This document shows positions 1 to 52,824 of a stretch of 52,824 bases of DNA, one piece after another. The notes under the pieces are model-generated. The model was not told where the DNA came from. It ran no database searches and saw nothing but the letters and a program-made list of their open reading frames with translations. How positions within the stretch are numbered: the stretch's first letter is position 1; every line of letters begins with the position of its first letter. The translations under genes were made by a program, and so were the position numbers. Source of the stretch: a virus; IMG/VR virus record IMGVR_UViG_3300031576_000058, positions 1 to 52,824 of that record, one strand, 5' to 3'.

Positions 1-132
1 AGATTTCCGAACCTCACGATGTTGTCAATTACCGAACTCCGGCGCTTATTCACTTCTCGCTGGGGGTCCTTCAGGTTCCGGACCAAGCCGAAGATCTCAT
101 CCCCCTCCCAATACCCCAAGAAGGGAACGAAG
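1..132. repeat. Terminal direct overlap, left copy
   Basis: Bases 1-132 match 52693-52824 with one difference (T at 6, G at 52698); 7-132 are identical. The portal reading frame runs through the join without a break, so this is the overlap of a circular or circularly permuted molecule, probably left by assembly. It is too short to resemble a typical long phage terminal repeat. Confidence 0.93.
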
Positions 133-1190
133 GGGTACTCTTCTTCGTCGTTCTCAAAGGGGTTGCCCTGCTCCAGCTCCAGGTCGATCACGGGCAGGAA
201 GACGGTCATTTGCAGCCGCCGCCGCAACCGCCGGATCACCTTGATGTTCTCGGGATCCGTTGCGGCGAGGTCTCTGGCAAACTTCAGCATCTCAGGCGTC
301 GGGGGGTCGATCTCGTCAATGGAGTTGCGGACCTTGTCGGCCAAGAGCCACACCGGCTCCCAGGTGCGATACCACCCTTCGATCACCCGGACCTCGTCGC
401 GCATCCAATCGTAGAACTGGACGGCCTCAATGCTCGTCGTCTTGTAGGCGTCTTTGGGATCCAGAGACGGGATCATGTGGGTCCGTCCCGGATCGGAGGA
501 CTTGAGCAGTTCGAGTGCCTTCTCGATCTCCTCGGCCTGCTCCGGGTAGGTGGCCTTGATGATGTCCACGGCGACCATCTTGTGCCAGTAGACGTCGCGG
601 GCGTCGCTCAGATCGTACCGCTGCCAATCGGGATCCCAGACCACCTCCCCCGGCCGGCATTTGTGGATCAAGACCCGACCATGGACCGGATCATCCAGGT
701 AATCGACGCCAACGTACACGACCCCGAGTCCGCCGATGACGCCGTCCTTGAACTGGTCGGACAGGGTAAACTCCGCCTCTTGGTCCTGGGCCACCCGCTT
801 CATGACCCGGTGCATGACGTTGATATCCTCGAGGTCCTCGGCCCCTTCCGGCACGGGCCGGACCTCTAGGCGGGAACTCTTCTCGTAGCCCGTAATGATC
901 TCAATGACGGGACGGATCTCGTTGATGGTGAGGCAGGCCCGCGATTCACTCTCCAGCTTCCGGCGCTCCTCCTCCCGCCATTGGCCCACGCCGGAATTGA
1001 AGTCGAAATCCTCCTTGGACTCCTTGCGCCACTTCACCCAGATGGGATGGTTCCAACAGTAGAGAAAGCGTTGCTTGAGGCGCTTCACCCGATCGGCGGC
1101 GTCGCCGTTAACCCCCGGGAGGCCCGAGAACGATGAGCTCACCCTCCCGAGACCCGCCTCCACCTCAAGACCGCTGAGCATTTCCGCCAT
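1..1190 (-). CDS. Portal protein (P22 gp1-like), N-terminal part
   Basis: Dodecameric DNA-entry vertex of the capsid and docking site for terminase. ATG at 1188-1190 follows a TGAGGAGC ribosome site, 14 bases after the stop of the coiled-coil gene upstream. Translation gives an acidic, Trp-rich portal sequence: an N-terminal segment with CWNHPIW, then CLTINEIRPVIEIITGYE, a helical wing region and VLIHKCRPGEVVWDPDW. These are hallmarks of P22-type portals. The frame is open to base 1 and continues at 52824-51876 across the circular join. The joined protein is about 668 residues, close to the roughly 725 of P22 gp1. The class assignment rests on recognised sequence style, not on a search. Confidence 0.88.
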   Translation of the reverse strand, partial: MAEMLSGLEVEAGLGRVSSSFSGLPGVNGDAADRVKRLKQRFLYCWNHPIWVKWRKESKEDFDFNSGVGQWREEERRKLESESRACLTINEIRPVIEIITGYEKSSRLEVRPVPEGAEDLEDINVMHRVMKRVAQDQEAEFTLSDQFKDGVIGGLGVVYVGVDYLDDPVHGRVLIHKCRPGEVVWDPDWQRYDLSDARDVYWHKMVAVDIIKATYPEQAEEIEKALELLKSSDPGRTHMIPSLDPKDAYKTTSIEAVQFYDWMRDEVRVIEGWYRTWEPVWLLADKVRNSIDEIDPPTPEMLKFARDLAATDPENIKVIRRLRRRLQMTVFLPVIDLELEQGNPFENDEEEYPFVPFLGYWEGDEIFGLVRNLKDPQREVNKRRSSVIDNIVRFGN

Positions 1191-1204
1191 GGCCTACCCG
1201 CTCC

Positions 1205-1753
1205 TCAGCGTTTCCTAATATCGGCCACACGCTGGTTAAACGCCTCTTCCTCGGCTCTCAGGGCAGAGACCCGAGACTCCAGGGAGGTCTTCTGTTCCTC
1301 CAGGATGGCGATATCCCTGCGGATCTGTTCCTCGCCGGTGGCCCGCTTCTGGGCGATGTCGTCCTCCACAACTCTCAATCCGACTTGGAGACCCTCCTGG
1401 AGACCCCTCAGCTTCTCCTGGAGGGCCCTGATCTCGACATCCAGGGATGCGAGCCGTTGCTCCCTCTCCGCCAAGAGTAGTCGCGTATCCTCCTTGAACG
1501 CCGAGAGGAGGCCGTCCCGCTTCCCCTCCATCTCGGTCACATGTTTCTGCATGTCCTGCAGGTTCAGACCTGCAGCCCGAGCTTCTTCCTCCGCCGTATT
1601 CTTGGCCGCGGTGAGCTGCCCGACGCGGCCTTCGAGCTCCAAGACCGTCCGGGCCAGTTCCAGCCCCTTCTCATACACCCTGAATTGCCGGTAGCCCTGT
1701 TTCAACGCCTGGGCGATCTCGGCCGTGCTGACTTCCTGCTCTTCTTTCGCCAT
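1205..1753 (-). CDS. Coiled-coil protein next to portal
   Basis: 182 residues, almost entirely charged heptad-rich helix from about residue 40 to the end (LELEGRVGQL, then LDVEIRALQEKLRGLQEGL and later LEEQKTSLESRVSALRAEEE). GGAGGGGAGG lies just upstream of the ATG. It sits between the lysozyme-like gene and the portal. No catalytic motif is visible. A structural, assembly-chaperone or ejection role is possible, but the function is unknown. Confidence 0.8.
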   Translation of the reverse strand: MAKEEQEVSTAEIAQALKQGYRQFRVYEKGLELARTVLELEGRVGQLTAAKNTAEEEARAAGLNLQDMQKHVTEMEGKRDGLLSAFKEDTRLLLAEREQRLASLDVEIRALQEKLRGLQEGLQVGLRVVEDDIAQKRATGEEQIRRDIAILEEQKTSLESRVSALRAEEEAFNQRVADIRKR

Positions 1754-1756
1754 TGC

Positions 1757-2227
1757 CTACCTCCCCTCCACCATTGCGGTATAGTTCCGCACGAACTCCT
1801 CCACAGTCCCCTTGCCCTCCGCCGTGTTCCAAAACCGTTTCCAATATCCCGCGAGGCCTTGCACATCCTCGGGCTCTGGCAACGGCTCCTTGAAGCGGCA
1901 ATACTGGACACGGCACAGTGCGGTCGCGTAGGCGAGATTCCACACCAGTTGCTCCAACTTCGCCCTCCGGTGGACGGAGAGCTCCATTATTTTCACGGCG
2001 AGATCGCCCCGATAGATCAGAAAGTTGTCCCAGCAGTCTTGGTGGGTCGCCGGTTCCATCTGGAAGATGCCAAGGGCTGGCCCTCCGCCCATCTGGACGA
2101 GGTATCGTCCCAAAAGGCTTTCCTGGGCCGCCGTACCCATGAGCAGATTCTCGGCCGCCTCCGACCACAATCCGAGGTGCCGTAACACGGGTCGGATCAC
2201 ATACTCCCGCAGGTGGGGAGCGTTCAT
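1757..2227 (-). CDS. Lysozyme/transglycosylase-like peptidoglycan hydrolase
   Basis: About 156 residues. The segment AAQESLLGRYLVQMGGGPALG followed by QMEP resembles the catalytic-Glu neighbourhood of lytic transglycosylase-like phage lysins: Glu in QES, then a GPALG-x-x-QMEP loop. A distal WKRFWNT and VEEFVRNY motif follows. It probably cleaves the glycan strands of peptidoglycan, either as endolysin or as a virion-associated enzyme, and the coiled-coil/TM gene at 2566 nearby suits a lysis role. ATG at 2227 lies 2 bases after the previous stop. A GTG at 2242 is an alternative start but overlaps the GGAG site. Family assignment is by motif only. Confidence 0.6.
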   Translation of the reverse strand: MNAPHLREYVIRPVLRHLGLWSEAAENLLMGTAAQESLLGRYLVQMGGGPALGIFQMEPATHQDCWDNFLIYRGDLAVKIMELSVHRRAKLEQLVWNLAYATALCRVQYCRFKEPLPEPEDVQGLAGYWKRFWNTAEGKGTVEEFVRNYTAMVEGR

Positions 2228-2229
2228 GC

Positions 2230-2550
2230 TCACTTTCGGCACTCCAGCGTCACAAAGACGCTTGAACCCGTCGTCAGCAAGGGAATGATCGAGCTGGGGT
2301 TCTCCTTGATCTGGTATATCCCTGCCACGGTGATGGCCGTGCCGTCCGTGTCCTCCATCGTCCGAGGCGTGTCGGCGACATCGTTCTTACCCTGGAGTGC
2401 AAAGGTCGTGATCGTGCCTTCGATCGTGGCGCACTTGTCCCGGAACTGCTGGACGCTGACCGGCATACAGACATCGCCCGTATTGATCGGCCCCCACCGG
2501 ACCTTACAGCCGTTCCCGATCGGCGTAATCGTCGGAATCACATTGGCCAT
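2230..2550 (-). CDS. Small beta-rich virion-type protein, unknown
   Basis: 106 residues rich in Thr, Val and Ile, with two Cys pairs spread along the chain and no membrane segment. It reads like a beta-sandwich head or tail accessory protein. It is packed tightly between the coiled-coil/TM gene and the lysin gene in the same transcript. No family was recognised. Confidence 0.7.
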   Translation of the reverse strand: MANVIPTITPIGNGCKVRWGPINTGDVCMPVSVQQFRDKCATIEGTITTFALQGKNDVADTPRTMEDTDGTAITVAGIYQIKENPSSIIPLLTTGSSVFVTLECRK

Positions 2551-2565
2551 GCTCGCCTCCCCGTC

Positions 2566-2823
2566 TCATTTGCCGCTAAAGGTATAATATTTCACCATCT
2601 CCCAGATGGCGGCCACGCTCAGGCCCCCCAGTGCCCCCGTGCCAGCGGATTTAGCCTTCAGCATGGTTACATCCTTCGATAGCTTGGTGATGGACTTCCT
2701 CAGCTCATCGAAGTTCGCCGAGCCCTCGTCCATCCGGCGCTCGATGGTCCGCAGCGAGGTTCGGACCTCCCCGATGAACTCCCCATACCGCTGGTGCCAT
2801 TCACTGTCCGTCATCTCGCGCAT
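2566..2823 (-). CDS. Coiled-coil plus C-terminal membrane anchor, XhlA-like
   Basis: 85 residues. Residues 1-60 are a charged amphipathic helix (TIERRMDEG, ELRKSITKLSKDVTMLKAK). A short glycine-rich hydrophobic stretch follows (GALGGLSVAAIWEMVKYY) and then a basic tail. This layout resembles haemolysin XhlA-type phage proteins that assist lysis or anchor at the membrane. It lies two genes upstream of the lysozyme-like gene in the same operon, consistent with holin-accessory work, but the role is inferred from architecture alone. Confidence 0.65.
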   Translation of the reverse strand: MREMTDSEWHQRYGEFIGEVRTSLRTIERRMDEGSANFDELRKSITKLSKDVTMLKAKSAGTGALGGLSVAAIWEMVKYYTFSGK

Positions 2824-2830
2824 TGGTCTG

Positions 2831-3850
2831 TTATCCCTCCACGCTCCGTCGCCGCCGCCGGAGCCACGGCATCATGCTGATCCCGGCCCCCACCACCACA
2901 ATCTGCGCCTGCAAGGACTCCGTAAACCCGACAGCCTCCTGAATCGCCCGAGCAATGTGCTTCCGAACCTCTTCCGTCAGGCCCACGGCCTCGGCCATGA
3001 CCTTGCGCTCTTCGACCGTCAGATCCTCGGTCAGGCCAATTTGCTCCTCGATCACCTTGAGCACGCTCCGGCCCAAGGATTCCGTCAAGGCCACGGTCTC
3101 CTGGATGCTCTGGAGCTTCGTCCTGATGCTCGTCAGTTGCTCGGAGAGCTGCGGGGCCTCGGTGATGGTCCGGGCGACCAGCTTGGTGAGGGCTTCTTCC
3201 AGCGATACACTCTCCGCGATCGTCTTTTTCACATCACGCCGGAGGTCCTCCGTCATGGCCGTGGATTCCGTGATGGTCCGGCGGACTTCCTTGCTGAGGC
3301 TCTCGGTCAGCGAGACGGTCTCGGTCAGATTGGAGACCTTCTGGACGGTCCGGCTGAGCTGCTCGGCGAACTGCGGCTGCTCGACGATCGCCCGCTGGAC
3401 CTGGAGGGACAAGGATTCGGTAAGACCCAGATTCTCGCCCAGGGTTTTCGCCACCTGCTTCATCAGGGTTTCCGACAGGCTGACCGACTCTTGCAGGGCC
3501 TTGGCGACCAGGAAGACCAAGGATTCGGTCAACCCGAGGTCGTCCGCAATGGATTTCAAGGCAAGACGGCTGGCGAAAAGGCTCTCGGTCAGACTCACGG
3601 TTTCCTCAATCCTTCTGGCGACTTGCTTCACTACTGTTTCGCTCAGGCCGAGGCTTTCCGACAGGGCCTTGTTGGCTTGCTTCACCAGTGCCTCGGTCAG
3701 TGCTGCGGTGTCGGACACCGACTGGGTAAATAGCGCCCCTCCAGCCGCAACGTCTCCCAGCAGAGCGTGAAACCACCCCGGCGCACTCGCCAGCGGGCCA
3801 AACCAGCCCCGGGCGGTGAACTTCTGCTGAAAGACGAGAATGACGCTCAT
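2831..3850 (-). CDS. 18-residue-repeat helical fibre-like protein
   Basis: 339 residues. From about residue 50 to 315 the chain is a run of roughly 14 imperfect repeats, mostly 18 residues long, with consensus E-x-V-x-L-[TS]-E-x-L-x-x-x-V-x-x-x-I-x. Examples begin ESVSLSETL, EAVGLTEEV and ESLGLSETV. Eighteen residues equal five alpha-helical turns, so the hydrophobic stripe stays in register and predicts long straight helices. The N-terminus is hydrophobic. The C-terminus has a short hydrophobic patch (IVVVGAGISMM) and ends in an Arg cluster. Likely a tail fibre shaft, spacer or internal virion rod. Confidence 0.75.
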   Translation of the reverse strand: MSVILVFQQKFTARGWFGPLASAPGWFHALLGDVAAGGALFTQSVSDTAALTEALVKQANKALSESLGLSETVVKQVARRIEETVSLTESLFASRLALKSIADDLGLTESLVFLVAKALQESVSLSETLMKQVAKTLGENLGLTESLSLQVQRAIVEQPQFAEQLSRTVQKVSNLTETVSLTESLSKEVRRTITESTAMTEDLRRDVKKTIAESVSLEEALTKLVARTITEAPQLSEQLTSIRTKLQSIQETVALTESLGRSVLKVIEEQIGLTEDLTVEERKVMAEAVGLTEEVRKHIARAIQEAVGFTESLQAQIVVVGAGISMMPWLRRRRRSVEG

Positions 3851-4672
3851 CTAGTTATCCGTTTCCCGTATCGACATCCACGAGCCTGCTTTGACCGTCA
3901 GGCCAGACGCCACCGCAATCTCGGACTGGAATCGAATCGCAAACGTACCGTCCGCCGATGGGATGATGAGACCAGAGAGGATGCAGAGCGTGTTCGTCGC
4001 GCCAGGTCCAGTCGTCGAGGCTGCGCCATCGGTGTCATACGCCGTCGCCGCTCCAATGGCAATGTTCGTGGCGGCAATCCCTGGCGTTTCTCCGGATATT
4101 TTCTGGACGATAAGCAGCGTTGGCGAGGCCGGGCCGTTGACGCCAAAGCGCGAGCCCGTCGTGGTCGCGTTGGTCTGATGAATCAAGTGGGCCTCGAAGG
4201 CGTATTTCTTCCCGCTGAGGATCGCCTGAGTCAGTCCCGTCACGTCGGCGAAGGAGGTCGTCGCGTTCACCACGTCGGCGGTGACGCGGAGAATCTTGTT
4301 CAGTAGGGTCACATTCTTGAGATGGAAGAATAAGATGTCAGGTCCAAACTCTAGGGCCTCCCCAGGCTGGAGCGTCACTTTATGCTGCGACTGCTTCGTG
4401 CCGTTCCGGTCGTAGCGCACTTCCAGGTCTGTGGCGACGGAGGCATGCTCGTTGCGCCACATCGCGTAGATCACGGTGCGGCGGGTGTTGGCACCGGGGG
4501 CGGAGAGCACGTTCGTGATCGTCGCTGTAGTGATGTTCGCAGGCGTTTGCGTTCCCGCCCCCGAGGGAGCCAAGGTTGTGCTCGATGCATCCACCCAACA
4601 GACGGTCGAGTTGACGTCAGCCGCCGCGCTTGTGACGACTTCGAGAGTGTCGGTGGTCAGTTCCAGAATCAT
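3851..4672 (-). CDS. Beta-rich virion/tail protein, unknown
   Basis: 273 residues, Thr/Ala/Val-rich with no long charged helices. Motifs include RRTVIYAMWRNEH and VTLQPGEALEFG, which are typical of phage tail-associated jelly-roll or sandwich proteins. It begins immediately after the 4673 gene, with no spacer, in a continuous operon of tail-type genes. Probably a receptor-interacting or decoration protein. No family was identified with certainty. Confidence 0.75.
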   Translation of the reverse strand: MILELTTDTLEVVTSAAADVNSTVCWVDASSTTLAPSGAGTQTPANITTATITNVLSAPGANTRRTVIYAMWRNEHASVATDLEVRYDRNGTKQSQHKVTLQPGEALEFGPDILFFHLKNVTLLNKILRVTADVVNATTSFADVTGLTQAILSGKKYAFEAHLIHQTNATTTGSRFGVNGPASPTLLIVQKISGETPGIAATNIAIGAATAYDTDGAASTTGPGATNTLCILSGLIIPSADGTFAIRFQSEIAVASGLTVKAGSWMSIRETDN

Positions 4673-5380
4673 CTACATCTCACCCCGCAGGACCGCTGCG
4701 CGGATTTTGTGCTTAGGGAACTCGCTGTAGTCGAAGGGCTCAATCCTCGCATTCCGAACGGCCGCAGCGATAGTATGCCAGGTAGTCGGCTGGATAGCAT
4801 TCGTCCAGCTCATAGTCACTGTTCCCCCATTACCATCCTCGCTCGACCCAAATCCTTTCCACAGGGGATCTCCCGCACCTCGCGTTTGGGCTTCAAATCG
4901 TTCGGTCTGTCCAGCACCCGCCGCCCCTGCGCCCGCGGTCGCCTCCTCAAAGAACGCCTGATCTGTCACGACATCCCCGATACTGCTACCGGGCACATCC
5001 ACGGTGGGAGTCGCCGTGGTTCCTGTGTTCGTAAAGACAGTACCGGATGGGATTTTTTGATCCACGTTCTCAAGGGTGATCGCCCCCGACATGACCTCAC
5101 TCGCTGCCGCAGGAAAAGTGACGACCACATCGTTCAGTCCATTTGCGGACCCAACTAACCCCCACATGGTCAGCGCATCCGTCCCCACCTGATAGAGCGC
5201 AATGCGCTTGAGCGGAATCCCCTTATAGGTGACCCCGCTCGGAATCTGGTCGTTCGCCTCATCAAATCCCGCCGTCGTCACACGGATGTAGGTGTTTTTC
5301 CCGGAACCGCCGTCCACCTGATAGGTGAGCGACGTGACCCCCTGACCGCCGAGCGCATTTGACGCTACGACAGTCGCCAT
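4673..5380 (-). CDS. Beta-sandwich tail-associated protein, unknown
   Basis: 235 residues. A repeated pattern of Thr/Gly-rich strands (YIRVTTAG, TFPAAASEVMSGAITLENVDQ, GGTVTMSW) ends in a charged segment and AAVRNARI. The pattern is common in phage and secreted beta-sandwich proteins that bind carbohydrates or host surfaces. Spacing of two bases to the FnIII-like gene indicates co-translation. The function is inferred from composition and position only. Confidence 0.72.
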   Translation of the reverse strand: MATVVASNALGGQGVTSLTYQVDGGSGKNTYIRVTTAGFDEANDQIPSGVTYKGIPLKRIALYQVGTDALTMWGLVGSANGLNDVVVTFPAAASEVMSGAITLENVDQKIPSGTVFTNTGTTATPTVDVPGSSIGDVVTDQAFFEEATAGAGAAGAGQTERFEAQTRGAGDPLWKGFGSSEDGNGGTVTMSWTNAIQPTTWHTIAAAVRNARIEPFDYSEFPKHKIRAAVLRGEM

Positions 5381-5382
5381 AC

Positions 5383-5754
5383 TCAGTTCACCGGCGGGCC
5401 GACCTTCAGACCGCTTGGGGGCTTTGGGGCGGTGAGGTCGGCCAAGTCGAAAGGGACTTCGGCACTCTTCGGCGACTCATTCCCAAACGTATCGTAGGCC
5501 GTCGCCGCGACGTACCACTGGCCGTATTGCGTCACGCCTGCCTGGGCCAGCGTGTAGCCCGTGACGTTACCGACATCAATCGGGGCCTGGTACTGCCCTG
5601 GCTGGCGGGTAAGATAGATTTTGTACCCAGCGAGGTCCACTTCGAGGTTGGCATCCCAGGAGATGACGCCGTTGAGATCCACGCGGACGCCAGCGGCCCA
5701 TGCCGGGGAGGCGAGAGCACACAGGAGCGCGAGACACACCAGAGTCCGTTTCAT
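5383..5754 (-). CDS. Exported fibronectin type III-like protein
   Basis: 123 residues with a clear signal peptide: MKRT, a Leu/Ala core, then a cleavage site after SPAWA. The mature part is one FnIII-like domain, with ISWDAN near its start, AGYKIYLTR in the C strand and YVAATAYDTFGNES in the F-G strands, then a Pro-rich tail. FnIII domains in phages usually decorate virions or bind surfaces. A signal peptide on such a protein is unusual and suggests display by the lysogen or assembly in the periplasm. Confidence 0.78.
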   Translation of the reverse strand: MKRTLVCLALLCALASPAWAAGVRVDLNGVISWDANLEVDLAGYKIYLTRQPGQYQAPIDVGNVTGYTLAQAGVTQYGQWYVAATAYDTFGNESPKSAEVPFDLADLTAPKPPSGLKVGPPVN

Positions 5755-5759
5755 AGTCG

Positions 5760-6659
5760 CTACTCCACCACCAAATCGTAGGTTGTCTGAAGCGAATCTC
5801 CTGAGCTCAAGTTAATCACGCTGAAGATCACCCGGCTCCACATGATCCCGCCGCCCGTGGCCGCCTGGTGGAAGAGGCCCCACTCGACGATGCCAACCGA
5901 CGCATCTACGGTGTTGGTGCCGACCGTTCGGAAGACGGAAGCATGAGCCCCTTCTGTCCGGGATCCCGTGGCCCGGGTATTGTCGGGGTTATACTGGGTC
6001 GTCAGCTCCGTCAGGAGCGTCGTGTGGGTTTCCTGGACGGTATCAGTCCCCGTGCCGATCGCGTGGAATCGCATATCGCTGATGACGGCGAGGGCCTGCC
6101 ACGCATCGACGAGGTAGCCTTCCCCCGCATTGACGATCAGGTTTCGGAACGGGCCGTGCTCTTTCACCAAGCGATAGCGTTGGTGGCCGGCCGCAATAGC
6201 GGAGGGTGTCAGGCTCCCGAGGAACGAGGTGGGCGACCTGACGAACTGATCGCCCTGGCGCATGTAGTCCCCGGCGAAGTCTGGGCGGAACTGGCGGACC
6301 CGCAGGTATCCGACGAGCTTGCCACGTCCTTGGAATTGGCTGGCTGCTGTGGCGAGAAACTCCTCGGCCTGAGCGAAGCCGCTCCTGACGACCACCGGGC
6401 CCTCGGCGGTCTGGCGGATCAGCTCCCACCGGACCTCCTCGCGGACCTCCAGACCCGATTCGTCCTCAACGATCTTCTGATACTCCCGGACTGCCGGGAT
6501 CAGCCCGAAGAAGGTGGAGTAGAGGAACCCGGCCAAGGTGGCGACCGAGATGAAACCCCAGACCGCGATCTTGCGAAATGCTTTGGCCTTCCTATCGACT
6601 GGCGGTCCGCCTTTATCCGCTGAGAATTGCTCCCCGAGCTGTGGGCCTTCTTGCGCCAT
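5760..6659 (-). CDS. Membrane-anchored tail-type protein
   Basis: 299 residues. A single transmembrane segment is visible near residues 31-55 (IAVWGFISVATLAGFLYSTF). A coiled region follows, then a C-terminal half of phage tail type: NLIVNAGEGYLVDAW, FHAIGTGTDTVQETHT, then TTYDLVV at the end. The 'IGTG-x-D-T' pattern recurs in phage tail and appendage proteins. The anchor plus virion-like C-terminus is odd: it could be an injected envelope-spanning factor or a lysogen surface protein. Confidence 0.72.
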   Translation of the reverse strand: MAQEGPQLGEQFSADKGGPPVDRKAKAFRKIAVWGFISVATLAGFLYSTFFGLIPAVREYQKIVEDESGLEVREEVRWELIRQTAEGPVVVRSGFAQAEEFLATAASQFQGRGKLVGYLRVRQFRPDFAGDYMRQGDQFVRSPTSFLGSLTPSAIAAGHQRYRLVKEHGPFRNLIVNAGEGYLVDAWQALAVISDMRFHAIGTGTDTVQETHTTLLTELTTQYNPDNTRATGSRTEGAHASVFRTVGTNTVDASVGIVEWGLFHQAATGGGIMWSRVIFSVINLSSGDSLQTTYDLVVE

Positions 6660-6874
6660 TAGCCTCCCTCCTTTGGCTTACGCACGAGTCCGATCCCGTG
6701 CATGTCGATCGCTCCGTCAACAAATGCGTGGTCGTATCCGGCCTCGCGGAGCTTGGCTTCAATCTCGTCGTAGGTCTCACGACTGACCTCAAGAGTGGCA
6801 AAGGTGTACGTCGTCCGCCTGACCACCTTGGCCTCCAACCCCTCCGAGAACTGGCCCCGCTCCCTTGTCATCAT
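6659..6874 (-). CDS. Small conserved-type hypothetical protein
   Basis: 71 residues, mixed alpha/beta, with a central segment TYDEIEAKLREAGYDHAF and a C-terminal GIGLVRKP. Small phage proteins of this style occur next to lysis and tail genes. The start overlaps the stop of the preceding gene (6871), implying translational coupling. Function unknown. Confidence 0.75.
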   Translation of the reverse strand: MMTRERGQFSEGLEAKVVRRTTYTFATLEVSRETYDEIEAKLREAGYDHAFVDGAIDMHGIGLVRKPKEGG

Positions 6875-7191
6875 CCCCCCCGTTGCTTGATCTGGCTGAC
6901 GATCTCAGCCTCAATCTGGCGGAGCTGCCGCAACCATTCCTGTTCCGGGCCAGTCAGGGCCCTCCGCTTCGCCTCGGCCTCAAGTTGCGCGATCTGCCTT
7001 CTGACCTCCAAGAGATCCCGTTTATCCAGTTTGATCTGCATCTCTGCCACCTCCCAAGCCTTGGCGAAGTGGGCGTATCCTTGGTACGAGACGCCGCTGA
7101 GGACCGAGGCGGAGAGGCTCAGGGCGATGAGGCGCTTGGTCCAGGTGTCGAACCACGCTAAGCTAAGCGTTCGATGGCTTTTTCGTACCAT
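6871..7191 (-). CDS. Single-TM coiled-coil protein
   Basis: 106 residues from the ATG at 7191, which has GAGG about eight bases upstream; an upstream in-frame ATG at 7272 lacks a good site. One N-terminal membrane segment (LIALSLSASVLSGVSYQGYA) precedes a strongly charged coiled coil (LEVRRQIAQLEAEAKRR to LRQIEAEIVSQI). The topology of anchor plus soluble coiled coil is that of an i-spanin (Rz-like) or a small membrane scaffold. No Rz1 partner is evident inside it. Confidence 0.7.
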   Translation of the reverse strand: MVRKSHRTLSLAWFDTWTKRLIALSLSASVLSGVSYQGYAHFAKAWEVAEMQIKLDKRDLLEVRRQIAQLEAEAKRRALTGPEQEWLRQLRQIEAEIVSQIKQRGG

Positions 7192-7201
7192 CGCGCCATC
7201 C

Positions 7202-7321
7202 TCACGGCATAACCGTAGGTTCCGAGCAGGTCGGGCAGTGCTCGTAGCAGCCAGAGCAATACTTTGCCCCACAACCCTTGCACTCGACCCAGACGACCTC
7301 GTGTATGCTTTGATCGAACAA
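7202..7321 (-). CDS. Tiny zinc-ribbon protein
   Basis: 39 residues from a TTG that immediately follows the TAG of TerL, with GGGGG five bases upstream. Contains CKGC, CSGC and CPTC knuckles within 25 residues, enough for two zinc sites. Comparable micro zinc proteins are scattered through this genome. The non-ATG start and small size keep confidence moderate. Confidence 0.55.
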   Translation of the reverse strand: MFDQSIHEVVWVECKGCGAKYCSGCYEHCPTCSEPTVMP

Positions 7322-8734
7322 CTAGGCCCCCATCCAGGCGAGCGGACCGCCGACTTTCTTGGCCACCTTCTTCACCTTTTTCGGGGGTCGCAGCAGGTCC
7401 GGCAACGGGTAGAGCTTCGCGGCACCCAGCATGATGGCATCAACCGGGTGGCTGTGCAGACCCGACGCGCGTTTGTAGGCCTCGAGGGTCGGCGTCACCC
7501 GTCCCAGAGCATCCTTGGGGTAATGGGCCCCCCCGCGGAGTGCCTTTCGGACGATCTTGCAGTCCGGATCCACGACGAAAAGGGGCTTCCCTCGGATGTT
7601 CCGGCTCAGGACGGCCTTCAGGCTGTCCCGACGCTCCCGCCACTCGATGGCTCCAGCTTCGGGCGAGGCGTTCAGGAGGTCAATCATGGTCTTCACCGCG
7701 CTCCGCTGCGAGTTCGACTGCTCCCTGGTCGCCATGGCCGGATCCACGATGTCCCGAAACTGCCACTCCTCCCGATCGCCAAGGTACTGCGACTCCCACG
7801 GAAGCACCTGGGTCGTAATGAGTTGCTCGAGCCCGATGTTCTCCCCCCGGACCGCTCCCAGGATGTGCCAATGGCCTAGTTTGGTCGGCTGGGACCAAAT
7901 ACACGTAGGGTTCAGTCCCCCGTCCCACGTTCGCACGATCTCCACGCCCCGAATGATCGGGAGGGGCTTCTTGGCCGTATGCCAGTCATCGTTGTATTCG
8001 GGCATGAGCTGCTCCCCCAGGATGATTTGACCCACCTTCCCCTCGACGAGCCGGGAGACGAGGTCGCCACGGCCGATGGCGTAGAGCAAGGCCTTGTCCC
8101 GTTCCCGCTTCTCCCAGGAGATGTGGGGGTTCTCGCCTTTCGGGATCCGGAAGGACTCTGCCTTGAGCTCGCCGACCCTGAGTTCCTGGGCCAATTCCTT
8201 CAGCTTCTCCATGATCTCCATGGTCCAGTGGTCTTCGTCGGGCGGATTCATCGTAATCTGAATCCACGGCTCGACGCCCTTCTGCCGGAGCGAGGTGGCG
8301 CCGACGCCGAGCACTTCGGCTGCCACACCCCCGGAGATGTCAGCGGCCGGCGCCGGCTCCTCAATCCAGAGAGCCCCAATGCCGAAGCCTTGCAGCTTGT
8401 TGATATCCTTGGGGTTGTCCATGCCCATAAAGTAAAAATGCACCAAGCCACCACCGACAATGGCTTCAGTCTTCCCTTCGGCCCACTGGATTTCCAACCC
8501 CTCTTGTTCCTGCTCACGGATCGTCTCCATGACGGTCCGCTGCAGGTTGGCCCAGGTATCTCGAATGACCGCCATCCGGATGGGGAGAAACTGCGGATTG
8601 GTCTGTTTTGCTCGATAGATAGGCTTAAACAGGCCGCCCGTCGTCTTGCCCTCCCCCCGGGGACCCATAAGCAAGGTCAGGAAGGCGTCCGACTGCATGA
8701 AGTCCCGAACCGTCTTTGTAGCGACAAACCTCAC
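7322..8734 (-). CDS. Terminase large subunit (TerL)
   Basis: 470 residues; the ATP-driven DNA packaging motor and nuclease. Walker A GPRGEGKTT is at residues 24-32 and Walker B ALWIEEP at 121-127. The C-terminal RNase H-like nuclease has candidate acidic residues D271 (TWDGG), D331 (DIVDPA) and D432 (HPVDAIM). The C-terminus is Lys-rich. It overlaps TerS by four bases. Length is normal for a podovirus terminase. All key motifs look intact. Confidence 0.95.
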   Translation of the reverse strand: MRFVATKTVRDFMQSDAFLTLLMGPRGEGKTTGGLFKPIYRAKQTNPQFLPIRMAVIRDTWANLQRTVMETIREQEQEGLEIQWAEGKTEAIVGGGLVHFYFMGMDNPKDINKLQGFGIGALWIEEPAPAADISGGVAAEVLGVGATSLRQKGVEPWIQITMNPPDEDHWTMEIMEKLKELAQELRVGELKAESFRIPKGENPHISWEKRERDKALLYAIGRGDLVSRLVEGKVGQIILGEQLMPEYNDDWHTAKKPLPIIRGVEIVRTWDGGLNPTCIWSQPTKLGHWHILGAVRGENIGLEQLITTQVLPWESQYLGDREEWQFRDIVDPAMATREQSNSQRSAVKTMIDLLNASPEAGAIEWRERRDSLKAVLSRNIRGKPLFVVDPDCKIVRKALRGGAHYPKDALGRVTPTLEAYKRASGLHSHPVDAIMLGAAKLYPLPDLLRPPKKVKKVAKKVGGPLAWMGA

Positions 8735-9039
8735 TCGTCAGGCTCCTCTTTTTCCTTCTGCTCAAAGACGATCTCCACCTTCTGTTTCTCCTTGATATCT
8801 ATAGCCTGCCTTGGCCGCCCCTCTGCCCGATCCCAGACCATCCCAACGTAATGGTGCGCCGTTTTCGGACCGCTGTTGATCCCCCTGACCATCGCACCCA
8901 CCATGTCCTTCATCCGATGCTGAATCAGGTAATCTCTCAAGGCCCTCATGCTGTCCCGGGGGATCTTATCTTTCGAGCCCTTGGGGCGGCCAGCGTTGCC
9001 CTTCTGAAACGGCCGTCCCCTTTGTTTTCTGTCACCCAT
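8731..9039 (-). CDS. Terminase small subunit (TerS)
   Basis: 102 residues, directly upstream of and overlapping TerL. The N-terminal Gly-Arg-Lys motif (PFQKGNAGRPKGSKDK) is characteristic of a class of phage terminase small subunits and related DNA-binding proteins. The C-terminus is a highly charged Lys/Glu tail that could contact TerL. It recognises the packaging start on viral DNA. This is the first gene after the RNA cassette at 9076-9137, so its expression, and that of everything downstream to the portal, should depend on read-through there. Confidence 0.82.
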   Translation of the reverse strand: MGDRKQRGRPFQKGNAGRPKGSKDKIPRDSMRALRDYLIQHRMKDMVGAMVRGINSGPKTAHHYVGMVWDRAEGRPRQAIDIKEKQKVEIVFEQKEKEEPDE

Positions 9040-9075
9040 TGCGTTATCTCGCGTTCTTTCGTGTGTAACTTCCCT

Positions 9076-9120
9076 AAAACAAAAGGCCCGTACCGACAGG
9101 CTTCCCGATCAGCATGGGCG
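9076..9120 (-). terminator. Intrinsic terminator upstream of TerS
   Basis: Reading the minus strand from 9119, GCCC pairs with GGGC at 9089-9086. Between them an inner stem CTGATCGG / CCTGTCGG (with G-U pairs) closes a GAAG loop. CTTTTGTTTT follows (9085-9076). It is a near-complete 15 bp stem plus T-tract, pointing toward TerS. Confidence 0.8.
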
Positions 9121-9137
9121 CTCAACAGAGTCGGCCC
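9086..9137 (-). promoter_or_regulatory. GGGCCGACTC RNA switch, copy C (terminase operon)
   Basis: Minus strand 9137-9116 reads GGGCCGACTC, TGTT, GAG, C, GCCC. GGGC can pair with GCCC, with CTC/GAG inside. That GCCC (9119-9116) is also the 5' arm of the terminator, so the two folds exclude one another. The same architecture recurs at 33651-33703 and 51778-51818. Expected effect: terminator on or off ahead of terS/terL. This is inferred from sequence conservation and pairing; the trigger is unknown. Confidence 0.75.
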
Positions 9138-9153
9138 TTGATCCTTCTCACAC

Positions 9154-9185
9154 AGTATCGGTCATCGTTCCCCCATGACTCACAA
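9154..9185 (-). promoter_or_regulatory. Possible weak promoter for terminase operon
   Basis: A GATACT -10-like box (9159-9154, minus) lies 16 bases before the RNA element, similar to the distance in the other copies. The best -35 match is TTGTGA at 9185-9180 with an overlong 20-base spacer. Weak by itself; supported mainly by equivalence of position with copy B. Confidence 0.35.
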
Positions 9186-9385
9186 TCCACAGCTGTTTCA
9201 ACAGTTCCTTACCTACCACCCGTAGGGCTCTGTTGTGCGCATGACCCTTGACGCCTCGCTCATCACTGGGTTGGCCCTCAAGCATCGTCTGGGCTGAGGC
9301 GTCATAGACCTCTCCCTATCCACCTCGGCTCACACTTCGGGCAAACGGGTTTCCCCTGCCCCCTGCTCAAACACGCTCTGATCCA
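9186..9385. other. Intergenic stretch before terminase cassette
   Basis: About 200 bases between the end of the 9386 gene and the terminase promoter/attenuator. I see no convincing gene, tRNA or strong promoter on either strand. It is the largest gap in this part of the operon and may serve as leader or packaging-site DNA, but nothing specific is visible. Confidence 0.5.
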
Positions 9386-9646
9386 TCATTCACCCCGCTC
9401 TCCGTCAGTCCCAGCCATCCCCGTCTCCACCCGAGCCACCACCAGATGTTCCTCGCTCCCACACTTCCCACAGACCACGCGCTCCGCTTCGGTCTTCAGG
9501 GCTCTACGCGCTAGATGCCCCCGGATCAGGGACAGGGATATCTTCCCCGTCCATGCCCCGCCTGGCAGGTTAAAGTCCAGCCGGGAGGCCCTTTGCCCGT
9601 TCGGCGGACTCACCGTGATCGAGACCCGCGTGGTCTGCTCCCCCAT
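9386..9646 (-). CDS. Small protein with C-x2-C motif
   Basis: 86 residues: an N-terminal beta-rich half (TRVSITVSPPNGQ, LDFNLPGG), then a helical segment and a single CGKCG knuckle near residue 60. Possible monomeric or dimeric zinc binder. It follows the 9654 gene closely on the cargo transcript. No family recognised. Confidence 0.65.
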   Translation of the reverse strand: MGEQTTRVSITVSPPNGQRASRLDFNLPGGAWTGKISLSLIRGHLARRALKTEAERVVCGKCGSEEHLVVARVETGMAGTDGERGE

Positions 9647-9653
9647 GGGCCTC

Positions 9654-9980
9654 CTAGTGCCACCAGCCGTCGTGGGCCGGCAACCAGACCCGCCCGCGCG
9701 CCGCCGTCTTCGGGTGGAACACGAACATGCTGACCATCTTGACGCCAGTTTCCCGGGTCACCTCAGGCTCCACCGGCATCGGGATGATGAGCATACTGTC
9801 TCCCCCCCGGAAGGTGAGCCGGGTGACGCTATAGCCTTCGTCGGTTTGCGCCCCAGACTCGACATTGGCGATCTCTTGCCCCACCAAGAACTCGCGGAGG
9901 TCCTTGTTGATCGGGGCCGCATCCCTGACCCGCCATCCCTGGCTCAGGGATCGCATGACCTTCTGGATCAGGTTCGCCAC
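9654..9980 (-). CDS. Hypothetical protein, beta-rich
   Basis: 108 residues. The N-terminus is helical and basic. The central part has strands (EGYSVTRLTFRGGDSMLIIPMPV), and the C-terminus is VWLPAHDGWWH. No motif identified. It lies in the run of small genes between the O-antigen polymerase-like gene and terminase, with three bases to the next gene. Confidence 0.65.
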   Translation of the reverse strand: MANLIQKVMRSLSQGWRVRDAAPINKDLREFLVGQEIANVESGAQTDEGYSVTRLTFRGGDSMLIIPMPVEPEVTRETGVKMVSMFVFHPKTAARGRVWLPAHDGWWH

Positions 9981-9982
9981 CG

Positions 9983-10243
9983 CTACTCCTCCTCAGATGC
10001 AGGGGCAGCCCTCTCCTCCAGTGCTTTGATCCGGCCCTCGAGTTCCTTCACCCGAGCCTTCCCTTCCTGCTCTAAGGCCACCAGCTCCCGGACCGCCTCC
10101 TCAGAGACGGTCCCACGGTCTAGGACATCCTGCGGGACTCGAAAATGGCTCCCGAAGGCCTCGACCACGATATTGCTCGCATCCTTGGTCTCGACGACGG
10201 TGGCCGGCACGTAGATCCGGGCACCCTGCTCTATTTTCGGCAT
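9983..10243 (-). CDS. Small coiled-coil hypothetical protein
   Basis: 86 residues: a beta-type N-terminal half (ARIYVPATVVETKDASNIVVEAF) and a C-terminal coiled coil (VRELVALEQEGKARVKELEGRIKALEE) ending in an acidic tail. Likely oligomeric. Stop and start of neighbours are separated by only a few bases, so it is co-transcribed. Function unknown. Confidence 0.65.
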   Translation of the reverse strand: MPKIEQGARIYVPATVVETKDASNIVVEAFGSHFRVPQDVLDRGTVSEEAVRELVALEQEGKARVKELEGRIKALEERAAPASEEE

Positions 10244-10268
10244 CTCCCCTCCTCTCTCTCGTTCCGAC

Positions 10269-10547
10269 CTAGATCCGGTTCACCACCGTCTCGATCCGGG
10301 TCTTGAGATCCCGGAGCAGACCCCCGCAATCCACCGCCTCCCTCAGGAGCGGGTTGTCGGGCCTATCAACCTTGCCTGCCTCAGATCGTGGGTCCTTATT
10401 CCCGAACAGGCGATCCTCTAAAGCGGTTACGAGTTCGTGGCATTTCTGGGCTAAATCGACCGATTCCCGCACATGCTGGGTGATTGGCGTTTCCAAGGTC
10501 CTGGGGGCCTGTCCGTGACTGGCCTGGGTATATCCTTGGTCTCTCAT
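10269..10547 (-). CDS. Small helical phage protein
   Basis: 92 residues. The central ESVDLAQKCHELVTALEDRLFG and the later LREAVDCGGLLRDLKTRIE are amphipathic helices resembling small phage proteins with a conserved 'L...L-D-K-L' helix pattern. No enzymatic motif. Co-directional with neighbours with short spacers. Confidence 0.62.
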   Translation of the reverse strand: MRDQGYTQASHGQAPRTLETPITQHVRESVDLAQKCHELVTALEDRLFGNKDPRSEAGKVDRPDNPLLREAVDCGGLLRDLKTRIETVVNRI

Positions 10548-10562
10548 CGCTTACCCTCCTCC

Positions 10563-10823
10563 CTACCGTTTGCGTTTCGGCAGCCCCCGCCGGCGCGCGC
10601 CAGCGAACTCCTCGAGTTGCGCCTCGGTCATACCCGTCTTGGTCTTCTTGCCCGCACGTTTCCGGGCCAAGTCTGCGCCCATGAACCCCGCTTGGGCTTG
10701 ACTCACGGCCGGATCCGTCATGGTGATTCGGGCCCCCGGTATGGAGTCTATCCCGAAGGCGCGAAGCTGCTCCCCCGGATCTTCCTTGACCTTCCCCGGG
10801 CGCTCCCATTTGATGCGACCCAT
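10563..10823 (-). CDS. Small basic hypothetical protein
   Basis: 86 residues, strongly basic at the C-terminus (RRRGLPKRKR) with a central ADLARKRAGKKTKTGMTEAQ stretch. It could bind nucleic acid, but no fold is recognisable. Sits next to the two small membrane proteins. Confidence 0.55.
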   Translation of the reverse strand: MGRIKWERPGKVKEDPGEQLRAFGIDSIPGARITMTDPAVSQAQAGFMGADLARKRAGKKTKTGMTEAQLEEFAGARRRGLPKRKR

Positions 10824-10833
10824 CGCTAGCCCC

Positions 10834-11058
10834 CTACTGAACCACGGCCGGCAACCCGATCCAGAGCCGCACCAACAGATAACCCAAGGCTGCCGCCTCT
10901 ACCAGCGTAATCCAGATCAGGACCCGGTACGTGACTGGCGCCTCAAGATTCCACTCGGCCTTCCTCAGCCCCAGGAGGGCAAGCACCAGTTTCACAACGA
11001 CTACCAGCCCGAGGGTCAGGACCGACAGCTTTGGGAAGCCTTTCTTTTCCTCGCCCAT
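10834..11058 (-). CDS. Two-TM small membrane protein (holin-like size)
   Basis: 74 residues with a very strong ribosome site (GGAGGAGGAGT) before the ATG. Two hydrophobic segments, near residues 12-32 and 46-66, are separated by a short charged loop. This fits class II holins or small membrane accessory proteins. It lies next to the O-antigen polymerase-like gene, so a role in surface modification is an alternative. Confidence 0.65.
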   Translation of the reverse strand: MGEEKKGFPKLSVLTLGLVVVVKLVLALLGLRKAEWNLEAPVTYRVLIWITLVEAAALGYLLVRLWIGLPAVVQ

Positions 11059-11167
11059 ACTCCTCCTCCGGAAGATGCTTCAGCGAGTACCAGATCAGCG
11101 AAAACGTCCCGGCATACAAAAACACCATGACGCCGAGCAAGACGAGGACCACGATCAGCGATTCCAT
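10943..11167 (-). CDS. One-TM protein overlapping the 10834 gene
   Basis: 74 residues. The N-terminal 30 are hydrophobic (LIVVLVLLGVMVFLYAGTF), then a charged tail HLPEEEYGRGKE. The last ~37 codons lie out of frame over the start of the 10834 gene, a 116-base overlap. The membrane part looks genuine; the overlapping tail looks like noise. It may be a nested pair or a gene whose C-terminus was altered by a frameshift. Confidence 0.45.
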   Translation of the reverse strand: MESLIVVLVLLGVMVFLYAGTFSLIWYSLKHLPEEEYGRGKERLPKAVGPDPRAGSRCETGACPPGAEEGRVES

Positions 11168-11171
11168 GACT

Positions 11172-12311
11172 CTATCTGCCCGCCCAACACGCCCGGATCC
11201 GTGCCGCCGCAAACAGGACAATCATGGCCTGCGCCGGCCAATGGAACAGGTTGGTCAGCCACATCGCCACCCCGGCCATCAGGACTACCATGCCCCAGGC
11301 CTGCTGGATCCGGTCATCACTCTGGACCGCGACGGTCGCATCGAGAAGGCACCGTGCCGCAAAGAGGCCCCACACAATCACCCCGATCAGCCCGAGCTCG
11401 AAGAGCACTTGGAGCGGCTCGTTGAACGCCTCCGTAAACACGGCGGACGAGGCCCCATAGGTCTGCACCATCACGCCCTCGGGCCACAACACCCAGTTGC
11501 GCCACATCCCCGGGCCGATCCCGGTCCAGGGAGCGACCGTCCACCACTCGGAGAGCCCCAGGACCCACGGGCGAACTCGGCCCCCCAAAGTCAGGGTACT
11601 GGACCAATCGCGGACCAGCAGGATCCCCGCGAGCATCCCGACCCCACTGACCGCGACGAGTTGTCGAGAGCGGCCGCGCATCCAGATCACGAACAAGGGG
11701 ATCAGTGAGACGAGGACTGGTAGCCGAGACCTCGAGGAGAAGATCAGGGCGTACCAAACGACCGTAAAATATAGTATTTGCGCGCCGTTGAGCCGTTCGC
11801 CCAGGAGGGCCCACGCCACCGGGTAGGCCATGGCCAGGTAGAGGCCCCAATAGTTCGGATGGGAGAGGAGCCCAACGGGCCAATACATGAAACCCTCCTT
11901 GACGATCAGGCCAGGGTAGATCCCGACGATGTTCAGGACGCCAAGGACGGCATTCACACCAGCGGCAAGGAGGATGCCGTGGGCAACCATACGCTCGGTC
12001 GATGACTTCATCTCGAGAGCAAGGCCGTACAGGATCGCCGACAGCACGAGCAGGCCCAGGACCTCGATGGACCGCGGCGGCAGTCCGAGCAGGATCGCTT
12101 TCACGGCTGACCAGACAACGGGGAGGCAGAGCCAGGGTTCGATCCGCCACAGAAAGAGGGCGAGGGCGATGCCTCCGAAGAGCCACAGCAAGACGAGGGG
12201 AAGGTGCTGGAGCGGGTCGAAGTTGAGGCTGAAGCTGATGGGGAGCGGGAGGGCCGAGGTGACTATCAGCCCCGCCCACATCGCCGAGCTGTAGGACCAT
12301 CGACGCCACAT
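11172..12311 (-). CDS. O-antigen polymerase/ligase-like membrane protein (Wzy_C type)
   Basis: 379 residues, about ten membrane segments. The family-type large loop with W-x-G-I-G-P-G-M-W (WTGIGPGMWRNW) follows SRSRLPVL and is flanked by LLSHPNYWGLYLAM. This matches bacterial O-antigen ligase/polymerase proteins that join or polymerise lipopolysaccharide O-units at the periplasmic face of the inner membrane. In a prophage it would change the lysogen's surface and block superinfection (serotype conversion). It is embedded in the cargo segment before terminase, with an AGGTG site upstream of the ATG. Enzyme specificity cannot be told. Confidence 0.72.
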   Translation of the reverse strand: MWRRWSYSSAMWAGLIVTSALPLPISFSLNFDPLQHLPLVLLWLFGGIALALFLWRIEPWLCLPVVWSAVKAILLGLPPRSIEVLGLLVLSAILYGLALEMKSSTERMVAHGILLAAGVNAVLGVLNIVGIYPGLIVKEGFMYWPVGLLSHPNYWGLYLAMAYPVAWALLGERLNGAQILYFTVVWYALIFSSRSRLPVLVSLIPLFVIWMRGRSRQLVAVSGVGMLAGILLVRDWSSTLTLGGRVRPWVLGLSEWWTVAPWTGIGPGMWRNWVLWPEGVMVQTYGASSAVFTEAFNEPLQVLFELGLIGVIVWGLFAARCLLDATVAVQSDDRIQQAWGMVVLMAGVAMWLTNLFHWPAQAMIVLFAAARIRACWAGR

Positions 12312-12318
12312 CCGACAC

Positions 12319-13035
12319 CTAGTAGTTCAGGCTTTCCAGAAAAAAGACGTATCCGTACCCGCTAATCGTATGGCCCGCCCCCGTCGAATACTGGACGATC
12401 TGGTGCGTCGAGACAAAGATATCGGTCGTGTTGCAGTTGGCCGGCCCGACCGAGCTGTGGCCGATGTTGCTGCAAATCCCGCTCGCGGTGCCGAGTTTCA
12501 ACTGGACGTTGACGCCTCCCGACCCGGTGGCCGTTCCCACGACCTTCTCGACCACGGCATCGATGACGAGAGCCCCGACCGGGATGGTGGCGGCCGTATC
12601 GGTCAATGACAGATTGGTGCTGAAGGGAAAGACCGCCACCTTCATCCCGTGCTGGCGCGGCACGTTGACCAGCTTCACCCCACCCGGGGTGACGTTCTCG
12701 ACGCGGATCCTGGCACCGAAGTAGGGCCCCGAATCAACCCAGGCGATGACATCCACGGCCGTCACGGTGTCGGCCATCCACCAGTCGCAGACGCCGTTGG
12801 AATCCGTGGTGGGCGGGTTGGTCTTTGTGGTCGTAAGCGTAAACTCGCTGTAGATGGTCGGTTCGGTGTTCAGGTTGGCGGTAACCACCCGGCATCGGCC
12901 CGTAGTAATCGCTGACCCGTCATCCCCGCGTAACTGCAGCCAGAAGCGGTTCGAGCCGGCCTCTGAGACGGGGACGAGTAACAGGCTGAGTGCCAACACG
13001 CCTACGAGGATCATCAGACTACGGATTCGCTCCAT
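12319..13035 (-). CDS. Exported beta-rich protein
   Basis: 238 residues from the ATG at 13035 (GGGAGG site upstream). An in-frame extension to 13260 overlaps the neighbouring gene and is rejected. A signal peptide is evident (MERIRS, hydrophobic core, cut near VSEAG). The mature chain is strand-rich, with FWLQLRGDDGSAI, VKLVNVPRQHGMKVAVFPFSTNLSL, then GGVNVQLKLGTASG. It resembles secreted virion-like or adhesin beta proteins. It starts the transcript from the promoter at 13093-13122 and ends just before the polymerase-like gene. Confidence 0.72.
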   Translation of the reverse strand: MERIRSLMILVGVLALSLLLVPVSEAGSNRFWLQLRGDDGSAITTGRCRVVTANLNTEPTIYSEFTLTTTKTNPPTTDSNGVCDWWMADTVTAVDVIAWVDSGPYFGARIRVENVTPGGVKLVNVPRQHGMKVAVFPFSTNLSLTDTAATIPVGALVIDAVVEKVVGTATGSGGVNVQLKLGTASGICSNIGHSSVGPANCNTTDIFVSTHQIVQYSTGAGHTISGYGYVFFLESLNY

Positions 13036-13092
13036 CGGTCTTCCTCCCTCCGCGTTCTTGTTATGAGCGCCAAAGCTCCTCCTTACGCGAAC

Positions 13093-13122
13093 ATGATGGC
13101 GGCGAGGCGAAGGCTTTGTCAA
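13093..13122 (-). promoter_or_regulatory. Promoter for 13035-9386 cargo operon
   Basis: Minus strand TTGACA (13122-13117), 18-base spacer, CATCAT (13098-13093). The next gene start is 57 bases downstream after a GGAGGGAGG site. No attenuator of the GGGCCGACTC type follows it, unlike the late operon cassettes, so this operon could be expressed in the lysogen. Confidence 0.5.
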
Positions 13123-13130
13123 GGGATTTT

Positions 13131-13292
13131 TCAGCGGCTGACTTCTCGCTCCCGGCTTTTGGCCTGGCATTGGTCGCACAGCTCCCCGAAGGTTGGCTTG
13201 AACCGGATCAGGAAGTAGCCCCGCTTCGGCCACTGCGAGCAACTCCGGACCCAGTGCCATGCATCCGAATCCTTCCTTCTGCGGTAGGTCAT
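13131..13292 (-). CDS. Small Cys-containing protein
   Basis: 53 residues from the ATG at 13292 (AGGAGG just upstream). Trp- and Arg-rich, with Cys at the centre and a CDQC knuckle near the end, suggesting one zinc site. The 17-residue N-terminal extension possible in frame has no ribosome site. Lies directly upstream of the TTGACA box at 13117-13122. Confidence 0.6.
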   Translation of the reverse strand: MTYRRRKDSDAWHWVRSCSQWPKRGYFLIRFKPTFGELCDQCQAKSREREVSR

Positions 13293-13717
13293 TCTTTGCC
13301 TCCTGCCATCTCCGGCCTTGGGAACACGGCCATGCGATGCCACAGGGCTCCGTCTTTATTGAGCCAGCCCCTCATGACATATTTCGAGAGCCGATCTCGC
13401 AGCGCGTGTCGGGTCATCGCCAGTTCCTGGGAGGACAAATTGATATCCCATCCATGCTTCTCACAGACCGCAACCGTGTGAATGGCCAACCGATAGGAGG
13501 CCTGGGTACGCGGCGACACCGTGCTGGCCGGTAGGGGCGCGACGCGCATCTGTCTTTCCATGGCGAGTCTATCGGCCGTCATCAGGCTGTGCATCCCTGA
13601 CACCCGCACACTACCTACGGACTCATAGAGCTTCACGATCTGGACAAAGGCATCGAAATCTGACGGTCGGCTGAGGTCGAAATCCAGCGTGAGACTGATG
13701 GGACGGGGTCGCCTCAT
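13289..13717 (-). CDS. Hypothetical helical protein
   Basis: 142 residues from the ATG at 13717 (GAGGAG site). Contains LTLDFDLSRPSDFDAFVQIVKLYESVGSVRVSG split across strands and helices, then a HTH-like C-terminal half (ELAMTRHALRDRLSKYVMRGWL). Start overlaps the stop of the nuclease gene (ATGA). DNA binding is possible, but no family is certain. Confidence 0.62.
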   Translation of the reverse strand: MRRPRPISLTLDFDLSRPSDFDAFVQIVKLYESVGSVRVSGMHSLMTADRLAMERQMRVAPLPASTVSPRTQASYRLAIHTVAVCEKHGWDINLSSQELAMTRHALRDRLSKYVMRGWLNKDGALWHRMAVFPRPEMAGGKE

Positions 13718-14097
13718 GGACTCCTCACGACCACCCCTATTGCAATCAAGGCGTCGCTCAGATTGCGCCCGTCGGCCAGGGTCACCTCTGCCACCCACCG
13801 CCCAAAGGAATCTCGGCTACACACCTTCGCCAGCAGCCACCGCTCTGGTCGAAGCAGGTTGATGAGGGTGTTCGTAGCCTCCGCATGGCCGTCGTGCCCC
13901 CTTTCCGGGGCGTCGATCCGGGCGAGGCGAATCCGGCGGGTCGCCACCAAGTCGAAGTCCATCAGCACGGTCGCCACGAAAGTATCGCCATCAATGATCC
14001 GATCCAACTTGATCTGGTGGGTGAAGCACTGCCCCACCGCAGCATGGGCGAGCAGGACGGACCAAAGGATCCACAGGACCACCAGGCGGACGATCAT
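13714..14097 (-). CDS. Secreted staphylococcal-nuclease-like (SNase) enzyme
   Basis: 127 residues with an N-terminal signal peptide or anchor (hydrophobic 1-20, VGQC following). SNase-fold catalytic residues are all present at family spacing: D38 (IDGDT), R57 (RRIRL), D62 and E65 (IDAPE), and R100 (RDSFGR). A periplasmic or secreted Ca-dependent nuclease degrades DNA/RNA; a phage version could limit competing DNA or salvage nucleotides. It starts by ATGA overlap with the broken gene upstream. Shorter than the family's usual ~150 residues at the C-terminus. Confidence 0.8.
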   Translation of the reverse strand: MIVRLVVLWILWSVLLAHAAVGQCFTHQIKLDRIIDGDTFVATVLMDFDLVATRRIRLARIDAPERGHDGHAEATNTLINLLRPERWLLAKVCSRDSFGRWVAEVTLADGRNLSDALIAIGVVVRSP

Positions 14098-14306
14098 GGC
14101 TTGCCTCGGGCGCGGATGGCAGCGGCAAGTTTTCTACCTACTGAGTAGTAACTTTTATTGGAAAAAAGAGTCTCTGCCACCTTCGCACACGCCTCCCGCT
14201 CCTCCTCAACGGCGGCACGGATGGCTACCACAATTGCCTATTTCAACCTTGGTGCATGTAGCCCCCAGTTATCAATTGTTTTTTGTGCTCTTTCCTCTGG
14301 CGTCAT
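14094..14306 (-). pseudogene. Small phage protein gene with in-frame amber stop
   Basis: From ATG 14306 the frame gives MTPEERAQK and a short helix, then TAG at 14240-14238, and continues in the same frame as AIVVAIRAAVEEEREACAKVAE and later AAAIRARGKP to TGA at 14094. Both halves fit one family of ~70-residue phage proteins (MTPEER start, EEERE-x-CAKVAE core). Start and stop overlap the neighbouring genes by ATGA. The stop is a point nonsense change, or read-through is used. Other genes (portal, 16550) end in TAG, so the codon is not reassigned. Confidence 0.7.
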
Positions 14307-14701
14307 CGCTTGTGCCACTCCTGCTTCATGTAGTCGGCAACAGCTTCGGCTATCGTATCGTCTGTCGCTTCATTGGCCATCGAGGCATTGATTATGTTGG
14401 TCAAGTCAGCTACCCACCGCTCGTACCGATTCTCTATCACCGTATCCCTCGTCGGACGTGTAGGGTCATTCTGCCAGCCGCCAGGGCGAGCGAGGGCTTC
14501 TGCTCTCCCAAATGATGCCTCTTCTTCAGCGGTTAGGAGAGAACATTGATCTGGAGTCAGTAGCCTCGTTGATGCTCTCCATACTACTGTAAGGTCAGCT
14601 TTGAGGGCGGCGACCTGTTGGACGTAACACTCTTCATCGTGTTTCACTACCCCTTCGCTATCTATTTCAAGTACGCATCCAGGGCACCCTGGCGATTTCA
14701 T
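14303..14701 (-). CDS. Hypothetical protein of the accessory region
   Basis: 132 residues, starting MKSPGCPGCVLEID with a GGAGGAAGC site. One CPGC knuckle and later a Cys at CYVQQ; the rest is acidic helix (TAEEEASFGRAEALARPGG). A shortened MTase or regulator is not evident. Lower G+C than the structural genes, like the rest of 14-16.5 kb, suggesting separate ancestry. Confidence 0.62.
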   Translation of the reverse strand: MKSPGCPGCVLEIDSEGVVKHDEECYVQQVAALKADLTVVWRASTRLLTPDQCSLLTAEEEASFGRAEALARPGGWQNDPTRPTRDTVIENRYERWVADLTNIINASMANEATDDTIAEAVADYMKQEWHKR

Positions 14702-14747
14702 GCTTCCTCCAACAGTCTTTGAGTTTACGCTCTGCTATAGACGGCGA

Positions 14748-15067
14748 TCATCGCCCCCACCCTTTTAATCTTAATCGCTCCCTAAATGCTCTGTGGCTTC
14801 TACTTAATCGACGCACATCGTTATCGTTTTTAGCTCCATCATACCCCCCCACCACGCAACTCGAAGTTCGGGGTCCGTGTGGGGGTTGTCGTCACGAGAC
14901 TTGCTGTGCATGAAGGCGGCCACCCCATCAACGGAGGCTTGGTCGATGCCGTGCAACCGCCGCACTTCGTCTATAAGGTTTTAAACCATTAGACGTTGAA
15001 GCGGGCGATCATAGAGCAAACCCTCCCGAAGTTCCTGCTCAATCTGCTTAATGTCAGCATCGGTCAT
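14748..15067 (-). pseudogene. Broken small phage gene (nonsense plus frameshift)
   Basis: ATG 15067 reads MTDADIKQIEQELREGLL and stops at TAA (14983-14981). The same frame then continues NLIDEVRRLHGID to MMELK, and after an A5 run at about 14830 the matching reading moves to another frame: DNDVRRLSRSHRAFRERLRLKGW, stop at 14748. Small phage proteins of this form ('DEVRRL...MMEL...RSHRAFRERL') are usually continuous. Two independent lesions indicate decay. The 28-residue front piece could still be translated. Confidence 0.6.
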
Positions 15068-15180
15068 GGCTCATCATCTCCAATTTCGTCAAGCATAACT
15101 GCATCGTAAGTAGAATAGCAGTCATCGCACACTCGCCCCTCTTGTGGCGTGCATTGCTTATCGCAATGGATGCACTTCAT
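15064..15180 (-). CDS. Micro zinc-ribbon protein 1
   Basis: 38 residues, MKCIHCDKQC then CDDC: two CxxC knuckles spaced for one zinc ribbon. Stop and start overlap neighbours by ATGA on both sides, so it belongs to a translationally coupled chain (15418 to 15064). Acidic C-terminus. Role unknown; such proteins can bind nucleic acid or host polymerase. Confidence 0.65.
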   Translation of the reverse strand: MKCIHCDKQCTPQEGRVCDDCYSTYDAVMLDEIGDDEP

Positions 15181-15305
15181 GGATTAACCTCAGGTATGGA
15201 TGGTCCATCCCACCAATGGACGCAATGAATCTTGTCCTCCCGTGCGTGGCACTCAGTCTCCGCGGTTCCATCGTAACCGCAAGAGCAACACACACCGCCG
15301 GTCAT
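15177..15305 (-). CDS. Micro zinc-binding protein 2
   Basis: 42 residues with CCSCG near the start and C/H residues further on (ECHARED, HCVHWW), enough for one zinc site. ATGA overlaps at both ends place it in the middle of the coupled chain. Function unknown. Confidence 0.6.
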   Translation of the reverse strand: MTGGVCCSCGYDGTAETECHAREDKIHCVHWWDGPSIPEVNP

Positions 15306-15418
15306 GGCTGCCCCCTTCCCCACTCATCACCTTCGGCATAACAAGACCAGCAGATATCAGGCACAATACTGAATACCTCTACTTCTTCTCCGCACGCCTT
15401 GCAAATCATAAGTCGCAT
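15302..15418 (-). CDS. Micro zinc-ribbon protein 3
   Basis: 38 residues: CKACG and later CWSC, spaced about 18 apart as in a rubredoxin-type zinc ribbon. First of three consecutive micro zinc genes linked by ATGA overlaps. Its start lies inside the end of the 15406 gene. Confidence 0.6.
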   Translation of the reverse strand: MRLMICKACGEEVEVFSIVPDICWSCYAEGDEWGRGQP

Positions 15419-15786
15419 GGCTGCTCTACTGAGCAGTCATGGCTCACTCCTTGCCGGATGCCTCCGATTCCTCTGCTGTGCATCGTTCGTTTGGCTGCGG
15501 CAAAGACAGAAGTGTGTATCTTGTGACTATACACCCACGGAAAGGACAGATGGTCGGGTTGAGTTGGAAGATAGAATCGAAACCCATAGGGTGACTTTTC
15601 CCAATGGAACCCCCGCTTTTCCATCGCCTCCACAACGAGGCCGATGCCATGCCAAGATTGAAGATCGCCACCGAAGTAACCTCTACCGCTTTCGTCATGC
15701 CATAGATGTTTAGAGGTTGGATACTTCGCGGGTTCCCACCCCAGTAACTCCTCAGCCACCCACTTGAGCAGGTCAAGGTCAGTCAT
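15406..15786 (-). CDS. Small phage protein, E/W-rich family
   Basis: 126 residues from the ATG at 15786. Recognisable layout of a common phage accessory protein: LLKWVAEELLGWE, later LQSWHGIGLVVEAMEKRGF, then a beta strand pair and a C-terminal AAAKR. The last ~25 residues look unlike the family and end inside the next gene, suggesting a late frameshift or new C-terminus. Function of the family is not known to me. Confidence 0.62.
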   Translation of the reverse strand: MTDLDLLKWVAEELLGWEPAKYPTSKHLWHDESGRGYFGGDLQSWHGIGLVVEAMEKRGFHWEKSPYGFRFYLPTQPDHLSFPWVYSHKIHTSVFAAAKRTMHSRGIGGIRQGVSHDCSVEQPCDL

Positions 15787-15869
15787 CGCCCCACCTTCGT
15801 TATGAACCACAAAACACCTATGCACATTAGGAGGATTGTCAATATAGGGGTATCAGTATTTATTGTCAT
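15783..15869 (-). CDS. 28-residue membrane peptide
   Basis: ATG at 15869 with AGGGGGA seven bases upstream; stop overlaps the next start as ATGA. The chain is a short polar start, one hydrophobic segment (ILTILLMCIGVLWFI) and a basic end, TKVGR. Looks like a genuine transmembrane micropeptide; a holin-modulating or regulatory role is possible but unproven. Confidence 0.5.
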   Translation of the reverse strand: MTINTDTPILTILLMCIGVLWFITKVGR

Positions 15870-15880
15870 GACTTATCCCC

Positions 15881-16075
15881 CTACGCTGCCGGATGCCCCT
15901 GATCCTTCCGTTGCGCCCGCCAGCGGACCCACCGCGCGAGTAGATGGGCGATTAGATAGAACGTCACGGCCCCAACGATGCCGCCAACGGTACCCTCGAT
16001 AACGTGGCCGAGGAGGGTGGAGTCGGTCACGGATTCTGCAAACTCATCGGTAACATTGGTTGCTCTTTCCCACAT
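15881..16075 (-). CDS. Single-TM small protein
   Basis: 64 residues. Polar N-terminus, then one membrane segment (VGGIVGAVTFYLIAHLLA) and a basic tail RWVRWRAQRKDQG. The positive-inside rule places the tail in the cytoplasm. Holin-like size and charge, but there is no adjacent endolysin. Overlaps the 16027 gene by 49 bases. Confidence 0.55.
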   Translation of the reverse strand: MWERATNVTDEFAESVTDSTLLGHVIEGTVGGIVGAVTFYLIAHLLARWVRWRAQRKDQGHPAA

Positions 16076-16197
16076 TTACAACAGACCCATACTATAGTTT
16101 TAGACGCTGCTGAACTACTGGGCACGGATGCCATGCGTGTTTTGCAATAACAATGGAATCCTGTGTCTAGAACCGGGCAAAGTTCAGAATCAGCCAC
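16027..16197 (-). CDS. Small zinc-ribbon protein with GTG start
   Basis: 56 residues from GTG 16197 (GGAG site). Two Cys pairs, CYC near residue 18 and CCKCG near 41, form a likely ribbon. It overlaps the following membrane-protein start by 49 bases in another frame, which is common in this compact region. Cys spacing supports it as real. Confidence 0.5.
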   Translation of the reverse strand: MADSELCPVLDTGFHCYCKTRMASVPSSSAASKTIVWVCCKCGKEQPMLPMSLQNP

Positions 16198-16200
16198 GGC

Positions 16201-16311
16201 TTACTCCATCTCATCCACGATATACGGCGGGTCATCCTGAAACGCCTCCTCTGTAAAGCCCCCATCCGCCACGATGGCAAGGAGGGCGAGGATGAAGGCG
16301 AGGACGATCAT
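16201..16311 (-). CDS. 36-residue membrane/exported peptide
   Basis: Starts MIVLAFILALLAIVADGG and ends in an acidic tail, with ATGA overlap to the preceding zinc peptide. It is either a one-TM micropeptide or a secreted acidic peptide after cleavage near VADGG. Many small phage genes in this window begin with the same MIV-hydrophobic pattern (13714, 17386). Confidence 0.5.
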   Translation of the reverse strand: MIVLAFILALLAIVADGGFTEEAFQDDPPYIVDEME

Positions 16312-16382
16312 GGCTTCCTCAGCAATTTAATTGAGTAAACTTTTTGATTGGCGTGAGGGCCTCCACAGGACTCACATTTCAT
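16308..16382 (-). CDS. 24-residue Cys peptide
   Basis: ATG 16382 preceded by GAGG. Reads MKCESCGGPHANQK then a basic end. CESC plus a His could form half a zinc site. Coupled to the following gene by ATGA. In-frame ATGs at 16388 and 16400 are alternatives. It lies just after inverted-repeat element 1. Confidence 0.4.
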   Translation of the reverse strand: MKCESCGGPHANQKVYSIKLLRKP

Positions 16383-16410
16383 TGCCATCCTCACTTTCAT
16401 TTATAAGGCC

Positions 16411-16547
16411 ATCCGCGCACGGGCCGGGCTTGATACCGACTTTTCTATCCAAGACCCCTGTCTGCTCTTCCAGCCTCATCACAGACAGACCTGATAGACA
16501 ATGGGGAGGCTCTCCGTGCGTGTCCTACCACGCCGCCGTGCGCGGAT
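16411..16547. repeat. Inverted-repeat-bounded intergenic element 1
   Basis: ATCCGCGCACGG (16411-16422) is perfectly repeated in inverse at 16536-16547. On the minus strand the interior contains CTATCAGG (16497-16490) and GGATAGA (16450-16444), able to pair as CTATC/GATAG, with a nested CTGTCTG/CAGACAG stem. Element 2 (16763-16946) shares the arms, the sequence next to them and both internal motifs, so they are two copies of one family. Either a structured RNA or a MITE-like mobile repeat, placed right after a stop codon. Confidence 0.7.
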
Positions 16548-16549
16548 TT

Positions 16550-16735
16550 CTAATCCCTTATCCACAGTTCAGCATACTCCTGATCCATGTCGTCGGGCTC
16601 TCGTAGACCGAACTCAGGTCCGTACCAGAAGACGTGTTGACAGCCAGGACACTTCAGAATTACCGCCACACCACCCCTTGGGCCACTCAAGAGCCCTTCT
16701 GTATTTTTACAGAGAGGACACTGAAGTCTATTCAT
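16550..16735 (-). CDS. Zinc-ribbon protein between the two repeat elements
   Basis: 61 residues from ATG 16735 (GGAGGGGGAG nine bases upstream). CPLC near the start and CPGC about 25 residues on form a classic zinc ribbon, followed by FWYGPEFG and an acidic tail. Flanked on both sides by the inverted-repeat elements, which may control or mobilise it. Confidence 0.68.
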   Translation of the reverse strand: MNRLQCPLCKNTEGLLSGPRGGVAVILKCPGCQHVFWYGPEFGLREPDDMDQEYAELWIRD

Positions 16736-16762
16736 GTTACCAAGCTCCCCCTCCAATTTTAT

Positions 16763-16946
16763 AATCCGCGCACGGGCCAGCTAGCTAGGCTGACAGTACG
16801 TCTATCCCGCTTCAGCAGCCTGATAGGCCAAGCTACTATCTGGGGCCGTGCGGACCTGCCATTACTGGCTCATCCTCACTCCTTACGGTGCCCGTAGCAC
16901 CCCAACGGATTTGACAATCCTCGGCTCACGCCGCCGTGCGCGGATT
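16763..16946. repeat. Inverted-repeat-bounded intergenic element 2
   Basis: AATCCGCGCACGG (16763-16775) is inversely repeated at 16934-16946, 13 of 13. Interior carries CCTGATAG (16819-16826) and TCTATCC (16801-16807), the same pair as element 1 in the same order, but the inter-arm length is larger (184 vs 137). No ORF inside. The arm adjoins the ribosome site of the 16550-16735 gene at one end and the stop of the 16954 gene at the other. Confidence 0.7.
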
Positions 16947-16953
16947 CTCATAC

Positions 16954-17337
16954 TTAGAATCCCCTCTGTCGCGCCCGGACCTCCTCGAAGTCCTTACGCA
17001 CCTTCACTGCGTGCTTGGCATGGATGATCCTCGCCAGCCTGATGGTCTCGTTGCCGAGTCTCTCTATTTCCGCCAGATCGGCAGGGTCGGCACTTGCCAG
17101 GTCGAGGGGCACGGTAGCGATCATATGCTCCCAATCCAGGCCAGCCTCCAGAACCGCGTCGGCCAGAACGTGGTCTCCCAAGATCTCCCGCGCTGTGGGC
17201 TCCGCGATCAGGGCCACCGCCTCGGCATCGGTGAGCATCTTCGCCCTGGTCTGCACGGCGGTAACTCCAGGGGGTCGGAACGCGAACGGAGGAAACTCTT
17301 CTGGCGTCTCTTTCGTGCGATCTTTTGGATAGGCCAT
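16954..17337 (-). CDS. Hypothetical alpha-helical protein
   Basis: 127 residues. Pro-rich start, then helices (AEAVALIAEPTAREILGDHVLADAVLEA, LAEIERLGNETIRLARIIH). Ends just before repeat element 2. No motif for an enzyme. Neighbours are lipoproteins and small membrane proteins. Confidence 0.68.
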   Translation of the reverse strand: MAYPKDRTKETPEEFPPFAFRPPGVTAVQTRAKMLTDAEAVALIAEPTAREILGDHVLADAVLEAGLDWEHMIATVPLDLASADPADLAEIERLGNETIRLARIIHAKHAVKVRKDFEEVRARQRGF

Positions 17338-17385
17338 GTCGTCATCCTCCTCTCGGGTTTGGCCAGGGTTCGTGCGCTGATTCTT

Positions 17386-17853
17386 TCAATCCCTTCCGTG
17401 CTTATGCCCAAACGGTCCCTTGATGTCCAGGTCGATCTTGTTGATGACGGAACCCCCCTGACTTGTCGAAACAGCCCCGGCATTGCTCGTAGCGGTCCCG
17501 CTCGCATTCACGTTCGTCGTACTCGGGCGAATGAGCGGGAAGAACGCGCCGATCGCTGCTCCCGTAATCAGGTGCTCAAAGAAGGTCTCGCTCGACGCGA
17601 TGTTCGCTTCGAGATCCTTGCAACTTTCAGCGATCTCCTCGCCCTTCTCGTTCGCACCGAGCACACACCGTTGCTGGTACGGAATCACGTAGTCGGTGCC
17701 TATGAAAAATCGTATCCCCTCGCGCCCGTAGGTCCGCACGACAACCCGTTTCCCGCCCTCAAATCCAGCCGGGATGTCCACAAACTGCGTGGTGAAGTTC
17801 GCGCACCCTGCCAGAAAGGCAATGGATAGCCACAGCATCAATAGCACGATCAT
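17386..17853 (-). CDS. Lipoprotein with internal membrane-like segment
   Basis: 155 residues with a lipobox LAGC at the end of a hydrophobic signal (MIVLLMLWLSIAF). Domain with YGREGIRFFIGTDYVIPYQQ, then a hydrophobic Gly/Ala segment (LITGAAIGAFFPLI) and a Thr/Ser/Asn-rich tail ending in DIKGPFGHKHG. Likely anchored to the envelope of the lysogen. May affect adsorption or superinfection; speculative. Overlaps the 17850 micro-ORF by four bases. Confidence 0.72.
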   Translation of the reverse strand: MIVLLMLWLSIAFLAGCANFTTQFVDIPAGFEGGKRVVVRTYGREGIRFFIGTDYVIPYQQRCVLGANEKGEEIAESCKDLEANIASSETFFEHLITGAAIGAFFPLIRPSTTNVNASGTATSNAGAVSTSQGGSVINKIDLDIKGPFGHKHGRD

Positions 17854-17984
17854 TGGTCATCCTCCTTGGTGAATTGTTTGCGAAATGAGAGTCCAAGCCA
17901 GATCAGCCCGACAATGGAGCCAATGAGCCAGGCGGCGATGATGAGGGGGGCGGTTATGGCTGCCTCCGATTCGCCGGCCAGCAC
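17850..17984 (-). CDS. 44-residue single-TM protein
   Basis: GTG at 17984; reads a short acidic start, one membrane segment (PLIIAAWLIGSIVGLIWLGL) and a charged tail FRKQFTKEDDQ whose TGA overlaps the next ATG. It is nested over the end of the 17954 lipoprotein. Hydrophobic profile and coupling are its only support. Confidence 0.45.
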   Translation of the reverse strand: MLAGESEAAITAPLIIAAWLIGSIVGLIWLGLSFRKQFTKEDDQ

Positions 17985-18634
17985 TCCGGATGATCCCGGA
18001 GGCCGTCAAAGATTTCGCTGCTTGTCCAGTAGAAATAGGCGATCGCCGCGAGCTGTTTCCCCATGACACTCGCCCACCACGCCTCCTGCTCCTCGATCTT
18101 CGCACACCCAGGAAAGACCCAATCGTAGCCCCCGAAGGCTTGGAGTGTTCCCACCACGGAGGCCTGGCTACCCGAGACAGCGTCCTTCCACTCGCGGAGT
18201 CGGAACGGATAGAGGTATTCCTGCCACCACTGCTCGAGGGCGTTGCCCTTCTTGTACGGATACTCGTGGTGGGCAATCACCGCATGGTCCAGGTCAAACA
18301 CCCCAAGCTCCTTGGCCAAGTCGACGTTCCCGTAGTCCACATACCGGAGCTCTGTTGCGTGGGCCAGCCTCCATGAGCGGTAGGCATCCGGCCGGTCCTC
18401 CGGTTCCCCGAAGTAGACGTACAGCCGAGAGTCGGCGAATGTCACCACCTGTTGCACATCGAAGGCAATGTACCCGTCAAAGCCTGCCGCCTTCACCTGG
18501 GCCACGGTCTCCGGCCGACTGTCTGCCACGTAGATCAGGCGAGTGATGGGGCTGGTGATCCGTGGGATCGGGGGTGCGGCACAGGAGGACAACAGGATCA
18601 CCAAGGATAAAATCCGGGTGAGGGGCCTGCTCAT
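17954..18634 (-). CDS. Lipoprotein of unknown function
   Basis: 226 residues with lipobox LLSSC. The mature domain has alpha/beta-barrel-like features: LIYVADSRPETVAQVKAAGFDGYIAFD, later ELRYVDYGNVDLAKELGVFDLDHAVIAHHEYP, with Trp-rich strands near the end (WWASVMGKQ, AYFYWTS). The pattern resembles glycoside-hydrolase-like TIM barrels, but no catalytic pair can be assigned. Envelope-located, directly downstream of the DNA methyltransferase. Confidence 0.68.
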   Translation of the reverse strand: MSRPLTRILSLVILLSSCAAPPIPRITSPITRLIYVADSRPETVAQVKAAGFDGYIAFDVQQVVTFADSRLYVYFGEPEDRPDAYRSWRLAHATELRYVDYGNVDLAKELGVFDLDHAVIAHHEYPYKKGNALEQWWQEYLYPFRLREWKDAVSGSQASVVGTLQAFGGYDWVFPGCAKIEEQEAWWASVMGKQLAAIAYFYWTSSEIFDGLRDHPECWPANRRQP

Positions 18635-18635
18635 C

Positions 18636-19484
18636 TCAGCCCCCCTTCCGCCGCTTAGGCTTCACTCCGTGTCGCTGTGGCATCAGTATTTCTTTTTGCC
18701 GCCCTTCTTTTTCTTGATCGCTTCCACCCCCCTCTTCGGTCAATTCCCGGAAGGCTCCGCCCTGGGCAGAGATGAGCTGCACCAAGGAGGAGTGAGGGTC
18801 CGGGCTGGTCATCTGGATTCCTGCAATGACCACGGGATCCGCTAGGAGAATTTGCTGTGCAACTTCTTGCTGCATTATTTCTATCGAGGACCAGTCGCAA
18901 TCCATCCCGATTGAGCGCAATCCCAGGCTTCGCGCTACCAAGGGCGTCGTGCCTGTTCCCGCAAAAGGATCAAGCCAGATTCGGCATTCAGGGAACATCC
19001 GCATTGCCCCATAAGGGATTTCCTTCACGAAGGGCGCGGGGTGCCCTCTTGGTCTATTGCGGTCCTCAGCACCTATCCATGGTTGGGGAGCGAAGATGAT
19101 CCACACCCCGGGCTTCGGCTTCATCGTCATGACCATCATTTCACAAGATAGATAGGCACGGGTCCACCCGCGACCGAATTGTCCATTGCACGTCACCAGA
19201 TTCTCGCTGGCAGCAATAATGGGGACGGCCATTTCCCAGTCCCCGACCGAGGCGTAGATGAAATGCTTCTGGATCATCAGCGGGAGTACCCAGCACACCG
19301 GGCCTCGAGCGACCCTGACGCACTCCGCATAGCACTCCCTGAGAAACGCAATATAGTCTTCCCACCGATCCCACGAGTCATTCGGGTATCTCTTCTTGGC
19401 GTTATACGGTGGACTCGTCACTATCCCGTCCACGCTCTTGTCCTTGAGCCGCCGCGCATCGCCCTGGAGAATCAGAAGGGACAT
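18636..19484 (-). CDS. DNA N6-adenine/N4-cytosine methyltransferase
   Basis: 282 residues from ATG 19484 (GGAGGA site); a longer frame to 19565 crosses repeat 3 and is rejected. Catalytic motif TSPPY (residues 23-27) precedes the AdoMet site DPFAGTGTT (173-181): beta-class order. No restriction enzyme is adjacent, so it is an orphan modifier that could protect phage DNA from host restriction or alter lysogen expression. C-terminal ~40 residues are Gly/Lys-rich. Ends one base before the next lipoprotein gene. Confidence 0.88.
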   Translation of the reverse strand: MSLLILQGDARRLKDKSVDGIVTSPPYNAKKRYPNDSWDRWEDYIAFLRECYAECVRVARGPVCWVLPLMIQKHFIYASVGDWEMAVPIIAASENLVTCNGQFGRGWTRAYLSCEMMVMTMKPKPGVWIIFAPQPWIGAEDRNRPRGHPAPFVKEIPYGAMRMFPECRIWLDPFAGTGTTPLVARSLGLRSIGMDCDWSSIEIMQQEVAQQILLADPVVIAGIQMTSPDPHSSLVQLISAQGGAFRELTEEGGGSDQEKEGRQKEILMPQRHGVKPKRRKGG

Positions 19485-19506
19485 AATTCCTCCAGCCGCC
19501 GCCGAT

Positions 19507-19574
19507 TCACGCACGGTGCCAGCCCCGCTGCCATGGGGGAACGGAGGACTGGGCGAAACCTGCACCGTGCGTGA
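19507..19574. repeat. 13-bp perfect inverted repeat before the methyltransferase
   Basis: TCACGCACGGTGC (19507-19519) and GCACCGTGCGTGA (19562-19574) are perfect inverse copies separated by 42 bases. The arms share the CGCACGG core of the two larger elements at 16.4-16.9 kb. It lies between the Cys-rich peptide gene and the methyltransferase ribosome site, so it could act as an mRNA stem or a protein operator. Confidence 0.7.
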
Positions 19575-19581
19575 CCTCCCC

Positions 19582-19749
19582 TCAGAAGCAGTACGTCGTA
19601 CACACGCCTCCCGAACAGCACGTTTGGCAGAAGATCACCCTCCCATCTGGTGCGTACACCGTCGTCGTCGTACAGGTCGCATACACCACGCCCTGGACCG
19701 CTACGACGAGTAGAGCGGCCGCCAACATCGCGCGAGCTGCCCTCCCCAT
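19582..19749 (-). CDS. Secreted Cys-rich 55-residue protein
   Basis: ATG 19749. Signal peptide with core AAALLVVAVQGVVYA, then a mature part of about 30 residues with six Cys: CTTTT, then CQTCC, then CTTYCF at the end. The pattern CTTTT-x-Y-x-P-D-G-R is regular enough to look like a conserved microprotein family. Probably disulphide-bonded outside the cytoplasm; toxin, adhesin or signalling peptide are all possible. Begins within the end of the nuclease gene. Confidence 0.6.
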   Translation of the reverse strand: MGRAARAMLAAALLVVAVQGVVYATCTTTTVYAPDGRVIFCQTCCSGGVCTTYCF

Positions 19750-20195
19750 AGGTATTGCTCCTCTTTGGCCTTGATCTCAAAGCCGCTGTCGGTCTTGTCC
19801 AATACCAGCGTGGCCCGTCGCATCAGCCACACCGCGCGGGTCTTGGTTGGCTTCGCCCACCCGTGGACTTCCGCCAGTCCGCCGGACGCTAGCCACTTCT
19901 TGAGCCGCGGGTTGTAAACCGCCTTCAGGACCCGGTCCCGGAACTCGGTCAGCACGGTGCTCTGGGTCATGCCTGCCTCCAAGAAGGGCTTTGGCCATTC
20001 CCCTGGCCGGAACCAGAAGATATCGCCGAAGCCGTACATATCCCGGGTGAAGGCAAGGACCTTGCCCCCTGCGCCCCGGCCCGGGATCCGGTAATTCCGC
20101 TCCACATCCTCGACCTCGTGCCCCTGGCGCCGATGCCACTCGAGGCTCTTGTGCTTGACCGTAGTGCGCTTTTTCTTTTTGACCTCTTCTCTCAA
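19701..20195 (-). CDS. PD-(D/E)XK-like nuclease, probable
   Basis: 164 residues from a TTG that overlaps the helicase stop. The N-terminus is Lys-rich, then LEWHRRQGHEVEDVERN (helix with candidate acidic residue) and FTRDMYGFGDIFWFRPGE (strand pair with D-x-Y-G-F-G-D). MTQST follows, then WLASGGLAEVHGW. This order matches phage restriction-fold nucleases of the Hjc/VRR group, in which the last catalytic position can be Gln. Substrate unknown; Holliday junction or flap cleavage is plausible next to the helicase. Confidence 0.5.
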   Translation of the reverse strand: MREEVKKKKRTTVKHKSLEWHRRQGHEVEDVERNYRIPGRGAGGKVLAFTRDMYGFGDIFWFRPGEWPKPFLEAGMTQSTVLTEFRDRVLKAVYNPRLKKWLASGGLAEVHGWAKPTKTRAVWLMRRATLVLDKTDSGFEIKAKEEQYLWGGQLARCWRPLYSS

Positions 20196-21361
20196 AACGG
20201 AACTCCATCGCTCACGACATCAAACCGGCGACCGGGACGGTCGAACACCACGGCCATCTCGCCCGTGGCACCGTCCCTCGCCTTTGCGACGCTCATCATG
20301 AAGCGGGCTGCGGCCTTGCTCATCTCCTCGGGCTTCGCCCACAGGAAGGTCACGCTGTCTGCTTCCTGCTCAATCTCGCCTGACTCTCGGAGGTCGGCCA
20401 ACGTCGGCCGCTGTGACCGCCGCGCCTCCACCGCCCGGTTGAGTTGGCAGACAACCACCGCAACGCACTCGTGGATCCGCATCATCATGCGGAGTTCGCG
20501 CAGGATGTCCCCGACCTCTTCCGCCCGCGTCTGTTCCTTGTTCTTTCTTGCCCGCTTGAGATACCCGAGGTGGTCGATGAAGACGAGCCGGATTTGGCCC
20601 TCGTCAAGGCACCACGAGAAATCTGCGACGAGGTCGTCCCATGTCTTCGCGGGCGAGTCCAGAAGATAGGCCTGCCTGGGGCTCTCTCGCTGCTTCTTCG
20701 CCAGCCTGACCGCCCTCGACACACCGATCTCGAGCGGCACAAAGAGCGTCGGCAGCCCCCTCGTGGCGAATGACGTGGCCCACTGCATGGCGAGCGTGGT
20801 CTTGCCTCTGCCTGGCCTCCCTGCAATGACGTGGATCGTCCCGGGGATCAGTCCCCCCACCATGCGATCCCACTCATCAAATCCCGTCACCAGCGTTGGC
20901 CCATCCATCTCGGCAGGTATAGCCTCGGCAACTGACACCAGACGCCGCTGGACTTCGCCGTTGCCCTCGATGTCTCGCCACAGCGTCCTCAGCTTCGACC
21001 GCTTCTCGGCTGGCGGGGCATCCTCGCTAAGCAGGTCATTCATCTTAGCAACCGCATGGCGAGACCGATCCTCCCAGGAGAACTGCTTGAGCTTCGAGAT
21101 CCACCATGCCTGTCGAACATCCGTTTCCTCAAATGGGAGCGACTGTAGCAAAGGACGGAGCTTCGGATTCTCATCGGCAAAGGATGGCAGGCATAGATCC
21201 TCCCCCCTCAGAGCCCAAAGCCGCAAAGCCCTGAACGCCTCTCCGTGGGCTGGGTGCATGTCCTCTGGATCGAGGAGGCGCAGTGCTGTTCCATAGTTCT
21301 CCGTATGGTAGAAGCAGTTCGCTAGCACCATTGCCGAGGTCTTCTCCTTGGTGAGGATCAT
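20192..21361 (-). CDS. DnaB-like replicative helicase
   Basis: 389 residues from ATG 21361, whose ribosome site GGAGGTGT would otherwise be read as coding. A divergent N-terminal domain is followed by the RecA-type core: Walker A GRPGRGKTT (181-189), Walker B LVFID (259-263) and the DnaB motif QLNRAVEARRSQRPTLADLRESG in two runs. Unwinds DNA 5' to 3' at the fork. Overlaps both neighbours. Somewhat short of E. coli DnaB (471), as in many phage helicases. Confidence 0.88.
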   Translation of the reverse strand: MILTKEKTSAMVLANCFYHTENYGTALRLLDPEDMHPAHGEAFRALRLWALRGEDLCLPSFADENPKLRPLLQSLPFEETDVRQAWWISKLKQFSWEDRSRHAVAKMNDLLSEDAPPAEKRSKLRTLWRDIEGNGEVQRRLVSVAEAIPAEMDGPTLVTGFDEWDRMVGGLIPGTIHVIAGRPGRGKTTLAMQWATSFATRGLPTLFVPLEIGVSRAVRLAKKQRESPRQAYLLDSPAKTWDDLVADFSWCLDEGQIRLVFIDHLGYLKRARKNKEQTRAEEVGDILRELRMMMRIHECVAVVVCQLNRAVEARRSQRPTLADLRESGEIEQEADSVTFLWAKPEEMSKAAARFMMSVAKARDGATGEMAVVFDRPGRRFDVVSDGVPF

Positions 21362-22227
21362 TCCGACACCTCCCACTGAGGCCCGTGCTGGATTTCATCC
21401 GGATCCGCCTTGGCCGCCTGAAGATAAGACTCAAACTTGACCCCGAAGAGCGTCTCTGGCCGTAGGTACTCGTGCATCTTCGGGTCGTTTGCCCAGGTGG
21501 TTACCTTGTAGTCAACGACCACTCGCACATCCTCAAGCGTGAAGCTTTCGCTGGCTCTCGCAGCGAGGTGGGCAATGGTGGTCTTCGTGTTGGGGCTGAA
21601 TCTCTTGCCGGTTCTCTCGTTGAGGTATGCGATAGCATCGGAGATGAAGCCGTTTAAGGAGGGGATGTCGGGCTTGCCCGACAATGTCTTTCTCTTTTTC
21701 TTAGGGATTAGGGATTGGGGATTAGGGATCAGGGATACTGAGTTAGGGATTAGGGATATTGGGTCTGTAACACGGTTACACGGTCGGTTGACGGTCGGCT
21801 GACTGTCAGGTGACGGTCGGCTGACTGTCTGCCAACGGTCAGGCAACCGTTGCTTAAATAACGGATATGTCTCAAAAAAATCGTTTACAATTAGAACAGA
21901 CGAGCACTGCTCAAGGTCAGTTTCGACGGCTTGGAGCATCCTGGGAGACTTCGGGGTTCGCTTGAACCGCTTGCGGACGAACACCCAGGATCCGTCCCTG
22001 ATGATCCTCCGACGATCGGCAAGGCTGGAAAGGTAGGCCCTAACCTTGGCCAGCGGAAGCTCTGTGTCCGCAGCAATCTGTTCATCCGTTGCCCTGTAGA
22101 TGCCGGAGGGTCTGGTACGTTCGTTCGCAAAGAGGTAGGCGTAAAAGCCCTTATTCTCGAAGGGGAGGCCCTCAAGTTTGTCGTCGTTCCAGAGGCCGCT
22201 GTAGAGCGGATGGTATTCGCCCATCAC
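21358..22227 (-). CDS. Replication initiator with Phg_2220_C-type domain
   Basis: 289 residues. N-terminal winged-helix (LPFENKGFYAYLFANERT, then TELPLAKVRAYLSSLADRRRI). A low-complexity linker with repeated SLIPN, then a C-terminal domain (AIAYLNERTGKRF, VRVVVDYKVTTWANDPKMHEYLRPETLFGVKFESYL in two parts). This matches the phage conserved C-terminal family found in DnaD/O-type initiators. Loads the adjacent helicase at the origin inside this gene. The linker is encoded by the origin repeats. Ends by four-base overlap with the helicase. Confidence 0.8.
   Translation of the reverse strand: MMGEYHPLYSGLWNDDKLEGLPFENKGFYAYLFANERTRPSGIYRATDEQIAADTELPLAKVRAYLSSLADRRRIIRDGSWVFVRKRFKRTPKSPRMLQAVETDLEQCSSVLIVNDFFETYPLFKQRLPDRWQTVSRPSPDSQPTVNRPCNRVTDPISLIPNSVSLIPNPQSLIPKKKRKTLSGKPDIPSLNGFISDAIAYLNERTGKRFSPNTKTTIAHLAARASESFTLEDVRVVVDYKVTTWANDPKMHEYLRPETLFGVKFESYLQAAKADPDEIQHGPQWEVSE
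21701..21895. other. Replication origin (iterons plus AT-rich region)
   Basis: Within the initiator gene, 21701-21762 has about seven copies of a TTAGGGAT-type octamer. Then 21778-21850 has repeated GACGGTCGGCTGACTGTC units (two full, several partial), followed at 21853-21895 by an AT-rich tract (TTAAATAACGG and a poly-A run). Iterons inside the initiator next to an unwinding region is the lambda-O type of origin. Inferred; not tested. Confidence 0.65.
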
Positions 22228-22296
22228 GACTCCGCTCTACAGGGTGTGCCCGGGGATTCGTTCAGAAGAGGGGGGAACGGCTTTGTTGGCGAGACT

Positions 22297-22324
22297 TGGT
22301 GGCCCCAGCGGGATTCGAACCCGC
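22297..22324 (-). tRNA. tRNA 3' end fragment, probable attP core
   Basis: Minus strand: T-stem GCGGG, loop TTCGAAT, CCCGC, then acceptor TGGGGCC, A, CCA. No matching 5' acceptor (GGCCCCA) or D-arm upstream, so it is only the 3' end. It lies 55 bases downstream of the integrase stop. Phage integrases of this type commonly use a tRNA 3' end as attachment core, restoring the host gene on insertion. Confidence 0.7.
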
Positions 22325-22378
22325 GTTTCCGCCTTGATTCGACGGCGATAGCTTGACTTTCGCTAATTGCCCCAGAAA

Positions 22379-23290
22379 CTAAACTGGCTCCTGGCCAGAG
22401 ATCTCCTCCCCGAAGGCCAGATCGACCAGGCGCCGGTCCTCCTCCAGGAGGTGGATATACACCGTCGTCGTGTCCACCCGGGCATGGCCGGCGAGCTTCT
22501 GGATCCGCCACATGTCCTCGGCCCGCGTCGCCCGCAAGGCGAGTTCCGTCAAGTAGGTGTGTCGGAACCAGTGTGGGCTCACGTGCGGCAAGCCCGCTCT
22601 TCTCGCGTAGGTCTTGATCGTCCCGTAGAGGCTTGTTTGAGACAGGCGCCGCCGAGTCCGGCTCAACAAGACCGGACCGCCGACCGGCTTCCCCCTTCGC
22701 TCCCACAGGATCATCAGATGCTTGACCGTCAGGGGCGAGAGCGGCATGTAGCGACGCCGCTTCCCCTTGCCGTGCCTGACGAACCAGGACCGCTTCACCA
22801 GATCGAGGTCTGGCCAGTCGGTCATCAGGAGCTCGCGTCTTCGGCCCCCCGCCTGCCACATCAGCAGCACCGCCACCCGGTTCTGGTAGGCCTGCAGCCG
22901 CTGGTCCTGGACTGCCTCCCTCCAATACCGGGCCGCTTGGCCCAGGCTCAGGGCCCCCTTTGGGTGCCAGACCTCCGCCCGCGGTCTCGGGACCAAGGCG
23001 ACCGGGTTCCCCTTGACTAACCCCTCCCGTTGCAACCAGCGGAAGAAGGCTGAGAGCGCGGCGAGACGCATCCGGATCGAGGCCGGCGCGAGGTTCCGCT
23101 CCCGCATCTCGGCGGTCCAGCCGCGCAGATGTTCCTTCGTGATCCGCGACTTCTCGGCTTTCTTGCCCTGGGATCTCAGGTAGGTCCAGAACCAGCGGTA
23201 GGCCCGCCTGTAGGCGTCGATCGTGGCTGGGCTCCTCCCCTCCTCCTCGAGCGACTGGAGGAACTTGTGGACCCAGTCTCGGCTGACCAC
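22379..23290 (-). CDS. Tyrosine-recombinase integrase
   Basis: 303 residues from GTG 23290, five bases after GGAGG. The frame is open to a TTG at 23344 but without a good site. SAM-like N-terminal core-binding domain (WVHKFLQSLEEEGRSP) and catalytic domain with Arg in GGRRREL, Lys near HGKGKRR, HWFRH box and LAGHARVDTT ending in Y (VYIHL). All R-K-H-R-H-Y positions appear present. Catalyses site-specific integration/excision, most likely at the tRNA 3' end at 22297-22324. Confidence 0.9.
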   Translation of the reverse strand: MVSRDWVHKFLQSLEEEGRSPATIDAYRRAYRWFWTYLRSQGKKAEKSRITKEHLRGWTAEMRERNLAPASIRMRLAALSAFFRWLQREGLVKGNPVALVPRPRAEVWHPKGALSLGQAARYWREAVQDQRLQAYQNRVAVLLMWQAGGRRRELLMTDWPDLDLVKRSWFVRHGKGKRRRYMPLSPLTVKHLMILWERRGKPVGGPVLLSRTRRRLSQTSLYGTIKTYARRAGLPHVSPHWFRHTYLTELALRATRAEDMWRIQKLAGHARVDTTTVYIHLLEEDRRLVDLAFGEEISGQEPV

Positions 23291-23374
23291 GACCGCCTCC
23301 GTGATGGGGCGCCCATGATAGCCGGATGAGCGAGTGAGCGTCAAGGTGGAAACCTTGCAACGCGCTACCCCCGG

Positions 23375-23668
23375 TCAGTATTGACTTTCAACGGCCTCCC
23401 GAGAGCCGAGGTATTTCGTTGCAAACTGGACGTTCTCGTAACGCGAAAGCTCTTGCTCGACCTGTTCTTGCTGGCCGATACTCTGTGTGAAAGCTCGCAT
23501 CGCCACGAGGCCGACATAGAGAGCTTCCCTCATGGCATCTTGCAGCTTCAGGCGTGGATGGGTTTCGCGGCGCCACGCTTGGTACTCCTTGGCCATCTCC
23601 TTCAACTCCGAAGGAATCCGGATGTGAGTCACCTCGGTCTTCTTGCCGTTCACAGCGTCACGCCGCAT
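23375..23668 (-). CDS. Ribbon-helix-helix-like regulator
   Basis: 97 residues. TEVTHIRIPSELKEMAKEY is a typical beta-strand plus helix start of an Arc/MetJ-type DNA-binding fold; helices follow (LQDAMREALYVGLVAMRAF). Overlaps the repressor stop. Probably regulates integration or early genes; could work with the repressor. Confidence 0.65.
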   Translation of the reverse strand: MRRDAVNGKKTEVTHIRIPSELKEMAKEYQAWRRETHPRLKLQDAMREALYVGLVAMRAFTQSIGQQEQVEQELSRYENVQFATKYLGSREAVESQY

Positions 23669-23897
23669 TGGATCGCTCGTTGGATAACCCGAGCAGGTAG
23701 TCGGTGCTGGTCTCGAAGACCTTCGCCAGCATCCTCAGGTCCTCGCTGTTGGGGTCCGCTCGGCCACACTCCCAATGGCCGACCATGCCCCGGGACTTCG
23801 GCGGCTTCATCATTCTGCCGAGGCCCTCCTGGGTGAGCTTCGGCTTGGCCCCCATCCGGAGAGCCTTGATACGCAAAGCGAGTGTCCGGTTCGCCAT
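23658..23897 (-). CDS. XRE-family (CI-like) repressor
   Basis: 79 residues, one HTH_3 domain: LTQEGLGRMM, SRGMVGHWECGRADP and LRMLAKVFETSTDYLLG are the classic helices 2-5 with W-E-x-G-x-x-x-P. Lacks a C-terminal oligomerisation/peptidase domain, so it is a short repressor. Transcribed from the promoter at 23921-23951, whose sequence is shared with the early plus-strand promoter at 24732, suggesting it controls both. Confidence 0.82.
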   Translation of the reverse strand: MANRTLALRIKALRMGAKPKLTQEGLGRMMKPPKSRGMVGHWECGRADPNSEDLRMLAKVFETSTDYLLGLSNERSNAA

Positions 23898-23913
23898 CGA
23901 GTCGCCTCCGTCA

Positions 23914-23961
23914 TCCGCTCACTATACTAGCCCTGATTTTGCGCGTGTCAAGAACTTTTTT
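23914..23961 (-). promoter_or_regulatory. Repressor promoter and shared operator
   Basis: Minus strand: AAAAAAGTTCTTGACACG (23961-23944) with TTGACA as -35, 19-base spacer, TATAGT -10 (23926-23921), then TGAGCGGA. The 18-base upstream block and TGAGCGGA are identical in the plus-strand promoter 24722-24769, as expected of a repeated operator. Confidence 0.7.
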
Positions 23962-23989
23962 TCAGTGGGCAAACAGAAAAGGTCCGGCT

Positions 23990-24382
23990 ATGATACCGCT
24001 CATGAAACGAGCCAAGGAGTTAAGTCGCACCATCCTCGACGCTTTGAAGCGCCACGGCTACAAGCAGGACATTCTGGCGCCTGTGGTGGGCCGGAGCAGA
24101 CAAATGGTCAATAAAAAGCTCAACCTGAAGAGTCCGTTCACTTACGAAGAGGTGGCCAGGATCAGCGATTTTCTCGGGATTCCAGACCTTTGCAGCCAGG
24201 GGAAGTCTTCCAGCGCAGGGCACGATCCAGCGGCACGCGCTTTGCTTACCTTTCTCTCTATGCTACCCTCAGACCAGAGAAAGGAGTTTTACCGTGCTGC
24301 CGCGACCATCCTTCAGGGGTACGTTGCTACGCGGCGCCCATCGCAGGCGCTCCAGATCCTTCGCGCCGCCAGCAAGAGGTAA
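23990..24382 (+). CDS. Second HTH regulator (Cro-like position)
   Basis: About 130 residues from ATG 23990; an upstream in-frame start at 23882 would overlap the repressor. Contains LSRTILDALKRHGYKQDILAPVVGRSRQ and VARISDFLGIP, a lambda-repressor-like fold, then a helical tail. Divergent from the XRE repressor with ~90 bases between, as cro is from cI. An ATG at 24002 is possible. Confidence 0.65.
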   Translation: MIPLMKRAKELSRTILDALKRHGYKQDILAPVVGRSRQMVNKKLNLKSPFTYEEVARISDFLGIPDLCSQGKSSSAGHDPAARALLTFLSMLPSDQRKEFYRAAATILQGYVATRRPSQALQILRAASKR

Positions 24383-24410
24383 GAAGATCATCGACTTCAG
24401 GACGGCGAAG

Positions 24411-24689
24411 ATGGCTAGGTTGCTCCACACGATCAGAAAAGCCGCGCTGTCTGTTGCCGTCGTGGCAGGACTGGCCGCCTGCGGGCCAACCGCCTACCAG
24501 GCGTACTACCGTGACTGCGTCCGGGCCGGCGATCCCGAGCACATCTGCCGGTACCAGGCCGAGATGATGCGCCAGCAGGCGATTCAGACCAACATCGGGA
24601 TCATCCAGACCTTCAAGCCCGCCCCGCCCCCACCCCAACGGACGATCATCTGCACAGACTTGGGGGGCGGTAGGGTGAGCTGCCAGTAA
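24411..24689 (+). CDS. Small lipoprotein
   Basis: 92 residues from ATG 24411. Signal with lipobox LAACG (VAVVAGLAACGP), then a Tyr/Gln-rich helix with Cys residues (RDCVRAG, HICRY) and a C-terminal CTDLGGGRVSC. Small lipoproteins with this ending are common in Gram-negative genomes. First structural-type gene of the early plus operon; possibly expressed in lysogens. Confidence 0.62.
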   Translation: MARLLHTIRKAALSVAVVAGLAACGPTAYQAYYRDCVRAGDPEHICRYQAEMMRQQAIQTNIGIIQTFKPAPPPPQRTIICTDLGGGRVSCQ

Positions 24690-24718
24690 CCCCCCTCCTG
24701 AGGACCCCCCCTTTTTTC
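24664..24718 (+). terminator. Possible intrinsic terminator
   Basis: GGGGGG (24662-24667) can pair with CCCCCC just before TTTTTT (24711-24716), with a smaller TCCT/AGGA stem between. It overlaps the end of the lipoprotein gene and sits just ahead of the early promoter. The G/C-homopolymer stem makes the fold uncertain. Confidence 0.35.
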
Positions 24719-24721
24719 CCT

Positions 24722-24769
24722 AAAAAAGTTCTTGACACGATCTCGTCTGGTGCTCATACTATGAGCGGA
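24722..24769 (+). promoter_or_regulatory. Early promoter with shared operator
   Basis: AAAAAAGTTCTTGACACG (24722-24739), TTGACA -35 at 24732-24737, 19-base spacer, TACTAT at 24757-24762, then TGAGCGGA running into the GGAGG site of the first early gene. Identical blocks occur upstream of the repressor. Drives 24780-32380. Confidence 0.7.
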
Positions 24770-24779
24770 GGTGAGAACC

Positions 24780-24992
24780 ATGGACAGCCCGTTGGACCCG
24801 AGATACTTGGACGGCCTCGCCGATGGCCGCAGGGATGCCGCCTTGGCGGACGACCCAGACATCAAGGGGTTTGTGGAATCCCCCGCCATGGACGAGGGGG
24901 AGAAGCTCTACACGCTCGGCTATCTCTCTGGGTGGAACCATGAGGTCTTCGCAAGGCTCCCGAAGGAGAGCGTCGATGGCCGAGTGGCCTGA
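24780..24992 (+). CDS. Small acidic early protein
   Basis: 70 residues from ATG 24780 (GGAGG eight bases upstream; a GTG at 24771 would abut the site). Reads YLDGLADGRRDAALADDPDI, then LYTLGYLSGWNHEVF: a helical protein with a style seen in small early phage genes. First gene behind the early promoter. Function unknown. Confidence 0.7.
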   Translation: MDSPLDPRYLDGLADGRRDAALADDPDIKGFVESPAMDEGEKLYTLGYLSGWNHEVFARLPKESVDGRVA

Positions 24993-25161
24993 GCAGGCCT
25001 ACCAGAAGGTCGCCGCACATTGGGCGAACTGCCCCACTTGTAAATCGGCGGGGGGAGAGGAGGCCGGACTCAAAGACCTCTGCCCTACTGGTGCGGTGCT
25101 GACGGAGCAGTGGTGGAATGCGGAGAGGACCTGGGCCGAAGCAGAGAGGGAGAAGCGATGA
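24976..25161 (+). CDS. Small zinc-binding early protein
   Basis: 61 residues from ATG 24976 (AGGAGAG site). Helix, then CPTC near residue 19 and a single Cys later (DLCPTGA), followed by LTEQWWNAERTWAEAEREK. Overlaps its neighbours at both ends. Related small proteins occur in actinobacterial and proteobacterial phages. Confidence 0.62.
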   Translation: MAEWPEQAYQKVAAHWANCPTCKSAGGEEAGLKDLCPTGAVLTEQWWNAERTWAEAEREKR

Positions 25162-25358
25162 AGTGCTGCGGACGCGAAATGGAAGAAATCGAACCAGCGC
25201 ATGACGAAACCAAGGGTTTACACGGATCACAAGAGCCATACCTGTATTGCGCTAGCTGTGGACGTGAAGTTCCTTGGTCTATCTATAACAACCCGGACCT
25301 GGACGAATCAGAGCTCCAAGCCATGCACGACCAAGCTGCATGTTGGGAGGGAAGGTAA
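25158..25358 (+). CDS. Small zinc-ribbon early protein
   Basis: 66 residues from ATG 25158, overlapping the previous stop (GATGA). KCCGREMEEIEP at the start and CASCGREVPW in the middle make a zinc ribbon; the C-terminus is acidic with a Cys. Compact zinc proteins are abundant in this window. Confidence 0.62.
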   Translation: MKCCGREMEEIEPAHDETKGLHGSQEPYLYCASCGREVPWSIYNNPDLDESELQAMHDQAACWEGR

Positions 25359-25513
25359 AGCCGTGCTCGCCTATTGCTGTCTCTACGTCGGCGCCCCTCT
25401 CTTCGGACGGGTCGATCAGGTGTCGGGGCTGTCACCTTCATCCAGACGAGTGCAACTGCTACGTGACAGGGCTGAAGATCGTGTCCATTCTTACAGGAGG
25501 GATGGTGAAGTGA
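25340..25513 (+). CDS. Small Cys/His protein, probable
   Basis: 57 residues from ATG 25340; its TGA overlaps the next GTG. The second half has CRGCHLHPDECNC, a compact Cys/His cluster, then a hydrophobic helix. Overlap with the 25158 gene at the start and lack of a clean ribosome site lower confidence, but coupling to the next gene and the Cys pattern support it. Confidence 0.45.
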   Translation: MLGGKVKPCSPIAVSTSAPLSSDGSIRCRGCHLHPDECNCYVTGLKIVSILTGGMVK

Positions 25514-25659
25514 CCACCTGGATATATATCAAGTCAGAACCCCAACTATGGACGGTCGGCTTTTATGATCCAAACGGGAAGTTCCATCCCGACAGCGACC
25601 ACACGGAATCAGAGGATGCGGCGGAAAGGGTCCATTACCTAAACGGGGGGAACCAATGA
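25510..25659 (+). CDS. Small WTVGFYDP-type phage protein
   Basis: 49 residues from GTG 25510 (AGGAGGG upstream). LWTVGFYDPNGKFHPDSDH then AAERVHYLNGG is a familiar small phage/bacterial protein pattern of unknown role. Overlaps the next gene by four bases. Confidence 0.68.
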   Translation: MTTWIYIKSEPQLWTVGFYDPNGKFHPDSDHTESEDAAERVHYLNGGNQ

Positions 25660-26039
25660 CACCCGTGCTTGAGGATCCCGCGCACCCGAATACCTACTTC
25701 CTCTGCGCCGAGTGTGGGGATGAGACGCGGCCACGGACGCGAGAGGAGGAGGAACGGGGTCTTTGCTGGAACTGCGCCTTCTGGCAGACCTGGGTGGAGC
25801 GCAAGGACCATCCGGCCTACCGGGAGCACATCGTCCGGATCGGGGCCAACCACTACCTACTCGCCCCGGAGGATTCCTTCGCCAGACCCCGGGGCCTCTG
25901 CGGCACCCGCCTTGCCATCCTGTTCAAGGACGGACGCCGGGTCGAGACCAGCAACCTCTGGCATCAGGGCGTGATCCCGATGCGGTGGCGGATCCGGTTG
26001 CCAGACAATGCGACGTTCGTAGCAGCTGGAGGAGGATGA
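25656..26039 (+). CDS. Zinc-binding early protein
   Basis: 127 residues. CAECGDETRPRTREEE then CWNC form a zinc knuckle near residues 17-39. The following domain has IVRIGANHYLLAPED and LCGTRLAILFKDGRRVETSNLWHQG, with strands typical of a small beta barrel. Common in early regions of diverse phages; function not known to me. Confidence 0.68.
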   Translation: MTPVLEDPAHPNTYFLCAECGDETRPRTREEEERGLCWNCAFWQTWVERKDHPAYREHIVRIGANHYLLAPEDSFARPRGLCGTRLAILFKDGRRVETSNLWHQGVIPMRWRIRLPDNATFVAAGGG

Positions 26040-26042
26040 GCA

Positions 26043-26153
26043 ATGAGGTTCTTCGTGATCGACAATGTCATCTGGATTCGCTTCATGGACGCGAAGCAGC
26101 GCGGGGTGCGCTATCCCAGGTGGAAGATCGTGTGGCGATGGATTTTTGGCTAA
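26043..26153 (+). CDS. 36-residue basic peptide
   Basis: ATG 26043 after GGAGGATGAGCA. Reads [14 protein letters not shown] then a basic middle and aromatic end VWRWIFG. Strong ribosome site; looks translated. Amphipathic and Trp-rich; could be membrane-active. Function unknown. Confidence 0.5.
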
Positions 26154-26163
26154 GGATGGGGCA

Positions 26164-26619
26164 ATGCTAACTATACGCCCATGGCTAACCCGGTATAAGG
26201 CGACCCTTCTTTTCCTGCACTGTGCGAACTGCGGCAGTCCTTTCGCCACGCATCATTCCGAACTTAGAAGGGGTGGCGGGATATTCTGTGGCCACAAATG
26301 CCGGGCCGAATTTCGATCTCGGGTGTGTAAAAAGCAGTTTTGGTCCAGGGTTATCAAGACAGACCATTGCTGGATCTGGACAGGTGCGCTGACTGGTCCG
26401 GGATACGGCGAATTTACCTTGAACGGCAAAACCCGATCAACCCACATCTGGGTTTGGGAGCATTTCAACGGACCAAGACCAGAGGGCATGAGATTATTTG
26501 TATGCCACCGTTGCGACAATCGTTCATGCGTGAGACCGGATCACCTGTTTCTTGGCACTCCGAGCGACAACGTGCAAGATGCTGTCCGAAAAGGAAGAAT
26601 GGGGAGGAAAAGACAATGA
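26164..26619 (+). CDS. HNH homing endonuclease
   Basis: 151 residues from ATG 26164. N-terminal zinc finger-like segment (CANCGSPF to CGHKC), then the HNH core: [48 protein letters not shown] split over two strands, and [12 protein letters not shown]. This is the HNH_3/AP2-type homing endonuclease layout. Lower G+C than flanks marks it as a recent insertion between an early small gene and the annealing-protein candidate. Confidence 0.82.
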
Positions 26620-27761
26620 ATCCTAAGCACACGGAAACCGTACCGGTACCTACGGGTAGTCAGCATGGACATGAGCAGCCACTTCCTCAGAAGTTTGAAA
26701 CAACGCCCGGTGGAGCAGAGATGATGTCCCAGGGCCTTGTTGACATCCTGATGAGGGTAGCTGACCGAAGACCTCGGGACGAAAAGAAATTCATAGTGGA
26801 TGCCCTGGCCGAACTCGAGAACGTCCCGGAAGAAGCGCATCTCGCTTTTTACTCTATCCCGTACCGCGAGAGGTCCGGGGATGAGACAGGCAAGACCACG
26901 ATGATCGAGGGTCCATCTATTCACGCCTCCCTGCCCCTGGCGCGACGATGGGGCAATAATGTATCGGGTTGCCGCCAGGTAGGCGAAACCGACACCCACT
27001 GGAACCTTGAGGGCTATAGCTTCGATGCCGAAACGGGTTTCGTTTATATCCGCCCGTTTCAGCAAAGCAAAATGTATAAAGTCGCAGGGCGCTTTGTCGA
27101 GGCTGGAGCGGATCGAAAAATGATGCTGTACCAGTCGGCAGTATCCAAGGCCATCCGCAACGCACAACTCGGGATGATCCCCAAATTCTACACCGCAGCC
27201 TACGTGGCCAAAGCAAAGGCGATAGTGGCTGGCAAGTGGGACACGAAGACGAACCCCAAGGCGGTTGAGGGCCTCCTTCGGTCCTTCGCTGCTATGGGCG
27301 TCCCACAGGAGATGCTAGAGCGGTCCGCTGACAAGCACATCTCGGAATGGACTGGAGATGACGTCGCCACCCTCCGCGGCCTGTTCAACGCCATCCAGGA
27401 CGGACAGGTGACGCTCGACGAGGCCTTTGGGAGTGGAGAGGCCGAGGCACCACCCGATCCGCAGACGAAGGCCCAGGTGGCACAGGAAAAGGCGGCGACC
27501 ACTCAATCTCCGACTCCGCCGAAGCCACCGACTGAGCCCAAACAAGAGAAGGCGGGGGCGGTGAAGCCTACCGATGTCGCCAGCGATTTCAAGATCAAGC
27601 AGGTCCACAAGATCCTCAGCACTCACGGGATTGAGTTGAAGCTACTTCCCGAGAACCCAACTGAGTCTGAGGCCATGGAGATCATCAACGCGGGGTCCAA
27701 GAAAACGAAGACCCTTGAGGTCTTGGAGCAGATCAGGAAGGTCAGGGAAACGAAGCAGTGA
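26616..27761 (+). CDS. Single-strand annealing protein candidate
   Basis: 381 residues from ATG 26616, overlapping the HNH stop. Core [40 protein letters not shown] and [21 protein letters not shown] resemble phage recombinases that sit beside a RecB/Cas4-like exonuclease. C-terminal third is Pro/Lys-rich with a final helical domain ([16 protein letters not shown]). Expected to pair complementary strands with the 27758 nuclease. Exact superfamily (ERF/RecT/Sak) not certain. Confidence 0.6.
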
Positions 27762-28396
27762 AGGATCTCGTCATCGACAGGGTGGCAGGATTATACCGCT
27801 TCGAGCACGAGGGTAAACGCTACGCTTTCCCGAGCATCACGGAAGTCCTTGGCGCGACCGTATCATGGAACCCCTGGGCGAACGAGGAACACCGTATCAG
27901 GGGAAGCTACGTCCACAAGGCCTGCGCCATTTTGGATGGCGCTGAGGATGCCTCGGGGCTGGACTGGGACACCCTCTTTCCCCCCTATGTCCCTTACATC
28001 AAGGCCTACGCGAAGTTTCAGAAGGAGTCGGGCTTCGTGTCCATGATGAGCGAGCAGCCGGTGTGCTCCATGAAGCACCGATACGCCGGAACCTTCGACA
28101 CCCTGGGAACACTCCCAGTGCTCAGGAGGCGCAAGAACGCCGTGGCCCTGGTGGAGCGCAAGACGGGATCGGTCGAACCGTGGACCGCGCTCCAACTGGC
28201 CGCCCAGGAGCAGGCCTGTACGGAGTACCTCAAGATGAAGGGACCCATTTTCCGCCTAGCCGTAGAACTCCGGGCAGACGGGAACTACCGGACCGAGGAG
28301 TATCAAAGAGCGTCAGATTTCAGCGTGTTTTTGGCATTGCTGGCCGGGTTCAACTGGATGCTGGAGAACGAGAAGCTCAACAAGGGAAGGAGGTAG
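27758..28396 (+). CDS. PD-(D/E)XK (Cas4/RecB-like) exonuclease
   Basis: 212 residues from GTG overlapping the previous TGA. Motifs in order: SITEVLG, RGSYVHKA, EQPVCSMKHRYAGTFDTLG (Asp), then LVERKTGS (E-x-K) and LQLAAQE (Q-x3-Y-like helix). This is the classical phage exonuclease of the RecB family, resecting 5' ends for the annealing protein. All catalytic positions are visible. Confidence 0.82.
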   Translation: MKDLVIDRVAGLYRFEHEGKRYAFPSITEVLGATVSWNPWANEEHRIRGSYVHKACAILDGAEDASGLDWDTLFPPYVPYIKAYAKFQKESGFVSMMSEQPVCSMKHRYAGTFDTLGTLPVLRRRKNAVALVERKTGSVEPWTALQLAAQEQACTEYLKMKGPIFRLAVELRADGNYRTEEYQRASDFSVFLALLAGFNWMLENEKLNKGRR

Positions 28397-28398
28397 CA

Positions 28399-29085
28399 AT
28401 GGTCACACACACGGAGATCGAGCGGGCGACCGCGACGGTCCAAGAACTGTCGCCAAGAGTCCAGTCCTTCCTAGAAGAGGTCAAGGAGTTCACCATCATC
28501 GTGCCTGAGCACTACCAGGAAGCTGGCGACTGGCTTCGGTCCATCAAGGGGCGCCTGAAAGAAGTCGAGGATCGCCGCAAGTCCTTGACATCACCCCTCG
28601 ATGAAGTCAAGAAGCGGATCATGGATTTGTTCCGACCCATCGAAGCGATTTACTCCCAGGCCGAAACGCTCCTCAAGGACAAGATCAAGCTCTACAGGGA
28701 CGAGCAGGAGCGGATCCGGCAGGAGCAGGAGACCAAGGCACGTGTCGCTGCGGCCAAAGAGCAGCAACGCCTTCAGGGCCAGGCCGATACCAAGGCGGCG
28801 AAGCTGGAGCAGCGGGGGCTTTGCGACGCGGCGGCGGAGATCAGAAATGCGGTGCCGGAGGTGACCCTTCCGGTGATTCCTCAGACCGAGGTGCCGAAGG
28901 TCGCTGGGCTGGCGTTCCGGGAGCACTGGGCGTTCCGGATCACGGATGCCGACCAGGTGCCCCGAGAGTATTGCTCTCCGGACGAGAAGAAGATCCGTGC
29001 AGTCGTAGAGGCCCTCAAGGCCAATACGAACATCCCTGGCGTGGAGGTCTGGCGGGACGACAGCGTGGCATCCGGGCGGGGGTAG
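28399..29085 (+). CDS. Coiled-coil early protein
   Basis: 228 residues from ATG 28399 (AAGGAGG). Long helices (TATVQELSPRVQSFLEEVKEF; later YRDEQERIRQEQETKARVAAAKEQQ), then a C-terminal globular segment (FREHWAFRITDADQVPREYC, then NIPGVEVWRDD). The C-terminal 'IPGV-x-V' ending is common in phage early proteins beside recombination genes. Role unknown. Confidence 0.72.
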   Translation: MVTHTEIERATATVQELSPRVQSFLEEVKEFTIIVPEHYQEAGDWLRSIKGRLKEVEDRRKSLTSPLDEVKKRIMDLFRPIEAIYSQAETLLKDKIKLYRDEQERIRQEQETKARVAAAKEQQRLQGQADTKAAKLEQRGLCDAAAEIRNAVPEVTLPVIPQTEVPKVAGLAFREHWAFRITDADQVPREYCSPDEKKIRAVVEALKANTNIPGVEVWRDDSVASGRG

Positions 29086-29088
29086 GGA

Positions 29089-29271
29089 GTGGATCAAGAC
29101 AACCTTGACGCCCTTGAAATCCTCTCATCAGAGAAATACTGGCCGAAGCTGACGAAATGGGAGCAGCAATTCCTCGACTCTCTGGAGCGACGGGACCATT
29201 GGACAGAACGGCAGCAGGAGTTTTTAGACCGGATCTGGAAAGAAGTTGTGGTGGAGAGGCGAAGGGAATGA
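29089..29271 (+). CDS. Small helical early protein
   Basis: 60 residues from GTG 29089. Charged helices with several Trp (KYWPKLTKWEQQFLDSL, then HWTERQQEFLDRIW) form a repeated W-x-x-x-Q-x-x-F-L-D pattern, possibly two similar helical hairpins. Overlaps the next gene. Confidence 0.62.
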   Translation: MDQDNLDALEILSSEKYWPKLTKWEQQFLDSLERRDHWTERQQEFLDRIWKEVVVERRRE

Positions 29272-29489
29272 CCGTCCACCTTTACGCTCGCCCATTCCAG
29301 CCGCTGACGAAATACGTTGACCATGTTCTGGTTGGCATGGGATTCTCAGTCCGGAAGGCCACCCGGAGGAATCATCCGCGAAAACTCTTCCGCTGTTGGA
29401 TCTGCAAGAGGCTTAGGTGGGCCAAGAATCTGACGGTTCAAGTGTATTATGACGAGATGGTAATCTCCTGCAGGGAGCACCATGGCTGA
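29268..29489 (+). CDS. Small basic early protein
   Basis: 73 residues from ATG 29268. Basic (RKATRRNHPRKLF), with CWIC in the middle and a C-terminal Cys-His (CREHHG), giving a potential zinc site. Overlaps the decayed DUF5131 fragment. Function unknown. Confidence 0.55.
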   Translation: MTVHLYARPFQPLTKYVDHVLVGMGFSVRKATRRNHPRKLFRCWICKRLRWAKNLTVQVYYDEMVISCREHHG

Positions 29490-29547
29490 CAAATCCGCCA
29501 TCGAATGGACGGACGCCACCTGGAACCTGTTGCTCTCCCATCCGTAG
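29482..29547 (+). pseudogene. Truncated start of DUF5131 (Gp37-like) gene
   Basis: 21 codons reading MADKSAIEWTDATWN then LLLSHP and TAG. The first 15 residues match the very conserved start of the phage DUF5131/Gp37 family, normally ~230-260 residues with Cys motifs. Nothing of the remainder follows. It is a scar of a deletion that joined this to the ATPase gene region. Confidence 0.6.
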
Positions 29548-29560
29548 AAAGTAGGGAATC

Positions 29561-32380
29561 ATGAGCCGGATCATCCTTGGCAAGTCCTGGGAGTCACAGC
29601 CGAAGAACATCTCCCTAGACCTCGATCTGTTGCTCCGGACCAGGATGCTTATCCAGGCCAACTCAGGAGGAGGGAAGAGTTATCTCCTCCGCCGCCTCGC
29701 CGAGCAGCTCTTCGGGAAGGTCCCAGTCCTCATCGTGGACCCCGAAGGCGAGTTCGCCACCCTCCGAGAAAAATATGGGTATGTCCTAGCTGGGAAAGGC
29801 GGGGAGACCCCGGCCGATCCTCGGTCGGCTGGGTTACTGGCCCAAAGGCTTCTCGAGCTCCAGGCCTCGGCGGTATGCGACCTCTACGAGATGAAGTTGT
29901 CTGACCGGCACCGATGGGTCCGGACCTTCTTGGAAGCGGTGATCGACGCCCCGAAGAAGCTCTGGCGGCCAACCGTGGTGGTCGTGGACGAGGCCCACAC
30001 ATTTTGCATGGACCCAGAAACAGAAATTCTGACAAGTTCCGGATGGAGAGGGATAACCGAAGTAGAAGTTGGGGATCGAGTTGTTGCCTTCGATCCAACG
30101 AGTGAATTATACCGAGAAGAACCTATTCGTCGGATCATAGTTCAAAATCACTCTGGGCCGATGGTAGGACTCACAAGCGATGGGATTGATGCGCTTGTTA
30201 CTCCAGACCACCGAGTAGTTTTGCGTCGAATGCAGCGGGCACAATATCAGGGTCGAAAAGAAAGCGTCAAGAAAAGGCGACCCAAATACCTCACCTTATA
30301 TCCATGGACTTTTTGTCACGCCTCTTCGGTTCCTCATCACGCATATATTCCAATCGGTGGAGGACCGGATGGTCCCGGTCTAGCAAGACTTTCAACGGAT
30401 CTAAGCCGCCTATTGGGCTGGGTTATTACGGATGGGAGCTTTGTGGGGTCGTGCGGCGGCAAATACTTGCGCTATCTTTCGATTTCCCAATCGACCGCGA
30501 CTCTCAAAGCAGGAAGAAGGATGATTGCTGAGATGCAATCCTTGCTCAGTCGATTTGGCTCGCATTCGGTATATTCACGGCCAGAAAGGGAAAGTGTGCG
30601 TCCTGATCGCACCGTGAGACACTCTCAGAGCAAAGAATTCTATCTCGGAGAGCGATTATCGCGTCTGGTGATGGGCTGGCTTGGTCCAGACATTCACCGA
30701 ATTCCCCGAGTCATTCTAAGCCAAGGGTCTAAGCATCAATTGCGAGCCCTATACCAAGGCCTCTTAGAGGGGGACGGAACCTCATACATGGGACGCTGGA
30801 CGACTTTTTATCCTGGGAAAAATGAGGGATTGGCTGACGATTTTCAGGAACTTGCAACAAGACTAGGAATCAGTACGACCAAGCGTTTTGTGTGGAGCAT
30901 AGGCCAATGGAGGGTCCTTATAAGCAAGCGACGTCACCACTATGTCCGGAAACCGAATTCCCATGTTTACTCTGGAATCGTCTGGGATATTACTGTTCCT
31001 TCAGGTGCTTTCGTAGCGAGGCGGCGAGGAAAGGTCTTTGTAACTGGAAATTCCCCCGAGAAAGGCCATGGGGAGTCGGAGGCGGCCGACGCCATGATCG
31101 GTCTGGCCACCCGGGGGAGGAAAAGGGGCTTCGCGGCCGTGTTCGCTACCCAGCGATTGGGGAAGCTCCGGAAGGACGTGGCGGCCGAGCTCCTCAACGT
31201 CTTGATCGGCCAGACCTTCATCGACATTGACCGGAAGCGGGCAGCCGAGGCCCTCGGTATCCCCCCGAACGAGCAGCGGCGCTTCTTCGACCAGATCAAG
31301 GTGATGGAGCCAGGAACATTCTGGGCCCTGGGCCGAGCCGTAGCGATCGAGCGGGTCCTCCTGAAGGTCGGGTCGGTGGAAACGACCCACCCGGAGCCAG
31401 GCTCCACAAAACATGCTGCGGCGCCCCCACCGCCCCCAGAGAAGGTCAAGGCCCTGCTGCCCAAGCTGCAGGATCTCCCAAAGGAGGCGGAGGATAAGGC
31501 GAGGACGGTAGCCGAGTTCCGGGCGGAGATCGGACAGTTGAAGCGGGAGCTGGCGGCGGCGAAACATACTGCGACTACGGTTCCACCATTGCAGCGTGAG
31601 CCACAAATCAGGGTAAAAGAAGTCAGGGTTCCGATGCTGAAGAAAGGCGATGTGGGCCGGATTGAGAAGGCCATTGCGTTCTTGGCAAAGGTTACAGATC
31701 GGATGGCCCGGGCTCAACAGGTTGTCGTGACCGAGTTGGGTCTGATGCGCGATGCGTTCAAGAAAGAGGCTGTAAAGCCCTATACAATCAGTGTGCCTCC
31801 ACCCACGAAACCAATACTTGACCAGCGCAGCCTCCACTTCAAGCAGCACGTTCGCAATGTGGTGGAAGGTGCGCGGCAACCACTGCGCATAGGTGATGAC
31901 TTCCACCCAAGAACCGTGGCTGGTTCCCTTCCCAGGGGAGAACAGATCAGCCTGACCGCCGTGGCGCAGTACCCAGAGGGCGTGGATCGTCAGCAGCTCT
32001 CCATTCTCACCGGCTACAAGCGGTCCAGCCGGGACTCCTACGTTCAGCGGCTCAAGGACCGAGGATTGGTGGGGGTCCGGGGTAACCGGATCATGGCCAC
32101 GGATGAGGGCCTCCTAGCATTGGGGTCAGATTTCGAGCCCCTTCCCACTGGCGAAGCTCTCCGGGACTACTGGATCCAGAAACTCCCCCAGGGGGAAAAG
32201 GCAGTCTTGCAGGTCTTATTGAAGGCCTATCCGGATTCGGTCGATCGGGATGCCATATGTGAGATGACCCAGTACCGCCGCTCCAGCCGTGATGCCTACC
32301 TGCAAAGACTCCGGGCCCGCCAACTCGTATCGGATGACGGGCCCAGAAGGGTTAAGGCGTCCCCGCTGCTTTTCGACTAG
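29561..32380 (+). CDS. HerA/FtsK-type ATPase with inserted intein
   Basis: 939 residues as translated; 590 after removal of the intein. Walker A ANSGGGKS at 33-40 and Walker B VVVVDEAH at 139-146; after the intein the ATPase resumes SPEKGHGESEAADAMIGLATRGRK, FAAVFATQRL and IDIDRKRAAEALGI, as in HerA/DUF87 translocases. C-terminal region is coiled coil plus two copies of a 34-residue winged-helix unit (804-837 and 890-923). Acts as a hexameric DNA pump in end processing, consistent with the annealing and exonuclease genes upstream. Last gene of the early operon, converging on the 32377 lipoprotein. Confidence 0.85.
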   Translation: MSRIILGKSWESQPKNISLDLDLLLRTRMLIQANSGGGKSYLLRRLAEQLFGKVPVLIVDPEGEFATLREKYGYVLAGKGGETPADPRSAGLLAQRLLELQASAVCDLYEMKLSDRHRWVRTFLEAVIDAPKKLWRPTVVVVDEAHTFCMDPETEILTSSGWRGITEVEVGDRVVAFDPTSELYREEPIRRIIVQNHSGPMVGLTSDGIDALVTPDHRVVLRRMQRAQYQGRKESVKKRRPKYLTLYPWTFCHASSVPHHAYIPIGGGPDGPGLARLSTDLSRLLGWVITDGSFVGSCGGKYLRYLSISQSTATLKAGRRMIAEMQSLLSRFGSHSVYSRPERESVRPDRTVRHSQSKEFYLGERLSRLVMGWLGPDIHRIPRVILSQGSKHQLRALYQGLLEGDGTSYMGRWTTFYPGKNEGLADDFQELATRLGISTTKRFVWSIGQWRVLISKRRHHYVRKPNSHVYSGIVWDITVPSGAFVARRRGKVFVTGNSPEKGHGESEAADAMIGLATRGRKRGFAAVFATQRLGKLRKDVAAELLNVLIGQTFIDIDRKRAAEALGIPPNEQRRFFDQIKVMEPGTFWALGRAVAIERVLLKVGSVETTHPEPGSTKHAAAPPPPPEKVKALLPKLQDLPKEAEDKARTVAEFRAEIGQLKRELAAAKHTATTVPPLQREPQIRVKEVRVPMLKKGDVGRIEKAIAFLAKVTDRMARAQQVVVTELGLMRDAFKKEAVKPYTISVPPPTKPILDQRSLHFKQHVRNVVEGARQPLRIGDDFHPRTVAGSLPRGEQISLTAVAQYPEGVDRQQLSILTGYKRSSRDSYVQRLKDRGLVGVRGNRIMATDEGLLALGSDFEPLPTGEALRDYWIQKLPQGEKAVLQVLLKAYPDSVDRDAICEMTQYRRSSRDAYLQRLRARQLVSDDGPRRVKASPLLFD
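30005..31051 (+). other. Intein (LAGLIDADG) in HerA-like ATPase
   Basis: Residues 149-497 of the ATPase frame. Starts Cys (CMDPETEILTSSG: splicing block A), block B TPDH at 214-217, LAGLIDADG-type motifs LLGWVITDG (284-292) and YQGLLEGDG (398-406), block F VWDITVPSGAF, end VTGN followed by Ser+1. Penultimate residue is Gly rather than the usual His. Removing it restores HTF-SPEKG of the ATPase. Lower G+C than the host gene indicates recent transfer. The insertion point is two residues after the DEAH box. Confidence 0.9.
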
Positions 32381-32559
32381 TAGAGGACGTTATACGGGAA
32401 TCCCTGTGGGCTACAGTGGCTCGGCCAGTATTTCTTGCCGCCCTCCTTCTCAATCACCCCACCTTCCCCGGCGAACTGCGTCTCGCAGTAATACTTCGGC
32501 GCACATCCACCAAGGGCAATGACCGTCACGATCGACAGCAACAGCACAATCCGGGTCAT
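32377..32559 (-). CDS. Small lipoprotein (o-spanin-like size)
   Basis: 60 residues with lipobox LGGC after a signal, then ~40 polar residues with Cys (YYCETQ, HCSPQG). Size and type fit an Rz1-like outer-membrane spanin; the larger lipoprotein and holin-like gene upstream strengthen a lysis role. Its end meets the ATPase end tail-to-tail with a four-base overlap. Confidence 0.65.
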   Translation of the reverse strand: MTRIVLLLSIVTVIALGGCAPKYYCETQFAGEGGVIEKEGGKKYWPSHCSPQGFPYNVLY

Positions 32560-32575
32560 CCGCCATCACCTCCCT

Positions 32576-32755
32576 TTACGGTTCTTGGAGCAGCTCATGG
32601 AGCATACGGCTGGCCGTATCTCCGGAACCGATCAAGGCCGCTTCCTGCTCCGGGGTTAACTCGTCCTTCCGCGCGAGTTGCTGCACCACATTCACCAGCA
32701 TCCCCACGGTTTCCAGTAGGTACTTGATCGTCTCCTTGTCCACCGGAATAATCAT
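32576..32755 (-). CDS. 59-residue acidic helical protein
   Basis: ATG 32755 with GGAGGGAACC upstream. Helix MIIPVDKETIKYLLETVGMLVNVVQQLA, then ELTPEQEAALIGSG and a short end. Soluble, amphipathic. Lies between two lipoproteins in the lysis-like cluster. Function unknown. Confidence 0.58.
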   Translation of the reverse strand: MIIPVDKETIKYLLETVGMLVNVVQQLARKDELTPEQEAALIGSGDTASRMLHELLQEP

Positions 32756-32780
32756 GTGGTTCCCTCCTTGCGCCTCCTGC

Positions 32781-33254
32781 CTACTCGAGCAGGGCCCCCT
32801 GCGTCTTCTGGACGAAGCCGGTCACGGGCTCAGGGACCACAACGCCAGCTTGCGTCAGGATGTCGTAGGCGTTAAGAACGAAGTTGGTGATCTCCGTCAG
32901 GATCGACATAGGGGTAATGGCGTTGGGATCCGCCTTGGTGAGTTCCATCGCCCGCTTCGCTGCGTCCCACGCAATGTCGTAGCCTGCCGTGAGTTTCGCG
33001 CAGTTCTCCTTGGTCAGGGGCTTCATCCAGTTGGTCCTGAGTGTCTGAGCCTCGGCCACCAAACCTGCCGATTCGAGGGTACCCGCCTGCGAGTAGGCCC
33101 GATCCTTGGACTGGCGGCATCCCTTCAGGATCGTCTGCCCGAGAGCCACAACGACCTGGGCCGATTGCTGGGCCTTGCCATGAGGGGTCGTCGCACAGGC
33201 TGACAAGACAAACAGGCAGAGGACGACCAGCCCCATCGTTCGCTTACGCTTCAT
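32781..33254 (-). CDS. Lipoprotein of the lysis-like cluster
   Basis: 157 residues. Signal with lipobox LSAC, then an all-helical domain (VVVALGQTILKGCRQS, AAKRAMELTKADPN, LTEITNFVLNAYDILTQAG). Small helical lipoproteins next to a holin-like gene often act in envelope disruption or superinfection exclusion. Function unproven. Confidence 0.68.
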   Translation of the reverse strand: MKRKRTMGLVVLCLFVLSACATTPHGKAQQSAQVVVALGQTILKGCRQSKDRAYSQAGTLESAGLVAEAQTLRTNWMKPLTKENCAKLTAGYDIAWDAAKRAMELTKADPNAITPMSILTEITNFVLNAYDILTQAGVVVPEPVTGFVQKTQGALLE

Positions 33255-33286
33255 GGGATTCCTCCTCCCATCCGATGTGGGACTTC

Positions 33287-33619
33287 CTATGTGGTCGCCC
33301 CCGTCAAGGCCTTGATGCCACCGTTACTGAAGAACTTCAGGGCACCCCGAGCACCTACATAGGTCCAGATCGCATAGAGCGCCTCTAGGGGTACTCCAGG
33401 GAACAGAATCGGTACCCCGGTAGATGCCAGCGTGACCCAGAACTCGGTGGACATGATCCCGGCCTTGGCGTCTCCGCCGATCTTGGCGAACCCCCTGGAG
33501 CCGATGTACGTAATGATCCCCAGGAAGGCCTCCTTCGGCGCCTCGGGGAACACGTAGGTCAGGATCCCCCCGCCAACGGCCAACCAAAACTCTGTCGTTT
33601 TCCAGCCATCCCTTAGCAT
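33287..33619 (-). CDS. Tandemly duplicated holin-like membrane protein
   Basis: 110 residues made of two similar halves. Residues 8-46 contain TEFWLAVGGGILTYVFPEAPKEA and TYIGSRGFAK; residues 56-98 contain TEFWVTLASTGVPILFPGVP and TYVGARGALK. Each half has one or two membrane segments, and the 'TEFWL...' start matches known small phage holin-type proteins. First gene after RNA cassette B; strong GGAGGGAGG site. Confidence 0.7.
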   Translation of the reverse strand: MLRDGWKTTEFWLAVGGGILTYVFPEAPKEAFLGIITYIGSRGFAKIGGDAKAGIMSTEFWVTLASTGVPILFPGVPLEALYAIWTYVGARGALKFFSNGGIKALTGATT

Positions 33620-33642
33620 CTGCTTCCACCTCCCTCCGAGAC

Positions 33643-33685
33643 AAAAAAAACCCGCGACGAGGGTGGAATTACCCTCAATCGCGGG
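33643..33685 (-). terminator. Intrinsic terminator before holin-like gene
   Basis: Minus strand CCCGCGA (33685-33679), a GAGGGT/ACCCTC-stem, TCGCGGG (33657-33651), then T8 (33650-33643). A textbook hairpin with U-tract, 24 bases before the holin-like ATG. It would block read-through from the giant gene and from the local promoter unless relieved. Confidence 0.9.
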
Positions 33686-33703
33686 CTCTCTACGAGTCGG
33701 CCC
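33651..33703 (-). promoter_or_regulatory. GGGCCGACTC RNA switch, copy B (holin/lipoprotein operon)
   Basis: Minus strand 33703: GGGCCGACTC, GTA, GAG, A, GCCC (33686-33683), whose CCC also starts the terminator arm CCCGCGA. So either GGGC-GCCC or the terminator can form. Promoter 33716-33746 places the RNA start a few bases before GGGCC, so the transcript begins with the switch. Confidence 0.8.
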
Positions 33704-33715
33704 GAAATCTAGGTT

Positions 33716-33746
33716 ACTATATACCAGTATATATCGAGAATGTCAA
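33716..33746 (-). promoter_or_regulatory. Strong sigma-70-type promoter, copy B
   Basis: Minus strand TTGACA (33746-33741) overlapping the TGA stop of the giant gene. TGG then TATATA at 17-base spacing and TATAGT at 19 (33721-33716). An extended -10 TG is present. Transcription start would fall ~7 bases on, just ahead of the RNA switch. Confidence 0.75.
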
Positions 33747-36700
33747 GGCCTTGCTGGCATCATCTTCCTGAAGACCTTGGGTCCCTCATGGATGCGCCGT
33801 TCCGCCCTCGGGATCTGGGATTCACGGAGTCGTGGTCTCAGACGGTTTCGGATATCCCGGCTGGTGATCGGAAACTCGGGATAGAGGGCGTTCCATCGGT
33901 CAATGTCGTCCTTGCCTGGGCTGGTCTCCAAGACCACATCGGCCCCTTCGAGGCGCTGTTGCGCCCGGAGCGACACGACCCGGTCGATGACCGCATCCCG
34001 CCGCTTTCTGACCTCGACATAGGCTGACAGGATCATGTCCTGCTCCGAGGCCGTCAAGGACCGGAAGCCCGCCATGTTCAGGAGTACGTCCTTCAGATCC
34101 CCCTTGAACTTGAGCATCCCCTTGGGGTCCCGGAAGTCGTAGTCCCCCTCCCAGATTTGTCTGAGGCCTTCCGTCCAGCGGAGCGCCGGTGCCCGCTGTC
34201 TTAGAGCGGATATCAGACGTTTGGCTGGCTCTGGGACCACCCCCTTCTCCTCTCCAAGCGCAGCCTCTCCGCCAGCCAAGGCTAGGCTCCCCAGTGGTCC
34301 CAAGGCCACGTTGCCGATCGCCTCCGGGACGCTCTGGCCTCGCGGCACGTCCACCATCTGGACCGAGTAGGAGAAGTCGATGCCCAGCAGTCCCGGGAGG
34401 CCGTAGGCGATCAGGTTGGCGATCGTCTCCCCGTACTCTTCCTTGATGCGGTTGTAGAGTTCCAGGGTGATGTAGGCCCCGCCCGCAATGGCGATGAGGG
34501 GATTCAGTAGGCCCTTCATCCCACCAATGCCAATGTTGGCTCCCAGCCATTTGCCCGCCCCGACAAAATCCTTGTCGGCCAACAGGTCCGCGATCAGCTC
34601 GAGGTTCTTGATCTGAAAGCGCCGGAACTGGAAGATCGTGGATTTGACCGGAGCGGTCAGGCCTGTGGACATGGCCCGATAGAGCGCCCGTGGCTGGTCC
34701 GTCCGCAGTCCAAGGAACTGACTGTAGATGTTCCCGCGGAGGAAGGCGTATTCGGCTGCCTGGGCATCTTCCAGTCCCATCTTTCGCGCCTTCAGGTACA
34801 TGGTCAGGAAGGCGACCTCTTGGTTGAAGGTCTCAGGGGCTAAGCCCCGCAGTTGCTCGCGGAACCTCGCCATCTTGAATCTCTTCAATGGCCCCGCCTC
34901 TCCGACAAACTTCCCGCCGGCGAGGAACCGGACCCCGTGCTTCTCCAGAAGATCCTTGCCGATCAGCTCTTCGCCGCTCTCAAGGGTCACCTTCCCCAGG
35001 TAGAGCCGCCGACCATTCACAAACTCCCTCGTGCTGACGATCGGCCAAAGCGTCTGGAACGTCTGGAGGCGGTTCAGGAAGTGGAATCGCGGGCTCAGGT
35101 TCAGGAAGAGATACGCGGACAGAGATTTCGCGCGGTTGGTCCACCGTTCCAAGGCGAACGGCCGGTGGAAATGGCTAAGACCTGGGATCCGCTCCAAGAG
35201 GTTGTCGAGCATCTGCGAGGTCTGGCTCTTGTAGCCCCACAGGATATTCAGGTTTGCCTCAAGCTCATCGGCCAGCGTCGATCGCCCCGATTTTCGCACC
35301 TTGTCGATCAGGGGTTGGACGGCTCGCCTCGCGTCGGTGACGTGAATCCACCGGGTCAGGCCATGGTTGTAGATACCCAAGACCCACTCGAGGTCTTGGC
35401 TGAATCCCGGATAGCCCTCCCGGTGCCGCAGCGACCCCCACCACTTCTTCTTGCCCTCCTTGGTGCCGATGACTCCCTTAAAGGCCCAGGACACATCTTC
35501 GGCCCCAATATCCATGGCGTCGGCGATCCGGTTAATGACCATCCACCGCCTCGGCCTCGACACCCGGACTACGTCAGGGTTCACAAACTGCCGCTGATCC
35601 ACCACATACATCTCCGCCGTCCGCTCGGGGTTGCTGGCATGGTCCTCGTTGATTCTCTTCATAGCCTCGTACCGAGTCCGGGCCGTCCCGATAAAGGCCA
35701 TCCCCTCGTCGGCCTTGACGAAGATCCGGAAGTCGCCGGGGAAGATATGGGGCAAATACTTGTCGATCCCCCACTCGTCCGGGATCATGCGCTGCAGCTC
35801 TTCGGTCGTCTCCTTGGCGACCCGTTTCCGGACCTCCTCGAGCTGTTCCGCCGTCCGACGATGTTTGCCTTCCGGAATCGGGATCTCCTCCCGGACCTTC
35901 GTGTCGATCCGGTCCTCGACCGCGGGCCTCAGATCTTCGCGCATCCGCTCGATGATGAGCTGCCGGTCCGCATCGAACTTCTCCCGGAAATACCGGGCCG
36001 CCTCCTTGGTCTCCTGGGAGATGTCGGTCCGGGCCTCGATCGCCTCAATATCCTTACCCTCGAAGATGTCCCAAAAGACCTCCCCGGTCTTCCCGAAGTC
36101 GGCCTTCGGGATCCGCCCTGTGGCCTCCAGGTCGGTCTCCATCCGGCGACCGAACGCGATGCGCTGGTTGATCTCGCCCAGGTTCAAGGCCCGGATCGCG
36201 GCGGCCGCTTCTGGACCGTAGCGCCGAAGCACGTTCGAGGGGGTGCCGATCATCGAGAGCCAGCCGTAGTCCTTCATCGGCTTCTGGATGATGACCTTGG
36301 GTCCCTGGCCGGAGACCCGCCGCTCCTCTGCCCTGCCCTCGCGCTGCCATTCTTGGAGCCGCTCAGCCCATTCGTCTTGGGGTTCCTCACCGAAGTCGGC
36401 TTTCGGCTCAGAGACGCGGTAGGCAGGCCGAGCCCCCTCTGCCGCCCGCAGCCTCAGACGCTCGCCCTCCCTGAGCCTTCCCAGTGTATAGCCACCTTCA
36501 AGCACGCCGATGCCGTGATCCAGGATAACCCCCCCGTCGATGTACCTCTGGGCCGCCCGCTTGATTGCCTCTGCTTGTTCGCCCTTGTATTCCGGATAGA
36601 AGCTCAAGGCCGATGTAGCCCCGTATTCTCGTTGCCGAGCCCGCACATAGTCCACTAACTCTCTCCCCCGGAGGAACTTGGCCACCGGCACATCCTCGAT

Positions 36701-39700
36701 CGCCCGTGAAGTAATACCGGAGCGGTATATAAGCGAAACGTAGCCCTCGGGTGTCTTGAGCTGCTGCCCGATGCGGACGAGGTGCTGCCCGTCCTCCACC
36801 CGGACCCCGATGAGATCGTGGGCCAGCTCCGGCACGAAGAATTGCGCCTCGCCCGCAGGAATCCGATGGGCTTTTTCGGCTACCCCTTTCGGAGTGGTCC
36901 TGAGAACGGTATAGACGCCAGAATCGATGATGACGTGGCCTTTCATGCCGGGGAGCATTGCACTAAAGGTCTCCGTCAACTGAACATCGCTATCAGAGGC
37001 AGAGGTCATCCCGCTCGGGTGGTTGTGGAGCATCCAGTACCCATCCGCCCCGAGCCGCTCCATCCGTCGCTTCATGCCCTCGATGGTTCTCGCAACATGC
37101 GTCTCCCTGGGCCCCCTTTGCAGAAAAGCCTCAGCCGACCCCGGCATCCGTGACGTAATACCCTCATGGGCGACGATCTTTCCTTCCTTGACATAGAAGA
37201 TTCGTAGCGTCTCGAATTGCGGGTTGCGGAACACCTGGGCCAGCCCTGCGAGGTCCTGGGCCGTGTGGACCGTCTGGCCCCGGAGGTCCACCCGTCCCTT
37301 TTGGTACAGCTCCCGGGTAATTCCGATGCCGAGGATTCTGGCGCCGGCCGCACCGGGAATCCCACGGGGCAGCTTTCCGGAGACCGTAGAGGCCCCTTGG
37401 ACCGACTGCTCCACGTCCGCGATGGCCTCCTGCGCTCGGACTAGATCGGATTCGGGGGAGTCGGGCCGTCTTTGGTAGAACGGCTTGGGTAGCGGCTCCT
37501 CCACGCGAGTCGGTGTCGGCGCCTTGACCTCGGGTGCCTTCGGGGGGAACCGCTCCAAGAGCCGCCCGATTTCCTGCTCCGGGATATGGAAGAAGTTGCC
37601 GGCTGGAGAGTATTTGGCCCCATGGCGGAGGAGCTGGTCGCGCTGGGCCATCTTGGCGTTCTCGATCTTGATAAGGCCATCCTGGCGCTGCCGCAGCTCG
37701 TACTGGTCCGCCCCCTCCAGTGGCACACGATCGCCAGCCTTCAGGGCCTCCATGACCTGCTCTGGCGTCTCCAGCCGCTCGCGGCCCAGCTTGTGACCGA
37801 AGTTCTCCGCCAGCATCGGCATGGTCCCGCGCCTAATCTCGAGGCCGGAGATTTGCCGGTCACCGGCATTGAAGGTGACGTAGCTCCGCTTCGGCACCTC
37901 TCCAGCCGCACCGTATTGTCCAACCACCCTGGCCAAAGGTAAATACCTAGCAATCCGATCCATGTGGGGAGTGATGAGGCCCTGGAGGATCCCAAATCGG
38001 TGTCCGCTCTCGTCCTTGACTTCGTGGAGGACCAGTTGTGGTTGGAGTTCCGTGGACCGGACGACCTCGCCCCGGTACTTCCGGGTCTTGGCAAACTCCT
38101 CCGCCTCCTCCTGCTCTGCCAGCAACGCCTTTCGCTTCTCCCAAAATCTATCGAACGCTTCGTTCGACGCTTCGAGCGGCATGAACTGGAGATCCAGCAA
38201 GAAATCTTTCAAGCTGGCCACCGTGGGGTCTTTCGGCAGATCCCGGTATTCGATCATGCCCTCGCGGGTGATGCCTTTCGCTTCCATGGGGGAAGGAGTC
38301 GGAAGTGATGGTGGTGGAGCCTCTGGCAATTCCGGCGTTACGGCCTTTTCTATCTTGCCCAATGCCACCTTCATCCAGTCAGGTTGATCTACTAGAACGT
38401 GCCGAGGTGCTTCGTATGGGGTGGCCTCTCCAGGAGTGACCATCCCCTGCTGCACATCTTTCCACTGTGGGGCGTTGAACACCTCGCCTTGTGGCAGATT
38501 TTGCACTAGCTCCATAATCTGATCCCGGTAGCCTTGAGCGATGCGTCCAATAGCACTCCTCGGGATCATCATTCTGTCTGCCATTCCCTCAAAGCCCGTG
38601 TCTATCCCTGGCTCACCGGCAGCTTTCTTTCTCAACCGGGAAGTGGCTGAGAAGAGGTCCTTGTGGTTGGCGTCCGGGAAAATCACTCGGACTGATCCCT
38701 TCTTCCCACGACCGATGAAGATGCTTCTCGCCGGGACGGCCTCAATAGCCTTGGTCGGAGGTGCGAGTTCCGGCTGTACCGCTGTCGGTGGCCTCTCGAA
38801 CAGTGGCGTCTCCTCGACGGGACGCACCTCGGCACCTTCGGGGGCACGGATCGGCTCTCTTGGGACCTCGCGGGGCGGGGCAAAGGTCATCTGGCCGGGG
38901 GTGAACGGCTCTTCGCGGATGGTAGGTGCTACTGGAGAGACCACGGGCTGAGGAACCTCTCCCGCTCTTATTTCCTCAGCCGACGGAATGTTGAGCTTTG
39001 ATCTCACGGACCGGATCATGGTCCGTGCGTCCGAGAGACCAATGTTGTTAAAGCCAAACTCTGGCTTCATCTGATCGAATACTTGGGCAGCGACAAGACC
39101 CTGCCTACTCAACTCAGAGATTCTGTCGGAGAGTCCCAGCCTTTGAGAAAGGGCAAACTGTCTGTCAATCTCCTCTTGGATATAATCTGGAACGGACTTC
39201 CTTGTGGCTTCCTCTGGTATTTGGGCAGGAGCGGGGGCTACTGCTGGTGCCACAGGAGCCGCCGGTGGCGGCGTCACCAACGCCTCGAGCCGCTCCGCCT
39301 CTTGGTCTCGCGCCAACTCCTCGAGCGCTCCCGAGAACCGCTCAAAGCCCACTTCGGTCGGCTCAAGGCCGGTCTCGACGTACATATCCCTTGCCTCGTC
39401 GGCAGTGATCCCAGCCTTCAGCCGATCAAGTATTTCCAGGTAGAGCGGATTCTCCTTGTCGCGGCGGATCGCCGCCACGATCTGAGACGGGCTGGCGGCA
39501 ATGCCTTGGAGCTCTGGGAAGAGTGACTTGAAGCCACCGACTCTCCGGTATTCTCCTGGCTCCCCCACCAGCTTGCCGGTCGGTGTGGCCTCAGAGACTT
39601 CCTGGAGGGCATCGGCAAGGCCAGTAGCCTTCCCCTCAGCAATCACGTCGATTGGACTCTTTTCCACAGCCTTTTCCACTGGTGGGGCTGCAGGAGGAGC

Positions 39701-41416
39701 GACGACGGGTGTGGGAGCGGCTTTTGCCTCAACCGCAGTCGGAGCGACACTGAGCACCTGGGCGCCCTTGGGGGTCCGGACGAGTTCGGGCGGCCTGGCC
39801 TCCCTTCCCTCCTGTTGCGAAAAGGACACAGCGGAGGTCAAATTGTCAAAGTGGACCTTGGCCCGTCCATCTGCCCAGACCACCTGGTAGGATTGTCCTC
39901 GTGGAGGCCTCTCAGGTAGGGCTGTAGGCGCAGGGGTAGGTGTTGGGGCGGCTTCTGGCCTGATCGCCTCAGGAGCGGCTGGTGGGCGCACAGGAGGAGC
40001 AGGTTTGGGGGTCGGCTCAGGCGGATCGGCAGGCCTCGGAGGGGCTTCAGTCGGAGTTGGCCCTATGGCTGTCCGGATTCCGGGCGACGAGGCCTCTTGG
40101 GCCGTGGCAGCAGATTGGGTGGCGAATGTCGCCTTCTGCAAGAGTGCATCGTTGAAGTTCTTGAGCTTCTCGGGATCCTTGGCGAGGTCCTGTCGGATGC
40201 GCTTGATGGTGTGGAGCTTGTTTTCTTGGGCCCACACCTCCTCGACCAGATCAGCAACCGTGCGTTCAGGGCTTTTGGACAGCTTCGCCCGCCATGTCTT
40301 GACTCCCTCACGGATCACGCTTGGGCGTGGCCCCTCCACCTGACGCCCAAAGAGCCCCAGCATCCCGATATGGAAGTCCCTCTCGAATGACTCGGCGTCC
40401 CGCTGCGAGTAGCCCATGTCGAGCAGGATGTGCTTGGCCGTGGCTCCCACCGCGATAAACGGCGAGGCCATGAGCCGCGTCCCTAGATCAAGCGCCTGCC
40501 AGGCCCAGATGAACGGTGTCCATCCGGCCCGCCGGATCCGGTAGGTAAACTCGTCCTCGTTCGGATAGCGGGGCATCTTGTTCGGGTCGATCGTGAAGGC
40601 TGGGCTTTCGGCAATGACTTGCAGGGTCTCGCGGATACCGCGGAGGCCCGGGCCGGCCGCTTCGGGCGGGATCTCGACCCCGGGCACCCCTTCAACGGCA
40701 CCGACGACATATGGCACTCCACGAGGTTCTTCCTGGGGTGCTGGAATAACCGTCCTTGTTCCACGACCCGGGGTCGGTGGAATCCCGAATGGATAGGCGG
40801 CCCGGAGGTCCTCCTCAGCCGCCAGATCAGGGGTTGGCGCCGGCACCATGCCGGGGATCCGCCCCATTTCTTCCCCGGTGGGGAGCGAGGCTATGCCGCG
40901 CTTTCCTGCCTCAAGCTGTCGGCCTACAGCCGCTTTGATGCGATCAAGGACAGATGGCTTCGGCGCGTCGGCGAAGGCCTGCTTGATAGAGTCTGTAGTC
41001 GTTTTCTTTTGGGACGGTTCGGTGAAGGCTTTGCGGATCTGATCGGACGTAATCTTTTTGGCTACGGTTCCTTCGGCCGCCTCTGCCTCTCTGGGCGAGA
41101 GGAGATTCAACATGTCCTTCATCCACGGCAGCTTGAATCGCTCTGGTTGGGGTTCGGGCTCAAAGGATGGGATGGGAAGATCGGCGCCTTCGTACTCTTT
41201 TATATTTGATGGGATAGTGAAGGCTGGAGGCTCGGCCTGCTGTTCGCCGCCGTTGCCACCATTGGGCTCAAGGAGGGTAAGGGGAGGCTCAGTGCTTGAA
41301 CGGGGTAATGCTTTGTAGCCAGGACCCAGAGAGCGCCGAAACTTCTCATAGAGAGCTTCCTCACCATGCTCCTCCGAGAAGAGGGACCGGAGGTGATCGG
41401 CGGTAATCTTGGCCAT
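33743..41416 (-). CDS. Giant polyvalent/internal virion protein with JAMM/RadC-like domain
   Basis: 2557 residues. The N-terminal third is Pro-rich linkers between small domains and repeats a short K-I-T-x-D-x-[IL]-R-x-[AL]-F motif at residues 4-13, 122-131 and 140-148. At 1464-1477 is HNHPSGMTSASDSD, an exact H-x-H-x7-S-x2-D metal site of JAMM/RadC-like peptidases, preceded by RETHVARTIEGM and GYWML. The C-terminal ~900 residues are charged helices and hydrophobic stretches (LAYAIAGGAYITLEL region), like the membrane-spanning ends of large ejected phage proteins. Likely packaged and injected to process or bind host proteins. Confidence 0.82.
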   Translation of the reverse strand: MAKITADHLRSLFSEEHGEEALYEKFRRSLGPGYKALPRSSTEPPLTLLEPNGGNGGEQQAEPPAFTIPSNIKEYEGADLPIPSFEPEPQPERFKLPWMKDMLNLLSPREAEAAEGTVAKKITSDQIRKAFTEPSQKKTTTDSIKQAFADAPKPSVLDRIKAAVGRQLEAGKRGIASLPTGEEMGRIPGMVPAPTPDLAAEEDLRAAYPFGIPPTPGRGTRTVIPAPQEEPRGVPYVVGAVEGVPGVEIPPEAAGPGLRGIRETLQVIAESPAFTIDPNKMPRYPNEDEFTYRIRRAGWTPFIWAWQALDLGTRLMASPFIAVGATAKHILLDMGYSQRDAESFERDFHIGMLGLFGRQVEGPRPSVIREGVKTWRAKLSKSPERTVADLVEEVWAQENKLHTIKRIRQDLAKDPEKLKNFNDALLQKATFATQSAATAQEASSPGIRTAIGPTPTEAPPRPADPPEPTPKPAPPVRPPAAPEAIRPEAAPTPTPAPTALPERPPRGQSYQVVWADGRAKVHFDNLTSAVSFSQQEGREARPPELVRTPKGAQVLSVAPTAVEAKAAPTPVVAPPAAPPVEKAVEKSPIDVIAEGKATGLADALQEVSEATPTGKLVGEPGEYRRVGGFKSLFPELQGIAASPSQIVAAIRRDKENPLYLEILDRLKAGITADEARDMYVETGLEPTEVGFERFSGALEELARDQEAERLEALVTPPPAAPVAPAVAPAPAQIPEEATRKSVPDYIQEEIDRQFALSQRLGLSDRISELSRQGLVAAQVFDQMKPEFGFNNIGLSDARTMIRSVRSKLNIPSAEEIRAGEVPQPVVSPVAPTIREEPFTPGQMTFAPPREVPREPIRAPEGAEVRPVEETPLFERPPTAVQPELAPPTKAIEAVPARSIFIGRGKKGSVRVIFPDANHKDLFSATSRLRKKAAGEPGIDTGFEGMADRMMIPRSAIGRIAQGYRDQIMELVQNLPQGEVFNAPQWKDVQQGMVTPGEATPYEAPRHVLVDQPDWMKVALGKIEKAVTPELPEAPPPSLPTPSPMEAKGITREGMIEYRDLPKDPTVASLKDFLLDLQFMPLEASNEAFDRFWEKRKALLAEQEEAEEFAKTRKYRGEVVRSTELQPQLVLHEVKDESGHRFGILQGLITPHMDRIARYLPLARVVGQYGAAGEVPKRSYVTFNAGDRQISGLEIRRGTMPMLAENFGHKLGRERLETPEQVMEALKAGDRVPLEGADQYELRQRQDGLIKIENAKMAQRDQLLRHGAKYSPAGNFFHIPEQEIGRLLERFPPKAPEVKAPTPTRVEEPLPKPFYQRRPDSPESDLVRAQEAIADVEQSVQGASTVSGKLPRGIPGAAGARILGIGITRELYQKGRVDLRGQTVHTAQDLAGLAQVFRNPQFETLRIFYVKEGKIVAHEGITSRMPGSAEAFLQRGPRETHVARTIEGMKRRMERLGADGYWMLHNHPSGMTSASDSDVQLTETFSAMLPGMKGHVIIDSGVYTVLRTTPKGVAEKAHRIPAGEAQFFVPELAHDLIGVRVEDGQHLVRIGQQLKTPEGYVSLIYRSGITSRAIEDVPVAKFLRGRELVDYVRARQREYGATSALSFYPEYKGEQAEAIKRAAQRYIDGGVILDHGIGVLEGGYTLGRLREGERLRLRAAEGARPAYRVSEPKADFGEEPQDEWAERLQEWQREGRAEERRVSGQGPKVIIQKPMKDYGWLSMIGTPSNVLRRYGPEAAAAIRALNLGEINQRIAFGRRMETDLEATGRIPKADFGKTGEVFWDIFEGKDIEAIEARTDISQETKEAARYFREKFDADRQLIIERMREDLRPAVEDRIDTKVREEIPIPEGKHRRTAEQLEEVRKRVAKETTEELQRMIPDEWGIDKYLPHIFPGDFRIFVKADEGMAFIGTARTRYEAMKRINEDHASNPERTAEMYVVDQRQFVNPDVVRVSRPRRWMVINRIADAMDIGAEDVSWAFKGVIGTKEGKKKWWGSLRHREGYPGFSQDLEWVLGIYNHGLTRWIHVTDARRAVQPLIDKVRKSGRSTLADELEANLNILWGYKSQTSQMLDNLLERIPGLSHFHRPFALERWTNRAKSLSAYLFLNLSPRFHFLNRLQTFQTLWPIVSTREFVNGRRLYLGKVTLESGEELIGKDLLEKHGVRFLAGGKFVGEAGPLKRFKMARFREQLRGLAPETFNQEVAFLTMYLKARKMGLEDAQAAEYAFLRGNIYSQFLGLRTDQPRALYRAMSTGLTAPVKSTIFQFRRFQIKNLELIADLLADKDFVGAGKWLGANIGIGGMKGLLNPLIAIAGGAYITLELYNRIKEEYGETIANLIAYGLPGLLGIDFSYSVQMVDVPRGQSVPEAIGNVALGPLGSLALAGGEAALGEEKGVVPEPAKRLISALRQRAPALRWTEGLRQIWEGDYDFRDPKGMLKFKGDLKDVLLNMAGFRSLTASEQDMILSAYVEVRKRRDAVIDRVVSLRAQQRLEGADVVLETSPGKDDIDRWNALYPEFPITSRDIRNRLRPRLRESQIPRAERRIHEGPKVFRKMMPARP

Positions 41417-41417
41417 A

Positions 41418-42785
41418 TCACTGGCTCAACTCTCTGGCGATTGCATCTTGCTGCTCCGGTGTCAGGTCCATGAACCGCTTCCCGTACTTACTTTGGGCGG
41501 CCTCATCGGCCCTCTTGCGGAGTTCGGCCTGCTGTTCGGGACTAGGCTGAGGCACTTCCCCGCCTTCCTCTTGCTCTTGCATCGCCTTCGAGATCAGCCG
41601 CCCGATGTTCTGGCTCATCTGCTTCTTCTGTTGCGACGTCAGGCCTTCCGTGATGAGCTCGATATTCGCCAGGGCCCCGGTCAGAGTCTTCAAGGGGATC
41701 TTCTTGCCACTCAACAGGTCGAGGCGTGTCTGTTTTAGGTCAATGTAGAGCTGGCGTTCCTCTTTAGGGATAGCCGCTCGCCTCCCACGCTCTACCGCCT
41801 CGGTCTTCCGCGCAGCCAGATCAATCTCGAGTTCCGACGCGACTTCCCGCGGGATCCGCCTGTTCGAGACCATATCGGCCGCCTGGCGCGGGAAGGAGAG
41901 TTCGATCTTGCGCCAGGCTTCCAGGGGCTTCATGCCGGATAATCGTAGTTGCGAGTAGGTCCGCGCGATGAGCCCCTCCGGACCCATCACGTTGGTCAGC
42001 ATGCCCGCCGTGATCTCCGCTCCCTTGGTCCGGAAGAACTTCGACTCGGCGCTCAGGACTTGGTCGATCATGTCGAGACGCTTCTGGCCGTCCTCGACAC
42101 CCCCCTCACCCAGCGAGAATAGGTTCTTCCCGAAGCGCTCCACGTCGCGCTGCATCGCACCGCGCTCGCGCTCCGTGTCGATGTAGGTCATGAACGGTCC
42201 GATATCCTTGGTCTCGCCGGACTCCACGAGGGCATGGTAGAACTGGCCCACGGCGTTGACCCGGTCCTCCGGTGTCTTGGCCTCTTTGAACAGCGTCATG
42301 GCATCCGAGGCTTTCTTGCGACCAGAGCGAGCCCGCTCCTCGGTTTCGATCTGCCGCGTCAGGTCGAGACCCCGGACGCCTGCCCGCTCTAGCCCAATGA
42401 GGGCCTCGGCCCCCCCGGGTTGCGTCAGGGCTTCACGGAGGGACCTTGGTGTAGCACCTGCCCCTGGGCCTCCAGGCGTCGATACCCCAGGGGTCACACC
42501 CACCTCCAGCCCGGTCGGTGCTGCCGGTTCCGATCCAGGAATGGGTGGAAGCCCCGCCGTAGTTCCTCCCGGTGCCAGCAGACGCCGAAGATTCTGTGGC
42601 GCTTGAGCAAGCAAGCCCTGTTGCTCCTGATACTGCTGCTGTGCCCTTCGTTCCGCCTCCTCCAACATCTGCAGGCGACGCCGCCGATCGGTCATGTCCT
42701 GCGATCGGAAATAGCTGTCGATCGCCGCCGGGATCCCCTTGGCGAGTCCGAGTTCGAGACCGGAGGGATAGGTCACGTCAGCCAT
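41418..42785 (-). CDS. Internal virion/ejection protein candidate
   Basis: 455 residues. N-terminal helix with RRRRLQMLEEAERRAQQQYQEQQ, a Pro/Gly-rich linker, then long helical repeats (IETEERARSGRKK, FKEAKTPEDRVNAVGQFYHALVESG). C-terminus is Gln/Glu-rich. It lies between two likely ejection proteins and near the tail genes, so a role in DNA delivery is inferred. No similarity named. Confidence 0.7.
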   Translation of the reverse strand: MADVTYPSGLELGLAKGIPAAIDSYFRSQDMTDRRRRLQMLEEAERRAQQQYQEQQGLLAQAPQNLRRLLAPGGTTAGLPPIPGSEPAAPTGLEVGVTPGVSTPGGPGAGATPRSLREALTQPGGAEALIGLERAGVRGLDLTRQIETEERARSGRKKASDAMTLFKEAKTPEDRVNAVGQFYHALVESGETKDIGPFMTYIDTERERGAMQRDVERFGKNLFSLGEGGVEDGQKRLDMIDQVLSAESKFFRTKGAEITAGMLTNVMGPEGLIARTYSQLRLSGMKPLEAWRKIELSFPRQAADMVSNRRIPREVASELEIDLAARKTEAVERGRRAAIPKEERQLYIDLKQTRLDLLSGKKIPLKTLTGALANIELITEGLTSQQKKQMSQNIGRLISKAMQEQEEGGEVPQPSPEQQAELRKRADEAAQSKYGKRFMDLTPEQQDAIARELSQ

Positions 42786-42788
42786 AAG

Positions 42789-43859
42789 CTATGCCCTGGG
42801 GGCGTACACGGTATTGTACCCTGGCGTCCCGCTATAATAGGACCCGCCGTAGCTCGGAGCGTAGCTGGGGAGGCCAGCCGAAAGCCCCCCCCCAAGAGCA
42901 CCGCCAAGAGCAGCGCCAAGCGGACCACCAAGCGCGGCGCCTCCTAGGGTAAGCAGGCCGCTCATTAGGCCACCCTGAGCCTGGGATTGGGCATTCTGGG
43001 CCTGGATCTGCGCGTTCATCACGGCGAGGTTCTGGGCGGCCCGTTGCTGATTCACGTTCGCCTGAAGCGATCGGTCGTAGTTATATTCCTGCGTGAGTTG
43101 CCCGAACTGGGGTGGGGTTTGGATATAATCCAGGCCCAACGACCCGAGACCACCGGCGAACTGATACGGGGAGACGTTCGGGACCCCGGCCAGTAAGCCT
43201 CGCCGGAGACCCAAGGTCCGCTCGGCGGCCGGAGAGAGGGTATATCCCACCCGGGCCGCCCGCTCGAGCTCGTACTGACCCGAGAGGTATTTCTCTTGCC
43301 CCTGGCGCTGGAGCATGTCCTGAAAGGCTGTGCTGTAGGGGCTGGAGAGCTGGTAGCCTGAGCCCAAGGCGCGGCGGAAACGTTCATCGAGGTCGCGCTG
43401 CTCCTGCAGATGACGCTGCGCCATCGCCGGATCGGTCGGGAGACCCCCTTCGAGGGCGGTCCGATACCTCTGCTGAAATCCCCGGCCGATCTCGAGCTGC
43501 CGTGCCGCCTCTTCGCCAGCGTAGTCCTCTGGGCTCAGGCCGGTGGCCCGCTGGAAGGCCGTCCGTTCCTGTTCGGTGCCCGCGAGACTCTCGGCCTGGA
43601 GGCCGCGGAGTCCGGTGAAGAGGCCGAGTTCGGACACCCCCGCCTGGGCCAAGAGGTCAGACAGGTCGATCCCGAGGGTTTCCTCGATCGCCTTTCTGGT
43701 GGCCTCTTGCTCGGACTGGAGCTTCCGGGCCCGCTCCAGGTTCTCCTGGTAGAGTTCCCGCCCGCCAGCCCGAACCTCTGTAAGCTCTGTGCTTGGAGGC
43801 GGCGCAGGAGGAACCGGCGGTAGACTAGGGATCTTGGGCTTTGTGAAGAAGCTGCTCAT
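42789..43859 (-). CDS. Ejection protein candidate with Gly/Ala C-terminus
   Basis: 356 residues. Pro-rich start (PPVPPAPPPS), long charged coiled coil, then Gln/Ala-rich segment and a strongly hydrophobic Gly/Ala/Leu stretch (LLTLGGAALGGPLGAALGG) near 310-335, ending Tyr/Gly-rich. Membrane-inserting C-terminus after a helical rod is what podovirus ejection proteins (e.g. P22 gp7/gp20/gp16 class) show. Start overlaps the next gene's stop. Confidence 0.7.
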   Translation of the reverse strand: MSSFFTKPKIPSLPPVPPAPPPSTELTEVRAGGRELYQENLERARKLQSEQEATRKAIEETLGIDLSDLLAQAGVSELGLFTGLRGLQAESLAGTEQERTAFQRATGLSPEDYAGEEAARQLEIGRGFQQRYRTALEGGLPTDPAMAQRHLQEQRDLDERFRRALGSGYQLSSPYSTAFQDMLQRQGQEKYLSGQYELERAARVGYTLSPAAERTLGLRRGLLAGVPNVSPYQFAGGLGSLGLDYIQTPPQFGQLTQEYNYDRSLQANVNQQRAAQNLAVMNAQIQAQNAQSQAQGGLMSGLLTLGGAALGGPLGAALGGALGGGLSAGLPSYAPSYGGSYYSGTPGYNTVYAPRA

Positions 43860-44314
43860 GTCTGGGCCTCAGCCATGCGATGCCACAGTGGGCTCCACTC
43901 GCGGTAGAGGACCCACCACGCCCATCGGGTCCCTTTCTTGTATCGGACAAAGTGCCATTGCTCGCAGAACTTGGTCAGGCGCAGGACGTTCTTCGCCTTC
44001 CGGTCCAGTCGGGTCAAGATGCAGGGCACCCCGCGCCGCCAAGCCTCCTCGACGAAGCGGTCAAAGAGGTCCGCCAGAATCTTCCGGCGCCGCGCCGTCC
44101 AGAAGCCGGACCGGACCGCGAGGTGTTCCACGATATGGTGCTCGTCGATCTTCGCCATGCTGACGAAAGCAAAGGGCACCCCCTTGTCCTCGATGAGAAC
44201 TATCCATTGCGTGTGATCGGTCCGGAACTCGCCCGGGACGCCGTGTGCCTCGACGATCGCCTGGGCCTTCGGGTGCGGAAGTTCATCCCGATCTATGACT
44301 AGGAAATTACTCAA
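43856..44314 (-). CDS. GNAT-like virion-cluster protein
   Basis: 152 residues. EHLAVRSGFWTARRRKILADLFDRFVEEAWRRG resembles the V/R-G-x-G-like loop and following helix of acetyltransferases; CILTRLDRK and HFVRYKKGTRW follow. Proteins of this size and motif sit beside collar and internal virion genes in several podoviruses. Enzyme activity is uncertain. Confidence 0.55.
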   Translation of the reverse strand: MSNFLVIDRDELPHPKAQAIVEAHGVPGEFRTDHTQWIVLIEDKGVPFAFVSMAKIDEHHIVEHLAVRSGFWTARRRKILADLFDRFVEEAWRRGVPCILTRLDRKAKNVLRLTKFCEQWHFVRYKKGTRWAWWVLYREWSPLWHRMAEAQT

Positions 44315-45534
44315 TGTTTGATAATCCAGTGCATGGTGATGTACGGCTGCAAGTTGTTGTGGGCACCGCCACCGCCAGTGGAGCTGGTAGCAAGGGCGTT
44401 CCCTATGCCCATAAGACCGCTACCAGCGGCCCCACCCGCAACGGGATCGGTGCCAGATAGATGGGTGTGGGCAGGCATCTCGGCGATGGTAAGTGTATGC
44501 GTCTTTGCGCCGCCAGTTTCCCCAAGCACGTCAAACTCAGTCTGTACCGCATCCAGGCCTACGGGGATTCGGCCTTTCAGGTTTGGCAGGTTGAACGTCG
44601 TGCTGCCGTCGCCAGTCCCGTAGGTCGTACCAATGACGGCGAACAGGCCCGAGTAGGTCGTCCGGCTGACGGCAGTGCCATCGGTCAAGAGCCATCCCGA
44701 GGGGACAACTCCTGAGTGTCCGGCGAAGACCAGCATGGAGCCGGTGGGGGTCGCCGACGACGCCCAGACGAGCGTTCCGGATCCGGTGGTCTGCGTGGTG
44801 AGGACGTCGCCAGCATTGCCCGTGGTCGGAGGCAAGAAGTAGGTGGCTTCGCTGGTGGCGTGGGAGGCCTGGATGCGCGTGCCAAGGCTGCTCGTCGCAT
44901 GGTAGAGGATGATCTGGCTGGTCCGGGTCGTGGGATGCCCCACGAGCAGATCCGTGGCCCAATCCATGACTCCGGTCGAGGCTGCCCGGAGGTAGTTGTT
45001 CTGGTTGGAGGGCGCGGTCGTCGGCCAGATGTAGGTGACGCTGGCCAAGGCATGCCCCGCCTGAAAGCGGGTCTGGAAGGTCGTGCCCGCGTGCTCGAAG
45101 ATGAGTTTGTTCGTGCGGCTGGTCTGGTGACCGATGGTGAGGTCGCCGACGAGCCTTAACGGATTGTCATTCAACGTGAAGGGAGGATCCTGGTACCAGT
45201 ACGTGTTGCCGGTGATCCCGGCAATGACGAACCGGAGGCGCTCGATCTCGCCGGCCAAGGAGGTAGCCAGGCTCTCCCCCCCACCCGGGAAGGGATCAAC
45301 CTGGTTCCGCATCTGCGTGACGTTGGAGCTGTAATCATCCACGCAGTTCGGGGTATCGTTCGTGACGCCGACCGTGGCAAAGGAGTTATTAAGGTCGGAA
45401 GCGGTGAGGATCTCGTTCGTGGCCCACGTCTTAAACACCGAACAATTCCCTGCGGGCCAGAGGGTCCAGGGCATGGCCAGCAGGAGTAGGCCAGCGAGGA
45501 CGATGCCAACAATACCGATATCGCGCCGACTCAT
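44311..45534 (-). CDS. Tail fibre with collar domain and N-terminal membrane segment
   Basis: 407 residues. N-terminal hydrophobic segment (IGIVGIVLAGLLLLAMPW), then a beta-rich shaft with repeats TSRTNKLIFEHAGTTF and TTRTSQIILYHATSS; C-terminal phage collar domain (GSMLVFAGHSGVVPSGWLL, FNLPNLKGRIPVG, GGAKTHTLTIAEMPAHTH split). Receptor-binding or host-contact fibre. A signal/TM N-terminus on a fibre is atypical and repeats the pattern seen in other virion proteins here. Confidence 0.82.
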   Translation of the reverse strand: MSRRDIGIVGIVLAGLLLLAMPWTLWPAGNCSVFKTWATNEILTASDLNNSFATVGVTNDTPNCVDDYSSNVTQMRNQVDPFPGGGESLATSLAGEIERLRFVIAGITGNTYWYQDPPFTLNDNPLRLVGDLTIGHQTSRTNKLIFEHAGTTFQTRFQAGHALASVTYIWPTTAPSNQNNYLRAASTGVMDWATDLLVGHPTTRTSQIILYHATSSLGTRIQASHATSEATYFLPPTTGNAGDVLTTQTTGSGTLVWASSATPTGSMLVFAGHSGVVPSGWLLTDGTAVSRTTYSGLFAVIGTTYGTGDGSTTFNLPNLKGRIPVGLDAVQTEFDVLGETGGAKTHTLTIAEMPAHTHLSGTDPVAGGAAGSGLMGIGNALATSSTGGGGAHNNLQPYITMHWIIKH

Positions 45535-47093
45535 TCGGCCACCCTCCCATAGACCGTAGCCTCGGTAATCCGGAACGTCTCCCCCGGACCGCTATTGAAG
45601 CCTTCGATGCTGATGCGCGTCCCGTGGAAGCCGAGGCGCTTTTTCCTCCGACTACGTGCCACCACGCCGAGGCGGTCAACGCCTAAGACGAAGGAACCCA
45701 ACGGGACCCCGAGACCGCCCATGTTGAAATTCAGTGGCGTCACGGTTTTCAGGACTCCGTCGATATACACGTTTACGGACAGGTTGTAATTGCCCACGGA
45801 CTCGAACTCAAACTCCAGGAAGTCAAAGGTCTTCTTCCGCCCCTTCCACTCCGGGATGATCTCACCGAGATCGGCATGGTCCGTCTGGAAAACCCCGATG
45901 TAGCCGAGCCCATTCTTGGACCGGGTAGACTCGTCCATCTTCCAGGCCTTGCCCGCATCATCCCCGAAGTACGGGCGGTCGATGCCACCGATCTTCCGCA
46001 TGACTAAGGACTGGCACACATCCCGGTCGGAATACATGAAGCGCGGTCCGACCCGGGGGTTGTTGAAGTCGATCGTGACGCGCCGATCGTTCTTCGTAGA
46101 GCCGAGACCAGACACGGCCGCATAGGCCATCCGTTTGTCATCGTAGTAAATCAGGTGGGCAAAGGGCATCCTGGACGGGCTGATCTGGGCCCGCTGCCAT
46201 TCCTCCATTTTGGGGCTGAAGATGTTCGATGATTCCGCGTCCCTCTCTACCCCGGTCCGACTGAGGACGTGGAAGTGGCCTATGGCATCGGGGAAGAGCA
46301 CATCGTTGGGAATGGCCACAGGCCCGTAGGGCCCCGAAGATCCCACCGCCCAACTCTGGGGGTCGTACCGCCAGTTCACGGGGTTAATTTGCGAGGTATC
46401 AATGATGAAGATGCCCTTGGGGTACTTGAACACGATGAGCATCTTAGCGAAGCTCCAGGCGGCAGAAATATACTGCGAGAATCCGGGCTCGATCGGGATG
46501 AGCACTCCGCCGCTGGCCGCCCGGAAGTCTTCATGGTCGGTCGGGCTCGAGACGTAGGCCACATGATCCAGGAAGGCCCACAGCCGCCCTTGGTGGACGA
46601 TCCCATGGAAGGGCTGCCGCGCCCCGACCCAATCACCCCCGGTTGGGGGGTTGGCGATCGAGGTCATCGCCACGAAATCTCCGGATCCCACCCGAGGCGA
46701 GGTGTTCCCGTCAAAGATGAACATCTTTTTGGCCCGGCCGACAAGCTCCGCCCCACCCTCAATGATGTGCGGGGGGTGCCGGGTGGCCGTGAGCGTTCCA
46801 GGTGCCAGCGGCGTCGTGGGGAAGGTCCAGGCCCCTTCGTCCCGCTTCACCGACCCATCGGATACTACGGCAATCAACCGCTGCGTCAGACTGTCGGGCC
46901 ACCAGTCCCGCATCGCCAGGATGGAACCAGCCAAGGCCGAGGCGTTCTGCGGGGTCGCGCCGCCCTCTTTCTCCAGGATGTTGTTCTCCAGCGTCCCGTT
47001 CCTGTAGTTGATGAGGCCAGCGATAGGAACACGAGTAATTCCATACATTCCGTCAGTTCCAATAGGAATTGGTGCTCGTGTGCCCACGTACAT
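45531..47093 (-). CDS. Tail nozzle/hub-like protein
   Basis: 520 residues. Beta-propeller-like strands throughout (LAMRDWWPDSLTQRLIAVVSDGS, LWAFLDHVAYVSSPTDHEDF, MVQSLVMRKIGG). The S-P-T-D-H-E-D-F turn and length fit T7 gp12/P22 gp10-type tail hub proteins that form the tube below the adaptor. Downstream of the adaptor gene and upstream of the fibre. Exact match unverified. Confidence 0.6.
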   Translation of the reverse strand: MYVGTRAPIPIGTDGMYGITRVPIAGLINYRNGTLENNILEKEGGATPQNASALAGSILAMRDWWPDSLTQRLIAVVSDGSVKRDEGAWTFPTTPLAPGTLTATRHPPHIIEGGAELVGRAKKMFIFDGNTSPRVGSGDFVAMTSIANPPTGGDWVGARQPFHGIVHQGRLWAFLDHVAYVSSPTDHEDFRAASGGVLIPIEPGFSQYISAAWSFAKMLIVFKYPKGIFIIDTSQINPVNWRYDPQSWAVGSSGPYGPVAIPNDVLFPDAIGHFHVLSRTGVERDAESSNIFSPKMEEWQRAQISPSRMPFAHLIYYDDKRMAYAAVSGLGSTKNDRRVTIDFNNPRVGPRFMYSDRDVCQSLVMRKIGGIDRPYFGDDAGKAWKMDESTRSKNGLGYIGVFQTDHADLGEIIPEWKGRKKTFDFLEFEFESVGNYNLSVNVYIDGVLKTVTPLNFNMGGLGVPLGSFVLGVDRLGVVARSRRKKRLGFHGTRISIEGFNSGPGETFRITEATVYGRVAE

Positions 47094-47945
47094 CTAGGCC
47101 GCCTCCGTCCGGGACCCGTGGAGGGGCAATCGCTTCCGACGATCGTCCTCAAAGATCTTGGCCTTCCCCACGGCAAAGATTTGCAAGGTGTCTCCCTGCT
47201 TGTTGTCGTTCTTGACGTACTGGATCCAGTAGAGCCCCCCATCCGCGATGACGTAGCGCCAGTTGCGTGGGATCAGGATGGTGACGCTACCCGCAATGTC
47301 CGTAGGAATGACGGTGTAGGGGTACTCGATGCGGCGGGCCCGGTCCGGATAGCCCTCGAACCGAATCTTTTGCTCGGCAATCCGGGCGAAATACCGGGGA
47401 GGCCACACCGGGTCGGGCGGGTCCGGATAGTTCTCTCTCAGCCATTCCTGGGACCGCTGAAGGACCTCCCAGGAGTTCTCGCCCAGGAACATCCCGATGA
47501 TGTGCCGGACATCGGAGGCGAGGCTATATTCATCCTGGAAAACGGTAAAGGTCGCGGCGGCATTGTTAGGACCGTTGAAGGCCGCATCGAGGGTGGCCGG
47601 GCCCAGACCGCCGGTGTGGGTGGCGATCCGGTACACCTCCGCGATGCCCTGGATGATGATTTTCCGCCCCTGGACCGAGGAGACAGGTGGGCTCGAGAAA
47701 CTTATCGATCCGTTGCCGTTGGTGACGTTGACCGTGCCGGCCGTGATGGGGGCCACGGTGCTGATGGCTCCAGGGGGGTCCGCTCTGGTGAACAGGTAAT
47801 CGGCCTCGTTGCAGATTTCCTGGTAGGCCCGGACGACCGCCCGCTGGGCATCGACGTAGAAATCGTCAACGGCAGCGACAGCTTCCCCGCCGGAGCGGGA
47901 AATCACGTCCTGGACCAAATCGGCAAAGTTATCGAAGTTCGCCAC
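47094..47945 (-). CDS. Head-tail adaptor/connector
   Basis: 283 residues. Helical N-terminus with VVRAYQEICNEADYLFTR, a beta insertion (SISFSSPPVSSVQGRKIIIQ) and a C-terminal part with PRYFARIAEQKIRFEGYPD. This is the form of podovirus adaptor proteins (T7 gp11/P22 gp4 class) linking portal and tail tube. Gene position directly before the nozzle fits. Confidence 0.75.
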   Translation of the reverse strand: MANFDNFADLVQDVISRSGGEAVAAVDDFYVDAQRAVVRAYQEICNEADYLFTRADPPGAISTVAPITAGTVNVTNGNGSISFSSPPVSSVQGRKIIIQGIAEVYRIATHTGGLGPATLDAAFNGPNNAAATFTVFQDEYSLASDVRHIIGMFLGENSWEVLQRSQEWLRENYPDPPDPVWPPRYFARIAEQKIRFEGYPDRARRIEYPYTVIPTDIAGSVTILIPRNWRYVIADGGLYWIQYVKNDNKQGDTLQIFAVGKAKIFEDDRRKRLPLHGSRTEAA

Positions 47946-47972
47946 GAGCGGCCCCCCGGAACGGGACGGCCG

Positions 47973-48221
47973 CTACGAGCGCCGGTCCGGCTTGTTCGGC
48001 GCGTGGAGGTTCGGAGACTTGCTCTGCTCGATCCCCGACTTCCCCCGCGTGGTCAGGTCAACCTTGGTCCCCTTACTGATGCCCGCGAACCGCCCAAGCT
48101 GCGCGTTCGCTTTCTCGCTCGTCTTGGAGATGCCGAGCTTCTCTGTATCGCCCTTCGGCTCAAGCCCCTGTCGGTTGGCCCGCTTCAACGCATCCTTGCC
48201 CGGATTGGGGTCTACGCTCAT
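47973..48221 (-). CDS. Small basic protein of head cluster
   Basis: 82 residues, basic, low complexity (LGRFAGISKGTKVDLTTRGKSGIEQSKSP). Could be a head-associated minor protein or DNA-binding cargo. No domain visible. Co-directional with head genes. Confidence 0.6.
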   Translation of the reverse strand: MSVDPNPGKDALKRANRQGLEPKGDTEKLGISKTSEKANAQLGRFAGISKGTKVDLTTRGKSGIEQSKSPNLHAPNKPDRRS

Positions 48222-48233
48222 GGTGTCCTCCTT

Positions 48234-48395
48234 TTACAGAATGGCCGCATGGAACTCTTCCCGCGCGATCTCTTGTTGACTCACCTCCTCATGTCCGCAG
48301 AATGGGCAGCACCGGACCTCCATCTCGCCCGACCCCTCCTGAACAATGACCCCAAACTGCGCGAGGCAGCTCAGGCAGAGGAAGCTATGGCTCAC
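48234..48395 (-). CDS. Zinc-ribbon protein in head gene cluster
   Basis: 53 residues starting from GTG 48395 after GGGAG (a GTG at 48422 is possible but lacks a site). CLSC and CPFCGH form a zinc ribbon spaced ~23 residues. The only such micro zinc gene inside the structural operon. Confidence 0.55.
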   Translation of the reverse strand: MSHSFLCLSCLAQFGVIVQEGSGEMEVRCCPFCGHEEVSQQEIAREEFHAAIL

Positions 48396-48421
48396 TCCTG
48401 GCTCCCACCAGACGGTAAACA

Positions 48422-48919
48422 CTATGGCGATGTGTAAACCGTCTGCTCGACCCCTCGATCGTTGGGGGGCACCCCGGCGCCATCGCCCAGGTCGGGATCC
48501 CCCTCGAAGATGGTCACCCCGACGGCGTTAAAGGCGGTCGTGCCGGGCGTGAAGCTGGCCGGAATCTGAATCCAGCCGATCGTGCAGCGGTTGGCCGTGC
48601 GCTTCGGGACCGGCGCGTTCTCATGGGCTCCCGCCGTGGCCCCTTCCTTCACCGTTACGGCCCCAGCGCTGTCGATCTCGACGCGCAGCTTCTTGAACTG
48701 ACTCGCGCCGGTGGCCGTGAACATGGCGCTGACGTTGATGTTGTCAGCGGCCGCCTTATTGTAGTAGGTGTCGCCGATCCAGTGCTGGAACGTGCTGACC
48801 TGCAGCTTATCGGTCTGCGAAGCCACGCGGACTTGGGCCCTTGTCATCATCCGGTTGGTCAAGGCCTGGAGGAGGCTCACCAGATCCGCCTGACTATATC
48901 CGATCGCTTTAACGATCAT
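48422..48919 (-). CDS. Head decoration/accessory-like protein
   Basis: 165 residues. N-terminal helix IVKAIGYSQADLVSLLQALTNRMM then beta-rich domain (FKKLRVEIDSAGAVTVKEGATAG, ASFTPGTTAFNAVGVTIFEGDP). It sits two genes after the capsid; head fibre, stabiliser or completion protein are possible. Confidence 0.62.
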   Translation of the reverse strand: MIVKAIGYSQADLVSLLQALTNRMMTRAQVRVASQTDKLQVSTFQHWIGDTYYNKAAADNINVSAMFTATGASQFKKLRVEIDSAGAVTVKEGATAGAHENAPVPKRTANRCTIGWIQIPASFTPGTTAFNAVGVTIFEGDPDLGDGAGVPPNDRGVEQTVYTSP

Positions 48920-48928
48920 CGCCGCCTC

Positions 48929-49456
48929 CTATTCCAGGCCCATGGCCGCGAGCAGTGGTCGCCCGCGGTCCTGGTCCATGTCCTCGACCTTTCGGAGCCA
49001 CGCCGCATAGCGTTCAATCTTCAGCCGGACCTCCGGGAGGGCCCGGACCTCGAATTGCGGCATCCCGTCGCCGTCGACCTCTTCCAAAAACCTCACCAAA
49101 TGCGTGATGTGTCGACAGAGGGAGTACGGCTTCCCGTCCTTGGTGAGCTTCTCTCTGATGATCCGGCCCCGGCTGTCCACGCGGGGGAAGTCGTAGCTGG
49201 TCGCCCCCTCGTCGCTTGGGTGCCAGACTTGATTGCCCTCGCCGTCGTCCACCATGTCCACGGTCCCCGGGTAATACACGGTCCGCTTCGGGTGGCCCCC
49301 CAGATAGACGACTCTCGCCTCGACGTGCAGGGATCCCGGGACCGCCCGAGGCCTGGGGCGTTCGACGGATTCCTCGAAGTCCTCCGCCAGGGCTGGATTT
49401 TCCAGCAACTCTGATGGCGGAGGCGTCTCCTTGCGCTTCTTCGCTGGCTCTGGCAT
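48929..49456 (-). CDS. Head-cluster hypothetical protein
   Basis: 175 residues. Acidic Pro-rich N-terminus, beta-domain (VEARVVYLGGHPKRTVYYPGTVDM), then a helical C-terminus. Upstream neighbour is the capsid, so likely a head component; not recognised. Confidence 0.65.
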   Translation of the reverse strand: MPEPAKKRKETPPPSELLENPALAEDFEESVERPRPRAVPGSLHVEARVVYLGGHPKRTVYYPGTVDMVDDGEGNQVWHPSDEGATSYDFPRVDSRGRIIREKLTKDGKPYSLCRHITHLVRFLEEVDGDGMPQFEVRALPEVRLKIERYAAWLRKVEDMDQDRGRPLLAAMGLE

Positions 49457-49458
49457 GG

Positions 49459-49602
49459 TTAGCTCCTTTCGATGATTTCAGCCCTGCCCCACCGTACTAG
49501 GGCCGCTTTCTGTGCGTGTAAACTTCTTTCCAGGGGAGCTGATCTCGCCCTGTGGAAGCTCTGCAGGGATTTTTCACGTTTGCAATGCCCACAATGTTTC
49601 AT
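49459..49602 (-). CDS. Possible small zinc-knuckle gene
   Basis: 47 residues from ATG 49602 to TAA 49459. Begins MKHCGHCKREKSLQSFHRARS, as in short phage HNH-like zinc proteins (C-x2-C then K-x-x-x-F), but the second Cys pair is missing. No ribosome site. May be a decayed remnant. Confidence 0.3.
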   Translation of the reverse strand: MKHCGHCKREKSLQSFHRARSAPLERSLHAQKAALVRWGRAEIIERS

Positions 49603-49644
49603 GGTCGTTTGCGCGTAATCCCTCTAAGTGCCTGAATCTACACG

Positions 49645-50724
49645 CTAAACGTTAGATCTGTGAACGCGAACAGCGATCAATCCGTTATCCTGGGCGTTGA
49701 AGACGGCCTTGGTCACCTCGAGGATCGCCCCGATGGCAAAGCCGGTCTTGTTCGCATAGTCGAACGCCTGCTCCACCCACTCCGGCTTTTGACCCCAAGC
49801 GTAAGCACCAGCTTGGCGGCCGCAGAGCAGGTTTTCCGAGCCGTTCAGGTTCGAGGCTGATCCCCAGTTGGTAGTCACAGCCACGCGGGTACAGGACCGG
49901 ATAACCACCCCGTCATAGATCCCTTCCGCCCCGGTAAAGAGCGGGTTCTGGTTGCCGCGGACCTGCGCCTCACGCTGCGCCTGCGCCCAGTTGGGGTCCA
50001 AGGTCTTGAGATCGTGGAGCGAGTCCGGGCTGACCACGAGCAGGAAATACTCGCCGCCATCGATTTGCACCGGAAAGATCTGCGGGGTGGCCTTGCGGGC
50101 CACGGTCTTGGCCCTCGTGATGAGCGTCAAGGTCAAGATGTCGCCACTCTCGATTGTGGCTGTGGAGACCGCATCGCCTCCATAGACCGCCCGGGTCGGC
50201 GAAGTGGACAGCGCCGTAAAGATGCGGTTGTCGATAAACGCGGCGAGCCAGTCCTTGAGGAGCTGCTTCGCCGTCATGCGCTGACTGAAGGCGGTCCGGC
50301 GCTCGGACATTCGGCCCCTCAGCCGTACCGCGTTCCGGAACTGGTCGAGCGTGACGTTATCGCTGAAGAAGCTCACCGCCTCCTCGCTGCCCTCCAGGGT
50401 CGCATCACCTTGGATGCCGGCACCCGTGAGCTGTCTCGCCAGGGTAAATGTGATCGTATCGCCCGGATTGGCTTTCAGTTCCTTCTTCACCTGAATCACG
50501 CTGTTCGGACTCTCTTGCATGTACGGGCCCCAAAAGACCCGCTCCGGCAGTTCGATCCAGATATCCTCCGCCCACCGCTTGGCGGTTTCGGCGGCCCCAG
50601 CGGTCACCTCCGTATCGACACCGCCGACCATGGGCGGGACCAAGAGCACGAACAGGAACAGGGCCAGCCCCGCAAAGCCTCTGTTGGCCAGCCATAGACA
50701 CAATCGCACTTTCCAACTGGTCAT
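49645..50724 (-). CDS. Major capsid protein, N4-gp56 type, with hydrophobic N-terminus
   Basis: 359 residues. From residue 43 the chain follows the N4-gp56 capsid family: RWAEDIWIELPERVFWGPYM, VKKELKANPGDTITFTL, QLTGAGIQGDATLEGSEEAV and VRLRGRMSERRTAFSQRMTA, and later DPNWAQAQREAQVRGNQNPLFTGAEGIYDGVVI in pieces. Residues 1-42 are instead hydrophobic (LWLANRGFAGLALFLFVLLVPPM), resembling a signal anchor. The ATG at 50724 has AGGAGG upstream; the inner ATG at 50631 has none, so the hydrophobic start is real. Downstream of scaffold by ten bases. Confidence 0.85.
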   Translation of the reverse strand: MTSWKVRLCLWLANRGFAGLALFLFVLLVPPMVGGVDTEVTAGAAETAKRWAEDIWIELPERVFWGPYMQESPNSVIQVKKELKANPGDTITFTLARQLTGAGIQGDATLEGSEEAVSFFSDNVTLDQFRNAVRLRGRMSERRTAFSQRMTAKQLLKDWLAAFIDNRIFTALSTSPTRAVYGGDAVSTATIESGDILTLTLITRAKTVARKATPQIFPVQIDGGEYFLLVVSPDSLHDLKTLDPNWAQAQREAQVRGNQNPLFTGAEGIYDGVVIRSCTRVAVTTNWGSASNLNGSENLLCGRQAGAYAWGQKPEWVEQAFDYANKTGFAIGAILEVTKAVFNAQDNGLIAVRVHRSNV

Positions 50725-50734
50725 CCGTCTCCTC

Positions 50735-51634
50735 CTACCCTTGCAGGTACCACTCCCACATCTCCTTCCTGTTTTTCTTGATCCACGCCTTTTGCTCGTC
50801 GGTCATCGCGTCGATCTGGCGCCTAGTGAGACCTGTCTGCGAAGACGTGGACGACGGCATGGTCGCGATACCCCGGGGTTTGCTGGCATTGTCGATGACT
50901 TTCGTGACGATCTCTTTCCGCCCGCGCTTCGCCCCGCGCTCTTCGATCTCGGTGGTCGAGGCCTCGTCCTCCTCGCCCAGCTTGCCTTTGGCGTACTCGT
51001 AGGCGGTCAACGCGGGGTTTTCGCTCAGGTAGATCATGTTCCACAGGAACGGATCCTTGGCCTTCCCTGTGCTGGGGTCGATCTTCACGGCCTCAAGCAC
51101 GCCGGCCTTAGCCAATACGTCGTCAAATTCGTCCACGCGGGATCGCATGATCTCCTGCGACAACGTGACCTTCGCCTGGATGCTCTCCATCCGGACTTTG
51201 CTCAGGTCCCGGCTGAACTCCTCCTTGATCTCGGACCGGACGGCCGTGACGAGCTCGTTCAGGTCGGCCATTTGGTTGTAGTCTTTGGATGCGGCGGGCT
51301 TGTCTGCCGCATCATCGGCCCTGCGCCGCTGTTCCTCGTCGAAGCGCCGACGCATCTGCTCGACTTCTTGGTACAGGCGCTTCCGCTTGCCGCGCTCCTC
51401 GTCCAGGGCCTCCTTGCGGACCATCTTCGGGGCTGGCGCGGCGGACGGCTCTTCGGTGACCTGTTCCTCTGTGGGCTCAGGGGTGCCGACCTCCAGACCC
51501 GCCTTCGGAAAGTCCTCGGGCAAGTCGATCTGGACCGCCTCCTCCCCTGCGGGCGGATCGAGCACGGCGGTCGCCGCCGTGGGTTCTGTCTCTACCGCTG
51601 GTGCGGCTTCGGGTTCCTTCTTCTTCCTTGCCAT
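50735..51634 (-). CDS. Scaffolding protein
   Basis: 299 residues. Acidic Ala/Pro/Glu-rich N-terminus (LPEDFPKAGLEVG region), a long coiled coil (EERGKRKRLYQEVEQMRRRFDEEQRRR), and a basic C-terminus (KNRKEMWEWYLQG). Length, charge layout and position directly before the capsid match phage scaffold proteins (P22 gp8-like). Guides procapsid assembly and is lost before packaging. Confidence 0.8.
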   Translation of the reverse strand: MARKKKEPEAAPAVETEPTAATAVLDPPAGEEAVQIDLPEDFPKAGLEVGTPEPTEEQVTEEPSAAPAPKMVRKEALDEERGKRKRLYQEVEQMRRRFDEEQRRRADDAADKPAASKDYNQMADLNELVTAVRSEIKEEFSRDLSKVRMESIQAKVTLSQEIMRSRVDEFDDVLAKAGVLEAVKIDPSTGKAKDPFLWNMIYLSENPALTAYEYAKGKLGEEDEASTTEIEERGAKRGRKEIVTKVIDNASKPRGIATMPSSTSSQTGLTRRQIDAMTDEQKAWIKKNRKEMWEWYLQG

Positions 51635-51765
51635 GATGGTCGCTCCTCGCCTTAACGGGTTGGCTCCCGATGGGCCTTGCGGCCTTCGCCTTGGTGACCG
51701 GGGTGGCGCCCGAGGACCAGGGACCGCTGATCCGCCGTTGAGGGTTTAACGGGTTCCCTCAGCCC

Positions 51766-51802
51766 GCAAAACGAAATGCCCACCGGGTTTCCCCGATGGG
51801 CA
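51766..51802 (-). terminator. Intrinsic terminator before scaffold gene
   Basis: Minus strand TGCCCATCGGGG (51802-51791) pairs with CCCGGTGGGCA (51787-51777) around GAAA-type loop, followed by TTTCGTTTT (51776-51768). Eleven-bp stem with one mismatch. Located between RNA switch copy A and the scaffold start. Confidence 0.85.
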
Positions 51803-51818
51803 CTCTAAGAGTCGGCCC
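51778..51818 (-). promoter_or_regulatory. GGGCCGACTC RNA switch, copy A (scaffold/capsid operon)
   Basis: Minus strand 51818: GGGCCGACTC, TTA, GAGT, GCCC (51801-51798). GGGC/GCCC plus ACTC/GAGT can form one stem; the same GCCC is in the terminator's 5' arm, pairing with GGGC at 51781-51778. Same logic as copies B and C, here heading the whole head-tail structural operon. Confidence 0.78.
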
Positions 51819-51833
51819 CTCTAGTGATCTACC

Positions 51834-51866
51834 CTTATGTTCGCCACACGATCAGGCGATTGTCAA
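51834..51866 (-). promoter_or_regulatory. Promoter upstream of scaffold operon (copy A)
   Basis: TTGACA on the minus strand (51866-51861) starts nine bases after the portal stop, as in copy B where it overlaps the stop. The -10 is weak (CATAAG at 51839-51834; 21-base spacer). Either a suboptimal promoter or one using an activator. Confidence 0.45.
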
Positions 51867-51875
51867 CAAAAATCT

Positions 51876-52824
51876 CTACGTGGCCAGGCCTCCGAGGAGA
51901 CCCGCCCTCGAGGTTGCTTGGTCCTGGACAGCATCCACCGCTTCGGGCGTGGCTGCCTGGACGAGTTTGGACGGCGCCCCCGGGGTCCCGCCGCCACCTG
52001 GGGCCGGAGGGGCCTCTGGACCTTGCTGGCCCTGCATAATCTGTCGGACCCGCTGCAGGACCCGCTGGCGATCCGGAATATCGGTCAGTTCGATGATGAT
52101 ATCCACCAAGGCCGGGGCCAACTGCGGCACCTTGTCAAGGAGTTCCATGAGCATCACCAAGCCGGCCGCTCGGGCCGTGGGCGTCGACGGGGAATCCGAG
52201 ATGGTCATGTCGTACTTCAGCGATGGGATGTCCCGCTCCACCGTCACGCGCCCGCGCTTCTCGTCGATCTTGCGCTGGTTGATCGTGACAAACGCCGTCC
52301 CCCCGGACTCCTCATCCAGCCTGAGCGTCATTTCCGAGGTGTAAATCTGCTGGACGCGCTTGGCCAGACGTTTCCCGAAGATCCGCCGTGATCGCCGGTA
52401 GTTATCAAACAGGCCAGTGCTCCCCACTTGCCCCTGCTGTTGCAGCCGAGCAATGGCGATGCCGGATTGCGCCTGGGACGGTTGCCCCTGGAGCGGGGCG
52501 TTCACGAGGCTGATCTCACGGATCTCCTGCTTGGAAATCTGATCCTGGGCCATAACCCATTGGGGCATTTGCGGGACCTCGACGACTTCCGGCTTGGAGT
52601 TGGGATTCTTCCGCCATCCTACATTCCCCGCCCCCGCCCCTTCCGTCAGGAACTCCGGATTCTCAAGGTCGGTTCGCATCGCCAGCCACCGGAGATTGCC
52701 GAACCTCACGATGTTGTCAATTACCGAACTCCGGCGCTTATTCACTTCTCGCTGGGGGTCCTTCAGGTTCCGGACCAAGCCGAAGATCTCATCCCCCTCC
52801 CAATACCCCAAGAAGGGAACGAAG
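51876..52824 (-). CDS. Portal protein, C-terminal part
   Basis: Continuation of the gene at 1-1190 across the circular join: residues ~353-668 of the joined protein. Contains FLGYWEGDEIFGLVRNLKDPQREVN, WRKNPNSKPEVVEVP and the coiled-coil near EIREISLVNAPLQGQPSQAQSG, typical of P22-type portals whose barrel is helical. Stop TAG at 51876. Its 3' end abuts the promoter of copy A. Confidence 0.88.
   Translation of the reverse strand, partial: FVPFLGYWEGDEIFGLVRNLKDPQREVNKRRSSVIDNIVRFGNLRWLAMRTDLENPEFLTEGAGAGNVGWRKNPNSKPEVVEVPQMPQWVMAQDQISKQEIREISLVNAPLQGQPSQAQSGIAIARLQQQGQVGSTGLFDNYRRSRRIFGKRLAKRVQQIYTSEMTLRLDEESGGTAFVTINQRKIDEKRGRVTVERDIPSLKYDMTISDSPSTPTARAAGLVMLMELLDKVPQLAPALVDIIIELTDIPDRQRVLQRVRQIMQGQQGPEAPPAPGGGGTPGAPSKLVQAATPEAVDAVQDQATSRAGLLGGLAT
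52693..52824. repeat. Terminal direct overlap, right copy
   Basis: Matches 1-132 apart from one base (52698 G versus 6 T). See left copy; unique circle length about 52,692 bases. Confidence 0.93.

Follow-up and report, generated by a model that had tools for sequence, protein, structure and literature searches.

The window analysed here is the whole of IMG/VR virus record IMGVR_UViG_3300031576_000058, 52,824 nt. Its two ends (1-132 and 52693-52824) overlap by 132 bp with a single mismatch at base 6, so the map is a complete circle of about 52.69 kb, though the record is not marked circular. Among named phages, the major capsid protein (MCP) has its nearest matches, of about 32 per cent identity, in Bcep22-like podoviruses and others. 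In scans of genome contigs, the MCP returned no match and the terminase large subunit (TerL) returned two distant MAG matches. The late genes run on one strand from copy A of a short element through terminase and, across the contig ends, portal to copy C, then through the scaffold-position gene and MCP to a 2557-aa gene and copy B. The features needed below are:

7322..8734, minus strand: TerL (phrog_2, E=9.5e-13)
8731..9039, minus strand: putative small terminase subunit (TerS), first gene after copy A, named by position; no family match
9076..9119, minus strand: intrinsic terminator of copy A, whose arm begins with the shared GCCC (9119-9116); GGGC at 9089-9086; U-tract CTTTTGTTTT
9116..9137, minus strand: antiterminator-type hairpin of copy A (GGGC CGA CTC TGTT GAG C GCCC), before TerS and TerL
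9386..9646, minus strand: 86-aa CxxC protein immediately upstream of copy A, the lead candidate for a trans factor
32781..33254, minus strand: lipoprotein-like protein (lipobox LSAC)
33287..33619, minus strand: 110-aa hydrophobic (holin-like) protein, first gene after copy B
33643..33686, minus strand: terminator of copy B (GCCCGCGATTGAGGGT...ACCCTCGTCGCGGG, followed by T8)
33683..33703, minus strand: hairpin of copy B (GGGC CGA CTC GTA GAG A GCCC)
33716..33746, minus strand: sigma70-like promoter, TTGACA-17-TATATA (or TTGACA-19-TATAGT), 12-14 nt before copy B
49645..50724, minus strand: MCP (phrog_334, E=2.5e-75)
50735..51634, minus strand: scaffold-position gene (30-39 per cent with relatives; no PHROG match)
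51768..51801, minus strand: terminator of copy C (GCCCATCGGGGAAACCCGGTGGGC and ATTTCGTTTT)
51798..51818, minus strand: hairpin of copy C (GGGC CGA CTC TTA GAG T GCCC), at a portal-scaffold junction common to five relatives
51861..51866, minus strand: TTGACA, a -35-like hexamer upstream of copy C, with a weak -10 (GAACAT) at a spacer of 18

Several other genes deserve mention. The single 2557-aa gene (33743-41416, minus strand) lies between the tail genes and copy B and contains a stretch of about 300 aa conserved in relatives. A 939-aa protein (29561-32380, plus strand) combines a HerA/DUF87-type ATPase with a LAGLIDADG-like domain, possibly an intein. A 379-aa multi-pass membrane protein (11172-12311, minus strand) has no family match and is conserved (about 33 per cent) in G011-G013; judged by eye, it resembles proteins of the O-antigen ligase/polymerase type. 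In another locus, L051, a terminase gene at about 1720-2820 has an apparent intein or homing-type insert immediately upstream of the match.

The 10-mer GGGCCGACTC occurs at 9137-9128, 33703-33694 and 51818-51809, each time on the minus strand, at the positions that an earlier reading of the sequence by itself (hereafter the sequence-only reading) had given. All three copies share the pattern GGGC-CGA-CTC-N3/4-GAG-N-GCCC. With one mismatch allowed the 10-mer has eight matches in the window against 9.5 expected, which is unremarkable. The full pattern GGGCNGACTC-N2-6-GAG-N-GCCC is found three times against 0.00 expected from 100 dinucleotide shuffles; what exceeds chance is the hairpin and terminator together, rather than the 10-mer by itself. 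The inverted repeat is asymmetric, with 3-4 nt between the arms on one side and 1-2 nt on the other, which suits an RNA hairpin.

Each hairpin passes straight into a terminator, its final GCCC forming the base of the terminator's 5' arm; this re-use, proposed by the sequence-only reading, is present in all three copies. A strict terminator scan of both strands (fold of -19 kcal/mol or lower and at least six T in nine) found the three element-linked terminators to be the only sites of such strength on either strand of the window. A looser scan added weaker sites, at about the frequency of shuffled sequence. The same early reading had named terminase, holin/lipoprotein and scaffold/capsid operons downstream, and our annotation agrees: TerL follows copy A, the hydrophobic and lipobox proteins follow copy B, and the scaffold-position gene and MCP follow copy C.

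Relatives were retrieved through their MCP, TerL and portal proteins. Six of them carry the element, in other letters, at one or both of two orthologous junctions, the one ahead of terminase and the one from portal to scaffold, which brings the total to ten copies in seven phages. The seven copies outside the window are:

G002, before TerS: GGGC AGA CGCGT ATC ACGCG C GCCC, with a long terminator
G002, between portal and scaffold: GGGC AGA CGCG AACCA CGCG C GCCC, with a long terminator
G001, before TerS: GGGC GGGA CGC ATTGAC GCG C GCCC; second hairpin present, no U-tract
G011, portal-scaffold: GGUC AAG CCGC GGACA GCGG AC GGCC
G012, portal-scaffold: GGUC AAG CCG AACAA CGG AC GGCC
G013, portal-scaffold: GGCC AAG CCG AACCA CGG AC GGCC
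G014, portal-scaffold: GGGC CAAC CCG ACAC CGG CA GCCC

The common architecture is an outer stem of 4 bp, a 5' bulge of 3-4 nt and an inner stem of 3-5 bp, in a hairpin of 21-26 nt, and in all ten copies the 3' strand of the outer stem is the start of the terminator arm. G011-G014 are the more distant relatives (portal identity 32-41 per cent). The element-linked terminators of G011, G012 and G013 fold at -27.5 to -28.7 kcal/mol and are far stronger than any other found in those contigs (31, 89 and 39 kb), and in the looser scan the two strongest terminators of G002 are likewise element-linked. The element is absent from the portal-scaffold junction of G001 and G003. None was found in G007, and none was seen in the TerL relatives G006-G008 (32-42 per cent) or the more distant G009. 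In the Klebsiella phage LASTA, a distant isolate, 8 bp separate the portal gene from the next gene, leaving no space for such a leader there, so that the element marks a shift in regulation among the members of the wider group.

A covariance model built from six copies scored its own members at 25.6-32.5 bits, with the next best hit at 16.7 in 0.94 Mb, and missed the differently lettered copies of G011-G014, which were revealed only through reading the orthologous junction. A scan blind to letters, requiring the overlapping architecture and a U-rich tail, recovered, in the loci covered, the G011-G014 copies and the TerS copy of G002, along with scattered matches of a chance type. The exact window-type pattern had seven matches in IMG/VR, all attributed to chance (GC-rich, without a matching terminator). 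Of seventeen matches to the G002-type pattern, two were real (both in G002 itself) and the others were rejected.

The letters of the stems change in pairs. A formal pair count on a six-copy MAFFT alignment was weak because one row was misaligned; since MAFFT also gapped the second set, nine copies were aligned by hand for the count of pairs. Outer pair 3 is GC in six copies, UG in two and CG in one; inner pair 2 is UA, GC and CG in three copies each; and inner pair 3 is CG in six and GC in three. G014 adds GC, CG and GC at these respective positions. The independent events behind these counts are few, about two at inner pair 2 and one or two at the others. The terminator arms that pair with the shared strand have also changed, with pairing kept. 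When the upstream 36 nt were shuffled, an equally good overlapping hairpin arose in 0.7-7.6 per cent of trials per site; part of the sites share ancestry, and their probabilities cannot be multiplied as if independent. The sequence-only reading had staked itself on further copies and covariation in related phages, and the relatives bear both out, with the element at orthologous places and compensatory substitutions in its stems.

Its view of the hairpin and terminator as alternative folds is also supported, for the shared strand makes the two mutually exclusive. Such a shared strand with mutual exclusion, the arrangement of an overlapping-hairpin attenuator, was found in the three window copies and the seven in relatives, the G001 copy lacking a U-tract. 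Enforcing the outer stem of the first hairpin costs from 2.5 (copy A) to 15.5 (G001) kcal/mol relative to the terminator fold. The greater stability of the terminator fold predicts termination (‘off’) as the default, unless something holds the first hairpin. Once the first hairpin has formed, the base of the terminator is lost and, in most copies, the remaining stem lies several nucleotides from the U-tract. In copy A a residual 6-bp hairpin can still abut the U-tract, which makes this copy the weakest case.

Promoter evidence differs among the copies. For copy B, none of 500 shuffles equalled the best call, and an own promoter is well supported by the sequence there, the sole copy so graded. 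A -10-like TAGATT also lies immediately before copy B. Q antitermination would call for a -10-like pause element in the initially transcribed region together with a QBE in the late promoter, for which this clade offers no consensus. Copy C, the portal-scaffold copy of G002 (G2_C) and the G014 copy have fair promoter candidates (equalled by about 3 per cent of shuffles or fewer), and no candidate stood out at the remaining copies.

Downstream of terminator C, the scaffold leader (51750-51640, minus strand) contains another conserved block, as does L164 at about 7490-7680. In G011-G013 this block consists of a hairpin (e.g. CGTCGGCCCTTGGATCCGACG / CGGCGGCCCTTGGATCCGCCG) followed by CGGGTGCCACCCCG...CAAGGC, and the window version is TCGGGCGCCACCCCGGTCACCAAGGC. 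It is possibly a second structured RNA; it has no Rfam match.

Six of the seven phages encode a small CxxC protein just upstream of an element. The 86-aa protein of the window is 36 per cent identical over 42 aa to the G002 protein upstream of that phage's copy A. Between this window/G002 group and the proteins upstream of the element in G011-G013, hhalign gave a weak relationship (probability 48 per cent, E 1.8e-4), and in G014 the protein upstream of the element, also short and with a CxxC motif, is linked to them by that motif alone. Structure models of two of the small upstream proteins were of low confidence (pLDDT 60 and 49). By location and motif, the CxxC protein is only a lead as a candidate trans factor. 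Next to it in the window lies a gene for a 108-aa protein (9654-9980, minus strand), whose homologues in G001 and G002 are tandem double domains encoded slightly upstream of the late leader. A further protein encoded upstream of copy A in G001 and G002, a zinc finger of the DnaJ type, matches Q-like PHROGs weakly; it was set aside as a factor, being missing from the window's phage.

We propose, at a probability of roughly 0.6, that each copy acts in cis as a transcription attenuator heading a late operon, released by a factor through the terminator-blocking hairpin. Transcription of the leader would yield the bulged hairpin first (outer 4 bp, 5' bulge of 3-4 nt, inner 3-5 bp). Unaided, the more stable terminator would prevail and a short leader RNA would be released. 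A factor that depends on the phage or on infection, most probably a small RNA-binding protein of the phage that recognises the outer stem and bulge, would bind and stabilise the hairpin, and the held hairpin would block the base of the terminator stem and separate the stem from the U-tract, so that RNA polymerase reads on. A single factor could then turn on packaging, capsid and lysis genes jointly. Since the three copies have the hairpin in common, a single signal might plausibly release late transcription as a whole. We infer termination in vivo, the switching and the factor from features read directly in the DNA, namely the copies, their orthologues, the paired changes, the overlap and the hairpins with U-tracts.

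The sequence-only reading had likened the element to put-type or Q-type antitermination, and neither comparison holds up well. In put-like processive antitermination, the nascent hairpin would bind RNA polymerase and confer resistance to terminators without a protein. The element resembles HK022 put as a cis-acting phage RNA that would overcome termination, as a leader RNA near a promoter and in its bulged stem, and the window's phage has no identifiable known antiterminator protein, which is compatible with the protein-free action of put (PMC9378689). But put is about 70 nt long, forms two stem-loops and has a processive effect on RNA polymerase that reaches kilobases downstream (PMC9378689), whereas the element is one hairpin of about 21-26 nt that overlaps its own terminator. 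A processive element needs one copy and no overlap; the window has three copies, every one overlapping. We consider a put-like mechanism unlikely, though the least so of the alternatives. A Q-type system is placed just behind it: a Q-like protein would load on promoter DNA, with the hairpin incidental or a pause signal. The layout of promoter, short leader and terminator recalls lambdoid Q/pR'/tR', where late genes are controlled by terminator read-through past a short leader. Q is loaded through promoter DNA sites and a sigma-dependent pause (PMC6606751), whereas the hairpin here covaries and overlaps the terminator. Phage_antitermQ was not found among the seven phages, and searches of the window's phage with phrog_127, phrog_6060 and PF06530 gave no match. 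The Q-like signal of the zinc-finger proteins in G001 and G002, weak and confined to those two, is a generic DnaJ one.

The copies sit in intergenic gaps, and clear promoters were seen for some only, as would be the case if these were terminators of the ordinary kind, insulating one late operon from the next, with promoters internal to the series and the leader perhaps being a small RNA or the hairpin shaping termination. Yet a promoter, where seen, lies upstream of the terminator and would be cut off by it, and the overlap recurs in ten of ten copies with paired changes, so that we judge this reading improbable. More improbable again is a small-molecule riboswitch with a metabolite bound by the hairpin and bulge. 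The expression-platform logic is alike and the bulge is purine-rich, but the aptamer would be tiny, its loop and inner stem are unconserved, there is no Rfam match, and all copies precede phage structural or lysis-like genes. The hyphenated inverted repeat close to promoters could also be a DNA operator for a dimeric regulator, which we regard as very improbable: the half-site spacing is unequal (CGA versus N), the loop and inner-stem lengths vary by several nucleotides, the substitutions are paired, and in every copy the right half belongs to the terminator stem.

The anatomy fits local antitermination in the style of RAT or ANTAR, and a riboswitch fits less well. As with RAT (BglG/LicT/SacY), a short leader hairpin excludes an intrinsic terminator, and RAT is off by default and stabilised by protein (PMC3369936). 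ANTAR and LicT antiterminators shorten the terminator stem and separate it from the U-tract (PMC3369936), and leaders responsive to ANTAR proteins (NasR, EutV, AmiR) do so through an antiterminator hairpin (PMC3369936). Unlike RAT, the element precedes phage structural genes instead of sugar operons and is a single short hairpin with a 3-4-nt bulge; no CAT_RBD (PF03123) protein is encoded with it, none of the seven phage records having a match among phage-encoded proteins at E<=1. ANTAR leaders differ in having a pair of hairpins, in whose loops residues A1 and G4 are conserved, whereas the element has one hairpin, with a variable loop. Among the seven phages, only G012 encodes an ANTAR-domain protein (IMGVR_UViG_3300027815_000080, 15691-15846, plus strand; E 1.4e-13), and the window's phage has none. 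Nor did any of the seven encode a NusG-domain protein (PF02357), the test for a phage-encoded NusG paralogue of the LoaP/RfaH kind.

Rfam release 15 gave no matches at the gathering threshold in the window (0) or in the relatives, and at permissive thresholds the window copy regions gave none or matches far below threshold, in keeping with the sequence-only reading, which placed this consensus in no family. The part of the open literature covered describes no phage late-gene attenuator of this kind. We conclude that a clade of uncultured phages has a real and conserved attenuator-like RNA of a type not described before, and we have moderate confidence in the mechanism proposed for it. It is possible, at a more tentative level, that it represents a new family of phage RNAs whose bulged leader hairpin is bound by a small, phage-encoded, zinc-ribbon-like CxxC protein, which would thereby release several late attenuators together.

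To our knowledge, late genes of well-studied tailed phages are switched on by a new sigma factor, polymerase, activator or processive antiterminator. On the more tentative reading with the CxxC protein, late control in these phages would run through RNA antitermination that is local and spread over several operons, in place of a switch of sigma factor, RNA polymerase or Q. An RNA switch that stands before terminase, capsid and lysis-like operons and has persisted while its sequence turned over would be a further way to turn late genes on, here in uncultured phages.

Follow-up and report, generated by a model that had tools for sequence, protein, structure and literature searches.

The interrupted ATPase gene

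We analyzed the DNA of IMG/VR record IMGVR_UViG_3300031576_000058, a stretch of 52,824 nt that is referred to in its entirety as the window. On its forward strand lies a gene for a HerA/DUF87-family ATPase that is interrupted by an intein, with the following features:

29561..32380 (+): whole gene of the ATPase precursor with its intein, 939 aa; open frame, DUF87 match with E=3.4e-10
29561..30004 (+): N-extein, 148 aa; collinear with intein-free homologs
29657..29680 (+): Walker A, ANSGGGKS; read from the sequence and conserved in alignments
29975..29998 (+): Walker B, VVVVDEAH, the intein starting two residues on; D and E invariant in a 42-row alignment
30005..31051 (+): intein, 349 aa, between extein residues F148 and S149; homolog collinearity, end-to-end intein matches and structure match
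30200..30211 (+): splicing block B, with TxxH in the form TPDH; T66 and H69 present in every row of a 23-row alignment
30383..30940 (+): endonuclease domain of the LAGLIDADG type, approximately intein residues 127–312; structural alignment to I-DmoI and match to LAGLIDADG_3
30416..30436 (+): LAGLIDADG motif 1, GWVITDG; ITDG invariant in six ATPase inteins
30758..30778 (+): LAGLIDADG motif 2, GLLEGDG; D257 kept throughout the 23-row alignment
30980..31024 (+): splicing block F, VWDITVPSGAFVARR, with Asp at C2:4 and Arg339–Arg340; alignments
31034..31051 (+): splicing block G, VFVTGN, with penultimate Gly and terminal Asn; alignments
31052..32380 (+): C-extein, Ser at +1, 442 aa plus stop; collinearity with homologs

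The intein at 30005–31051 is real. It forms precursor residues 149–497, begins with CMDPETEIL (Cys1, codon TGC at 30005–30007) and ends with VFVTGN (Asn349, codon AAT at 31049–31051), followed by the +1 Ser at 31052; a chance origin is excluded because the element has end-to-end matches (1–349) to known inteins as well as a structure match. A preliminary description of this DNA had placed a 349-residue LAGLIDADG intein just past DEAH, and every coordinate and residue that it gave was right.

In Pfam, the intein matched LAGLIDADG_3 (E=1e-9); matches to Hint_2 and to the NCBIfam N-terminal intein model lay below the cut-off. Because a phmmer search of the intein against PDB sequences returned zero matches, we examined its fold through an AlphaFold2 model computed from the 23-row alignment (pLDDT 93.2, pTM 0.91). 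The top structural matches of this model were endonuclease-bearing inteins, namely TliVMA (7qsu, Z 25.4 over 298 residues), PI-PfuI (1dq3, Z 23.3), PI-SceI (Z 20–22) and 6zgq (Z 20.8), and its pLDDT and the scores against 7qsu and 6zgq point to a Hint fold. Residues 127–312 alone matched I-DmoI with Z 15.8, and this alpha/beta fold, together with the acidic residue kept in both GWVITDG and GLLEGDG, identifies a two-motif LAGLIDADG endonuclease.

As a stand-in for the spliced window ATPase, we modelled L085, its nearest intein-free homolog (pLDDT 85.8, ATPase domain confident), and the best Foldseek matches of this model were HerA hexamer subunits (best E=3.1e-13). The HerA-like fold of L085, the Walker A and B motifs and the DUF87 match of the whole protein, which is above the Pfam cut-off, place the protein among the HerA/DUF87 ATPases. 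According to the L085 model, the C-extein contains the remaining ATPase domain, a coiled coil and helix-turn-helix-like C-terminal repeats. The protein is not the HerA equivalog of HerA–NurA repair (NCBIfam NF040819, 14.3 bits against a threshold of 970). We set aside the PHROG label 'terminase large subunit' (phrog_2666), since Pfam and the L085 fold indicate HerA; a packaging role for the window ATPase is nevertheless conceivable. The earlier proposal that the ATPase would be inactive until splicing is sound, given the position of the insertion, the L085 model and its Foldseek matches to HerA.

An ORF matching HNH_3 (E=7.6e-14) is located at 26065–26619, 3.4 kb upstream of the intein, as previously noted. 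HNH genes also occur near the intein-free ATPases of L085 and L093, and therefore nothing links the window HNH gene to the intein. Two neighbours of the ATPase gene match exonuclease PHROGs. A conserved ATPase neighbourhood was sought as evidence of recombination and was not found across 87 related loci; the suggestion that the intein gates recombination is not supported. Farther along, on the reverse strand of the window, an ORF of 2557 residues (33743–41416) resembles RadC/JAB over a stretch that falls slightly short of the Pfam cut-off; its product perhaps enters the host cell together with the phage DNA. The reverse strand also encodes a major capsid protein matching Phage_capsid_3 (49645–50724) and a P22-like portal protein cut by the window end (51876–52811). 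The phage is probably short-tailed and its record incomplete.

Insertion site and splicing residues

Excision of the 349 codons restores DEAHTF/SPEKGHGESEA (the slash marks the insertion site), and L085, whose ATPase domain has 81% identity to that of the window, reads DEAHGF/APEKGHGESEA. The insertion is exact, with zero residues lost or doubled compared with intein-free homologs. The site was uninterrupted in all 160 homologs that we fetched (80 IMG/VR contigs and 80 genome contigs), and likewise in plasmid homologs of 43–45% identity. Absence of the intein from an ATPase as similar as that of L085 shows that it was gained or lost after that split, and L085 and L086 are candidate empty sites for the endonuclease. 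In the phylum of the sole bacterial MAG with a close homolog, represented by only three genomes, no intein was found.

At the +1 position, 76 distinct viral homologs carried mainly Cys (54/76) or Ala (18/76), and among the 73 distinct homologs encoded on genome contigs, 69 had Ala. Because most viral homologs carry Cys there, the nucleophile needed by an intein is already on offer. Ser+1 was found only in the window protein and was absent from 149 distinct intein-free homologs, among which Ala, Ile, Gly or Val are tolerated at this site. The prevalence of Cys after the site in viral HerA-like homologs (window 29999–30004/31052–31054; L085–L244), against Ala in nearly all genome-contig homologs, might reflect either a role of the viral Cys of its own or a trace of past intein invasion.

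With Cys1, block B TPDH, terminal N349 and Ser+1, the intein has the residues of class 1; in place of the penultimate His, which is usual but not obligatory in this class, it has Gly348. Cys1 was present in 85 of 85 distinct relatives. The penultimate residue could be read in 82 of these and was Gly in 79, His in two and Phe in one; this residue was not part of the search patterns, although the relatives were picked by similarity to the window intein. Every row of the 23-row alignment has Arg339 and Arg340, and our guess is that they stand in for the missing His. Class 3 inteins are without a position-1 nucleophile and have Trp at B12, Cys at F4 (C2:4) and Thr at G5 (PMC5050341, PMC7891396). 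The window intein has Val, Asp and Thr at these three positions, plus Cys1, and we therefore filed it as class 1. Asp also occupies C2:4 in four relatives (L257–L260, described below), and Cys does so in a fifth (L261), in terminase-nuclease inteins and in methylase inteins, with Cys1 retained in all. Accordingly, the clade holds both states of this class-distinguishing residue.

The preliminary description had suggested that the penultimate Gly, which is real, may make splicing slow or conditional. A regulatory intein of this kind, in which the response of splicing to redox, temperature or metal would time ATPase activation in infection, seems improbable to us. The insertion does make ATPase activity depend on splicing, conditional splicing has been published for other inteins (PMC6195587, PMC7360933), and the window intein differs from its five related inteins in having Ser rather than Cys at +1. 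However, the penultimate Gly is the family norm, and in a phage intein that has been tested it accompanies rapid splicing, which is slowed when Gly is changed to His (PMC5050341). Moreover, the patchy presence of the element, with all fetched homologs empty, is unlike that of a needed switch.

Related inteins and probable movement between phages

In tblastn searches, the intein matched end to end, at 24–29% identity, parts of a methylase on a Streptomyces plasmid and of three kinds of actinophage protein: DNA methylases, nucleotidyltransferases and portal proteins. Single-protein IMG/VR scans with the whole protein or the intein alone yielded no relatives, and a profile scan of IMG/VR recovered five inteins (L257–L261) that are 50–53% identical to the window intein and lie in HerA-like ATPases. 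Four of them occupy the exact site (EEAHEF/CPKE, DEADRF/CPQR, DESHKF/CPQE and DEAQRY/CPQK in L257–L260), and that of L261 is inserted four residues upstream (LEE/CQEFVPQ). All five have Cys at +1, compared with Ser in the window, and keep the splicing-block residues and LAGLIDADG acids of the window intein. A second IMG/VR scan, with a six-row profile, added zero members, and no copy above 60% identity was found, so that recent homing was not caught in the act. The DNA pattern DEAHxFC....T was also tried in IMG/VR and gave 78 stretches, nearly all in DEAD-type helicases and with zero inteins; it missed the true relatives because their Walker B reads EEAHEF, DEADRF, DESHKF, DEAQRY or LEE.

The next-closest inteins (L262–L271, 37–42%) follow a nuclease motif of the DPA type in terminase-like proteins. 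In a 30-row tree, these and the ATPase-site inteins formed one clade with support of 100/99, within which the order is unsure. Several other elements were observed in the course of these searches. A more distant relative in a terminase-like protein (L287:1752–2780; GFDELTHF/..TGN/S) has the same place relative to Walker B as the window intein. On the phage contig of L259, a portal-like protein (L386, G003:C1:15000–18500) also carries an intein-like insert, the second on this contig; the insert ends WCGN/S and thus again has a penultimate Gly. The methylase ShiLan gp65 (L246:601–1581), in which another, non-intein insertion has been described (PMC11855218), has an end-to-end match to the window intein that ends ITGN/S. 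A free-standing relative on a plasmid of Streptomyces sp. NBC_00987 (L252) has Gly as its first residue and ends in GS rather than GN; it is apparently a decayed intein.

Pairwise identities among the six ATPase-site inteins are confined to 46–54%, whereas their ATPase domains share anywhere between 19 and 61%; between the window and L257, for example, the inteins are 50% and the ATPases 19% identical. Intein and extein identities were not significantly correlated (Mantel r 0.22, p 0.23), a test that with n=6 is weak on its own. The window capsid and portal proteins had no match in the other phage records, which number eight and are possibly fragments, and the phages of the five relatives are apparently unrelated to the window phage. 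Flat intein identity across diverse exteins, combined with the lack of shared capsid and portal proteins, indicates that the element travels separately from the gene in which it lies. As judged from these sequences, movement between lineages fits better than shared descent for the six inteins, and the endonuclease, which looks intact, and the conservation of the Walker B DNA are the likely means of spread.

The competing view, in which an intein of the common ATPase ancestor was inherited vertically and lost from most lineages, is quite improbable on this evidence. Four of the five relatives do share the exact site, and the ATPase-site and terminase-nuclease inteins do belong to one well-supported clade. 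However, the intein identity stays flat over the whole range of extein identities, one of the inteins lies four residues away from the common site, and the well-supported sister group lies in another protein family.

Base composition gives no date for this movement. The intein has a G+C content of 49.7%, compared with 61% in each extein, and a GC3 of 0.44, compared with 0.73–0.78; in G+C it was the lowest of 1036 stretches of equal size. Low G+C had been read as recent entry, and the low value itself stands. However, all six inteins are below their own host gene in G+C and are only 46–54% identical to one another; low G+C is therefore a mark of separate history rather than a date.

A probable homing intein and its known counterparts

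We consider it highly likely that the element is an apparently intact class 1 homing intein with a two-motif LAGLIDADG endonuclease, which sits in the catalytic loop after Walker B, spreads by homing and acts constitutively. Cys1 would attack the bond preceding the intein, Ser+1 would receive the N-extein, and Asn349 would cyclise without a penultimate His, which would free the ligated DEAHTF-SPEKG ATPase; the endonuclease would cut intein-free alleles at the site, and the element would thereby spread. The conserved residues suggest that the intein is probably splicing-competent and active, and we infer splicing, DNA cutting and a constitutive rather than regulated action. Of the preliminary description, the intein, its endonuclease and its position thus hold, whereas regulation, recent entry, gating of recombination and the HNH link are not supported; the intein resembles a selfish element that is mobile more than it does a switch, a role that is unproven.

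That the intein is degenerate and non-splicing, leaving a dead ATPase or split products, is very improbable. The missing penultimate His would fit this view, and splicing is a prediction from sequence and model, but the splicing blocks, both LAGLIDADG acids and the open frame are all kept, the same residues recur in the five relatives of about 50% identity, and Ser+1 is a usable nucleophile, although intein-free homologs can have Ala, Ile, Gly or Val at this position. A more speculative and rather improbable reading is that an intein lineage specialised on Walker B of HerA-like phage ATPases retargets between terminases and ATPases that differ widely, now has Asp at C2:4 in exchange for Cys, the position that sets class 3 chemistry apart from that of class 1, and delays ATPase activation in infection.

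The closest published parallel in position is that of the TerL1-e inteins of mycobacteriophage terminase, which are likewise phage inteins in the Walker B of a P-loop DNA-pump ATPase and of which a representative splices readily (PMC5050341); they differ in belonging to class 3 and lying in a terminase, whereas the window intein, with its Cys1 and with Asp at C2:4, is of class 1 and has a HerA-like host protein. The actinophage methylase inteins (ShiLan gp65, DRBy19 gp70 and Dorothy gp75) and that of the Streptomyces plasmid methylase align over all 349 residues and share Cys1, TxxH, LAGLIDADG and the TGN/S ending, but are only 28–29% identical to the window intein, lie in another extein and have Cys instead of Asp at C2:4. 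As judged from its published description, the Bethlehem gp51 intein is also a class 1 phage intein with a penultimate Gly and rapid splicing (PMC5050341); its extein is a recombination directionality factor (RDF), unlike the window ATPase. Inteins of the TliVMA/PI-SceI type (PDB 7qsu, 1vde) have a Hint fold with an inserted LAGLIDADG domain, as in the window, but show 15–20% identity and have other exteins. HerA translocases (PDB 4d2i, 9x1m) have the fold of L085, and the window protein matches DUF87; unlike them, it is a phage protein with a coiled coil and a helix-turn-helix-like C-terminus.

None of the papers searched connects inteins with DUF87, and this insertion site appears to be undescribed so far. 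The best reading is a new insertion site for a known kind of intein, for which the Walker B inteins of phage terminase are a precedent. The inteins of this small family share a site, and their similarity does not follow that of the ATPases that host them; they clearly exemplify how inteins move between phages that are apparently unrelated. The variation between Asp and Cys at C2:4 within one clade (100/99), in which Cys1 is constant, provides a natural series bearing on the relation between class 1 and class 3 splicing. Finally, a penultimate Gly in phage inteins should not be taken for impaired or conditional splicing.
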